35,936 nucleotides of DNA from a virus: the IMG/VR virus record IMGVR_UViG_3300020165_000070, positions 1 through 35,936 of that record; one strand, written 5' to 3'. Positions 1-35,936 of this stretch are shown here, one piece after another; position 1 is the stretch's first letter, and each line of letters opens with the position of its first letter. Under the pieces are notes generated by a model. That model was not told where the DNA came from and did not search any database. It saw nothing but the letters and a program-made list of their open reading frames with translations. The translations under genes were made by a program, and so were the position numbers.

Positions 1-121
1 ATTCTTTTTTGGGAGGGTCGCACATTAACAACTTATTAGGGTTAGGGACGATCTTGCCACAACACCTAACTACTTTTTGTGTAAATCCGGTAACTTTATA
101 TTCATGATTATAAATCTGCAT
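1..121 (-). CDS. Partial second copy of the zinc-ribbon cassette protein (cut by the window edge)
   Basis: The first 40 codons of a gene whose start (ATG at 121-119) follows the ribosome-binding site AAGGAGAAGAGTG. It is identical base for base over positions 1-127 to the start of the complete copy at 31965-32240, so the product begins MQIYNHEYKV and includes the first Cys pair and the CDPPKK stretch. The rest lies beyond position 1. In the intact copy this is a small protein with several Cys residues that probably bind zinc. Its start overlaps the end of the membrane-protein gene at 108-368. If the window were closed as a circle, a TAG codon would appear exactly at the junction, so the true continuation is probably missing sequence. 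Function unknown. Confidence 0.7.
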   Translation of the reverse strand, partial: MQIYNHEYKVTGFTQKVVRCCGKIVPNPNKLLMCDPPKKE

Positions 122-127
122 CACTCT
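1..127. repeat. 127-bp exact direct repeat, copy 1 (copy 2 at 32120-32246)
   Basis: Positions 1-127 are identical to 32120-32246; position 128 is T where 32247 is C. The repeat spans a shared ribosome-binding site and the first 40 codons of the zinc-ribbon cassette gene. The window starts exactly where the repeat starts. That is what a de Bruijn assembly broken at a repeated word would give, and it is also what a recombination breakpoint between cassettes would give. Confidence 0.9.
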
Positions 128-368
128 TCTCCTTTTTATGTATCCAATCTAGGTGAAATGTTGCAATCCGCCCTCCCACCTTGAAGAAAATAACGAATGT
201 TAAAAGCATAATTGACGCAAGAAACCAGTCGTAAGCCTCGGTATTCCAAGGAAAGGTGTCATAAAGAATCCAAACCCCAACATATATGGGTGAGCCTACT
301 ACCAGTATAAGTACTGTGGACAACACAAAATGGATAAACGACGCCGTGTAAGCTATAATTTTTTTCAT
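108..368 (-). CDS. Small membrane protein of the cassette island (86 aa)
   Basis: Unrecognised integral membrane protein. Three hydrophobic stretches are visible at about residues 5-25, 27-37 and 48-65, with a basic, His-rich C-terminal part. The start ATG at 368 follows GGAGAAAAGCGA and overlaps the TGA of the mini-ORF at 365-412 (ATGA), so translation is probably coupled. The C-terminal residues KKEKSDADL are encoded by the ribosome-binding site and first bases of the next gene (start at 121), the arrangement used throughout this island. Nothing in it indicates a specific function; superinfection exclusion or envelope modification would be typical for such an accessory gene, but that is only a guess. 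Confidence 0.7.
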   Translation of the reverse strand: MKKIIAYTASFIHFVLSTVLILVVGSPIYVGVWILYDTFPWNTEAYDWFLASIMLLTFVIFFKVGGRIATFHLDWIHKKEKSDADL

Positions 369-412
369 TCGCTTTTCTCCATCGCTTTTTCGATTAATTC
401 TTTATCTTCCAT
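365..412 (-). pseudogene. Mini-ORF relic of the MxDKEL cassette family (15 aa)
   Basis: ATG at 412 opens a frame reading MEDKELIEKAMEKSE and then stop. The first ten residues match the N-termini of the two full-length paralogues at 33985-34599 (MKDKELIEEA) and 34885-35400 (MEDKELMAVA), and the codons match almost exactly. After codon 10 the frame runs directly into GGAGAAAAGCGAATG, the ribosome-binding site and start of the membrane-protein gene. The simplest reading is an internal deletion that removed about 160-195 codons and kept the start and the coupling to the next gene. It may still act as a translated leader. Confidence 0.6.
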
Positions 413-448
413 CACTTTATTTCCCTTTAGTTAATGTCTTGATGTAGT

Positions 449-470
449 AATTATATGACATTATGTCACC
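449..470 (-). promoter_or_regulatory. Candidate leftward promoter with palindromic operator
   Basis: A perfect dyad TGACAT-t-ATGTCA lies at 456-468, immediately upstream (minus sense) of TATAAT at 455-450, a consensus -10 box. The dyad would sit in the spacer. No good -35 box is visible (CCTCAT at 478-473). The site is upstream of the first cassette gene at 412, so it could drive and regulate the leftward accessory operon. Tentative. Confidence 0.35.
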
Positions 471-591
471 TGATGAGGGTATTATTTGTAATTATTTTTA
501 AAAGCGGACAAAAGGTTGCACTTTGTGTCCTTGACACCGTACCAACAATACTACTGACACACTTTTACTGTATAAATAACCACTGTATGTA

Positions 592-620
592 TTGACAGTC
601 CTGACAAAGTATGAAACAAT
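592..620 (+). promoter_or_regulatory. Candidate late promoter (PR'-like)
   Basis: TTGACA at 592-597, a 17-bp spacer and AACAAT at 615-620 (four of six matches to TATAAT). Transcription would start near 627 and meet the hairpin terminator at 671-693 after about 45-60 nt, ahead of the endolysin gene. This matches the promoter-pause-terminator layout read through by Q in lambda-like phages. The -10 match is imperfect and no binding site for the antiterminator can be recognised. Confidence 0.3.
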
Positions 621-670
621 TATCTACAGTGGCCGTACCCCTAGCTTGTTCGGCTGACTCCCCCTCTTTT

Positions 671-693
671 ACCGCCTTAATTGGCGGTTTTTT
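671..693 (+). terminator. Intrinsic terminator upstream of the endolysin (tR'-like)
   Basis: Stem ACCGCC (671-676), loop TTAATT, stem GGCGGT (683-688), then a run of T to 693. It lies about 100 bp before the first late gene with no coding gene just upstream on this strand, so it would block late transcription unless antiterminated. The stem is the same as in the terminators at 6039, 8297 and 17446. Confidence 0.75.
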
Positions 694-790
694 CGTTTTT
701 AGGCGGCTCTTTTGAGCGACCTGTGCTGACGGTTTGAAGCGACCAACTCCCTTATAGTCGTGCGTCAGCCAAACTATTCGTGAGGCTGAT

Positions 791-1261
791 ATGCAAACAT
801 CGGACAAAGGCAAAGAATTTATTAAGCATTTTGAAGGTTGCAAGCTAGAGGCGTATCAATGCTCTGGCGATGTTTGGACGATTGGCTGTGGTCACACTCG
901 TGGGGTCGTGGAAGGTGACAAAATCAGTAAGAAACAGGCTGATGCTCTTTTATCTGCGGACATAGAGATGGTTGAGACTCATGTTAAGCGGCTAATCACG
1001 GTTGATCTTGATCAATCTCAGTGGGATGCCATTGTTTCTTGGTGTTTCAATCTAGGTTGCGGAAACTTAAGGGCGAGTACGATGCTCCAAGTGATCAATT
1101 CAGGTGAACTAGATAAGGTATCAGAACAGATTATACGGTGGGACAAGGTTGGTAAAAAGGCGGTTGCCGGGCTGACCAGGAGAAGAAAGGCTGAGACCGA
1201 TTTATTTGACAATGGGGTGTATGAGAAGGCCACAAAACCAAAGGCCAAATCAAATGGATGA
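791..1261 (+). CDS. Endolysin, GH24 muramidase with Glu-Cys-Thr triad
   Basis: Lysozyme-type hydrolase of glycosidic bonds in peptidoglycan, releasing progeny at the end of infection. The GH24 signature is clear: catalytic Glu15 in FEGCKLEAY, then VWTIGCGHT. With the family spacing Glu-8aa-X-5aa-Thr the residues are Glu15, Cys24 and Thr30. Most relatives, such as T4 lysozyme, have Asp at the middle position; a Cys there is known from P1 Lyz. At 156 residues it is a single-domain enzyme of normal length. No signal-anchor-release segment is seen, since the N-terminus is hydrophilic, so it needs a holin to reach the cell wall. The gene is the first of the late operon, and its 3' end overlaps the next gene. 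Confidence 0.93.
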   Translation: MQTSDKGKEFIKHFEGCKLEAYQCSGDVWTIGCGHTRGVVEGDKISKKQADALLSADIEMVETHVKRLITVDLDQSQWDAIVSWCFNLGCGNLRASTMLQVINSGELDKVSEQIIRWDKVGKKAVAGLTRRRKAETDLFDNGVYEKATKPKAKSNG

Positions 1262-1418
1262 TCACGGAAAAGATATGATGGATGTTGCTGCTGCCTCTAC
1301 TGGCGTTTTATCTCTTGCCGCTTGGCTACCACCAACGGCATCTTTATTCACTATTATATGGCTTGGGCTAAGAATCTATGAATCCAAGACCGTTCAAGAT
1401 TTAATTAATAAGAAATGA
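1254..1418 (+). CDS. Small holin-like membrane protein (54 aa)
   Basis: The ATG at 1254 overlaps the end of the endolysin frame; a longer frame from 1206 would lie mostly inside the endolysin and is not favoured. The product has an acidic N-terminus (MDDHGKDMMD), then hydrophobic stretches at about residues 11-21 and 24-38 around a PP turn, and a charged C-terminus. Its size, topology and position directly after the endolysin fit a holin or accessory holin that opens the inner membrane. Two other holin candidates lie at 20786-21025 and 21244-21633, so the assignment among the three is uncertain. Confidence 0.6.
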   Translation: MDDHGKDMMDVAAASTGVLSLAAWLPPTASLFTIIWLGLRIYESKTVQDLINKK

Positions 1419-1795
1419 AAAAGGGCAGACAAGGCGAGGGGGGAGGACAACCACCTATCGTTTTTAGTGATGACCAAGTTATCGAACTAAAGGCTCTTGC
1501 GGCTGTATTAACTAAAGGTCAAATTGCTGATTACTTTGGCATTTCAGAGACTACTTTAAGAGCGATTGAGTCGCGTCAACCAGAAGTATCTGATGCCTAT
1601 AAAAAAGGCAGGGTTAAACAGATCAGTGACATGGGTACAAACCTAGTCAAATTAGCCACAGATGGCAATGTCGCGGCCAATATTTTCTACCTTAAAACTC
1701 AGGGTGGATGGAAAGAAGATCAGCCAGAGGCGCAAGAGATACCTCCAATTAATATTATTGTGGATGGCAATGCGACTCACGCCCCCACAGAGTGA
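1415..1795 (+). CDS. terS: Terminase small subunit
   Basis: DNA-recognition subunit of the packaging motor. About residues 25-50 form a helix-turn-helix (LTKGQIADYFGISETTLRAIES), the usual DNA-binding part of small terminases. It is followed by an oligomerisation region ending in the common small-subunit motif NVAANIFYLKTQGGWKE and a disordered acidic tail. The start ATG overlaps the previous stop (ATGA). The 126-residue length is normal. It lies directly upstream of the large subunit and overlaps it by 26 bp. Confidence 0.85.
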   Translation: MKKGRQGEGGGQPPIVFSDDQVIELKALAAVLTKGQIADYFGISETTLRAIESRQPEVSDAYKKGRVKQISDMGTNLVKLATDGNVAANIFYLKTQGGWKEDQPEAQEIPPINIIVDGNATHAPTE

Positions 1796-2984
1796 GATAT
1801 TTTGTAATCCTTCTCGTTTTCGCAACTGCGTGGCAGGGCGTAGATTTGGCAAGACACATCTATCTGTCACCGAATTACTTAAAGCGGCAACCTCTGGAAA
1901 GAATAAGAATTGTTGGTATGTAGCACCGACTTATGGCGCGGCTAAAGAGATCGCTTGGGATATGCTTATACATACCATCCCTGATGAGTACATTGTCAAA
2001 TCAAATGAAAGCTCGTTGACTTTAAGATTGATCAACGGCTCTGTGATTAGCTTAAAGGGTGCTGAGAAGCCTAATAACTTACGAGGACGAGCGTTAAATT
2101 TTGTTGTCCTCGATGAGTTTGCAGATATGCGGCCAGAGGCATGGTATGAGGTTATCAGGCCATCCTTATCAGATAGGCAGGGTTCAGCCCTTTTTATTGG
2201 TACGCCTAAAGGCCGCAACCACTTTTATGACTTGTGGGCTAAAGGCATCGATGGTGCTGATGAGTGGGCAAGTTTTCAATATACGACCTTAGATGGTGGC
2301 AATGTCTCAGAGAGTGAGATTGACCAGGCACGATCTGATCTGGATGAGCGCACGTTTAACCAAGAATACTGCGCTGAGTTTGTTACTTATGCAGGGCTAA
2401 TCTACTACAACTTTGAACGCGCCTCCTCAGTCGTTAAGTTTGAGGACGATGGGGGTGTTCTGCACATAGGCATGGACTTTAACACTGATCCTATGAGTGC
2501 AGTGGTTGCACAACGTAAAGGCAATACTCTTATCTGCATCGATGAGATCGTGATCTATGGGTCTAATACTGATGAGATGGCAAAAGAGATACATCAACGC
2601 TATCCCAACAGGCAGGTCATTATTTATCCAGACCCGGCAGCAAGACAAAGAAAGACATCAGCAGGGGGTCGCACAGACCTCTCTATATTGAACAACTCCG
2701 GCTTTATGACTAAGGCCAAGAAAGCCCATCCACTTGTCCGAGATCGCATCAACGCAGTGAACTCACGACTCAAGTCTGGGGATGGGGAACGCCACCTGTT
2801 TTTCACTGAAAAATGCAAGCAAGCGATTAAGTCGCTAGAGCGTCAGACCTACAAAGAAGGGACTAGCCAACCGAACAAAGATGATGGCTATGACCATATG
2901 AACGATGCGTTGGGTTATATGACCGAATACCTATTTCCAGTTAAAACAGACTATCAAATTGAACAGCCTACGCGGTGGACTTAA
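1770..2984 (+). CDS. terL: Terminase large subunit
   Basis: ATP-driven DNA packaging motor and headful or cos nuclease. The N-terminal ATPase has Walker A GRRFGKT at residues 23-29 and Walker B VVLDE at 112-116, followed by IGTPKGRNHFYDLW, the coupling motif. The C-terminal RNase H-like nuclease shows HIGMDFNTDP with a first metal-binding Asp, a middle YPDPAARQRK and a last DDGYDHMNDALGY acidic cluster. The start chosen is ATG 1770 (MRLTPPQSEIF), which resembles the usual beginning of this family; ATG 1764 is possible. A longer frame from 1662 lies inside terS and is not favoured. The 404-residue length is typical for lambdoid siphoviruses with a separate small subunit. Confidence 0.95.
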   Translation: MRLTPPQSEIFCNPSRFRNCVAGRRFGKTHLSVTELLKAATSGKNKNCWYVAPTYGAAKEIAWDMLIHTIPDEYIVKSNESSLTLRLINGSVISLKGAEKPNNLRGRALNFVVLDEFADMRPEAWYEVIRPSLSDRQGSALFIGTPKGRNHFYDLWAKGIDGADEWASFQYTTLDGGNVSESEIDQARSDLDERTFNQEYCAEFVTYAGLIYYNFERASSVVKFEDDGGVLHIGMDFNTDPMSAVVAQRKGNTLICIDEIVIYGSNTDEMAKEIHQRYPNRQVIIYPDPAARQRKTSAGGRTDLSILNNSGFMTKAKKAHPLVRDRINAVNSRLKSGDGERHLFFTEKCKQAIKSLERQTYKEGTSQPNKDDGYDHMNDALGYMTEYLFPVKTDYQIEQPTRWT

Positions 2985-4375
2985 TGGCAGATATTGAATA
3001 CACAACACCAGAATATGACAACCACAAAGATAGTTGGGAATTTTACCTGCGCTCATACATGGGCGGGCAAGACTATCGTGATGGCTCCTACCTGACTAAA
3101 TACGTCAACGAGGACGCTGACTCCTATGGTCGCAGAATCGACCTGACCGCTATGGACAATCACTGCAAGAACATCGTCCACATTTACAGCAGTTTTCTGT
3201 GGCGCGTCCCACCCACTCGATCCTTTAACTCCCTAGCCAATAACGTAGCCCTTGAGCCGTTTCTAAAAGATTGCGATCTTGATGGTCGCTCACTCAATAC
3301 CTTTATGCGTGAAGCGCAAGTATGGGCGAGTGTGTATGGCAATGTCTGGGTTATGGTGGATAAGCCTAAATCTAATGCAGGGACAAAGGCCGAAGAATTA
3401 GCGCAAGAGATACGCCCTTATCTGACGTTATTTACCCCTGAAAACGTGTTTGATTGGAAGTACGAAAGAACCCCTAGCGGTCGTTTTAAGCTTGTCTATC
3501 TCAAGGTTAGGGAAAGCATACAGCACATCTCTGACACAGAGGTAGAGGCTCACTACAAGGTCTGGACAGAGGAGTCAATCGAGTCCTATATATCCTCTAA
3601 CGGTAAGGAAAAGAAAGTCGAGGTGATCGACAATCCATTGGGTCGCATCCCGGCTGTGTTTCTTCCCGCACAACGATCAGTCACAAGAGGCATAGGCATA
3701 TCAGACCTATCGGATGTGGCTTATATGCAACGTGCTATCTATCAAGAGTTGTCAGAAATCGAGCAGTTGATACGCATATCTAATCATCCGACTCTGGTTA
3801 AGACCTATGGCACAGATGCAAGCGCAGGGGCGGGGGCAGTCATTAATCTACCTGATGACATGGATCAAGGGTTAAAGCCCTACCAGATGCAGCCAAGCGG
3901 CTCTAATTTGGATGCTGTACGCGCATCGATAACCGATAAGGTCGAGTCCATTAACCGAATGACCCATATGGGCGCGGTTCGCGGTACAACGGCAATGACG
4001 CAATCAGGCGTTGCAATGCAGACAGAGTTTCAAATGCTCAACGCCAAGCTATCGGAAAAGGCTGACATCTTAGAGTTAGCAGAAGAGCAGTTATTTGTGC
4101 TGTTCTGTGATTGGCAAGATGTCACCCCAGATGTGGAAATATCCTATCCAGATGCCTTTGATCTAAGGGATAACGACAAGGAACTAACCTTCTTACAGCA
4201 GATACGCGCAAGCGGTGTTCGCTCAGTCACGCTCATGCAGAACATTGATATGCAGATTGCTGACCTGGTCCTTGATGATGAGGCATTAGCCAAGGCGCAT
4301 ACAGAGATTGAAGGAAACACGCAAATATTGGGGCAGTTTACAGAATCAGATGATGAGCCTGAGTTGACGCTCTAA
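2984..4375 (+). CDS. Portal protein
   Basis: Dodecameric ring at the capsid vertex through which DNA enters and leaves. The call rests on position between terL and the Mu-F-type minor capsid gene, the 463-residue length and family features. These are an N-terminal core with YLRSYMGG and the MDNHCKNIVHIYSSFLW segment, a middle stretch on rejoining HPTLVK, and the acidic clip/stem region near QLIRISNHPTLVK and RGTTAMTQSGVAMQTEF. The start ATG 2984 overlaps the terL stop (TAATG); an earlier start at 2975 is inside terL. It resembles SPP1 gp6/DUF4055-like portals more than lambda gpB, though that placement is not certain. Confidence 0.85.
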   Translation: MADIEYTTPEYDNHKDSWEFYLRSYMGGQDYRDGSYLTKYVNEDADSYGRRIDLTAMDNHCKNIVHIYSSFLWRVPPTRSFNSLANNVALEPFLKDCDLDGRSLNTFMREAQVWASVYGNVWVMVDKPKSNAGTKAEELAQEIRPYLTLFTPENVFDWKYERTPSGRFKLVYLKVRESIQHISDTEVEAHYKVWTEESIESYISSNGKEKKVEVIDNPLGRIPAVFLPAQRSVTRGIGISDLSDVAYMQRAIYQELSEIEQLIRISNHPTLVKTYGTDASAGAGAVINLPDDMDQGLKPYQMQPSGSNLDAVRASITDKVESINRMTHMGAVRGTTAMTQSGVAMQTEFQMLNAKLSEKADILELAEEQLFVLFCDWQDVTPDVEISYPDAFDLRDNDKELTFLQQIRASGVRSVTLMQNIDMQIADLVLDDEALAKAHTEIEGNTQILGQFTESDDEPELTL

Positions 4376-5253
4376 TGTCGGCAGAGAGTGAATACAGCGA
4401 TCTTCTTGATCGTTTAGCCGACAAGCATCAGGAGAGGATAGCCGCAGCACTGCAAGAGTTAGAGGAAAGGGTTGCCAAACTGATGGCAACAGCCCCTTTA
4501 ACTGATGGCAATCTATTTGATCTTGAGTGGGCATTAGCGGCTCGATCAGAAATACGATCCATTATTGATGAGGTGTATTTAGCCGAGGTTCAGGCATCTA
4601 TTCGTCAGTACAGAAAGGTATCTGAGTCAGCCCTCGCAATGCTCCAAAACTATGGTGATTTTATTGCAGTTGAGTCATCGGTCATTACTCAGTTACAGCG
4701 TTTGTCCTTCCAAGGCTTTGAGGCCATTGCCGCAGAGTATTTAGACATCCTAGCAACAGAGGTTTACCAAAGCACATTAACAGGCAGAGCGTTCAATGAG
4801 TCTGTTAAGAACCTAAGCCAATCTATTAACGGCATCTATATCTCATCGGATTCGGTTGAGGCTCAAAAACTTGTTGATATTGCGGCCAATGGATCAGCGG
4901 CACAAAAGGCGGCAGCGGTTGAGAAGCTACAAAGACTCTATGGCAGAGATGCAACAGGGCGCAACCTAAGACGCTATTCAGTACAGATGATGCAAGACAG
5001 CCTCATGCAATTTGATGCCTCGATCAATACCGCTATAGGAAAGGAATCAGGGGCAGAGAAATGGAAATATTACGGCTCGTCTATTAGAGACACTAGATCA
5101 TTCTGCCGCAAGCATCAGGGTCAGACGTTCACAACCGAAGAAATCGCACAAACATGGTCAGGATCATGGGCAGGTAAAGCGCCTGGTGATCCTTTTATCG
5201 TTCGAGGCGGCTACAACTGCCGTCATCATTTCCGACCAGTATTTGAGGAGTAA
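4375..5253 (+). CDS. Minor capsid protein, Mu-F/SPP1-gp7-like
   Basis: Head morphogenesis protein that sits inside the procapsid near the portal. The helical N-terminal two thirds end in a C-terminal module with Cys and His residues, residues about 225-290. There KWKYYGSSIRDTRSFCRKH leads to GGYNCRHHFRPV, which is diagnostic for the Mu protein F-like family. The start overlaps the portal stop (TAATG), so expression is coupled. The 292-residue length is normal. Some relatives carry fused toxin or protease domains at the C-terminus; none is present here. Confidence 0.88.
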   Translation: MSAESEYSDLLDRLADKHQERIAAALQELEERVAKLMATAPLTDGNLFDLEWALAARSEIRSIIDEVYLAEVQASIRQYRKVSESALAMLQNYGDFIAVESSVITQLQRLSFQGFEAIAAEYLDILATEVYQSTLTGRAFNESVKNLSQSINGIYISSDSVEAQKLVDIAANGSAAQKAAAVEKLQRLYGRDATGRNLRRYSVQMMQDSLMQFDASINTAIGKESGAEKWKYYGSSIRDTRSFCRKHQGQTFTTEEIAQTWSGSWAGKAPGDPFIVRGGYNCRHHFRPVFEE

Positions 5254-5256
5254 GTC

Positions 5257-5325
5257 ATGCCAAAAGGTAAAGGCACATATGGGTCAAAGGTAGGACGACC
5301 CAAGAAGAAAAAGAAAGCTAAATAG
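5257..5325 (+). CDS. Tiny basic peptide with AT-hook-like tail (22 aa)
   Basis: ATG at 5257, three bases after the minor-capsid stop, opens a frame reading MPKGKGTYGSKVGRPKKKKK and ending AK. It is strongly basic, and GRPKKKK resembles an AT-hook core. It sits between the minor capsid and scaffold genes. I recall similar GTYGSKxGRPKKK peptides at the same place in other, mainly marine, phages, which suggests a conserved and real gene, though I could not search for this. A role in binding packaged DNA or in capsid assembly is conceivable but unproven. Confidence 0.6.
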   Translation: MPKGKGTYGSKVGRPKKKKKAK

Positions 5326-5357
5326 AATTTTTAACCACTCGTAAGAGGTTCGTACAC

Positions 5358-6011
5358 ATGAGCGATGAAATCATGGCAATAGAAGCTGAGACTGAAACAG
5401 CGGCAGTAGAAACTCAGGAAAAGACGTTTACACAAGCCCAAGTAGACAAAATGATCGCAAGCAGATTGGAGCGACAAACACGCAAGTTTGAAAGCCAGAT
5501 TGGTGATATTGATTTAGATCAAGCCAGACAGGTTTTAAAAGAGCGTGATGAGTCCAACCTACAAGCTCAAAAAGAGCGCGGTGAGTTTGAAACTATCTTG
5601 AAGGACACGGTAAGCAAAAAGGATCAGGAAATAAACGCATACAAGAGCAAGCTGCATCAAACTCTTGTCGACGGTGCTTTGTTGTCTGCGGCATCTATTA
5701 ACAATGCGGTTAATCCCGATCAGGTTTCTACTCTGCTCAAGAATCAAGTTCGCTTGTCAGAGGATGGGACTGTTGAGGTAGTAGATGGCAATAACACCCC
5801 TCGATACAACGACAAGGGTGATCTGTTATCTGTTAGTGAAGCGGTATCCGAATTTCTTACTGTCAACCCACACTTTGTGAGGGCATCGGCAGGCGGTTCT
5901 GGCAGTCAGGGAAATACTGGCGGCTCAGTCCAAAAAACAATGACACATCAAGACATGGTTGATAATTGGAACACAGGTGGCCGAGAGGCATTTGCCGCGA
6001 CCAAACGTTAG
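5358..6011 (+). CDS. Scaffolding protein
   Basis: Internal assembly scaffold for the procapsid, later expelled or degraded. The 217-residue protein is highly charged and predicted to be mostly coiled coil over residues 20-100, with Gln, Glu and Lys runs such as ARQVLKERDESNLQAQKERG. It ends in a Gly/Ser-rich linker (GGSGSQGNTGGS) and a short basic tail that would contact the coat protein. The N-terminal QEKTFTQAQVDKMIASRL is typical of phage scaffold proteins. It lies just before the major capsid gene, separated from it by a terminator. Confidence 0.88.
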   Translation: MSDEIMAIEAETETAAVETQEKTFTQAQVDKMIASRLERQTRKFESQIGDIDLDQARQVLKERDESNLQAQKERGEFETILKDTVSKKDQEINAYKSKLHQTLVDGALLSAASINNAVNPDQVSTLLKNQVRLSEDGTVEVVDGNNTPRYNDKGDLLSVSEAVSEFLTVNPHFVRASAGGSGSQGNTGGSVQKTMTHQDMVDNWNTGGREAFAATKR

Positions 6012-6038
6012 CCAACTTGATTTAACTTAATGAAATAG

Positions 6039-6061
6039 ACCGCCATTTGGCGGTTTTTTTT
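6039..6061 (+). terminator. Intrinsic terminator between scaffold and major capsid genes
   Basis: Stem ACCGCCA (6039-6045), loop TT, stem TGGCGGT (6048-6054), then a T run to 6061. The core is the same as in the terminator at 8297-8319, and the 15 bases upstream are also similar. Confidence 0.8.
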
Positions 6062-6085
6062 CGCCCATACAAAAGGTAATTCATA

Positions 6086-6919
6086 ATGGCAGCAACAACT
6101 AGTACAACTCTTGACGATCTCTTTGCGAATATTATCGCACAGGCTCGATTCACCGCTGAACAGCAGTCTCTTATGCTTGGTTTGGTAACTCCTTATAACA
6201 TCGGTTCTGTACCGGGTAAGACGATACAGATACCCAAGTACCCATCAATCGCGGCTGCGGCTTTGACTGAAGGCACTGATATGTCATCAACGACTGTCAG
6301 CACTTCATCTGTATCTGTAACCATCGCAGAAGTTGGCGCACAGGTATTGCTAACTGATCTTGCGCGTGACGGAAGCGGCAACCCTGCAACTGAGCTAGGA
6401 ACTGTTCTTGGTTCGGCTATTGCGAAGAAAATGGATCAAGACCTTCTTGCTCTGTTTGATGGGTTCTCAACCTCTCTAGGTGGCGCAGGGACAGAAATCA
6501 CTGTTGCTGACATCTTTAAGGCTGTTGCAATTCTGCAAAACAACAACGCGCCTGGTTCTATGGCCGCTGTTATTCACCCTTACACTGCTTACCAGTTGAA
6601 GGCTAACTTGACTAACACTTTTGCTAACCCTAACGGTGGCGATGCTCAGAACGAAGCAATGCGTAGTAGCTTTGTTGGTTCTTTGGGCGGTGTTGATATT
6701 TATCAGTCAAGCAACCTAACTGTTGACGGTAACGATGATGTGAAGGGCGCTGTATTCTCTCGCGAAGCACTAGCGATTGCCTTAAAGCGTGACTTCCAAA
6801 TCGAAACTCAGCGTGATGCATCTTTACGTGCCACTGAGCTTAACGCAACTGCCGTTTACGGTGTTGGTGAGCTTGATGACACTTATGGTGTTGAGTTGTT
6901 CTTTGACGCGGCTGTTTAA
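6086..6919 (+). CDS. Major capsid protein (HK97 fold)
   Basis: Shell-forming coat protein. The 277-residue length, absence of a fused scaffold domain and position after the scaffold gene fit. Family-like features are the N-terminal arm, KTIQIPKYPSIAAAALTEG leading to the beta-hairpin E-loop region, AEVGAQVLLTDLA, a central AIAKKMDQDLLALFDGF helix, AVIHPYTAYQLKANL, and the C-terminal ETQRDASLRATELNATAVYGVGE that forms the outer strand of the P-domain. A ribosome-binding site AAAAGGTAATTC precedes the ATG. The gene is bracketed by terminators, implying that it may be transcribed as a separate abundant message. The fold class is inferred from these motifs. Confidence 0.9.
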   Translation: MAATTSTTLDDLFANIIAQARFTAEQQSLMLGLVTPYNIGSVPGKTIQIPKYPSIAAAALTEGTDMSSTTVSTSSVSVTIAEVGAQVLLTDLARDGSGNPATELGTVLGSAIAKKMDQDLLALFDGFSTSLGGAGTEITVADIFKAVAILQNNNAPGSMAAVIHPYTAYQLKANLTNTFANPNGGDAQNEAMRSSFVGSLGGVDIYQSSNLTVDGNDDVKGAVFSREALAIALKRDFQIETQRDASLRATELNATAVYGVGELDDTYGVELFFDAAV

Positions 6920-6930
6920 GTAGTAAAGAT

Positions 6931-6961
6931 AAGCCTCATCCTTTCGGGGGTGGGGCTTTTT
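6931..6961 (+). terminator. Intrinsic terminator after the major capsid gene
   Basis: Stem AAGCCTCATCC (6932-6941 region) pairs through G-C and G-U pairs with GGGGTGGGGCTT around a TTTC loop, followed by TTTTTT to 6961. It lies 11 bp after the major capsid stop. Confidence 0.75.
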
Positions 6962-6974
6962 TATTGGAGCAATT

Positions 6975-7388
6975 ATGGCTTTTTCAACAGATGCAGACTT
7001 GATGGGAATCATTCCTGACATTTTAAGTTTTGGCATTGATTCATTTTCAGCAGATCACGCCAAAGCACAAGCAGATATAGAGCGAAAGATTCGTGCAGAT
7101 TGGTGGGACAAGCGAGGGTTTAGCGGTGAGTTAAACGCATCCTATCTGACCGATTCACAATGGACTCGCGCCAATGCTTATTTAGTCCTGTGGAAATACG
7201 CGCTACCTCAGTTAACCAACTGGGTTGATGGTGATCGATTCCAAGGCATGATTGATTTTTACAAGTCTCGTTATGCCGAAGAGATAGAGGCTGTATTTAA
7301 AGATGGCGTTGAATATGACGATGACAACAACGGCACGATTGATAACGATGAGAAAACCCCGATTAACGATGGTCGTTTAGTCCGATGA
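6975..7388 (+). CDS. Head-tail adaptor/connector with EF-hand-type loop
   Basis: First gene after the major capsid gene, in the position of HK97 gp6-like adaptors that extend the portal. The 137-residue protein is mostly helical and Trp-rich (DWWDKRGF, WVDGDRFQGMIDFYKSRY). Near the C-terminus, residues 115-126 form a canonical 12-residue EF-hand calcium loop, DDDNNGTIDNDE, with Asp, Asn, Gly, Ile and the final Glu at the expected positions. The end (RLVR) is short and basic. The stop overlaps the next start (ATGA). The adaptor role is inferred from position and size. Confidence 0.65.
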   Translation: MAFSTDADLMGIIPDILSFGIDSFSADHAKAQADIERKIRADWWDKRGFSGELNASYLTDSQWTRANAYLVLWKYALPQLTNWVDGDRFQGMIDFYKSRYAEEIEAVFKDGVEYDDDNNGTIDNDEKTPINDGRLVR

Positions 7389-7846
7389 GCCTAGCGGTCA
7401 AGGTTGATATTAAGCCCAAGAACTTTAAGGGCATTGCCAAAAAGCGGCAGAAAGAGATTCAGGCCGGAATTAAATTAGCTTTATCCAAAACAGCGCAAGT
7501 TGGTATTAATGTCATTCAAGACAGGACTGAAAAAGGCCAAGGGTATGAAGGAAAGTTTAAGCCTTATTCTAAAGGTTACGCAATAGCCAAAAAAAATGGA
7601 TGGCCTAGAAGCAAAGATAGGCGAAGTTTTTCTGGTGACGCTAGTGGGATTGTAAATCTTAATGTCACTGGGACGATGATTGGCGGCATGACAAGCAAGG
7701 CTAATAGCAAACGAGCAGTGATCTTTTTTACAAATCCAAAAATTACTGAAAGAGCAGCGAGAAACGACAGTATCAGACCTTTCTTTGGCTTTAATCGGCT
7801 AGAAGAAAAGCAACTGGCAAAAACATTTGAAAGGTTCTTACCATGA
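7385..7846 (+). CDS. Head closure/virion morphogenesis protein
   Basis: A 153-residue protein, basic in the N-terminal half, in the place normally taken by the head-closure or HK97 gp10/Mu gpG-like protein. Family-like stretches are TAQVGINVIQDRTEKGQGYEG, the YSKGYAIAKKNGW segment, VNLNVTGTMIGGM and IRPFFGFNRLEEKQLAK near the end. It overlaps both neighbours by 4 bp (ATGA), and so is part of the coupled connector operon. Its likely role is to seal the filled head or to dock the tail. Confidence 0.65.
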   Translation: MSLAVKVDIKPKNFKGIAKKRQKEIQAGIKLALSKTAQVGINVIQDRTEKGQGYEGKFKPYSKGYAIAKKNGWPRSKDRRSFSGDASGIVNLNVTGTMIGGMTSKANSKRAVIFFTNPKITERAARNDSIRPFFGFNRLEEKQLAKTFERFLP

Positions 7847-8277
7847 GCGTTCGAGAATCCATTGCAGAAAACATTGTGACAACCATCGGCAACATTATTA
7901 GCCCAGTGGACATTAAATATGTCACGCGAGAACCCTTCCAGTTTGACAAGTTATCCAACGCACAATACCCGGCTGTTTTAGTCAGAACGGCTGATGAGAA
8001 TCGAGAAGATTCGACCATAGGCGGTTCGATAGGCAAGCGCATGGCAACCATCAACTATGAGTTGGTTTGCTTTGTCAAAGGTGCGCTGATCGATCAGGCA
8101 AGAAACAACATCATTGAGGCAATCGAAGAGGGTCTTGATGTCGATAGAACAAGAGGGGGCTTTGCAAAAGATACGCAGATCACTCAAGTCGAAATAGATG
8201 AAGGCTCTATTGATCCAATCGGAGGAGTCATTTTGACGGTTCGCGTTTTGTACGAATACACGCGAGGCACAACCTAA
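7843..8277 (+). CDS. Tail terminator/completion protein
   Basis: A 144-residue protein between the head-closure gene and the tail tube gene, where tail terminator proteins (lambda gpU-like) lie. The N-terminal helix SVRESIAENIVTTI and the PAVLVRTADE strand are followed by YELVCFVKG and a helical RNNIIEAIEEGLDVDR. The C-terminus has the strands GGVILTVRVLYEYTRG. This alpha/beta pattern is common to the terminator fold. It starts within the ATGA overlap of the previous gene and is followed by a strong terminator. Confidence 0.65.
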   Translation: MSVRESIAENIVTTIGNIISPVDIKYVTREPFQFDKLSNAQYPAVLVRTADENREDSTIGGSIGKRMATINYELVCFVKGALIDQARNNIIEAIEEGLDVDRTRGGFAKDTQITQVEIDEGSIDPIGGVILTVRVLYEYTRGTT

Positions 8278-8296
8278 ATTAACCCAACTGAAACAG

Positions 8297-8319
8297 ACCG
8301 CCATTTGGCGGTTTTTTTT
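8297..8319 (+). terminator. Intrinsic terminator upstream of the tail tube gene
   Basis: Stem ACCGCCA (8297-8303), loop TT, stem TGGCGGT (8306-8312) and a T run to 8319. Identical in core to 6039-6061. Confidence 0.8.
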
Positions 8320-8362
8320 CGTCCACCAAAAAGCAACATTTTTCAACGAGAGGAAATACAAA

Positions 8363-8764
8363 ATGGCTACAGTCACAGGTCAATCAGGCGTAGTAAAATT
8401 ACAGTTATCAGGTACTTCAGAGGTCGCGGTTGGTGAGATCAGATCATTTACTTTGGAAACGTCTGCTGACACCATCGAAGATAGCGCAATGGGCGATACT
8501 GCCCGAACCTATAAGTCAGGCTTAGAGAGCAGCACTGTCTCTATAGAATGCTATTGGGATCAAGCAGACGCACAGCAATTAGTATTAGATGCTCGTGCCT
8601 CTATTGATTTTGAGATCAGCCCATCAGGTACAGCGTCAGGCTCCAAGAAATACTCAGGCACAGGCATTGTCACTAGTAAGTCAATCAACGCATCTTTTGA
8701 TGGCATGGTTGAGGCAAGTTTTAGCCTTCAGGTTTCTGGCGCAGTCACCGAAGCGGCTCACTAA
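8363..8764 (+). CDS. Major tail tube protein
   Basis: Abundant structural protein that stacks into the tail tube. The 133-residue product is rich in Ser, Thr and beta-strand pattern. Features include a GEIRSFTLETSADTIEDSAMGD segment, GLESSTVSIECYWDQAD, and a C-terminal SINASFDGMVEASFSLQVSG, all typical of small tail tube proteins with the shared tube/Hcp-like barrel. A good ribosome-binding site (AGAGGAAA) precedes the ATG. It follows its own terminator and lies directly before the tail assembly chaperone, its normal place. Confidence 0.85.
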   Translation: MATVTGQSGVVKLQLSGTSEVAVGEIRSFTLETSADTIEDSAMGDTARTYKSGLESSTVSIECYWDQADAQQLVLDARASIDFEISPSGTASGSKKYSGTGIVTSKSINASFDGMVEASFSLQVSGAVTEAAH

Positions 8765-9114
8765 TGGGTCTGGCTAAAGAGTTACGGTCAAGGCGAACGA
8801 TACCACTGCGCGAGGTAGTGGTTGATGCCTGGTCAGATGAGAATGGCGTTCCATTCAAACTGTTCTGCGGCAGCATCTCTTGCTATGACCTTAATGAACT
8901 GCAAAAGAAACATCCCAACTTTCTTGAGAATACGACAATCGGAGCAATGGTTGATCTGATTCTGATGAAAGCAATGGATGAAGGTGGCTCTAAGCTGTTT
9001 ACCTCTGCGGAAGATCGGATTGATCTGATGGGTGAGGAGACAGCGGTTATCTCTGAAATCGCCAATCAAATGTTTGCCGATGTTCAATCAGTGGAGACTG
9101 CTGAAAAAAACTAA
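8764..9114 (+). CDS. Tail assembly chaperone, short form (gpG-like)
   Basis: A 116-residue chaperone that coats the tape measure protein while the tail tube assembles. The N-terminus is basic and the C-terminus acidic. The reading frame ends right after the slippery sequence A AAA AAC with TAA, so this is the unshifted product; the -1 product is listed separately. The start overlaps the tail tube stop (TAATG). Position between the tail tube and tape measure genes is diagnostic. Confidence 0.85.
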   Translation: MGLAKELRSRRTIPLREVVVDAWSDENGVPFKLFCGSISCYDLNELQKKHPNFLENTTIGAMVDLILMKAMDEGGSKLFTSAEDRIDLMGEETAVISEIANQMFADVQSVETAEKN

Positions 9115-9254
9115 GGCGCGATCAATCAAGGATGAATTTGCTGTCTTTGGCTGATCGCTTGCATATGAGTATCGAACAAGCAGAGCAGATGTCTGTCACC
9201 CACTTTAACGAGTGGATGGCCTATTACCAATTAATGAGTGAGAACGATGGCTGA
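8764..9254 (+). CDS. Tail assembly chaperone, -1 frameshift product (gpGT-like)
   Basis: If ribosomes slip back one base at 9105-9111, reading resumes at CTA 9111 and stays open for 47 codons to TGA at 9252-9254, giving about 163 residues. The added part, with LADRLHMSIEQAEQMS and then HFNEWMAYYQLMSE, is exactly the kind of short helical T-domain (ending in a W.AYY motif) found in frameshifted tail chaperones of lambda-like phages. The extension has no start of its own and ends within the tape measure start region. The long form would recruit tail tube subunits to the tape measure. Confidence 0.8.
9105..9111 (+). promoter_or_regulatory. Programmed -1 ribosomal frameshift site (A AAA AAC)
   Basis: Classic X XXY YYZ heptamer in the correct frame (GAA AAA AAC TAA), immediately before the zero-frame stop. 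No strong downstream stem was identified by eye. The stop codon itself lies directly after the slippery site. Confidence 0.8.
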
Positions 9255-11079
9255 AAATACCAAGATTATTATCAGTGCAGTAGATAAAACCAAGAAAGGT
9301 TTTGGCTCTGTCACCTCTGGGCTAAAGAAAGTCACTGGCGCAGTGTTTTCTATGCGAACCGCTTTGGTTGGCGTAGCAGGTGTTGCAGGGTTTGGCTTAC
9401 TGGTTAAATCTTCATTAAACGCAACTGATTCATTAGCTAAGACGGCATCAAAGATCGGCACAACCACTGAGGCATTGAGTGCTTTACGGTATGCGGCAGA
9501 CATTACTGGCGTTGCGACAACCACGATGGATATGGCGTTGCAACGGTTTACCCGAAGAACAGCAGAAGCGGCAAAAGGAACAGGCGAGGCTAAGGGTGCA
9601 ATTCGTGAGTTAGGTATTAATGCTCAAGAGTTAAACCGAATGCCGTTAGACCAAAGAATGCTTGCTTTAGCAGACGCGTTTAGCGGAGTTAAAAGCGAGT
9701 CAGATCGCCTCAGATTAGCGTTTAAGCTGTTTGACAGTGAAGGTGCGGCATTAGTCAACACATTAGGTTTAGGCCGCGAGGGACTAGCTGAATTGCTTGG
9801 AGAGGCAAAGGCATTGGGCGCAGTAATGTCCAGTGATGCCGCTCAAGGTGTAGAAGATGCAAGCGATTCTCTTACAAAATTAAAGGCAATAACCAAAGGA
9901 TTGAGAGATCAGTTTGTTGCAGCACTTGCCCCTGCCATTGAATCCCTAACAACAAGATTCACAGAATTCTTTAAAAAGATTGCTGATGAAAAAGGCGGTG
10001 TTGAACAATTTGCCAAAGACATGGCAATTTCGTTTCTTAATGCCTCTGTTGCCGTTGTTCAGTCGCTTGATACTATTCTTACTAATGTTGGAAAGACGTT
10101 TGAGTTTTTCCGCAAAAAAGTGTCTGGCTTTGCCGCATGGGCAAACAAAACTGACTTAGATGATTTTACTCGCAGAGCAGATTTACTAAGCGATGCCTTT
10201 ACGGAAATTTCAACTGGAGCAACATTAAGTGCAAGTCAGATACGAAGTTTAGGGCTTGGTGATGCTGAACCTACTTTAGTCAATATTGTAAAAAGGTATA
10301 ACGAAGTAAATGATCGAATAGATGAATTGAAGGCCAAAATTAGTGGTGGCATGACTCCGATTGATTTATCTAATGTCATTGATGTCGATGCATTTAAAAA
10401 AGAAGTTGAAAGCCTTATTGCAATTATCGTGGGCGGTGGAGAAGGTGAAGGGTTAGTTCCAAAGGTTGCTGATGGTATTAGCAATATGCGTCAAGCCTTC
10501 AATGATTGGAAAGAAACCCTTGGCGATGTTGATATTGCTCTACAAGATGTAGCCAAACAAGGCATGAACAAGTTTACCGATGCCTTTACCGATGCAATCA
10601 CTGGGGCAAAAAACTTTGGTGATGCCATGAGAGATATGGCGAAGTCGGTAGTTGATAGTTTGATTAAAATGCTTGTCCAGTATTACATTACTAAACCACT
10701 GTTTGACGCTATCACTGGTAGCTTTGGCGGTGGTGGCAATGCAAATGCGGCAGGAAATGCGGCAGGGACAAATTTAGGCGGCAGCCGATCATTTAATGGC
10801 GGTGGATTCACTGGGATGGGTTCACGATCTGGTGGCGTAGATGGTAAAGGTGGATTCCCTGCAATACTTCACCCGAATGAGACTGTCATTGATCACACTA
10901 AAGGTCAATCATCTGGCGTAGTCGTACAGCAAACAATATACGTGACTACAGGCGTACAGCAAACCGTACGTGCTGAGATCGTACAGTTAATGCCTCAGAT
11001 AGCCCAAGCCGCTAAAGGTGCTGTTGCAGATGCTAGGTTGCGCGGTGGTAACTTCTCCAAAGCAATGGGGGGTGCATAA
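9247..11079 (+). CDS. Tape measure protein
   Basis: Sets tail length and helps DNA enter the cell. The 610-residue protein starts at ATG 9247 (MAENTKIII); GTG 9238 would also be in frame but is less likely. Residues about 33-53 are hydrophobic (TALVGVAGVAGFGLLV). The body is helical and Ala-rich, with GNA-type residues and the NFGDAMRDMAKSVVDSLIKM segment. It ends in a Gly-rich region (from about residue 490) and the GGFPAILHPNETVID motif that is usual at the C-terminus of lambda-type tape measures. At about 0.15 nm per residue the tail would be roughly 90 nm, short for a siphovirus. No peptidase domain is visible. Confidence 0.9.
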   Translation: MAENTKIIISAVDKTKKGFGSVTSGLKKVTGAVFSMRTALVGVAGVAGFGLLVKSSLNATDSLAKTASKIGTTTEALSALRYAADITGVATTTMDMALQRFTRRTAEAAKGTGEAKGAIRELGINAQELNRMPLDQRMLALADAFSGVKSESDRLRLAFKLFDSEGAALVNTLGLGREGLAELLGEAKALGAVMSSDAAQGVEDASDSLTKLKAITKGLRDQFVAALAPAIESLTTRFTEFFKKIADEKGGVEQFAKDMAISFLNASVAVVQSLDTILTNVGKTFEFFRKKVSGFAAWANKTDLDDFTRRADLLSDAFTEISTGATLSASQIRSLGLGDAEPTLVNIVKRYNEVNDRIDELKAKISGGMTPIDLSNVIDVDAFKKEVESLIAIIVGGGEGEGLVPKVADGISNMRQAFNDWKETLGDVDIALQDVAKQGMNKFTDAFTDAITGAKNFGDAMRDMAKSVVDSLIKMLVQYYITKPLFDAITGSFGGGGNANAAGNAAGTNLGGSRSFNGGGFTGMGSRSGGVDGKGGFPAILHPNETVIDHTKGQSSGVVVQQTIYVTTGVQQTVRAEIVQLMPQIAQAAKGAVADARLRGGNFSKAMGGA

Positions 11080-11639
11080 TGCCCTTAGCTTTTCCTAATG
11101 TTGGCATTCAGAATATGTCAATGCGCCTAAAGCGTGTTGTGGCTGTTGCTGAATCACCCTTCACTTTAGATACTCAGACCTATACTCACCAAGGCGCACG
11201 ATGGGAGGCAGAAATATCTTTACCACCACTTAGCCATGCACAGGCGAGATCAGTTGAGGCATTTATTGTTGGCCTTATCGGAAGGGAGGGGACTTTTACT
11301 TTTGGCAATCCACTACATACCAGTTCGGCTACGGCTACAACGTCAGGCTCTACCGCTATTAGATCGGAATCTTTAACCACAACATCAGGTGGTTCTGCTG
11401 TGAGTGCAGGAACTTACTTCCAGTTAGGTGATTACCTCTACATGGTGACATCTGACAAGTCAGCCGGGGCAGGGACATTAAACTTCCAACCGCCATTAAG
11501 AGCAACGATTGCCAGTGGTCAGGTATGTGATTTTACCCTTCCAAAATCCCTATGGCGTATGTCCTCCAATGACATTGGTTGGTCGATCAATGAGGCTAGT
11601 ATTTACGGCTTTACCTTTGCTTGTGAGGAGGCGTTATGA
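11079..11639 (+). CDS. Distal tail protein
   Basis: A 186-residue protein immediately after the tape measure gene. The N-terminal half (FPNVGIQNMSMRLKRVV, then GARWEAEISLPPLSHAQAR) and the C-terminal YGFTFACEEAL form the core expected of a distal tail/baseplate ring protein. Between them lies a Ser/Thr-rich beta region ending in GDYLYMVTSDKSAGAGTL and FQPPLRATI, a carbohydrate-binding-like or decoration insert seen in many such proteins. Overlaps both neighbours (ATGs at 11079 and 11636). Exact family not certain. Confidence 0.65.
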   Translation: MPLAFPNVGIQNMSMRLKRVVAVAESPFTLDTQTYTHQGARWEAEISLPPLSHAQARSVEAFIVGLIGREGTFTFGNPLHTSSATATTSGSTAIRSESLTTTSGGSAVSAGTYFQLGDYLYMVTSDKSAGAGTLNFQPPLRATIASGQVCDFTLPKSLWRMSSNDIGWSINEASIYGFTFACEEAL

Positions 11640-12418
11640 GTAGAACGCTAACTACCGCAATGAGCAATGCGCTTGTTGCTGATGTTGTCAGACCTATCTA
11701 CCTTGTCAACATGGAGTTTGATCAAAATATTGCGGCAGGTACTTTTGTCACAGGACACAAATATAAAATAGTTAGTGTTGGCAATACTAATTTTACAGCT
11801 ATTGGGGCAAGCGCAAACACGGTTGGCGTGACTTTTACTGCAACTGGTGCAGGTTCAGGAACTGGAATTGCAAGTGAAAGCCCTGCTGAATTAAATGTTT
11901 GGTCAGGCATGGGTGATCTATCCTATGGCGGTGAAACCTATACAGGGCTTGGTGATTTACTCAGCATTAGTGAAATTAAAGAAACAGCAGATGTTCAAGC
12001 TACCGGGATGAACGTCAGTTTAGCAGGGGTTAAATCCTCCCTGGTCACGATAGCAAAAGATCACGAATATCAAGGGCGCGAATTAACGGTTCGCCTTGGT
12101 GCGTTTGATTCATCAGGTTCTTTAATTGCTGATCCTGTCATTATCTTTTCTGGCTTTATGGATACCATGACTATTGCCGAGGCAGGGCAATATTCATCAA
12201 TCACTATTGCTGTTGAGAATAAGCTAATTGCCTTTGAGCGATCAAAAATTAGACGCTATACAGCAGAAGATCAAAAGATTGATCACCCTACAGACAAAGG
12301 CTTTGAGTTTGTAACCGCCATTGTAGAGAAAGAAATCATCTGGGGAAGGCCAACAGGGTCAGCAGGTGGCGGTGGATATGACGGCTCTCAAGACGGTGGA
12401 AATAGGCATCATGCATGA
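11636..12418 (+). CDS. Tail protein (DUF2163-like) with an inserted beta domain
   Basis: A 260-residue tail tip protein. The parts RPIYLVNMEFD (residues 19-29) and LNVWSGMGDLSYGGETYTG (86-104) read as one continuous family motif, but about 50 residues intervene. These include VGNTNFTAIGASANTVGV and FTATGAGSGTG, a small repeated module I recognise from unrelated phage structural proteins. The rest, with SLVTIAKDHEYQGRELTVRL and SITIAVENKLIAFERSKIRRY, matches the hub-associated family next to gpJ. The C-terminus is Gly/His rich (GGGGYDGSQDGGNRHH). It overlaps the GNAT gene by 4 bp. Confidence 0.65.
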   Translation: MSRTLTTAMSNALVADVVRPIYLVNMEFDQNIAAGTFVTGHKYKIVSVGNTNFTAIGASANTVGVTFTATGAGSGTGIASESPAELNVWSGMGDLSYGGETYTGLGDLLSISEIKETADVQATGMNVSLAGVKSSLVTIAKDHEYQGRELTVRLGAFDSSGSLIADPVIIFSGFMDTMTIAEAGQYSSITIAVENKLIAFERSKIRRYTAEDQKIDHPTDKGFEFVTAIVEKEIIWGRPTGSAGGGGYDGSQDGGNRHHA

Positions 12419-12867
12419 TAATTGCTCACGAATGTCTAGCGAATGTAAAAGAGGATATTAAACCTCTGCTAGAAAAACACTGGGAATTGGTTGCTCTTAA
12501 TCAAGGCACAATTAAATTAAACCCTGATTGGGAAAAGTACGCAGAGTTAGATGCAGCAGGGATATTGAGAATATTTACAGCCAGAGATCAAGGCGAATTA
12601 GTTGGCTATTGTGTACTGGTTGTATCACAAAGCCTTCATTACAAAGATCATGTCTTTGCAAATAATGATGTTGTTTTTGTCCTTCCTGATTCAAGAGCAG
12701 GGGCAACGGGTTATAAATTAATTAAATATGCAGAAGATCACTGCCGTGAAAATGGCATCTCTCTTTTAAACATCAATACTAAAGTTCATATTCCTTTTGA
12801 CAATTTAATGATTGGCATGGGATTTAATTTAATAGAGCGCATTTACTCTAAATGCTTTAAGGATTAA
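12415..12867 (+). CDS. GNAT-family N-acetyltransferase in the tail operon
   Basis: Predicted acyl-CoA-dependent acetyltransferase of 150 residues. The fold is visible: a helix and strand (ILRIFTARDQGELVGYCVLVV) lead to VVFVLPDSRAGATGYKLIKYAEDHC, the acetyl-CoA pyrophosphate-binding motif A (R..G.G/A..L). It ends with a GFNLIERIYSK C-terminal strand. It lies between the DUF2163-like protein and the gpJ-like hub, the position where an NlpC/P60 tail peptidase usually sits, and no peptidase is seen in the window. The start overlaps the previous stop (ATGATA). Substrate unknown; it might modify a virion protein or the host surface. Confidence 0.8.
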   Translation: MIIAHECLANVKEDIKPLLEKHWELVALNQGTIKLNPDWEKYAELDAAGILRIFTARDQGELVGYCVLVVSQSLHYKDHVFANNDVVFVLPDSRAGATGYKLIKYAEDHCRENGISLLNINTKVHIPFDNLMIGMGFNLIERIYSKCFKD

Positions 12868-12870
12868 GAA

Positions 12871-15800
12871 ATGGCAATAGCGTTAATAGCAGGTGTAGCG
12901 GCAATGGGTTCAGCGGCTATCGCAGGGATCGCTTGGTCTTGGGCGGCTTTTGCTCTTGGCGCAGGGTTGTCGATGGTATCGAGAGCGTTAATGCCAAAGC
13001 CCGATTTAGGCACTCAAATGGGTGGCCGATCTGTCATGACCAGAGAGGCGGCATCCTCTCGCAAGATTATCTATGGTCGTGCGCGTGTGGGCGGCAATGT
13101 TGTCTACCTTGAATCCACTGGCACTGATAATAAATACCTCTGGTTAGTCACTGCGATTGCAGGGCATGAAATAGATGCTTATGAACAGGTCTGGTTTAAC
13201 GATCAAAAGATTTGGGATGGTGGCTCATATGTTAGTGATTGGGGGTCGTATGTTGATATTGGTTTCTATAAAGGAGATCAAACGTCTGCGGATAATGCAT
13301 CACAACGAGGCACGGCAAGTTTAGTTTCTAATTCAACAAAATGGACTGACAATCACAAGCTACTCGATACCGCTTATATGGTGGTTAAACTCACCTATGA
13401 CCAAGAGCAATTTGCCCAAGGTCTGCCAAATATCTCTACCGTGGTTCGTGGCAAAAAGGTACTCGACCCAGAGACAAGCGCAACAGCGTGGTCACAAAAC
13501 CCTGCGCTCTGCATTTATGATTATCTTTTAGATTCAAAATACGGGTTAGCTGAATCAGCATCTAATATCCTTACATCGTCAATCAATACTGCTAAAGACG
13601 TATGCGATGAGACTGTCGCTTTAGCCGCAGGTGGAACTCAACCGCGTTATACAATGGATGGCGTTATTGATACCGCTGATTCAATTAAAGCCAATATTGA
13701 GAATATGACAGGCGCAATGATTGGTCGGCTCATTTATTCAGGCGGCAAGTTCGAGATTCATGCAGGTGAGTACGTTGCTCCTACAGTAACGATTGATGAA
13801 TCAATGATGGTTGGCGAGATCAGCGTTCAAACCAAGCAATCAAGACGTAATGCCTACAATGGCGTAAAAGGGGTGTTCCTTTCAGAAGAAGATAATTATA
13901 TTCTTGCAGACTACCCTGCTCAAATATCTAGCACTTATGCAACTCAAGATGGCGATCCAATCTATTTGGATATGCCTCTTCCATACACGGTCAATAATAT
14001 ACGCGCTCAGAGAATCGCTAAACTCGCTCTGTTCCGTTCTAGGCAACAGGAAGCCATTACCATCCCCTGCAACCTAAACGCCTTTAAATTCAAAATAGGG
14101 GACAATATCAATGTCTCCAATACTCGCCTTGGCTATTCCTCCAAAGTGTTTGAGGTTGTTGGTTATTCATTCGGGTTTAGTTCTGATCAAATGGTGGTCA
14201 ATGTCGAGGCTATTGAGACAGCATCTTCAATCTGGTCTTGGGATGAAGATGAAGAAGTATTCTTAGGCGCAGGTGAGGTTGCTTTATATGATGGGACAAC
14301 AGCCGCAGCACCTACTAATCTAACCGTTACTGCTGACAGCTACCTTGCAGATGATGGCACTTACAGCCCTTATTTTAATGTTACTTGGGATTACTCCGAC
14401 GATGCGTTTGTTGACCACTACATCGTGGAATGGCGAACAGGGTCTAATGATTACTATTCTCAAACAACCAAGACCAAACCCTTTGAGATACGCAGTTTAC
14501 AACAAGGCGCAAGCTATGATGTAAGGGTCAAGGCAGTCAATGAAATCAATGTTAGCAGTGCTTATCTTACAGGTTCGCAAACCCCTGCGACTGATACCAC
14601 CGCTCCTGATGTCCCGACTTCTGTATCAGCAGTGGGTGAATACAGGCAGATTACAATATCCTGGACTAACCCAACGCAAAAAGATTTATTAGGTGTTGAA
14701 GTGTTTAGGTCTGACACTGAAACAGGCACATATCTTTATGCAGGTAATGGCGACAGTTCATTTATTGATACTGATTTAGAAACGCCTAAAACCTATTATT
14801 ATAAAGTTAGGTCTTATGATCGGTCTTTTAATAAATCAAACTACGCGGCTATCGTTAGCGCAACATCTCGCAACGTAACAATTACTGCGCCTGATAATTC
14901 TGATGTTGTTATTTATGACGGTGAATCTGGCATTCCCCCATCTGTAACAACCGCTGTAGCAACAACCAGTTCAGACAGTAATACATTCTATTTAAAGCAA
15001 GATTACAAAGAGCATTTAGAACTTCATGTATCTTACCCAGTAGGGGCTTTAACTTCTGGCACTGTATCAGGTGAGACAAATGCTATTAACGCAGTTATGT
15101 CGCAGTTTAAGTTTCAGATTTACTATGCGCCTACTAGCAACCCAACTAGCTTCACGCAGTTTGGCTCTGATCTTATCTCACAACGTAAAACCACGACAGG
15201 TCAATTAATCAGTAATTACTTTGTTAAAACGACTGATCTTGGCAGCGGTAATTATAAAGCTGAGTTGCAAACTAAAACGCAAGTAAGAACAGCCTATCCG
15301 ACCCTAAGTGGATATCAGTTAGGCGTTATAGATGACGATTATAATCTAACAGAAATCACAACCGTCTATGATTTTCCGTCTGGTGAATATGTCTTTAAAG
15401 TTGTTGTCACTGTTACTGATGGCAGTTATTCACCTTACCCTGCAACTGGTAGCCCATCATCTACTTTGGCTAGAACTGTAAAAGCAGTTGGGTATCAGCA
15501 AGTTGAAAAAAGCGGTTACTCCTACGCCTTTGAGCCTTACTACCAACCAACAACTATTTTTAGAGATCGTGATAGCGATGAAGTCGTTAGGTTATCCGAC
15601 GGTGCTGATACGTTAGAAATTGCGGCTATCAATGATCAAGGCAAGCCAAGATTGTTAATGATTGGCCCAAACACAACAAACCCCTCATCTGGAGTTAGTT
15701 GGGGCGCATCCATAAACTTTGTTACTAGCTTTGACAGTTATTCAAATGGAGGGCTTGGGGAATACCAAATAGGTATTGATAAATCTGGCACTGGGTTATA

Positions 15801-16425
15801 TTTAGGGTCAGGAGGTTACAGGCCACAAGATAGTGGTGGCTCTGAGTTAAAAATTACAAATGGACGAGTTGACATAACTAGTCGGCTTGATTTAAGTGAC
15901 AATTTACACTTTGGCACTAGAGGTCAAATGAGTGTAATTAGCAACGACCTGTGTGTGTTTTCGACTACCTCAGACCATTCAGGTCTACGCTTTGCTAACG
16001 GTGCAATACATCCTACTGACCACACAGGCGCACAAAGTGATTCTGCTCAGATAGACTTGGGTGCTTCAAGCTATCGGTTTAACGATATCTTTGCACGTAA
16101 TGGCACTATTAATACTTCTGACATCAACGAAAAGCAAGATATTGAGGTTTTATCAGCCGCAGAACAACGCGTAGCAGTGGCGGCTAAAGGTCTGTTAAGA
16201 AAGTTTAGGTGGAAAGATGCCGTAGCAGAAAAGGGTGATAATGCAAGAATCCACTTTGGAATCATTGCACAAGACTTGCAAGATGCATTTAAAGCCGAAG
16301 GGTTGGATGCAGGCGACTATGGAGTGTTTATTAGCAATACGTGGATTAATGAAAACGGTGAAGAGCAAACAAGAATAGGTGTTCGATACACAGAACTTCT
16401 GGCTTTTATAATTTCAGCAACTTAA
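12871..16425 (+). CDS. Central tail hub/receptor-binding protein (gpJ-like) with S74 chaperone
   Basis: The 1184-residue tip protein that docks on the tail tube and contacts the receptor. A hydrophobic Ala/Gly-rich N-terminus is followed by the conserved EAASSRKIIYGRARVGGNVV and hub domains to about residue 460. Two fibronectin type III domains follow (about 472-562 and 572-665, with WDYSDDAFVDHYIVEW and ISWTNP). A beta-rich stalk leads to a C-terminal intramolecular chaperone of the S74 type from about residue 1083 (SDINEKQDIEVL, later HFGIIAQDLQDAF). The chaperone cleaves itself off after trimer folding. The Ser at 1083 and the following Lys are candidate catalytic residues. Confidence 0.9.
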   Translation: MAIALIAGVAAMGSAAIAGIAWSWAAFALGAGLSMVSRALMPKPDLGTQMGGRSVMTREAASSRKIIYGRARVGGNVVYLESTGTDNKYLWLVTAIAGHEIDAYEQVWFNDQKIWDGGSYVSDWGSYVDIGFYKGDQTSADNASQRGTASLVSNSTKWTDNHKLLDTAYMVVKLTYDQEQFAQGLPNISTVVRGKKVLDPETSATAWSQNPALCIYDYLLDSKYGLAESASNILTSSINTAKDVCDETVALAAGGTQPRYTMDGVIDTADSIKANIENMTGAMIGRLIYSGGKFEIHAGEYVAPTVTIDESMMVGEISVQTKQSRRNAYNGVKGVFLSEEDNYILADYPAQISSTYATQDGDPIYLDMPLPYTVNNIRAQRIAKLALFRSRQQEAITIPCNLNAFKFKIGDNINVSNTRLGYSSKVFEVVGYSFGFSSDQMVVNVEAIETASSIWSWDEDEEVFLGAGEVALYDGTTAAAPTNLTVTADSYLADDGTYSPYFNVTWDYSDDAFVDHYIVEWRTGSNDYYSQTTKTKPFEIRSLQQGASYDVRVKAVNEINVSSAYLTGSQTPATDTTAPDVPTSVSAVGEYRQITISWTNPTQKDLLGVEVFRSDTETGTYLYAGNGDSSFIDTDLETPKTYYYKVRSYDRSFNKSNYAAIVSATSRNVTITAPDNSDVVIYDGESGIPPSVTTAVATTSSDSNTFYLKQDYKEHLELHVSYPVGALTSGTVSGETNAINAVMSQFKFQIYYAPTSNPTSFTQFGSDLISQRKTTTGQLISNYFVKTTDLGSGNYKAELQTKTQVRTAYPTLSGYQLGVIDDDYNLTEITTVYDFPSGEYVFKVVVTVTDGSYSPYPATGSPSSTLARTVKAVGYQQVEKSGYSYAFEPYYQPTTIFRDRDSDEVVRLSDGADTLEIAAINDQGKPRLLMIGPNTTNPSSGVSWGASINFVTSFDSYSNGGLGEYQIGIDKSGTGLYLGSGGYRPQDSGGSELKITNGRVDITSRLDLSDNLHFGTRGQMSVISNDLCVFSTTSDHSGLRFANGAIHPTDHTGAQSDSAQIDLGASSYRFNDIFARNGTINTSDINEKQDIEVLSAAEQRVAVAAKGLLRKFRWKDAVAEKGDNARIHFGIIAQDLQDAFKAEGLDAGDYGVFISNTWINENGEEQTRIGVRYTELLAFIISAT

Positions 16426-16478
16426 TTAATAGATTTTCACATAGGTAATAATATTGCGTAAAGACGCAGAGGTTTAAG

Positions 16479-16805
16479 ATGACATATCAACTAGTAAAAG
16501 ATGACACTGCTCCGCAGATACAAGCCAACTTGACCAGGCAAGACACTGGCGCAGCCATCGACTGTTCGGGCGGCACAGTGAGGATGTATTTTAGAGCCAA
16601 GGGCGGTTCGAGTATTTTGTTCACGCTAACAGCCGCAGATGTTGGCGGCAATCTGGCAAGTGGCATTGCCGTGTTTTCTTTTTCATCAGGGAACCTCAAC
16701 CGTGACGAAGGGTATTACGAAGGCGAGATTGAAATTACCTACTCTAACGGTAATGTCGAAACCATTTATCAGGTGCTAGACTTTTACTTGCGCGGTGACT
16801 TTTAG
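16479..16805 (+). CDS. Baseplate upper protein-like (BppU N-terminal type)
   Basis: A 108-residue beta-rich protein resembling the N-terminal domain of lactococcal BppU. QLVKDDTAPQIQANLTRQDTG and VRMYFRAK are followed by a GYYEGEIEITYSNGNVETIYQ segment and the typical DFYLRGDF end. It would connect side fibres or receptor-binding parts to the tail tip. A hairpin (TGCGT-AAAG-ACGCA, 16455-16468) lies just ahead of the ribosome-binding site AGAGG. The stop overlaps the GTG start of the next gene (TAGTG). Confidence 0.7.
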   Translation: MTYQLVKDDTAPQIQANLTRQDTGAAIDCSGGTVRMYFRAKGGSSILFTLTAADVGGNLASGIAVFSFSSGNLNRDEGYYEGEIEITYSNGNVETIYQVLDFYLRGDF

Positions 16806-17422
16806 TGAATAAGGCTCAGATAATATTTAAAAAAGCCATTGCAGGGATTACGTTTAAAAAAGCAATCGCCAGTATTAAGTTTGGCTTCTTCCTTATCTTT
16901 AAATTCTTTACTGATACCGTAGGGCTTAGTGATTTAGCCGCAAAGTCAGTAAGTAAATCGCTGTCTGACAGCCAAGCCATGACCGATAGCTTGTCAAATG
17001 CTGTTGGTAAGTCGGTTGCTGATACATCAGTCAGTTCGGATGCGACCACGTTAGAGGTTAATAAGTCGTTATCTGATGCCAGTTCTATCTCTGATGATTC
17101 AAACTTTGCTGTCGGCAAAGCATTATCTGATAGCGGTGCGTTGACAGAAAACCAGAGGATGGACTTCCACAAGTTTGTTGATGAAACCTTTAGCGCAACA
17201 GATGATTTAGATGGTGAGGCTACTGCACAAGATGATCAGGAAATGACCTTTGTCAAAGTTCGTTCTGATCTTGCCGCCATGACCGACATACTAAACATTG
17301 TCCAAGGAAAGCTGTTGGGCGATACATCAGCATTGACAGATTCAGGTTCATATCGAGGGCAAGGGTATTGTGCCTTTAATTATTTTGATTCTGATTATGT
17401 TGGTTATTCTGGAACTTTTTAA
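16805..17422 (+). CDS. Repeat-containing tail fibre/tip protein
   Basis: GTG start, coupled to the stop of the previous gene. The 205-residue protein has a basic N-terminus with a duplicated FKKAIA motif, then about five imperfect repeats built on the pattern G/NKSLSDxxxxxD (residues about 38-175). These acidic, Ser-rich repeats alternate with helices and may form a fibrous stalk. It ends in aromatic YCAFNYFDSDYVGYSGTF, a C-terminal tail I associate with phage tail proteins. Placement between BppU-like and other tail genes supports a structural role. Function not otherwise known. Confidence 0.6.
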   Translation: MNKAQIIFKKAIAGITFKKAIASIKFGFFLIFKFFTDTVGLSDLAAKSVSKSLSDSQAMTDSLSNAVGKSVADTSVSSDATTLEVNKSLSDASSISDDSNFAVGKALSDSGALTENQRMDFHKFVDETFSATDDLDGEATAQDDQEMTFVKVRSDLAAMTDILNIVQGKLLGDTSALTDSGSYRGQGYCAFNYFDSDYVGYSGTF

Positions 17423-17445
17423 CCCTTAACTTTAACCGTTCACTG

Positions 17446-17469
17446 ACCGCCAAATGGCGGTTTTTTTTT
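17446..17469 (+). terminator. Intrinsic terminator between tail-fibre genes
   Basis: Stem ACCGCCA (17446-17452), loop AA, stem TGGCGGT (17455-17461), then eight further T to 17469. The stem is shared with the terminators at 6039 and 8297. The T run is immediately followed by the ribosome-binding site GGAG of the next gene. Confidence 0.8.
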
Positions 17470-17479
17470 GGAGAAAAAA

Positions 17480-17929
17480 ATGATTAACGATAAATTAAAA
17501 CTACGCGGTGATGTTGCCCTTGTTCTTAAAGACAAAGATGGCAATGTAAAAGATAGCCGCGAAATACACAACCTTGTTGTCAGCGCTGGATTAACGTTTA
17601 TTTGCTCACGCATGGCAGGGACTTCTGCCGGGGTAATGAGTCATATGGCATTGGGTTCAGGCACAACTGCGGTATCCGCAAGCCAGACTGATCTAGTGTC
17701 GATTCTAGGCTCACGCGAGGCGTTAGACAGCACTTCTGCCTCTAGCAATACCATTACTTATGTTTCCTCATTTGAGGCAGGTGAAGGCACTGGCGCGGTT
17801 ACAGAGGCAGGGGTATTTAATGCTGCATCGTCTGGCACTATGCTTTGCAGAACGGTTTTCCCTGCGGTAAACAAGCAAGCTGACGACACGATGTCAGTAA
17901 CCTGGACAATTACTCTGTCTGCATCCTAA
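17480..17929 (+). CDS. Small tail/fibre protein
   Basis: The start is ATG 17480 (MINDKLKLRGDV), six to eight bases after GGAG; upstream in-frame codons lie in the terminator. The 149-residue protein has the layout of a common phage tail-tip family. That layout is KLRGDVALVLKDKDGNV, then HNLVVSAGLTFICSRMAG, then MSHMALGSGTTAVS, FEAGEGTGAVTEAGVFN and a final VTWTITLS. This beta-rich fold is usually found beside fibre genes. It sits between two terminators and so forms a single-gene unit unless antiterminated. Confidence 0.65.
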   Translation: MINDKLKLRGDVALVLKDKDGNVKDSREIHNLVVSAGLTFICSRMAGTSAGVMSHMALGSGTTAVSASQTDLVSILGSREALDSTSASSNTITYVSSFEAGEGTGAVTEAGVFNAASSGTMLCRTVFPAVNKQADDTMSVTWTITLSAS

Positions 17930-17945
17930 GTTTAAAGCCCTTTTC

Positions 17946-17967
17946 GCCCCTTAATTGGGGCTTTTTT
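17946..17967 (+). terminator. Intrinsic terminator before the long fibre gene
   Basis: Stem GCCCC (17946-17950), loop TTAATT, stem GGGGC (17957-17961), then six T. An extended alternative stem with AAGCCC upstream is possible. Confidence 0.75.
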
Positions 17968-17990
17968 ATATCTAATTTTCGGAGAGAACA

Positions 17991-20780
17991 ATGGCAACAA
18001 TTACCACTAGATCAGGAAAGGGCAGTCCTTTAACGAACAATGAAGTAGATGCGAACTTTAATAATCTCAACACAGATAAAGCCGAACTATCTGGTGCGGC
18101 TTTTACTGGTGCGATAACCACTAACTCTACCTTTGACGGAAGAGACGTTGCTACAGACGGCACTAAGTTGGATGGCATAGAGTCAGGCGCTACTGCTGAT
18201 CAAACTGCGGCTCAGATAAAGACTGCGTATGAAAGCAATTCAGATACGAATGCTTTCACTGATGCTGACGAATCTAAACTAGACGGCATTGAAGCCTCCG
18301 CAGATGTCACTGACGCAATTAACGTAGAGGCCGCAGGGGGATTGATGGATAGCGAGTTGACTTCCATTGCATCTGTTAAGGCGTTGAATCAGGGTGTAGC
18401 TACTACCGATAGTCCTACGTTTGTAGATGTTACTGCAACATCTTTGGACATTAGCGGCAACATAGACGTAGACGGCACGACTAACCTTGATGTCGTGGAC
18501 ATTGATGGTGCTGTGGATATGGCTTCTACACTACAAGTAGATGGCAGTATAACTTCATCTGATGGTATGACTATTACTACAGCAGATAATTCAGATACAC
18601 TTACTTTAGTATCTACAGACGCTGATTCTTTTTTTGGACCAAACTTAAATTTTTATAGAAACTCGTCAAGTCCTGCTGATAATGACCTTCTTGCTCAAAT
18701 TGATTTTAATGGGCGTAATGATAATTCACAGAATGTTTTGTACGCAAATATACAAACACAAATAATAGATGCTAGTGATGGAACTGAAGATGGGCGTTTT
18801 CAAATTAATACAATAGTTAATGGAACAGATAGAAATAGAATTTTATTAACTCCAAGTGAAACAGTATTAAACGAAAATTCTGTAGACCTAGACTTCCGCG
18901 TTGAGTCAAACGGCAACGCTAATATGCTGTTTGTTGATGGTGGTGCTAATCGGGTTGGGGTTGGGACAGGCTCGCCTAATAGAGACTTACATATTAGTGG
19001 CGGTGCGTCAGACATTGCATTTGGGATTACTAACTCAGCTTCAGGTACATCTGCTTCTGACGGATTTAGCATTACGGTAGAAAACCCAACGCCAGACGTT
19101 GCTATTCGTCAGCGTGAAAACGCCAACATGAAATTCTTAACCAACAACACAGAACGCTTCCGCATAGCCTCAGACGGCTCTCTACACACCCTAACGCTTG
19201 GAACCTCTAACGTCCGCTTTGGTGTCAACGCAGGTAACAGCATTGCAAGCGGTGGTAGTTATAATGTTGTCGTGGGTGATGAGGCAGGTACTGCGATTAC
19301 TACTGGTGATGAGAATGTTGCAGTTGGTTATAACGCATTAGCCGCAAGCACGACCGCAGGTCAAAATACAGCAGTGGGTGCATCAGCTTTATTAAGTAAT
19401 ACCTCTGGTCAATTTAATAGTGCTTTAGGTCGTGAGGCTTTAAAAAGTAACACTGAGGGTGCTTACAATACAGCAATGGGAAGAACAGCTTTAGCGGCAA
19501 ATACAACAGCAAATAACAACGTAGCAGTTGGGTATGCTTCTTTAACAGCAAACACCACAGGTGCATTTAATACCGCTGTAGGAGCTTTGGCAGGTGATGC
19601 TTTAACTACTGCTAGTTACAATGTTGCACTTGGTTATCTTGCTTTGTCTACAGAAACAGCAGGGCAAGAAAGCGTTGCAATTGGTTCGCAAGCATTAGCC
19701 ACGCAAAATGTAGGAAGTGGGGCTGTTTATAATACAGCAGTTGGAACTTCAGCAGGTAGGCTTGTAACCACAGGCGTTCAAAACACCCTCATTGGTGGTT
19801 TAGCAGGTGATGCTACAACTACCGGAGGTTCAAACACAGCTTTGGGTTATCAGGCTTTAACGAATAATACCACTGGCGGGAATAATGTTGCTGTTGGCGC
19901 AAATGCGTCTTGGAACAATAGCACAGGCACACAAAATGTTTCAGTGGGTGTACAAGCACTTAATGCCGCCACCACCGCTTCTAACAACACAGCAATGGGT
20001 TATCAGTCTTTATATGCAAACACTACAGGTGCTTCTAACACAGCAGTCGGTAGAAGTGCTTTATACGCAAACACCACAGGCACTGCAAATACAGCAGTAG
20101 GTTCTTTAGCGGGTGATGCAGTTACTACGGCAAATGATACCTCTTGTTTTGGTTATGCGGCAGGGGGGGCTGTAACAACTGGGCATTATAATACTTGTAT
20201 AGGGCGTGAAGCAGGATTACATACTACTAGTCTTACTACGGGTGTAGGAAATACAATACTTGGCTCTTATGCTCACACATCTGCGGTAGATAGTAATTAT
20301 GCTAATGTTATAGGACATGATGTATCTGGGGCTACAAACTACACAACTTTAGGACATGCGGGTTCAGACATCAGAGCCGCACACGGTAACGTCACATGGG
20401 CAACAGTATCTGACGAACGCTACAAGAAAGACATTACAGACTCTACAACAGGTCTTAGTTTCATTAATGCTCTACAGCCTCGTACCTTTAAGTACAAGAC
20501 CCTTGGCGAACTGCCAGAAACCTTTAGTGCCTATGAAGCTGACTCCACCGAAGTCTTTAAAAACTCTGACACCAACCACGGCTTTATAGCCCAAGAAATT
20601 AAAGCGGCTATAGATGCTGACAGTAGTATCGCTGACGGCTTTAGACTTTGGGACGATAGAGAAGATGGCTCTCAGGAAGTTGCAGAGGCCGCACTAATCC
20701 CTGTACTAACCAAAGCAATCCAAGAACTGTCTGCACAAGTAGACGCATTAACCGCAAGAATAGAAACCTTAGAAGGATAA
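17991..20780 (+). CDS. Long tail fibre with NTAVG repeats and S74 chaperone
   Basis: A 929-residue fibre. The N-terminal part has KLDGIExxA repeats (about residues 60-110), common in phage and marine fibre proteins, then beta-rich stalk. From about residue 416 to 800 there are about 20 copies of a 14-to-20-residue repeat built on N-T/V-A-V/M-G-x-x-A-L, separated by T/N-T-T-G. These are typical of trimeric beta-roll heads like those of YadA-type adhesins. At residue 807 the S74 domain begins (SDERYKKDITD), followed by LQPRTFKYK and a C-terminal coiled coil (LSAQVDALTARIETLEG). Self-cleavage after trimerisation is expected. Likely host-receptor binding. Confidence 0.88.
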   Translation: MATITTRSGKGSPLTNNEVDANFNNLNTDKAELSGAAFTGAITTNSTFDGRDVATDGTKLDGIESGATADQTAAQIKTAYESNSDTNAFTDADESKLDGIEASADVTDAINVEAAGGLMDSELTSIASVKALNQGVATTDSPTFVDVTATSLDISGNIDVDGTTNLDVVDIDGAVDMASTLQVDGSITSSDGMTITTADNSDTLTLVSTDADSFFGPNLNFYRNSSSPADNDLLAQIDFNGRNDNSQNVLYANIQTQIIDASDGTEDGRFQINTIVNGTDRNRILLTPSETVLNENSVDLDFRVESNGNANMLFVDGGANRVGVGTGSPNRDLHISGGASDIAFGITNSASGTSASDGFSITVENPTPDVAIRQRENANMKFLTNNTERFRIASDGSLHTLTLGTSNVRFGVNAGNSIASGGSYNVVVGDEAGTAITTGDENVAVGYNALAASTTAGQNTAVGASALLSNTSGQFNSALGREALKSNTEGAYNTAMGRTALAANTTANNNVAVGYASLTANTTGAFNTAVGALAGDALTTASYNVALGYLALSTETAGQESVAIGSQALATQNVGSGAVYNTAVGTSAGRLVTTGVQNTLIGGLAGDATTTGGSNTALGYQALTNNTTGGNNVAVGANASWNNSTGTQNVSVGVQALNAATTASNNTAMGYQSLYANTTGASNTAVGRSALYANTTGTANTAVGSLAGDAVTTANDTSCFGYAAGGAVTTGHYNTCIGREAGLHTTSLTTGVGNTILGSYAHTSAVDSNYANVIGHDVSGATNYTTLGHAGSDIRAAHGNVTWATVSDERYKKDITDSTTGLSFINALQPRTFKYKTLGELPETFSAYEADSTEVFKNSDTNHGFIAQEIKAAIDADSSIADGFRLWDDREDGSQEVAEAALIPVLTKAIQELSAQVDALTARIETLEG

Positions 20781-20785
20781 ATAAA

Positions 20786-21025
20786 ATGGAAGATAGAACA
20801 ACCGAACAACTAGCATCCGATTACTCAGCAATGGGACAAATCAAGCAAGCACTTAAGTCAAAGACTGTTCAATTTAGTATTGCACTAGCTGTACTCTCGC
20901 TCTTGCAAGGATACACAGGGTTCCTACCAGTGAGCCAAGCAGGTCAAGCGGTCATAGGTTCTGTGATCGCAGGGTGTATTGTTGTGCTTAGGGCGGTGAC
21001 TACTGTTCCGTTGAATAAAAAGTAA
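20786..21025 (+). CDS. Two-TM holin-like membrane protein
   Basis: A 79-residue protein with two predicted membrane segments, about residues 28-47 (VQFSIALAVLSLLQGYTGFL) and 53-72, and a positive C-terminus. Similar small proteins after fibre genes are often annotated as holins. It lies 6 bp after the fibre stop and is in line with the 3TM holin gene downstream. It is one of three holin candidates in the window and may be the antiholin or an unrelated membrane protein. Confidence 0.55.
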   Translation: MEDRTTEQLASDYSAMGQIKQALKSKTVQFSIALAVLSLLQGYTGFLPVSQAGQAVIGSVIAGCIVVLRAVTTVPLNKK

Positions 21026-21037
21026 AGGGATAAAAAC

Positions 21038-21244
21038 ATGACTGAAGAAAATAAAGTAATCAACATTAACGGCACTGACTTCACTGATGATCAGTTGGAT
21101 GACAAGCAAAAATATTTGATTGCTCAAATTCAAGACTTACAAGCCAAAGCGCAAAACTTTCAATTTCAACTTGACCAGGTGTCAGTTGCTAAAGATCAAT
21201 TTACGAACGCTCTGATTGCATCACTTGAAGAAGATTCAGCCTAA
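21038..21244 (+). CDS. Small coiled-coil protein, DUF6447-like
   Basis: A 68-residue acidic protein: NKVININGTDFTDDQLDD at the N-terminus followed by a predicted coiled coil (YLIAQIQDLQAKAQNFQFQL). This is the pattern of a small family of phage and host proteins of unknown function found near lysis genes. A TAATG overlap with the next gene suggests co-expression with the 3TM holin. Function unknown. Confidence 0.6.
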   Translation: MTEENKVININGTDFTDDQLDDKQKYLIAQIQDLQAKAQNFQFQLDQVSVAKDQFTNALIASLEEDSA

Positions 21245-21633
21245 TGGGACTCACCGATCTTATTGCCGGGATTTTTAAACCTGCTGCAACCCTAATTGAT
21301 GAGCTCCACACATCGGATGATGAAAGGTTACAGGCAAAAGGCCATTTGTTAGACGTTCAAGCAGCGGCCATGCAAAGGGTGTTTGATTACGAAAAGGAAA
21401 TGATTAAGGGACAACACGCTATCGTTACCGCAGAGGCTAATAGCGGAAACTGGCTTGCCGCTAGTTGGAGGCCGATCACCATGCTGACGTTTCTGGCTCT
21501 AGTTGTTGGCGATACCTTTGGGTTGTTTGCCACCCCCTTACGAGATGAGGCGTGGTCATTACTTCAGATAGGTTTAGGCGGTTATGTAGTAGGTAGAAGT
21601 GGCGAGAAAATAGCCAAGGTTTTAAAGCAATAA
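21244..21633 (+). CDS. Holin of the 3TM type
   Basis: A 129-residue protein matching the holin_3TMs family by eye. The N-terminal MGLTDLIAGIFKPAATLIDELHTS leads to a charged helix with the sequence ERLQAKGHLLDVQAAAMQRV. Then come WLAASWRPITMLTFLALVVGD, with a membrane segment at about residues 77-95, and AWSLLQIGLGGYVVGRSGEKI, a second one at about 104-121. It would form membrane lesions that release the endolysin. It is the last rightward gene before attP, about 20 kb from the endolysin. Confidence 0.8.
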   Translation: MGLTDLIAGIFKPAATLIDELHTSDDERLQAKGHLLDVQAAAMQRVFDYEKEMIKGQHAIVTAEANSGNWLAASWRPITMLTFLALVVGDTFGLFATPLRDEAWSLLQIGLGGYVVGRSGEKIAKVLKQ

Positions 21634-21642
21634 CCCTTAAAC

Positions 21643-21672
21643 GTGGGGCAAACTTGATTTCATGGGGCAATC
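21643..21672 (+). repeat. Two direct arm-type repeats next to attP
   Basis: GTGGGGCAAACTTGA begins at 21643 and ATGGGGCAATCTTGG at 21662. The shared core is TGGGGCAAnCTTG. A third copy lies at 21870 and an inverted one at 21803-21815. The four together flank the tRNA-derived core, as integrase arm-binding sites do in attP. Confidence 0.6.
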
Positions 21673-21706
21673 TTGGTTTTGCTAAATCGCTACAGCCCAG
21701 TAAAAC

Positions 21707-21757
21707 TGGCGCACCCGGAGGGATTCGAACCCCCGACCAAGTGGTTCGAAGCCACCT
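21707..21757 (-). other. attP core: 3' half of a tRNA-Arg gene
   Basis: On the minus strand the segment reads as the anticodon stem-loop (GGTGG-CTTCGAA-CCACT, anticodon TCG), a 5-nt variable loop, the T arm (GGGGG-TTCGAAT-CCCTC), the acceptor strand and a CCA end. The D arm and 5' half are absent, and similarity stops near 21757. This is the pattern of an attachment site that restores the 3' end of a host tRNA-Arg gene upon integration. It lies 125 bp from the integrase stop. Confidence 0.85.
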
Positions 21758-21802
21758 GCAAATAGTCGATTAGCCTTATATAAATCAATTACTTACTGAA
21801 AT

Positions 21803-21884
21803 AATTGCCCCAAGCAATACATATATGAATGGCTTTCAAGGCTATATATAGCGCGGCATTAGTTTTTCTGTGGGGCAAATTTTA
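21803..21884. repeat. Further arm-type sites on the integrase side of attP
   Basis: An inverted copy AATTGCCCCAAG at 21803-21814 and a direct copy GTGGGGCAAATTTT at 21870-21883, ending at the integrase stop codon. The TATATA-rich stretch between them could be a bending site. Confidence 0.55.
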
Positions 21885-22991
21885 ACGCTGAAATGGAATG
21901 ACAATCTCAGGCTTTCTGCGATAAACGCGGTTGGTGGTTGCTGTGCTGTGATGCTGTAAAAGTTTGGCCGCGTGTTCTGCTGATTCTACATCTGAGGCAG
22001 TCTTTGCTCTTAAGTCTCTTTCTTGAAACTTCTCTGCCAAATCAGTCTTATTAATGGCCTTTGTCATGGCTCTTTGCCACTGGCTGTCGAAGTTACTTGT
22101 CTCGCCATCTTCATTAACTAGCGGCTGACCAGTTGAGGATGCAAACAGATAAAAGCATTGCACTTTTAGCCACCTGGTTCTCCAGATCATAATGTCATCA
22201 ATAATTTCTTTTAACCCGGTTGATTGACCTTCAAACTCAAAAGGCAAGAATGATGCCTTCCCTCCCTTTTTACCTTTCGTCTTTTCCCTTTTTAAAAAAT
22301 GCAGGCCGTCCTTTGTGATGTCGCTTAATTTAATTCTAAGCAGCATTGACTTGTCTTTACCTGTTGCCATCTTTAAAGGTATATAAACCTTCAAAAGCGC
22401 ATTACAGACCTCAAGCAAACAATCCAACTCGTCATCAGTTACATATCGATCACGATCATCAATAGGAATCTTTCCGACAATGGATTTGGATGGATGCCTT
22501 ATTTCGCACCCCCATTCTATTGCTTTAGAAAACATATGCGACAGGACTTCAAGATCAAGATTTGCGCGTTTGGCACTAAGGTTGTGATGTACATAATCAC
22601 GATATTGAAATACTTGGTGCGACTTGAAATCAACAACTGGCTGATTGGGGTCAAATACAGACCTGAGTCGGTTCATGGATTGTAAATTACTTTTTTGTGT
22701 TTGCTTTGCTTTCTTAGGGATAACTTGCGTTTGATAGCGTGTAAATAGTGCGCCTAAAGTATAAGGCTTTTCCGAACCAGTTATTTTTAATGCCCAAAAT
22801 TCAAAGGCTTTTTTCTCTGCAATTTGCGGGGTCTTGCCAGAACCTAACTTGACCTCTGTTTTATTGCCCCAGAGGTGTCGTGCCGATTTAGCTACCCTGT
22901 ACCAAATCGCAAACTCTCCCTTTTTTCCGCGCTTTCTTAGCCGCCAATTTTCAGGATATTTTTTATTTGTTTTTAGCCTTTCATTAGCCAA
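21882..22991 (-). CDS. int: Tyrosine-recombinase integrase
   Basis: Catalyses phage integration at the tRNA-Arg gene. The N-terminal arm-binding part (KYPENWRLRKRGKKGEFAI), a core-binding SAM-like region (YTLGALFTRYQTQVIPKKAK) and the catalytic domain are visible. Near the end RDLRAKTASD is the HxxR box with Arg for His, followed by LLQHHSTATTNRVYRR with the catalytic Tyr. The first catalytic Arg is not where it should be: the usual TGxRxxE motif reads TGKDKSM. No ATG lies near the right place; TTG 22991 (ANERLKTNKKY) is chosen, overlapping the end of the upstream gene. A frame open to 23057 would lie inside that gene. Confidence 0.88.
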   Translation of the reverse strand: MANERLKTNKKYPENWRLRKRGKKGEFAIWYRVAKSARHLWGNKTEVKLGSGKTPQIAEKKAFEFWALKITGSEKPYTLGALFTRYQTQVIPKKAKQTQKSNLQSMNRLRSVFDPNQPVVDFKSHQVFQYRDYVHHNLSAKRANLDLEVLSHMFSKAIEWGCEIRHPSKSIVGKIPIDDRDRYVTDDELDCLLEVCNALLKVYIPLKMATGKDKSMLLRIKLSDITKDGLHFLKREKTKGKKGGKASFLPFEFEGQSTGLKEIIDDIMIWRTRWLKVQCFYLFASSTGQPLVNEDGETSNFDSQWQRAMTKAINKTDLAEKFQERDLRAKTASDVESAEHAAKLLQHHSTATTNRVYRRKPEIVIPFQR

Positions 22992-23184
22992 GTGACGCAA
23001 AGTCCATAGTGTATGATTTTTGTTTTGGCTCTTGGAACTGCTCAACTGGAACAACAAAAGAGCCGTCTGGCCTAATCCTATAACTATAGCCCATAAAATC
23101 CAAGACTTTCATTTGCTTAGATCGGCTCTTTGCTCTTGTCAGTTCTTCAACCTCAGTTGAGGATAACCAAAATTTAACTAGCAT
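22984..23184 (-). CDS. DUF4224-type protein, candidate excisionase
   Basis: The 66-residue frame from ATG 23184 reads MLVKFWLSSTEVEELTRAK and RSKQMKVLDFMGYSYRIRPDG, which matches the pattern of the phage DUF4224 family. Those proteins lie directly upstream of integrases and are thought to act as recombination directionality factors. A longer frame from 23262 lies inside the preceding HTH gene and is not favoured. The stop overlaps the predicted TTG start of the integrase. The role is inferred from family and neighbourhood. Confidence 0.75.
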   Translation of the reverse strand: MLVKFWLSSTEVEELTRAKSRSKQMKVLDFMGYSYRIRPDGSFVVPVEQFQEPKQKSYTMDFASLG

Positions 23185-23371
23185 AGCGGTACTCTGCAAT
23201 GACAGCGTTGCCCACTTTCTTAGTTTGAGAAACAATCGGATGGCCTTGAGACCGTAGATCATAAACCCGACTTGCTAGACGGTAACAAGAAAACATCTCT
23301 TGCGCGTCTTTCGTGGTCAGTGGCTTTTTGGTTTTCAGGTAATTCAAGATTTTAGCGTTTTGGCTTTTCAT
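23174..23371 (-). CDS. Helix-turn-helix protein (HTH_39-like)
   Basis: A 65-residue protein: MKSQNAKILNYLKTKKPLTT then DAQEMFSCYRLASRVYDLRSQGHPI and a strand AEYRYAS. This is the small winged-helix-like domain found in many phages, often near integrase or recombination genes. It may regulate the int operon or help in recombination. The ATG overlaps the stop of the upstream mini-gene (ATGA), and its 3' end overlaps the DUF4224 start. Confidence 0.75.
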   Translation of the reverse strand: MKSQNAKILNYLKTKKPLTTKDAQEMFSCYRLASRVYDLRSQGHPIVSQTKKVGNAVIAEYRYAS

Positions 23372-23454
23372 TTTTTACCTCTCAAAGTGTCATAACAATC
23401 AACAATGGTTGCTACTAAAAATGCAATTAAAAAAAGCGCCATGAAATATTCCAT
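23368..23454 (-). CDS. 28-residue membrane peptide
   Basis: ATG 23454 preceded by AAGGAGAAAGTA opens a frame reading MEYFMALFLIAFLVATIV, then DCYDTLRGKK. It is a single hydrophobic helix with a charged C-terminus. The stop overlaps the next start (ATGA), and the ribosome-binding site is excellent, so I take it as a real gene. Function unknown; a membrane anchor or regulator of host processes is possible. Confidence 0.6.
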   Translation of the reverse strand: MEYFMALFLIAFLVATIVDCYDTLRGKK

Positions 23455-23513
23455 TACTTTCTCCTTTAAGTGGCCCACTTGGTAGCGGCTGGGCCAAACC
23501 GCAAGGGGTTTCC

Positions 23514-23909
23514 TTAAAACGGTATATCATCGTCAAAACTTTCTTGTTTTACAGGTTGAGAAGATTTGCCGCTAGATTGAGGTGCAACGTCATGTGATTT
23601 AGCTTGACCAAAAGCTACAGAGCCTACTTTGCACCCAATACTGGTCTTTTCAGTTCCGTCATTTGATTGATAGGTATCTACCTCAAGTTCACCCTGGATT
23701 GTTACGGGCGTTCCTTTTTTAAGATATGGCGCTAAACCTTCAGCACGATCACCCCAAATAGAACATTTGACCCAAACAGTTTTTTTGTTGTCTCCCCAGC
23801 CTTGGGTTAATGCAACGCTAACCGAGCCAATTGGCGTTCCTTTTGTAGTGTGACGAACTTCCATGTCTTGACCGCAGTTACCTGTAAAAATTAAATTATT
23901 AACACTCAT
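23514..23909 (-). CDS. ssb: Single-stranded DNA-binding protein
   Basis: OB-fold SSB of 131 residues. The N-terminal MSVNNLIFTGNCGQDMEVRH, SVALTQGWGD, VWVKCSIWGDRAEGL and GTPVTIQGELEVDTYQ strands are clear. It ends in an acidic tip, DDDIPF, that binds partner proteins. The gene overlaps the exonuclease gene by 4 bp, so that annealing protein, exonuclease and SSB are made from one operon, a typical phage recombination module. Confidence 0.93.
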   Translation of the reverse strand: MSVNNLIFTGNCGQDMEVRHTTKGTPIGSVSVALTQGWGDNKKTVWVKCSIWGDRAEGLAPYLKKGTPVTIQGELEVDTYQSNDGTEKTSIGCKVGSVAFGQAKSHDVAPQSSGKSSQPVKQESFDDDIPF

Positions 23910-24511
23910 TGTCGTTTCTCCATTTCTTTTTCAATAGTTGATACAGCAAGCAAAACTTGCTCCGATAGTTTTTCGATATAATCTTTATCGCGCTTTACAC
24001 GAACAAGAACGTGAGGCATATCAGGATGGTAAGAAAAAAAGTCCCACCACTCTCTGCCTGTTACCCACATACAACCTTGGATTTGTTGATAGTATTTCTT
24101 TACGCCAGATTGCTTGTCGCGCCAATAGCCAGCTTGCGTAGTTTGAGCAGGACACTTAATCTCTAAGCCACCCTCACTAGAGTCACCGATTAATCCATCG
24201 GGACTACAGCCATAACTTTCGCTATCATCAAGAATAAAACCAAACTGATCGACTGTGTTACCGCTGATGAATTCGTAATCGGCCCTTGCTTCTGGCTCAA
24301 GTTCGTTGCCTCTTATCATGTGTTCATTCTGATAGTGCGGCTCAGATTTACCTGTAAGCCTTTCTCCAAGAAGCTGATTAATGTACCCACCAGCACTTGA
24401 AGAGGGCTTTCCCGTCATTGTGATAAGTTTTGAGAACATTGAGGCTGATGGCTTACCCAGACGGGCGGCAAGCCATTCTTCAGTGCCTTGTTCGTGCGGT
24501 GAGATAATCAT
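23906..24511 (-). CDS. YqaJ-family recombination exonuclease
   Basis: Lambda-Exo-like 5'-3' nuclease of 201 residues that makes single-stranded ends for annealing. The signatures are GTEEWLAARLGKPSAS at the N-terminus, RGNELEPEARADYEF (acidic residues near 70-74), CSPDGLIG with Asp105 and GLEIKCP with Glu117 and Lys119. Together these form the PD-(D/E)XK centre. The start overlaps the annealing-protein stop (ATGA). Confidence 0.93.
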   Translation of the reverse strand: MIISPHEQGTEEWLAARLGKPSASMFSKLITMTGKPSSSAGGYINQLLGERLTGKSEPHYQNEHMIRGNELEPEARADYEFISGNTVDQFGFILDDSESYGCSPDGLIGDSSEGGLEIKCPAQTTQAGYWRDKQSGVKKYYQQIQGCMWVTGREWWDFFSYHPDMPHVLVRVKRDKDYIEKLSEQVLLAVSTIEKEMEKRQ

Positions 24512-25098
24512 GCGGCTTTTAATTTCTTTTCGTTCAAAGCGGCAATTGCTCGATCAAACTGGCTGGCTAACAATTTATTAGCAGAGGCAACCTCAAAGTG
24601 CTTACAAAACGCTTTAACGTCTGTATTTGTTTCTTCAAGCAAATCAGTTAATGTTTTAAGCTGCATATCATCAATATACACAGATGGCTCCACTGCTAAC
24701 GATGCAGTATTCCCATCATCATCTTGTGTTGGCAATCCGCAAGCTGCTGACAACGCATATCTTCTAGCGTAGGTAAAGTTTGACCCTGCTCCATGCGCGC
24801 TTACCTTAACTAAAGGCATAGTAAATTCTGATTCAATCCATTCGCCAGATTTATGCATAATTCTAGTGATAACACCCATTCCCTCTGAGTTACTAATCGG
24901 GAATTGCATAAATGCTAGATCGTGATTGCAAAACGGTTGTTTTACAGCCTCAACTACAGCCATCAAATCTGCATAAGTTGATAATTTTCCGTTATTTTTA
25001 AAAGCTGGATTTTGTTTGTTGTTTATCACGCCACCCATTTCGGCTTGCGCTAAACAAAATGCTGCTGATATTTCTTTAATAGATTCAGATGTTTTCAT
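24508..25098 (-). CDS. erf: ERF-family single-strand annealing protein
   Basis: Recombinase that anneals homologous strands. The ERF domain is plain: SIKEISAAFCLAQAEMGGV, YADLMAVVEAVKQPFCNHDL, MQFPISNSEGMGVITRIMH and the diagnostic GAGSNFTYARRYALSAACGL. The 196-residue length is normal. It is followed within the same operon by YqaJ exonuclease and SSB. Confidence 0.93.
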   Translation of the reverse strand: MKTSESIKEISAAFCLAQAEMGGVINNKQNPAFKNNGKLSTYADLMAVVEAVKQPFCNHDLAFMQFPISNSEGMGVITRIMHKSGEWIESEFTMPLVKVSAHGAGSNFTYARRYALSAACGLPTQDDDGNTASLAVEPSVYIDDMQLKTLTDLLEETNTDVKAFCKHFEVASANKLLASQFDRAIAALNEKKLKAA

Positions 25099-25292
25099 TG
25101 TGATGTCCTCTCGCTTAACATTTGCTCAAGGACATATCGAGCCGAATAACCTCGCTCATAATCCCTGTGCATCCCTCGCTTGAACTGGTTGCCGTTTAGC
25201 GAGTCGGTTTCGCCTAAGAAAAAAGCCGTTATATTTGTCACATCCTTTTGCTCTTCTTCCATAAACTGATCAAACATTTTTAAAATATCCAT
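25095..25292 (-). CDS. Unknown early protein (65 aa)
   Basis: A 65-residue acidic-to-neutral protein beginning MDILKMFDQFMEEEQKDV and ending with RYVLEQMLSERTSQ. No family recognised. It overlaps the ERF start by 4 bp (ATGA) and follows the upstream gene by only 2 bp, so it is part of the recombination operon. It is probably helical with no membrane segments. Confidence 0.65.
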   Translation of the reverse strand: MDILKMFDQFMEEEQKDVTNITAFFLGETDSLNGNQFKRGMHRDYERGYSARYVLEQMLSERTSQ

Positions 25293-25294
25293 GA

Positions 25295-25624
25295 CTAACT
25301 CCTATGGTCGATTACGCGCTTGGCATAGCCTTCCAGTTGATCAAATACAATGTGACCGATGGACTCGAAATTCTTAGATGCGAACGCGTAAAGCAAAGCC
25401 TCTTCAACATCAGCTAGTCTCATCGCGTTTTGGCGCATATAAAAAAATGTGGTTGCGGCAGGGTAAGGTTCAGTCACTCCATCAACGCTCATGCCTTCCC
25501 ATAAAATTAATGGGTCAGCGAGGGTGTCGCAGATTTGCTCGTGACTTACGCCTTCATCTTCCAAGCCATATGGATTTGAATCATCCTCTGGCGGGTCTAC
25601 TCGATTGGGATTGTCTTTGTACAT
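25295..25624 (-). CDS. Unknown acidic early protein (109 aa)
   Basis: The start chosen is ATG 25624 (MYKDNPNRVDPPEDD) because GGGGAAC lies at the correct distance; a longer frame to 25684 overlaps the Cro-like gene. The acidic N-terminal region (DPPEDDSNPYGLEDE) is followed by helices (LADVEEALLYAFASKNF). No family recognised. It is the second gene of the leftward early operon. Confidence 0.6.
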   Translation of the reverse strand: MYKDNPNRVDPPEDDSNPYGLEDEGVSHEQICDTLADPLILWEGMSVDGVTEPYPAATTFFYMRQNAMRLADVEEALLYAFASKNFESIGHIVFDQLEGYAKRVIDHRS

Positions 25625-25637
25625 AATAATGTTCCCC

Positions 25638-25838
25638 TTATTGCTGATAAATTTCATCAGTTGATACCTCAAAATATTCAGCAAGTCTTAAAGCGGTATC
25701 GCGTGACGGTGTTTTAGTCACCCCAGAACACAGCTTTGAAATTGTTTGCTGACTAACGCCAGTGGCCTGAGCAATTTGAACTTGGCTCAAGCTGTTTGAG
25801 GCCATCATCTGCGTTAAAAAAGTGTTGCCTTGTTCCAT
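25638..25838 (-). CDS. Cro-like HTH regulator
   Basis: A 66-residue protein consisting of a single HTH domain of the Cro/C1 (XRE) type: SLSQVQIAQATGVSQQTISKL with a recognition helix near residues 28-40, then PSRDTALRLAEYFEV. Size and position suggest the Cro-like factor that turns off the repressor gene. It is the first gene of the leftward recombination-integration operon, unlike lambda, where cro heads the replication operon. The start follows AAGGA at a good distance. It faces the HTH gene at 25991 across three operators. Confidence 0.85.
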   Translation of the reverse strand: MEQGNTFLTQMMASNSLSQVQIAQATGVSQQTISKLCSGVTKTPSRDTALRLAEYFEVSTDEIYQQ

Positions 25839-25863
25839 AATATTTCCTTAAAAGTATTTCAGT

Positions 25864-25945
25864 AACGCGTACAAGCGTAACATTAAAAACTTAATGGTGC
25901 AACGCGTAAAAGCGTATTAATTTAAAAAACTTGCGTACAAGCGTA
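25864..25945. promoter_or_regulatory. Immunity operators O1-O3 between divergent regulators
   Basis: Three copies of a dyad ACGC-N6-GCGT. O1 is AACGCGTACAAGCGTA at 25864-25879, O2 is AACGCGTAAAAGCGTA at 25901-25916 and O3 is CTTGCGTACAAGCGTA at 25930-25945 (first arm imperfect). An extra half-site, AACGCG, is at 25961. Centres are 37 and 29 bp apart. The spacer is always GTANAA, so these are one binding-site family, for the repressor and Cro-like proteins. Confidence 0.8.
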
Positions 25946-25959
25946 CTTAAAGGTAATCT
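25931..25959 (+). promoter_or_regulatory. Rightward promoter of the repressor-like gene
   Basis: TTGCGT (25931-25936), a 17-bp spacer and TAATCT (25954-25959), about 32 bp before the ATG at 25991. O3 covers the -35 box, so the repressor or Cro-like protein would control it. No comparably good leftward promoter is seen; one must exist for the gene at 25838. Confidence 0.5.
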
Positions 25960-25990
25960 AAACGCGTTATTTGATAGAGTGTAAAAATCA

Positions 25991-26311
25991 ATGGAAATGG
26001 GTGATAGGGTTAAGCAAGCGCGGTTAAATGCCGGGATGACGCAAGCAATGCTCGCTAAAATCTCAGGCGTTGATCAGACCAGGATAAGCGCGATTGAGCT
26101 TAACAAGAATAAAAAAACAAGCTGCTTGATTGCGTTGGGTCAAGCAATGGGTGTCGATCCTACCTATTTGGAAACTGGCGTTTCCGAAGATGAAATTAAA
26201 GTTGATCACACCGCGTTGGAAAAAGAAATTTTAAATCTCATCATGCAGTTGTCTGATGATGATCGCGCTCGCGAAATCGCTTACATTCAAAAATTAATTG
26301 ACAAATCTTAA
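25991..26311 (+). CDS. Repressor-like HTH protein (C1 type)
   Basis: A 106-residue protein with an N-terminal XRE HTH domain (MGDRVKQARLNAGMTQAMLA, recognition helix in VDQTRISAIELNKN) and a short helical C-terminus. There is no LexA-type peptidase domain, so it would not be cleaved by RecA as lambda CI is; induction must work another way. The ribosome-binding site is weak (AGAGTG), fitting low expression. It is transcribed away from the Cro-like gene and is a candidate lysogeny repressor, although the two roles could be reversed. Confidence 0.75.
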   Translation: MEMGDRVKQARLNAGMTQAMLAKISGVDQTRISAIELNKNKKTSCLIALGQAMGVDPTYLETGVSEDEIKVDHTALEKEILNLIMQLSDDDRAREIAYIQKLIDKS

Positions 26312-26460
26312 CTGCTATTGACGCGCATTGCTGAAATAAGCGCAAGATTATAGTCGCGCACATATCGCTTGGCTGTTTCGTGTTCGTGTTGATTTTTTAG
26401 ACGAGAGAGAAGGTGTTGTTTTTGAGGGACACTGAGAAGTTTTAGGTTTTTTAAAATCAT
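26308..26460 (-). CDS. Possible small protein convergent to the repressor (50 aa)
   Basis: ATG 26460 opens a frame beginning MILKNLKLLSVPQKQHLL and ending ALISAMRVNSS; the stop overlaps the repressor stop on the other strand. It is basic and helical, with a codon pattern that looks coding. Its start lies just after the stop of the 38-residue frame upstream. No family recognised, and expression is unproven. Confidence 0.4.
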   Translation of the reverse strand: MILKNLKLLSVPQKQHLLSRLKNQHEHETAKRYVRDYNLALISAMRVNSS

Positions 26461-26461
26461 A

Positions 26462-26578
26462 TCATTTTCCACAACATTGCCCCCCTGAATCCGCCGCCCA
26501 CCACAGCATTTCTGCGGTCATTTGATGACAGCTCAAGCTTACGAGCGCATAGTAATTTGAATGCGTATTGACCATCAT
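26462..26578 (-). CDS. Possible small protein upstream of the 50-aa frame (38 aa)
   Basis: ATG 26578 after AAGGAATAAG opens a frame beginning MMVNTHSNYYALVSLSCH and ending DSGGQCCGK. The stop is next to the ATG of the following small frame. It has four Cys and a WW pair, which might bind a metal. It is transcribed away from the replication operon. No family recognised. Confidence 0.35.
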   Translation of the reverse strand: MMVNTHSNYYALVSLSCHQMTAEMLWWAADSGGQCCGK

Positions 26579-26772
26579 TTTTTCTTATTCCTTTTATTAG
26601 CATTTTTAATACCCTTTCACTCTGGCATACATTTGGGCATTCAGCAAATAAAAATACGCATTTGATTAAAAAAATACGCGTAGAAACGTAACAGTAGCTT
26701 TAACGCCTATTGCTATAACGCGTAAAAGCGTATATAGTTTGCTCAATAATTGCATAAAAAAGGGAAAGTTTA
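26579..26772. other. Non-coding control region ahead of the replication operon
   Basis: No gene of its own. It holds operators O5 and O6 and the early promoter, and separates possible leftward small frames from the rightward replication genes. Confidence 0.6.
26675..26738 (+). promoter_or_regulatory. Early rightward promoter with operators O5 and O6
   Basis: O5 (TACGCGTAGAAACGTA, 26675-26690) and O6 (AACGCGTAAAAGCGTA, 26717-26732) repeat the immunity dyad. O6 exactly fills the 17-bp spacer between TTGCTA (26710-26715) and TATAGT (26733-26738), a good promoter 35 bp before the GTG start of the replication gene. Binding at O6 would block it. Confidence 0.7.
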
Positions 26773-27423
26773 GTGCAAGAACGCGACTTCAAAGGAATAT
26801 GGATACCACGCGAGATATGGCTTGCAAGCGAACTGACCCTCCTAGAAAAGATTTTTTTAGTTGAAATAGACTCCCTAGACAACGAGCAAAATTGCTATGC
26901 ATCAAATGCATACTTTGCGGAATTCTTTGGCATTTCAAAAGGTCGATGCACTCAAATCATTAAGTCACTTGAGGCCAAGGGCTTTATACAGATTCAATTA
27001 ATCCGCGATAAAAACGTGATTACAAAGAGGGTCTTGAGGGTAGTTAATAAATTAAACACCCCCCTATCAAAAACTAAACAGGGGTATTTAGAAAATGCTG
27101 AAGGTAATAATACATCTCTTAATAATACAGATATAGGGGGCAATCCCCCCAAACGATTCACAAAACCTTCTCTTGCTCAAGTCACTGAGTACAAAAATCA
27201 AAATCAATATATCTCCGATCCACAGGCTTTTCTTGATTACCACGAAAGCAGGGGATGGGTAGTTGGTCGATCACCGATGAAAGATTGGAAAGGCGCATTC
27301 AGGCGGTGGGAAAGCAATGAAAAAAAATGGAGCAAAGAAAATGCAAATAAACAATCTGCTACAGAGCGCAGAAGTGACTACGCCTCAGGTCTCTACGACT
27401 ACAGGAAAGCTACAAACTTTTAG
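26773..27423 (+). CDS. Replication initiation protein, O-like
   Basis: GTG start with AGGGAAAG upstream. The 216-residue protein has an N-terminal winged-helix domain (FKGIWIPREIWLASELTLLE, then FFGISKGRCTQIIKSLEAKG) that would bind the origin. Next is a variable linker, and the C-terminus carries FLDYHESRGWVVGRSPMKDW and KGAFRRWE, a motif found in many phage O-type and DnaT-type proteins. The origin is probably within the linker coding region, as in lambda, but no clear iterons are seen. The end overlaps the next gene by about 100 bp. Confidence 0.8.
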   Translation: MQERDFKGIWIPREIWLASELTLLEKIFLVEIDSLDNEQNCYASNAYFAEFFGISKGRCTQIIKSLEAKGFIQIQLIRDKNVITKRVLRVVNKLNTPLSKTKQGYLENAEGNNTSLNNTDIGGNPPKRFTKPSLAQVTEYKNQNQYISDPQAFLDYHESRGWVVGRSPMKDWKGAFRRWESNEKKWSKENANKQSATERRSDYASGLYDYRKATNF

Positions 27424-27814
27424 TGATGATGATAAAGATGCGATTGCTTATTTTTTTATGCGACTTCAAAACACCTATGGTACGGCAAAGATGCAAAGCC
27501 AGTGGCCTGATGCTGAGAGTTTAAGTCTAGCTAGAAGAGAGTTTGGTAAACAGATTGCAAAGTTTAGTCGAGAGGAGATGGCAGAGGCATTTGATCTTGT
27601 ACACAAGGAAAAAAGGGCAGGCAATGATCGTTTCAGTTGGCCTGACATCGACGCAATCATCGGCTTGTTGACTAACGAGGGCGTGTTTACTGGGTCGGCA
27701 GGGACGTTGGCACATAAGCCCTATGTTGCTGAATTGCCAACCTGTACAGCGGCAGAGAGAAAAGAATTTGCAAAAAAGGGCATTGCAGAGTTGAGAGGTT
27801 TATTCGATGGGTGA
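27317..27814 (+). CDS. Helicase loader-like protein, P-like
   Basis: Second gene of the replication operon. The 165-residue protein contains DAIAYFFMRLQNTYGTAKM, ARREFGKQIAKFSREEMAEAF and FSWPDIDAIIGLL, a pattern reminiscent of lambda P-type proteins that load DnaB helicase. ATG 27317 follows GTGGGAAAG; ATG 27341 is another possible start. The long overlap with the O-like frame is unusual. Assignment rests on position and weak motif similarity. Confidence 0.65.
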   Translation: MKKNGAKKMQINNLLQSAEVTTPQVSTTTGKLQTFSDDDKDAIAYFFMRLQNTYGTAKMQSQWPDAESLSLARREFGKQIAKFSREEMAEAFDLVHKEKRAGNDRFSWPDIDAIIGLLTNEGVFTGSAGTLAHKPYVAELPTCTAAERKEFAKKGIAELRGLFDG

Positions 27815-28067
27815 TCCAAAATTGCCGAACAAATATAAATTCTTAGGTGATGATTCTCGATTCACATTTGGTTGTTCTTACACCAAGAACGAGATCATTG
27901 CGCGATCCGGTGGAAACGAGCATACGATTCGCAATCGCTTATCCAATCAGCGTGATTTTACGGAATATTTATTTAAAAGAAAATCCAAAGCGGTGCGTCC
28001 TGAAAGTGTCTGCGAAACAACGCTTGAAAAGTTTTCTGCCGGATGGCTAAAGCGGAGGTTGATTTGA
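27807..28067 (+). CDS. Unknown early protein (86 aa)
   Basis: A basic 86-residue protein with TFGCSYTKNEIIARSGGNEH and TIRNRLSNQRDFTEYLF; the middle may be a DNA-binding helix-turn-helix. It overlaps the P-like gene by 8 bp and the following gene by 4 bp. No family recognised. Confidence 0.6.
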   Translation: MGDPKLPNKYKFLGDDSRFTFGCSYTKNEIIARSGGNEHTIRNRLSNQRDFTEYLFKRKSKAVRPESVCETTLEKFSAGWLKRRLI

Positions 28068-28231
28068 GCATTGATGACGCAATAGCAAGGGTCAAGTTGA
28101 TCAACTCGATGGGTGACGATGCCTATATTTGCGAGAGAGGTGGTGCGCTTTGCGTCTTATCTGAGCATACGGTTAGGAATTGGGAAAACCGTAATGCCCA
28201 AGTGATCGAGATTTGTAAGGTGGCGCGATGA
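28064..28231 (+). CDS. Unknown small early protein (TTG start)
   Basis: The TTG at 28064 follows a perfect GGAGG at 28054-28058 and overlaps the upstream stop (TTGA), so it is preferred over the ATG at 28043, which has no good ribosome-binding site. The 55-residue product, SIDDAIARVKLINSMGDDAY and onward to RNWENRNAQVIEICKVAR, is not recognised. It lies in a chain of overlapping genes between replication and nin-type genes. Confidence 0.6.
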   Translation: MSIDDAIARVKLINSMGDDAYICERGGALCVLSEHTVRNWENRNAQVIEICKVAR

Positions 28232-28698
28232 GTGAACTTGGCTTATTGAGATATCCGGTGAGAATTGTTAACGATCATCAGAGAGATGAGTTAGCAAAAA
28301 GCATTCGCAGCATCGAGACATCTCTTAACAAACCTATCCTGGTCACTATTACAGACGCGCAAGAAAAGCGATCTCACGCCATTAATCGTCTAGCGCATAT
28401 GTGGTATGCGGACTGCGCTGAACAGGGTCGAGAGTATACGCCAGAGCAAATTAAGTGCCTCGCTAAATTGAAGTGGGGCGTTCCCATTATGCGGAAACAT
28501 AAAAAGTTTAATACCACTTGGATGAAGTTGGTTCACGCCTTTCCAGACTATGAGGAAAAGGTTGCGTTTATGGAATATCTGCCTGTGACTTCTTTGATGA
28601 CCAACCCAGAGATGAGCGAGTTTATGAATCACTTTCAGGCAGTGATGGGCAGTCGTTATGAGTTGACTGATCCTAGATTGCAGGGAATAGAGTTGTGA
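28228..28698 (+). CDS. NinB-like recombination protein
   Basis: A 156-residue protein with KPILVTITDAQEKRSHAINR followed by LAHMWYADCAEQGREYTPEQ, and basic patches such as RKHKKF. This resembles NinB (Orf), which stimulates strand annealing and replaces RecFOR functions in lambda. The similarity is limited to the N-terminal part, so NinB-like is the most that can be said. ATGA overlap with the upstream gene. Confidence 0.6.
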   Translation: MSELGLLRYPVRIVNDHQRDELAKSIRSIETSLNKPILVTITDAQEKRSHAINRLAHMWYADCAEQGREYTPEQIKCLAKLKWGVPIMRKHKKFNTTWMKLVHAFPDYEEKVAFMEYLPVTSLMTNPEMSEFMNHFQAVMGSRYELTDPRLQGIEL

Positions 28699-28907
28699 TT
28701 AGTTTAAAAGTATTTTACCTAACGAAAATTTATTGGCCTTTGCTAATGGTCAAGGTGCGACTGCTTGGGTTATGTAAAAAGGCTTACAAAGTTTACAACA
28801 CAAAGTTTAAGAAACATTGCCGTTGTGCGTACACGATCAAGCCCAGTTTGGTTGAGGTGGTTTGTGCTAATTGCGGTGGCATTCAAAAGCATAGCAGGTG
28901 GAAGTGA
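28695..28907 (+). CDS. Small basic protein with Cys cluster (70 aa)
   Basis: GTG start overlapping the previous stop (GTGA). The N-terminal half is hydrophobic and basic; the C-terminal half has CRCAY, VVCANCGGIQKHS, a potential zinc-binding ribbon. It ends just at the NinG start. Family not recognised. Confidence 0.55.
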   Translation: MISLKVFYLTKIYWPLLMVKVRLLGLCKKAYKVYNTKFKKHCRCAYTIKPSLVEVVCANCGGIQKHSRWK

Positions 28908-29335
28908 TGGCAAAGAAAAAACCGCCAACGATTGCTCAAGAGGTTGAAAAGGCAGCGGTGCTTTTGCAGAAACTGGTGCGACTAAAAGCCGCAGATGAGA
29001 ATGGAATGGTGAGTTGCGTGACCTGTGGCGTTACCAGAAAGTGGAACGATGAAATGCAGGGTGGTCATTTTTTTGAGCGTTCAAGAATAGCAACAAAGCT
29101 GACGGTTGAGAACGTCCATCCTCAATGCTCTGGATGTAACTGTTTCAAAATGAAAACAACAGGCGGGGTTCTTCAATACAGGAGATACATGGTTGAAATG
29201 TATGGCGAGAAGGGTGTTGACGAGTTAGAGGTGCTGTCAAGAAATATCAAGAAATACAACAGGCCAGAGGTTGCAGATATTAAAGCGGATTTTAAAAAGC
29301 AGATTAAATTTCACTCAGAAAGGATCGGGGCTTAA
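28907..29335 (+). CDS. ninG: NinG-family recombination protein
   Basis: The start used is ATG 28907 (MAKKKPPTIA). The 142-residue protein carries SCVTCGVTRKWNDEMQGGHF with Cys37, Cys40 and His54, then VENVHPQCSGCNCF with Cys74, Cys77 and Cys79, and LQYRRYMVEMYG. This is the signature of NinG/Rap, an endonuclease that acts on Holliday junctions and recombination intermediates. It lies in the nin-like part of the early operon. Confidence 0.88.
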   Translation: MAKKKPPTIAQEVEKAAVLLQKLVRLKAADENGMVSCVTCGVTRKWNDEMQGGHFFERSRIATKLTVENVHPQCSGCNCFKMKTTGGVLQYRRYMVEMYGEKGVDELEVLSRNIKKYNRPEVADIKADFKKQIKFHSERIGA

Positions 29336-29337
29336 AA

Positions 29338-30504
29338 ATGGAACATCTCAAAGAGTTTTGCACAGATCGACAGTTGGAAATTGTTGAGGCGGTGATTAAA
29401 TATCCTAATAAACAACTAGCGGCAAACGCGCTAGGAGTATCAAGAAGTACCGTCAGAAACGCAATTAAAGGCGTTGAGAAAAAAGCAGCGGCCAATGGGG
29501 TTGCTCCCCACCGGGATGTCAACCATCGCACGATGGAAGGATTCAACGCTAAATTTGTTACTAGCCGTTATGACGGTGAGGGCAATTTGCAAGGCCAGTA
29601 TGTTCGTCAGGAGCGAGAAAAGTTTGATCTTGAGGCAATGCTTGAGGACTTTAGGGATGGCTTAAAAGACGAATTGCAAGGGTTACACAAGCCCATTCCA
29701 AAGCCTGCGGATACCGTAGATAAATTAATGAATTGTTACATGATTGGCGATCATCATTTAGGGATGTACGCATGGTCAAAACAGACAGGAGAGGATAGTT
29801 ATGACACTGACATTGGCGTTAATATATTGGAAAGTGCTATCGATTCTCTCGTGGCTCGCAGTCCTGATTCTCGGCATGGCCTTTTGGTTAATCTTGGCGA
29901 TTTTTTCCACAGTAATAATATTAAAAGTGAAACAGGTTCTGGAACGCCTTTAGATTCTGATGGCCGTTATGGGCGAACAGTGAGAATGGGCATTAACCTG
30001 GTCAAGCGGTTAATTGTTCGGCTGTTGCAAAAGCATGAGGTTGTCACTGTTTTAAATGTTAGAGGTAATCACGACCCTGATGCGGCTCTGTGGTTAAACG
30101 AGGCGTTGAAAATGTACTTTGCCGATGATCCTCGCGTCACGATTCCTGATAACTACGATAAGTTTACGCACCTTGAGTTTGGCAATTCTCTGATTGTTAC
30201 CCATCACGGAGACAAAATAAACCCGCAACGAATCTATGAGTCAGTTACCCGGAAACTAGCAGTTGAGTGGGGCAGATCAAAATATCGCTTTGGGTGGTTG
30301 GGGCATCTTCATCATAAAGAGGCCAAAGAAATTGGCGGGATGATGTTTGAGCAGTGGAACGTGTTGGCTGCACCAGATGCGTGGCATTCAGGTTCAGGGT
30401 TTGGCTCATCTCGCTCAATGACTTGCGTGGTTCTTTCAGAAGAATATGGCGAGGACAGCCGGGTCATTATTAACCCTGATCGAATTGAGGGGGAGCGCCA
30501 ATGA
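29338..30504 (+). CDS. Metallophosphoesterase with N-terminal HTH
   Basis: A 388-residue protein. Residues 8-45 resemble a helix-turn-helix (RQLEIVEAVIKYPNKQLAAN, ALGVSRSTVRNAI). The calcineurin-like phosphoesterase domain follows, with IGDHHLG (Asp138, His140), NLGDFFHS (Asp188), VRGNHD (Asn244, His245), THHGD and WLGHLHHKE, all metal-binding motifs. It probably acts on DNA, like the nucleases of the SbcD/Mre11 type, and may process recombination or replication intermediates. Length and HTH fusion are seen in other phage homologues. Confidence 0.85.
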   Translation: MEHLKEFCTDRQLEIVEAVIKYPNKQLAANALGVSRSTVRNAIKGVEKKAAANGVAPHRDVNHRTMEGFNAKFVTSRYDGEGNLQGQYVRQEREKFDLEAMLEDFRDGLKDELQGLHKPIPKPADTVDKLMNCYMIGDHHLGMYAWSKQTGEDSYDTDIGVNILESAIDSLVARSPDSRHGLLVNLGDFFHSNNIKSETGSGTPLDSDGRYGRTVRMGINLVKRLIVRLLQKHEVVTVLNVRGNHDPDAALWLNEALKMYFADDPRVTIPDNYDKFTHLEFGNSLIVTHHGDKINPQRIYESVTRKLAVEWGRSKYRFGWLGHLHHKEAKEIGGMMFEQWNVLAAPDAWHSGSGFGSSRSMTCVVLSEEYGEDSRVIINPDRIEGERQ

Positions 30505-30542
30505 AAACAAAGGAGCGGCAAGAGGGCGAAATATGGATTTAG
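30501..30542 (+). CDS. Possible 13-residue leader peptide
   Basis: ATG 30501 overlaps the stop of the phosphoesterase gene (ATGA) and opens MKTKERQEGEIWI before TAG. It runs into the start of the next gene at 30533, whose ribosome-binding site (GAGGG) lies within it. It may act only to couple translation. Confidence 0.25.
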   Translation: MKTKERQEGEIWI

Positions 30543-30715
30543 GATACAGGGAAAAAAAAGGCGGTGTTGACATATCTATCAGCATCAAGGGCGATGATAA
30601 GAGCGAGGAGCTAAAAGAGGCCGTTGCTCGATCTTTGCAGTTTTTAAACCGCGTGGGCAAAAAAATGCTGATTACTGGCGAAATGGAAAAATTGATTCTG
30701 GAGTGCAGACGATGA
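30533..30715 (+). CDS. Unknown small early protein (60 aa)
   Basis: ATG 30533 after GAGGGC is preferred to a longer frame that begins inside the phosphoesterase gene. The product is MDLGYREKKGGVDISISIKG, then charged DDKSEELKEAVARSLQFL and a hydrophilic end. No family recognised. Overlap with the next gene is ATGA. Confidence 0.55.
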   Translation: MDLGYREKKGGVDISISIKGDDKSEELKEAVARSLQFLNRVGKKMLITGEMEKLILECRR

Positions 30716-30924
30716 TTGATTTTGAGGCTGATTTTAATTCATGTATTGATAACGATTGGTTTGATTTACAAAAGAAATACTGGAACATCATGGCAACGGC
30801 CAAGGGTGATGTCAGGCACAACGCTTTGTTGTCGTTGCGCGATGAGGTGACTGTTAGAGTGCTGAAACTGCCGCCCAGTGAAGAAGAAGTCATGGCGCAC
30901 AACCCTGCAATGTCTGATGATTAG
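30712..30924 (+). CDS. Unknown small early protein (70 aa)
   Basis: ATG 30712 (MIDFEADFNSCIDNDW) in an ATGA overlap with the previous gene; the last codons overlap the next start. The product is acidic and contains a helical ATAKGDVRHNALLSLRDEV stretch. No family recognised. Confidence 0.55.
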   Translation: MIDFEADFNSCIDNDWFDLQKKYWNIMATAKGDVRHNALLSLRDEVTVRVLKLPPSEEEVMAHNPAMSDD

Positions 30925-31087
30925 ACTCTTGCGCTTTTTGGTGGCGCTCCCGATTGCCTTGATCGGCCTTTTTGTTCTTTTAATTGCAACATTGATCGGC
31001 CTTTTTGTTGTTTTAATTGCAACATTATTTGTCTGGATCGGTTTTTATCTTGTTGATTTTGCAAATTGGTTAAATGAGCATGAGTGA
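30917..31087 (+). CDS. Small membrane protein with duplicated segment (56 aa)
   Basis: The start is ATG 30917 (MIRLLRFLVALPIALIG). Almost the whole protein is hydrophobic, and an 11-residue unit LIGLFVLLIAT occurs twice in tandem, followed by LFVWIGFYLVDFANWL. It would span the membrane once or twice. It sits just before the Q-like gene, overlapping its start. Unknown function. Confidence 0.6.
   Translation: MIRLLRFLVALPIALIGLFVLLIATLIGLFVVLIATLFVWIGFYLVDFANWLNEHE
30959..31024 (+). repeat. 33-bp tandem duplication inside the membrane gene
   Basis: Two 33-bp units, 30959-30991 and 30992-31024, differ at one base (C/G). The frame is kept, so the protein gains exactly one 11-residue hydrophobic repeat. 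The near identity suggests a recent event. Confidence 0.85.
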
Positions 31088-31616
31088 ATTAATGGCAATG
31101 TTATCCGCAGGCAGTCCCCCGCTTGCATCCATCAGAGGATCATCTGGCTCTAAAATCTCAGCCAGTGATGTGGCGGCTTGCCTCACTGCCCTAGATAGGC
31201 ACACATATCTGTTCGGTTTGGCTAAGTTTTCACTTGATGACAGTTCAAGACAAGAATTAAACACCCTAGCTGTCTTAATGGCTCGTAAACACCACTTTAA
31301 ACGCCTTCCAAGCGAATCTAAGCGCGTTCCCGATCTACTTGGACTCGTTGCATTAAGGTTGGCTATCGGTGCTAATAAATGCCCCAAATGCCACGGAGTG
31401 GGTCAAGTTAAATCAGACAGTGAATTGATACAATGCCCTGCTTGTGGTGGTGAGGGCGAAAAGAAACTAAGCATCCGAAAGTTAGAGAAAATATTAGGTG
31501 TTTCCCGATGGCGCTCAGAAAAAGTATGGCAACCCCGACTCACTATTTTACTATCGGAGTATGCCGTGATGGATTCAGATATTAGCCAAGCTATTCATCA
31601 AGGCTTGCGAGAGTGA
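31074..31616 (+). CDS. Late antiterminator, Q-like
   Basis: The last gene of the rightward early operon. The 180-residue protein has a zinc-finger region with Cys103, Cys106, Cys121 and Cys124 (CPKCHGVGQV and CPACGGEG), followed by LSIRKLEKILGVSRWRSEKV, the HTH-like end of the lambdoid antitermination Q family (PF06530-type). It would load on RNA polymerase at the late promoter upstream of the lysis and head genes and let it pass terminators. Its 3' end overlaps a leftward HTH gene. Confidence 0.82.
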   Translation: MSMSELMAMLSAGSPPLASIRGSSGSKISASDVAACLTALDRHTYLFGLAKFSLDDSSRQELNTLAVLMARKHHFKRLPSESKRVPDLLGLVALRLAIGANKCPKCHGVGQVKSDSELIQCPACGGEGEKKLSIRKLEKILGVSRWRSEKVWQPRLTILLSEYAVMDSDISQAIHQGLRE

Positions 31617-31770
31617 CAAGTTGATTCATTGCTAGTGCTGTCTGCTTTTGGATGGGGTGATCTTGCTCAAGCCTAATGATCTGCCTATTGGTTAGACCTA
31701 GCTTTTCTGCAAGCTGTAATTGAGTTAAGCCCAACTGTTGTCGGGCTTTTTTAAATTCAGAATTAGTCAT
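31591..31770 (-). CDS. Small HTH (XRE) regulator
   Basis: Frame from ATG 31770, MTNSEFKKARQQLGLTQLQL then AEKLGLTNRQIIRLEQ and onward to LVTLASLDE, 59 residues. It is a complete Cro/C1-type helix-turn-helix with the recognition helix in LTNRQIIRLEQ. It is the last gene of the leftward cassette operon and converges on the Q-like gene, overlapping it by 26 bp. The ribosome-binding site is poor. It could regulate the cassette operon. Confidence 0.75.
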   Translation of the reverse strand: MTNSEFKKARQQLGLTQLQLAEKLGLTNRQIIRLEQDHPIQKQTALAMNQLVTLASLDE

Positions 31771-31792
31771 TTTTATAAAATTAAAATTGATG

Positions 31793-31972
31793 TTAATGGT
31801 AAAGCAATTTCATTAATTGCTGTTTCAGTACAGGTGCGAAGAGTGCTTCTAGACCTTGTTTCAAATCACTGGTACGCTTCCACCCTTTTTCCAAACAAGG
31901 AGAACCAGAGAAAAGCTCTAGCACCTTACTGCTTAACTCTACCTCCGTCATCATATCTATTAATCTAGTCAT
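31793..31972 (-). CDS. Unknown cassette protein (59 aa)
   Basis: ATG 31972 with a perfect AGGAGG eight bases upstream opens MTRLIDMMTEVELSSKVLEL then FSGSPCLEKGWKRT. Upstream in-frame codons are inside the neighbour, so the short form is used. The start overlaps the stop of the upstream gene (31965). Unrecognised; one Cys, mixed charge, probably helical. Confidence 0.6.
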   Translation of the reverse strand: MTRLIDMMTEVELSSKVLELFSGSPCLEKGWKRTSDLKQGLEALFAPVLKQQLMKLLYH

Positions 31973-32240
31973 TCGCTTGCCTCCTCGTTTTTTCTTGCTG
32001 AAAATCGCCTTTCTCCAGTTCGTTTTCAGCAAGAGTCTCTCTGACAAACTCCACGTCATACCCTCCGTTAGCTTCTTCGTAACCTAAAGTTTTAACAGAC
32101 CCGCAAGTATCGCATCGGTATTCTTTTTTGGGAGGGTCGCACATTAACAACTTATTAGGGTTAGGGACGATCTTGCCACAACACCTAACTACTTTTTGTG
32201 TAAATCCGGTAACTTTATATTCATGATTATAAATCTGCAT
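31965..32240 (-). CDS. Zinc-ribbon cassette protein (intact copy)
   Basis: A 91-residue protein with paired cysteines: VVRCCGKIV, LMCDPP and YRCDTCGSVK, forming a probable zinc ribbon, followed by an acidic C-terminal part (EFVRETLAENELEKGD). ATG 32240 follows GGAGAGAGTG. Its first 40 codons and upstream site are repeated exactly at the left edge of the window. Function unknown. Confidence 0.7.
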   Translation of the reverse strand: MQIYNHEYKVTGFTQKVVRCCGKIVPNPNKLLMCDPPKKEYRCDTCGSVKTLGYEEANGGYDVEFVRETLAENELEKGDFQQEKTRRQAND

Positions 32241-32246
32241 CACTCT
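32120..32246. repeat. 127-bp exact direct repeat, copy 2
   Basis: Identical to positions 1-127. Spans the start region of the intact zinc-ribbon cassette gene and its ribosome-binding site. Confidence 0.9.
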
Positions 32247-32427
32247 CTCCTGTTAAAGCCCCTTGCGACCACAGCGGGGCAGACTGCTTATAGCCTATCG
32301 GTCATCAATGCGCGAGTCTTACGCACTAATTTTAAACGCAATTTGCTTGAGTTTAAACCTTTCCATTTAGCTGAAACCCTTACGCTGATTGGCGTACAGA
32401 GTTTTTATTTCAACGCAATTCTGTTAG
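32247..32427. other. Non-coding gap in the cassette island with operator-like dyad
   Basis: About 180 bp without a plausible gene, unusual in this densely packed island. It contains TACGC-TGATTG-GCGTA (32381-32396), a perfect match to the arms of the immunity operators, though with a different spacer. It lies upstream of the zinc-ribbon gene and could be a promoter region for the last three cassette genes. Confidence 0.4.
32381..32396. promoter_or_regulatory. Operator-like dyad TACGC-N6-GCGTA
   Basis: Same arms and spacing as O1-O6 (ACGC-N6-GCGT), with matching flanking T and A, but the spacer TGATTG is not the GTANAA seen elsewhere. Could recruit the phage repressor. One such match could arise by chance in 36 kb. 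Confidence 0.3.
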
Positions 32428-32463
32428 TTACTCTTCTCCTGCTTCGGGTGTTTTATCTTTCAT
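32428..32463 (-). pseudogene. Possible mini-ORF relic of the MxDKEL family (11 aa)
   Basis: ATG 32463 inside the end of the DUF551 gene opens MKDKTPEAGEE. The first four codons (ATG AAA GAT AAA) match the start of the 33985-34599 gene, and the last ones (GGA GAA GAG T) are a cassette ribosome-binding site without its ATG. It may be what remains after the cassette and the next start were deleted. The match is short. Confidence 0.3.
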
Positions 32464-32698
32464 AACGCTTCCCCCTTGGAGGTTCGGGCCACGGCATCCA
32501 GTATTTAACCTCTAACGAATATCCTTCACTCTCTTCACTCTCTTCACCGCATAAGTCGTACCATGCCCCGCTCCCGAACTTATAGCAAACCATGCTTACA
32601 GTAACTAAACCTGTAAGAGAGTATCTATCTTCCACGCAACCAATCACAGGTTCACCATGTACCTCTGGCAGTCTATCTTTAACACTTATCCACTTCAT
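32453..32698 (-). CDS. DUF551-family protein
   Basis: ATG 32698 (MKWISVKDRLPEVHGEPVIG) gives an 81-residue product ending in VKYWMPWPEPP. The W-I-S-V-x-D-R-L-P start and W-M-P-x-P-E-P-P end define the small DUF551 family, common in phage accessory regions. Function unknown. TGATG overlap with the upstream membrane gene. Confidence 0.85.
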   Translation of the reverse strand: MKWISVKDRLPEVHGEPVIGCVEDRYSLTGLVTVSMVCYKFGSGAWYDLCGEESEESEGYSLEVKYWMPWPEPPRGKRYER

Positions 32699-32922
32699 CA
32701 CTCTCTCCTAGTTGTTTTTTCTACTGATGCGTTAAAAACTACAACCGCAAGACCATAAAATGCTGAAAGCAAAAACGCTAATAAACAGACAAGCAGAGTG
32801 GACTCAAAGCCTTCTTTTCTAACAAAAATTCCCGACATTTCAAAAAAAAGGAATTGAGTTAACAATATAACCCCTGTAATTATAAAAAGTGCTTTAGGTA
32901 CAACATAACTTATTTTATTCAT
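32698..32922 (-). CDS. Two-TM cassette membrane protein, copy 1
   Basis: A 74-residue protein with two hydrophobic segments (about residues 9-30, FIITGVILLTQFLFF, and 43-63, LLVCLLAFLLSAFYGLAVVVF). Almost identical to the copy at 33539-33769 in protein and DNA. ATG follows GGAGAGAGTG. Function unknown; its retention in two copies suggests use or very recent duplication. Confidence 0.7.
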   Translation of the reverse strand: MNKISYVVPKALFIITGVILLTQFLFFEMSGIFVRKEGFESTLLVCLLAFLLSAFYGLAVVVFNASVEKTTRRE

Positions 32923-32932
32923 CACTCTCTCC
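32730..32932. repeat. Duplicated segment of about 200 bp, copy 1
   Basis: Closely matches 33581-33780 with few substitutions and a 3-bp difference in the A-rich stretch. Covers most of the membrane-protein gene and its start junction. Confidence 0.85.
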
Positions 32933-33305
32933 TCATCCTTCCATTAAGTAGCTCAGGGTTTTCGTATATGTTGCCTAGAATTTCTGGGAAATCACCTTCC
33001 ATTGCGCTATCAGAGTACGAATTGTCGCAAAATAACTCAGGGTTTTCGTAAATAACGCCATAGTCTGGGGTGATTTTAACTTCTACCACGCCCAATCCAG
33101 CAACGAGGACAATATCACCCTCATAGATTTCAGCGCCTTTTGAGTCCTTCACGCCAGTGTATTGCCGTCTAGCTATTAGGTTGTATCCACCCACTGCAAA
33201 ATATTCGCTATGGCAATTCTCAATCTCGTCGAGCGTGTAGCGTAGGTCAAGCAACTTCCCTGCTTCTTCGCGCTGACACATATAGCTAAATTTAATTTCT
33301 CTCAT
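32922..33305 (-). CDS. YopX-family protein
   Basis: A 127-residue protein beginning MREIKFSYMCQREEAGKLLD with the family core QYTGVKDSKGAEIYEGDIVL and the end LGNIYENPELL, diagnostic for YopX proteins of phages. Its molecular role is not known. The start follows AAGGAGAAGAGTG. The end (MRRE) is encoded by the ribosome-binding site of the next cassette. Confidence 0.88.
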   Translation of the reverse strand: MREIKFSYMCQREEAGKLLDLRYTLDEIENCHSEYFAVGGYNLIARRQYTGVKDSKGAEIYEGDIVLVAGLGVVEVKITPDYGVIYENPELFCDNSYSDSAMEGDFPEILGNIYENPELLNGRMRRE

Positions 33306-33552
33306 CACTCTTCTCCTTAGAATTCAATAAATTATCAACAAGACACCCCACTGAGGTATAGTAAACGCCTTCGTTATGATCAAAATGAGCTTCCATTTGC
33401 TTGTTAAGTTTTTCACATTCGGCTTGGGCGAGTTCCAACGTGGCGTAGGTTACTGGTGGGTGTAAGGGCCAAATGTGGTTAGTAGCATTATTTTCTTCTA
33501 GGTAAAGAACGTCCCAGCCACCACTTCTATTTCTCATTTCAACGTATCTCAT
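33292..33552 (-). CDS. Unknown cassette protein (86 aa)
   Basis: ATG 33552 (MRYVEMRNRSGGWDVLYLEE) after AAGGAGGGAAGTG. The product has VTYATLELAQAECEKLNKQM, suggesting a small alpha/beta fold. It ends in LLNSKEKSDERN, encoded by the overlap with the YopX start. No family recognised. Confidence 0.6.
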   Translation of the reverse strand: MRYVEMRNRSGGWDVLYLEENNATNHIWPLHPPVTYATLELAQAECEKLNKQMEAHFDHNEGVYYTSVGCLVDNLLNSKEKSDERN

Positions 33553-33769
33553 CACTTCCCTCCTTGTTTTTTCTTGATGCGTTAAAAACTACAACCGCAA
33601 GACCATAAAATGCTGAAAGCAAAAACGCTATAAAACAGACAAGCAGAGTGGACTCAAAGCCTTCTTTTCTAACAAAAATTCCCGACATTTCAAAAAGAAA
33701 TTGAGTTAAAAATATAACCCCTGTAATTATAAAAAGTGCTTTAGCTACAACATAACTTATTTTATTCAT
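33539..33769 (-). CDS. Two-TM cassette membrane protein, copy 2
   Basis: A 76-residue near-duplicate of the protein at 32698-32922, with the same two membrane segments and the same N-terminus (MNKISYVVAKALFIITG). It differs by small indels and a longer tail (RKNKEGSDEIR), which reads through the next ribosome-binding site. Confidence 0.7.
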   Translation of the reverse strand: MNKISYVVAKALFIITGVIFLTQFLFEMSGIFVRKEGFESTLLVCFIAFLLSAFYGLAVVVFNASRKNKEGSDEIR

Positions 33770-33780
33770 CACCGCTCTCC
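33581..33780. repeat. Duplicated segment of about 200 bp, copy 2
   Basis: See copy 1 at 32730-32932. The duplication includes the start junction, as expected if the cassette was copied as a unit. Confidence 0.85.
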
Positions 33781-34004
33781 CTAGTGACTGGCCCTATTGT
33801 TCCCATAACTGTCACCATGTTGCCTTTTAATTTCTCGTCAAATTGGAGGGCATTAACTTTAGATGATATATATGTAGCATTTCCGGCACTGTCGTATTGC
33901 ATTATAGAGAGCTTTGAATTAGCGTCGCGCACAACAACAGCCACGAGTGCTAAGTCTCGCTTATTCAAATCACTTATAATTTCTTCATAGCTTATAGCTT
34001 CCAT
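33762..34004 (-). CDS. Unknown cassette protein (80 aa)
   Basis: ATG 34004 (MEAISYEEIISDLNKRDLAL) after AAGGAGAAGGGTG. Strand-rich C-terminal part (VVVRDANSKLSIMQYD, NMVTVMGTIGPVTRESGDE). Family not recognised. The last residues SGDE come from the next ribosome-binding site. Confidence 0.6.
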   Translation of the reverse strand: MEAISYEEIISDLNKRDLALVAVVVRDANSKLSIMQYDSAGNATYISSKVNALQFDEKLKGNMVTVMGTIGPVTRESGDE

Positions 34005-34599
34005 CACCCTTCTCCTTAGCATTCAAATAATCCAGTAAAGGTTGGACGTTCTTTTTATCAGTTAGGACTGATCTAAAACTCTTATCAAGAACACACCGCC
34101 CCCAATAAAACCAAACACCGGCTATATGATCAAAAGCAACTCCATATTTAGCCTGATTCTTGTCTTTCCAATCCACCACCTGATCAGGCTCAAGGTTCAA
34201 CACAGCTTGCAGTACCATGTTGTATCGTTGTTGGTACTTAGCGGCTTTCTCTGCTTGGACTTGAGTTTTGTAGACGTTGTGGTGCTTCAATCTCTCATTT
34301 GTGAGAAACCCTACCTCATAGGATGAACAATTATCCCGATTGCAGACACCAACTAGAACGCTCCCTGATATGTACCAATACTCTTCACCCTTTTCCGGCT
34401 CCCACACAATGCTTTTGGGTTCGGACTGTAGTTCTGCAACACGCTCGACTAACCGTTGTATTATCTCTTTATCGTTCCGCCGTATATCTTCTCGATACTT
34501 TTGTCGAAAATGTCCGTGATCGTCGCCAGACGCGTAGTTGTAGTTTTCTAAACGCTTTTCAAACCTCAACGCCTCTTCGATTAATTCTTTATCTTTCAT
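33985..34599 (-). CDS. MxDKEL cassette protein B (204 aa)
   Basis: The start is ATG 34599 (MKDKELIEEALRFEKRLENY) after AAAAGGAGAAAGGCG; upstream in-frame codons belong to the junction. The centre carries KSIVWEPEKGEEYWYIS, and the C-terminal half has QAEKAAKYQQRYNMVLQAVL and NLEPDQVVDWKDKNQAKYG, leading to FYWGRCVLDKSF and LLDYLNAKEKGDG. It is a clear paralogue of 34885-35400. The WEPxKGEEYW core is frequent in phage proteins of unknown function. Possibly a modular host-interaction protein. Confidence 0.7.
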   Translation of the reverse strand: MKDKELIEEALRFEKRLENYNYASGDDHGHFRQKYREDIRRNDKEIIQRLVERVAELQSEPKSIVWEPEKGEEYWYISGSVLVGVCNRDNCSSYEVGFLTNERLKHHNVYKTQVQAEKAAKYQQRYNMVLQAVLNLEPDQVVDWKDKNQAKYGVAFDHIAGVWFYWGRCVLDKSFRSVLTDKKNVQPLLDYLNAKEKGDGSYKL

Positions 34600-34892
34600 C
34601 GCCTTTCTCCTTTTACTGACGCGCATAAAATTTCAGCTTTATCAAGAACCGCTTTACAATGTTCTAGCATTGAGTAATCTGCGTCACTTAATCCAATACA
34701 AGACGACAGTTCTCTTATCACTAGATGCATATCTTTATAATGCCCGACTAGCACCCACTTTTCTTTTTGCACTTCGCCTTTTTTCTTTCCCTTAGCAATT
34801 AGTTTTTGAGGGATAAACTTTAAAAGAGTGTGATTCCATTTATCAATTTCAACTTTAAATTTTGAATTTATATGTACCGTTTGATTACTCAT
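34596..34892 (-). CDS. Unknown cassette protein (98 aa)
   Basis: ATG 34892 (MSNQTVHINSKFKVEIDKWN) after GAAGGAGAAAGGCG. Features are TLLKFIPQKLIAKGKKKGEV, then EKWVLVGHYKDMHLVIRELS and a charged C-terminal helix. It resembles a type of short phage protein with an INxKYxI start and a WxxxGxY centre, found also in Gram-positive phages; function unknown. Overlaps both neighbours. Confidence 0.6.
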   Translation of the reverse strand: MSNQTVHINSKFKVEIDKWNHTLLKFIPQKLIAKGKKKGEVQKEKWVLVGHYKDMHLVIRELSSCIGLSDADYSMLEHCKAVLDKAEILCASVKGERR

Positions 34893-35400
34893 CGCCTTTC
34901 TCCTTCGCGTTTAGATAATCCAGTAATGGTTGGACGTTCTTTTTATTCGTGAGTGGTGCGTGTAAATTATCAACAATATAATAATCTGAATAAAACCAAC
35001 GCCCACTTTTATTATTAAACACAACTCCATATTTAGCCTGATTCATGTCTTTCCAATCCACCACCTGATCAGGTTCAAGATTTAGTACAGCTTGCAATAC
35101 CATGTTGTATCTCCTCTGATACTTAGCGGCTTTCTCTGCTTGGCCTTGGGTTTTATAGGCGTTGTGGTGTATTAGCAAGTTCCAATCTTCCTCGCCGTCC
35201 CTCCATTCTGTGTCGTCCAAAGTTCCGTCAATATCCACATACCAATACTCTTCAGCCTTTTTCGGCTCCCAGACAATGCTTTTGGGTGCAGGTTGTAGTT
35301 CTTCAACACGCTCGACTAGCCTACATATTGTCTTTGCATGGTGACATGGTAATAGCTTTGCGAACTCCAGCGCCACTGCCATTAATTCTTTATCTTCCAT
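34885..35400 (-). CDS. MxDKEL cassette protein A (171 aa)
   Basis: Start ATG 35400 (MEDKELMAVALEFAKLL) after GAAGGAGAAGAGTG; the frame continues further upstream but lacks a good start there. It shares KSIVWEPKKAEEYWYV and QAEKAAKYQRRYNMVLQAVL with protein B, while the segments between them are different, so the family is mosaic. It ends in LLDYLNAKEKGDE, through the next ribosome-binding site. Confidence 0.7.
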   Translation of the reverse strand: MEDKELMAVALEFAKLLPCHHAKTICRLVERVEELQPAPKSIVWEPKKAEEYWYVDIDGTLDDTEWRDGEEDWNLLIHHNAYKTQGQAEKAAKYQRRYNMVLQAVLNLEPDQVVDWKDMNQAKYGVVFNNKSGRWFYSDYYIVDNLHAPLTNKKNVQPLLDYLNAKEKGDE

Positions 35401-35458
35401 CACTCTTCTCCTTCGAGTCTTTAACCCAATTAATGTAGCTAAATTTAATTTCTCGCAT
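35390..35458 (-). pseudogene. Mini-ORF relic of a YopX gene (22 aa)
   Basis: ATG 35458 opens MREIKFSYINWVKDSKEKSD, then GR and stop. MREIKFSY is identical to the YopX start at 33305, and VKDSK equals an internal part of YopX, so a deletion probably joined the two. The frame then runs through the ribosome-binding site of protein A (AAGGAGAAGAGTGATGG). Confidence 0.55.
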
Positions 35459-35508
35459 ATCACTCTCCTTGTTTTATTGCCCCCGAACATCAGAATTTAA
35501 GTATTTGC

Positions 35509-35936
35509 TCACTTAAACCTGTACTCCATTAGCACCTTCCACAAACTTTCAATATCTAGCAGATCATGATGTTTCATGACGCACCTAGAGCCATAGCCAA
35601 AGTCTTTTTGGAAATGTGAACTCCCAAACTTCTTACGACTGATCCAACCATTAACTCGCATCACCTCTGGGTCGCTAGTCCGACCAACCAAAACAGCAAT
35701 CTTTGATTTGAATTTATCCATGTTGTCAAAGATCAGGTTGCCAAACTCTGCATTGTTAAACTTCACATCGATGCTCACGCCCTCAAACCAAAGGTCAACA
35801 CCACCATCGGTCACTACGTTGACGGTAGGCGTCTCTACCCCAAGTAATCGAGCAACAGCGAACTCTGCCTTAAAGCCATAGATGTTTGCCTCTACCCTGC
35901 TTTGCCTGTCGTTCTCTAGCCTTGGCTTGAAGCCCT
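35509..35936 (-). CDS. PD-(D/E)XK-like nuclease/resolvase (5' end missing)
   Basis: The frame is open from the right edge of the window to the stop at 35509, so the gene is partial; a GTG at 35814 is probably internal. The visible 142 residues show YGFKAEFAVARLLGVE (a Glu-bearing helix), then TDGGVDLWFEGVSIDVKF, an Asp...Asp-x-Lys pattern (VD...DVK) typical of PD-(D/E)XK nucleases. This is followed by NLIFDNMDKFKSKIAVLVGR. It could be a phage resolvase or restriction-like nuclease. It is the most upstream visible gene of the cassette operon. Confidence 0.65.
   Translation of the reverse strand, partial: GFKPRLENDRQSRVEANIYGFKAEFAVARLLGVETPTVNVVTDGGVDLWFEGVSIDVKFNNAEFGNLIFDNMDKFKSKIAVLVGRTSDPEVMRVNGWISRKKFGSSHFQKDFGYGSRCVMKHHDLLDIESLWKVLMEYRFK

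Follow-up and report, generated by a model that had tools for sequence, protein, structure and literature searches.

Look-alike protein ends in a phage cassette array are translations of a ribosome-binding seam, a possible place of gene exchange

The window, that is the whole 35,936-nt stretch of viral DNA that was analysed, carries on its minus strand an array of small phage gene cassettes arranged head to tail and nearly free of spacers. Its features are given below, the gene calls being heuristic.

35398..35413 (-), seam AAGGAGAAGAGTGATG ahead of the D1 cassette, inside a 22-codon frame and read as MREIKFSYINWVKDSKEKSDGR
34885..35400 (-), D1-family cassette, 171 aa, tail LNAKEKGDE, 8-nt overlap with the next start
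34890..34905 (-), seam AAGGAGAAAGGCGATG, translated by the upstream gene as KEKGDE
34596..34892 (-), cassette MSNQTVHINSK, 98 aa, tail KGERR in the other frame, 4-nt overlap (ATGA)
34597..34612 (-), identical 16-nt seam AAGGAGAAAGGCGATG, translated by the upstream gene as KGERR
33985..34599 (-), D1-family paralogue, 204 aa, tail AKEKGDGSYKL, 20-nt overlap
33762..34004 (-), cassette MEAISYEE, 80 aa, tail RESGDE, 8-nt overlap
33539..33769 (-), cassette MNKISYV copy 1, 76 aa, tail SRKNKEGSDEIR, 14-nt overlap
33292..33552 (-), cassette MRYVEMRN, 86 aa, tail SKEKSDERN, 14-nt overlap
32922..33305 (-), YopX-family cassette, 127 aa, tail NPELLNGRMRRE in the other frame, 1-nt overlap (TGATG)
32698..32922 (-), cassette MNKISYV copy 2, 74 aa, tail SVEKTTRRE in the other frame, 1-nt overlap
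32453..32698 (-), DUF551 cassette, 81 aa, tail RGKRYER, 212-nt gap and no overlap with the next gene
31965..32240 (-), cassette MQIYNHEYK, 91 aa, tail RRQAND via a divergent seam, 8-nt overlap
108..368 (-), cassette MKKIIAYT, 86 aa, tail KKEKSDADL, 14-nt overlap with the left MQIYNHEYK copy
23514..25098 (-), SSB (PF00436), YqaJ (PF09588) and ERF (PF04404) genes

Ten cassette junctions in the window overlap, with stop and start codons interlocked and the Shine-Dalgarno sequence lying within the upstream gene; seven of them are in one frame and three in the other. The overlaps are of the ATGA and TGATG types and also reach 8-20 nt. The first part of the MQIYNHEYK cassette is duplicated at positions 1-121, and the contig may be chimeric at 32246; the order of the MKKIIAYT and MQIYNHEYK genes is the same in two other loci (L135 and L136). 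The SSB, YqaJ and ERF genes likely form a phage annealing-recombination set. The D1 cassette matched nothing in Pfam, PHROG or PADLOC; relatives of its family were found neither in genome contigs, searched with six peptide patterns, nor by tblastn in the phage collection, where positions 23000-35936 also gave no megablast match. A reading of the array as defence genes was dropped after a PADLOC search with 10 array proteins gave no match at E 0.01.

With up to three mismatches allowed, the window has seven sites of AAGGAGAAGAGTGATG, each of them at a cassette start, against an expectation of 0.38; none of 100 shuffles reached this count. Between 35400 and 32240, all 10 starts carry the motif G[TC]GATG, compared with 2 of 38 other window starts, both lists being made by hand, and the mean pairwise identity of positions -16 to -1 is 0.56 at the array starts versus 0.29 elsewhere. 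The motif is missing from the eleventh start of the string (31972, GCGAATG), which was placed among the 38 others. The exceptions in the window are the junction at 31965, with its divergent seam, and the gene at 32453, with none. The seam varies little within a phage group: AAGGAGAAGAGTGATG in the kin of the window, GGAGGTGAGTGATG and AAGGAGAAAGAGTGATG in other groups. Seam sequences are group-specific, yet all are strong Shine-Dalgarno sequences. At least 118 stretches with AAGGAGAAGAGTGATG were found, and those passing a seam-density filter were looked at; L095, L100, L115, L118, L125, L026, L108, L073 and L121 were chosen for AAGGAGAAGAGTGATG, so that the motif there is a selection effect.

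The original prediction held that several otherwise unrelated cassette proteins end alike because their tails are translations of the start region of the next gene, the shared ends being either a by-product of the junction or a functional tag kept by it. The five quoted tails all exist on the minus strand (KKEKSDADL, SKEKSDERN, AKEKGDGSYKL, AKEKGDE and, at 33539-33769, KEGSDEIR), and each is made of the translated Shine-Dalgarno sequence and first codons of the next gene, overlapping its start by 8-20 nt. Not all of these proteins are unrelated: 33985-34599 and 34885-35400 are paralogues with 63% identity, and the five tails therefore represent four independent cases. The list was extended by RESGDE (33762-34004), KGERR (34596-34892), RRE (32922-33305 and 32698-32922) and RRQAND (31965-32240). 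Three of the added tails at overlapping junctions are in another frame, which is decisive for the by-product reading.

Further comparisons separated the DNA from the peptide. A 16-nt seam that occurs twice with identical letters is translated as KEKGDE at one junction and, in the other frame, as KGERR at the second. The two MNKISYV copies are near-identical apart from their tails, which differ because different genes come next, and D1 relatives show the same gene with another neighbour and another tail. Over AAGGAG in the window, lysine is encoded by AAG in 5 of 5 cases and glutamate by GAG in 6 of 6, compared with 30/85 and 34/96 in gene bodies. The proposed comparison of synonymous and non-synonymous changes accordingly came out for the junction: residues vary, but synonymous positions stay fixed to the ribosome-binding sequence. 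It had also been asked whether homologues outside such arrays lack the tail, and RRE is absent from all five YopX homologues examined in named phages, out of 275 records with a match. In an endonuclease-like family of 68 loci, split by hand into 30 closer ones (at least 56% identity) and 38 others with the tails sorted by hand, the tail tracks the downstream junction: 13 of the 30 closer loci combine a TGATG start with the ends GGE, GGQ, GDE or GVE, and the remaining 17 have other junctions and none of these ends.

A second phage group, with the seam GGAGGTGAGTGATG, shows the same effect on a larger scale. Among 85 upstream families at seam junctions, separated by similarity of the last 30 residues, 57 end in GGE, with the codons GGA in 57, GGT in 55 and GAG in 55. 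This count required an upstream Shine-Dalgarno sequence; repeated without that filter over every ORF ending in GGE, it gave GGA 63, GGT 62 and GAG 64 in 66 families. For 93 of 97 GGE-ending ORFs there is an overlapping or abutting ATG frame of at least 35 codons downstream, and four lack a long downstream frame. A tail kept without a downstream start had been named as the observation against the by-product reading, and such a case was found: in L153 and L154 the GGE tail and the Shine-Dalgarno sequence are kept, with no ATG after them, just a GTG frame of 12 codons. As the DNA that follows is the same in both loci, they were counted as one event, and we read the tail there as a scar.

In the GGAGGTGAGTG group, 65 of 66 seam boundaries coincide with a break in homology between related contigs; among boundaries with another strong Shine-Dalgarno sequence the figure is 42 of 60, and among those with a weak one it is 22 of 43. 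The breakpoints are not independent, since the contigs are related. An earlier contrast (67/101 GGAGGTGA boundaries versus 66/321 others) included doubtful gene calls, and the comparison was therefore redone with strong Shine-Dalgarno controls and boundaries adjoining a homologous block. Of 291 homology ends, 153 fall within -25 to +10 of a start, intervals that cover 8.8% of the arrays. The codon and breakpoint tests used the 22 closer and longer of the 68 endonuclease-family loci, some on near-identical contigs. At the level of sequence comparison, these results show that a seam is more often the end of homology between related phage contigs than another gene boundary is; in the own kin of the window, seam breakpoints were seen in single cases only. 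The coincidence of seams and breakpoints is an addition beyond the original prediction.

The nearest known kinds are the boundary sequences of lambdoid phages and the start-associated sequences (SAS) of mycobacteriophages. Short conserved boundary sequences were reportedly proposed as sites of homologous exchange by Clark and colleagues in 2001, for HK620, a study cited in PMC3029335 and PMC3233612. Like the window, lambdoid phages have short sequences common to gene boundaries; a short DNA sequence common to the boundaries of several different genes was found in both the window and the second group, and mosaic breakpoints coincide with the boundary sequence in the GGAGGTGAGTG group. The window seam differs in its almost constant sequence, its specificity to the group and its reuse at many junctions. 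The tail effect is weaker in lambda, where ninB, ninC, ninG and ninI end in GDRAA, GREAA, RSEAA and GEGA, and the start regions from P to Q have an identity of 0.36, lower than the 0.56 of the window array. Lambdoid boundary sequences are located in the nin-like region of the genome, whereas the array lies on the minus strand beyond a NinG-family gene (28898-29335, plus strand). Integron gene cassettes are separated by a spacer with an attC site, and were rejected as a model because the window genes overlap in 8 of 9 neighbour pairs examined, with one 212-nt gap. The Cluster K SAS is, in the portion of PMC3203893 consulted, a repeated sequence with AGGAG in the ribosome-binding position of many gene families, and upstream stop codons can fall within it, as in the window seam. 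It differs in its sequence, GGGATAGGAGCCC, and in paired inverted repeats at about half of its sites, and shared protein tails, a feature of the window array, go unmentioned for it in that portion. The window holds one match to GGGATAGGAGCCC with three mismatches (4.32 expected), outside the array, and the seam is therefore not this SAS. Neighbouring genes 67 and 68 of Cluster I phage Island3 likewise share 18 C-terminal residues via a stretch of about 50 bp, described in the consulted part of PMC3029335 as a recombination trace; this is a single case with a longer repeat, neither an array-wide seam nor described there as a ribosome-binding site. Termination-reinitiation coupling, as outlined in the consulted part of PMC6728339, involves ATGA or TGATG overlaps and a Shine-Dalgarno sequence in the upstream gene; at the ten window junctions, too, stop and start overlap and the Shine-Dalgarno sequence lies in the upstream gene. 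That account concerns gene pairs generally, whereas in the window one seam is repeated between many unrelated genes, with overlaps up to 8-20 nt. No description of shared C-terminal tails arising from ribosome-binding seams was found in titles and abstract openings of the open-access PMC literature.

The likeness of five tails, and the single event of a GGE tail with no downstream ATG, would suit a KEKSDE-type tail selected as a peptide with the overlap secondary. This reading was rejected as highly improbable on the evidence of frame, paired copies, codons and context: the same 16 nt give two peptides, duplicate copies carry different tails, synonymous positions are frozen while residues vary, and the five YopX homologues examined lack the tail. 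Slightly more improbable still is that the cassette proteins are paralogous and the tails their conserved ends; two duplicate pairs exist in the window (the D1 paralogues and the MNKISYV copies), but the remaining cassettes have matches to distinct families (YopX, DUF551) or to none, tails occur in two frames, one duplicate pair differs just in the tail, and GGE is shared by the majority of the second-group families counted above. Taken together, the results support the conclusion that the tails are translations of the seam and not a peptide tag.

It is harder to set aside selection on translation alone, in which each group has a ribosome-binding site suited to its host, coupled overlaps save space, recombinants joined off the gene edge are lost and the seam has no role in recombination. 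GGAGGTGA, which we take to be the full complement of the 16S rRNA 3' end, fits this account, as do the breakpoints at 42 of 60 other strong Shine-Dalgarno boundaries, which are what gene-edge selection would give and which count against a special role of the seam. Stop/start overlap with an intragenic Shine-Dalgarno sequence is common in prokaryotes (PMC6728339, part consulted), and the model is stated for phages generally in the consulted part of PMC3233612. Nevertheless we consider this account rather unlikely, since the seams, strong Shine-Dalgarno sequences without exception, are specific to their group, seam boundaries exceed the other strong ones as breakpoints, and the GTG preceding the ATG is kept at window junctions where it does not serve the upstream frame as a stop.

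We therefore favour, with a probability of about 0.7, the view that these are cassette arrays whose ribosome-binding seam is specific to the lineage, keeps the following gene translated and is a place of gene exchange. Each gene holds in its 3' end the ribosome-binding site and start codon of the cassette that follows, so that its last codons are the translated start region of that cassette; as the seam is nearly fixed within a phage group, different proteins end alike. Its strong Shine-Dalgarno sequence and stop/start overlap would keep a newly placed gene translated. How genes are exchanged is our inference: with less confidence, the common seam might guide or ease crossovers by which cassettes are swapped, perhaps with the ERF/YqaJ system of the phage itself, and the presence of ERF, YqaJ and SSB genes in the window was counted in favour of this explanation. 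The minimal pairing segment of Red-beta is 23-27 bp (PMC3945230, part consulted), and the seam, at 14-17 nt, is shorter, so that its identity alone may not suffice for recombination. A bolder version, which we advance tentatively and consider somewhat doubtful, is that the fixed lineage seam serves as an assembly standard doubling as crossover site, such that a seam-bounded cassette could be inserted and translated at once, the seam would help to decide exchange partners and the tails would be its fingerprint.

Whether phage mosaicism is guided by boundary sequences or arises at random and is then selected is an old question, and both models appear in the consulted parts of PMC3029335 and PMC3233612. 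With their many seams per genome, sequences that differ between groups and breakpoints that can be mapped, the arrays make the question directly testable. Shared C-terminal tails are a cheap marker for cassette arrays, and a warning against reading such ends as protein motifs. If the proposal is true, the lineage seam would help to set which phages exchange accessory genes.

At the right end of the window, small genes form a run on the minus strand, between about 35400 and 31793. Neighbouring genes overlap at ten junctions, nine within this run and the tenth at the left end of the window, with gene 108-368 overlapping a second copy of MQIYNHEYK (cassettes are named by their N-terminal residues). 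The DNA common to the junctions is AAGGAGAAGAGTGATG and its variants, a shared Shine-Dalgarno and start sequence termed the seam. Allowing up to three mismatches, AAGGAGAAGAGTGATG has seven matches in the window compared with 0.38 expected, every one at a cassette start, and none of 100 shuffles reached seven. In hand-made lists, G[TC]GATG ends 10/10 array starts (35400 to 32240) versus 2/38 other starts, and the mean pairwise identity over -16 to -1 is 0.56 versus 0.29, with starts 31972 and 368 counted within the 38 non-array starts. Just before the right-hand MQIYNHEYK seam, a GCCCC...GGGGC inverted repeat followed by TTT (32245-32290, minus strand) appears terminator-like by eye.

The original prediction took five look-alike tails of otherwise unrelated proteins to be either a by-product of the junction or a functional tag kept by it. 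All five are present in the window, but 33985-34599 and 34885-35400 are paralogues (63%; the D1 family), so that the tails represent four independent cases. If the peptide were important, its frame would be expected to stay constant. At seven of the ten junctions the upstream gene uses the frame yielding K/R-E-x-S/G-D tails, and at three it does not.

Upstream gene ends at the overlapping junctions, with the frame of the tail
34885, minus strand, K/R-E-x-S/G-D frame
33985, minus strand, K/R-E-x-S/G-D frame
33762, minus strand, K/R-E-x-S/G-D frame
33539, minus strand, K/R-E-x-S/G-D frame
33292, minus strand, K/R-E-x-S/G-D frame
31965, minus strand, same frame, divergent seam, tail RRQAND
108, minus strand, K/R-E-x-S/G-D frame
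34596, minus strand, other frame, tail KGERR
32922, minus strand, other frame, tail RRE
32698, minus strand, other frame, tail RRE

The 16-nt AAGGAGAAAGGCGATG is identical at 34890-34905 and 34597-34612, being translated as KEKGDE at the former and as KGERR at the latter. In L009, another phage, AGGAGAAGAGTGATG gives RGEE at one junction and lies within KEKSD at others. The tails are therefore translations of the ribosome-binding and start seam of the next gene, as predicted, the same 16 nt producing two peptides in two frames. A comparison of synonymous and non-synonymous positions agrees with this, as the tail Lys and Glu codons are fixed over AAGGAG and the spacer residues are variable (K, G or S, then S or G). 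Lys is AAG in 5/5 and Glu is GAG in 6/6 of these tail positions, compared with 30/85 and 34/96, respectively, in gene bodies, a bias whose hand-calculated chance is about 1e-5 and, with paralogues counted once, about 9e-5.

The same gene carries different tails before different neighbours. The two window copies of MNKISYV (93% identity over 239 nt) end in SRKNKEGSDEIR upstream of MRYVEM and in SVEKTTRRE upstream of a DUF551 gene. Both D1 paralogues contain LNAKEKGD and diverge where the codons of the next gene start, giving GDE before MSNQT and GDGSYKL before MEAISYEE. The D1 relative in L009, likewise preceding MEAISYEE, ends in KEKSDGSYKL, and those in L006 and L007, with a different gene downstream, end in KEKENG. 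L009 and L010 differ at the third codon of one downstream gene, and this shifts the upstream stop, resulting in EKSDG versus EKSDGWCT. The YopX protein of the window ends in NPELLNGRMRRE, and five homologues from named phages end in NPELLNDK (two), NPELLQETK, NPELLSEE and NPELLK. The gene after the NPELLQETK homologue begins directly after its stop, and the last residues of this homologue may themselves overlie the ribosome-binding site. A short frame at 35413-35470 resembles the YopX cassette at its start (MREIKFSY) and an L009 gene at its end (NWVKDSKEKSD), and looks like a scar where two cassettes met.

Among the matches listed in a seam scan, other arrays have seams of their own, GGAGGTGAGTGATG with GGE tails (L095, L100, L115, L121) and AAGGAGAAAGAGTGATG with KEKE tails (L118, L125, L026, L108). 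One GGAGGTGAGTGATG-type cassette, for which 68 loci were found, is similar to a protein that one phage record annotates as pyrimidine dimer DNA glycosylase/endonuclease V. Thirteen of the 30 closer loci have a TGATG start and the tails GGE (9), GGQ (2), GDE (1) or GVE (1). In the remaining 17, the junctions are different and none of these tails occurs, examples being GEQS (-4 start), QKRKNDNA (-8 start) and GGEQ (-4 start); two of them, ending in WWPQ and WWPQTPSP, lack a downstream ATG with Shine-Dalgarno by the criteria of the analysis. The GGE tail is absent from all 38 more distant loci. In 22 contigs, the 132 TGATG junctions that carry a Shine-Dalgarno group into 85 upstream families, 57 of which end in GGE, encoded by GGA (57/57), GGT (55/57) and GAG (55/57) compared with body usage of 22%, 27% and 60%, respectively. 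Without the Shine-Dalgarno filter, 97 GGE-ending ORFs of at least 40 aa form 66 families (GGA 63, GGT 62, GAG 64), and none of that length was found on the opposite strand. Tails kept without a downstream gene, which the original prediction held to count against a translated junction if seen in homologues, do occur, in 4 of the 97; the other 93 are followed by an ATG frame of at least 35 codons (or running off the locus) starting at -26 to +12. Two of the four have the ATG, but its frame runs for only 8 codons in one and 14 in the other. The remaining two, L153 and L154, share their downstream DNA and retain the Shine-Dalgarno, followed by no more than a 12-codon GTG frame; we read these cases as scars of lost cassettes. 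In L125 (1876-3718), L118 and L108, several cassettes begin with MDIVERLR after the seam and then diverge, so that homology across the junction extends at least 30 nt, which may make the region of crossover longer.

Within each group the seam sequence is almost constant, and homology breaks at it. In the 22 contigs, 153 of 291 de-duplicated homology-block ends fall within -25 to +10 of a start, intervals covering 8.8% of the arrays, and among boundaries adjoining a homologous block, with four near-identical seam variants allowed, a homology end is carried by 65/66 seams, 42/60 other strong Shine-Dalgarno boundaries (Fisher P = 5e-6 against seams) and 22/43 weak ones, all being counts and not independent trials since the contigs are related. 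In the window's own kin the evidence consists of single cases: homology between the window and L009 stops at 33762, a junction, and MQIYNHEYK follows two different neighbours, which diverge at the Shine-Dalgarno.

Window 1-127, at the very start of the contig, repeats 32120-32246 exactly. In L135 and L136, window 32080-32119 lies before this 127-nt stretch and 128-160 after it, so that the sequence passes from 32246 directly to 128, making a 32,119-bp circle provided that the remainder agrees with the window. In the collection, the closest terminases (52.5-53.6% identical) belong to Pelagibacter phages of 31.6-32.5 kb. The 3.7 kb right of 32246 matches the phage contig L004/L066 (99.7% over 4083 nt), which, apart from this match, has only about 100 nt in common with the window over the 11.8 kb compared. 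The window may therefore combine a phage of about 32.1 kb with the array of another, either as an assembly chimera at the shared 127-mer or as a true recombinant; the junction analysis is valid for both, as each half is backed by another contig. Elsewhere, an apparent 3' part of a tRNA gene (21700-21760) beside the integrase gene (21882-23057) is a possible attachment site, where ARAGORN found no whole tRNA, and a tandem 33-nt repeat (30959-31024, 97% identical) lies within a small membrane-type ORF.

The strong Shine-Dalgarno and the stop/start overlap in the seam would ensure that the next gene is translated; in other work, measurements showed such coupling for 13 of 14 gene pairs (PMC6728339). 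More tentatively, the seam might guide cassette exchange. The window contains ERF, YqaJ and SSB genes, and the Erf/exonuclease pair of phage D3 is reported to recombine substrates of full and of 78% identity about as efficiently as lambda Red (PMC3945230). The seam is shorter than the minimal Red-beta pairing segment of 23-27 bp (PMC3945230), so that help would be needed from similarity in the flanks or from selection following illegitimate joining. The nearest known kind is the lambdoid boundary sequences. Lambda ninB, ninC, ninG and ninI, ending in GDRAA, GREAA, RSEAA and GEGA, show the seam-tail effect in weaker form, and the start-region identity from P to Q is 0.36. The start-associated sequences described for Cluster K mycobacteriophages have the same position but a different sequence.
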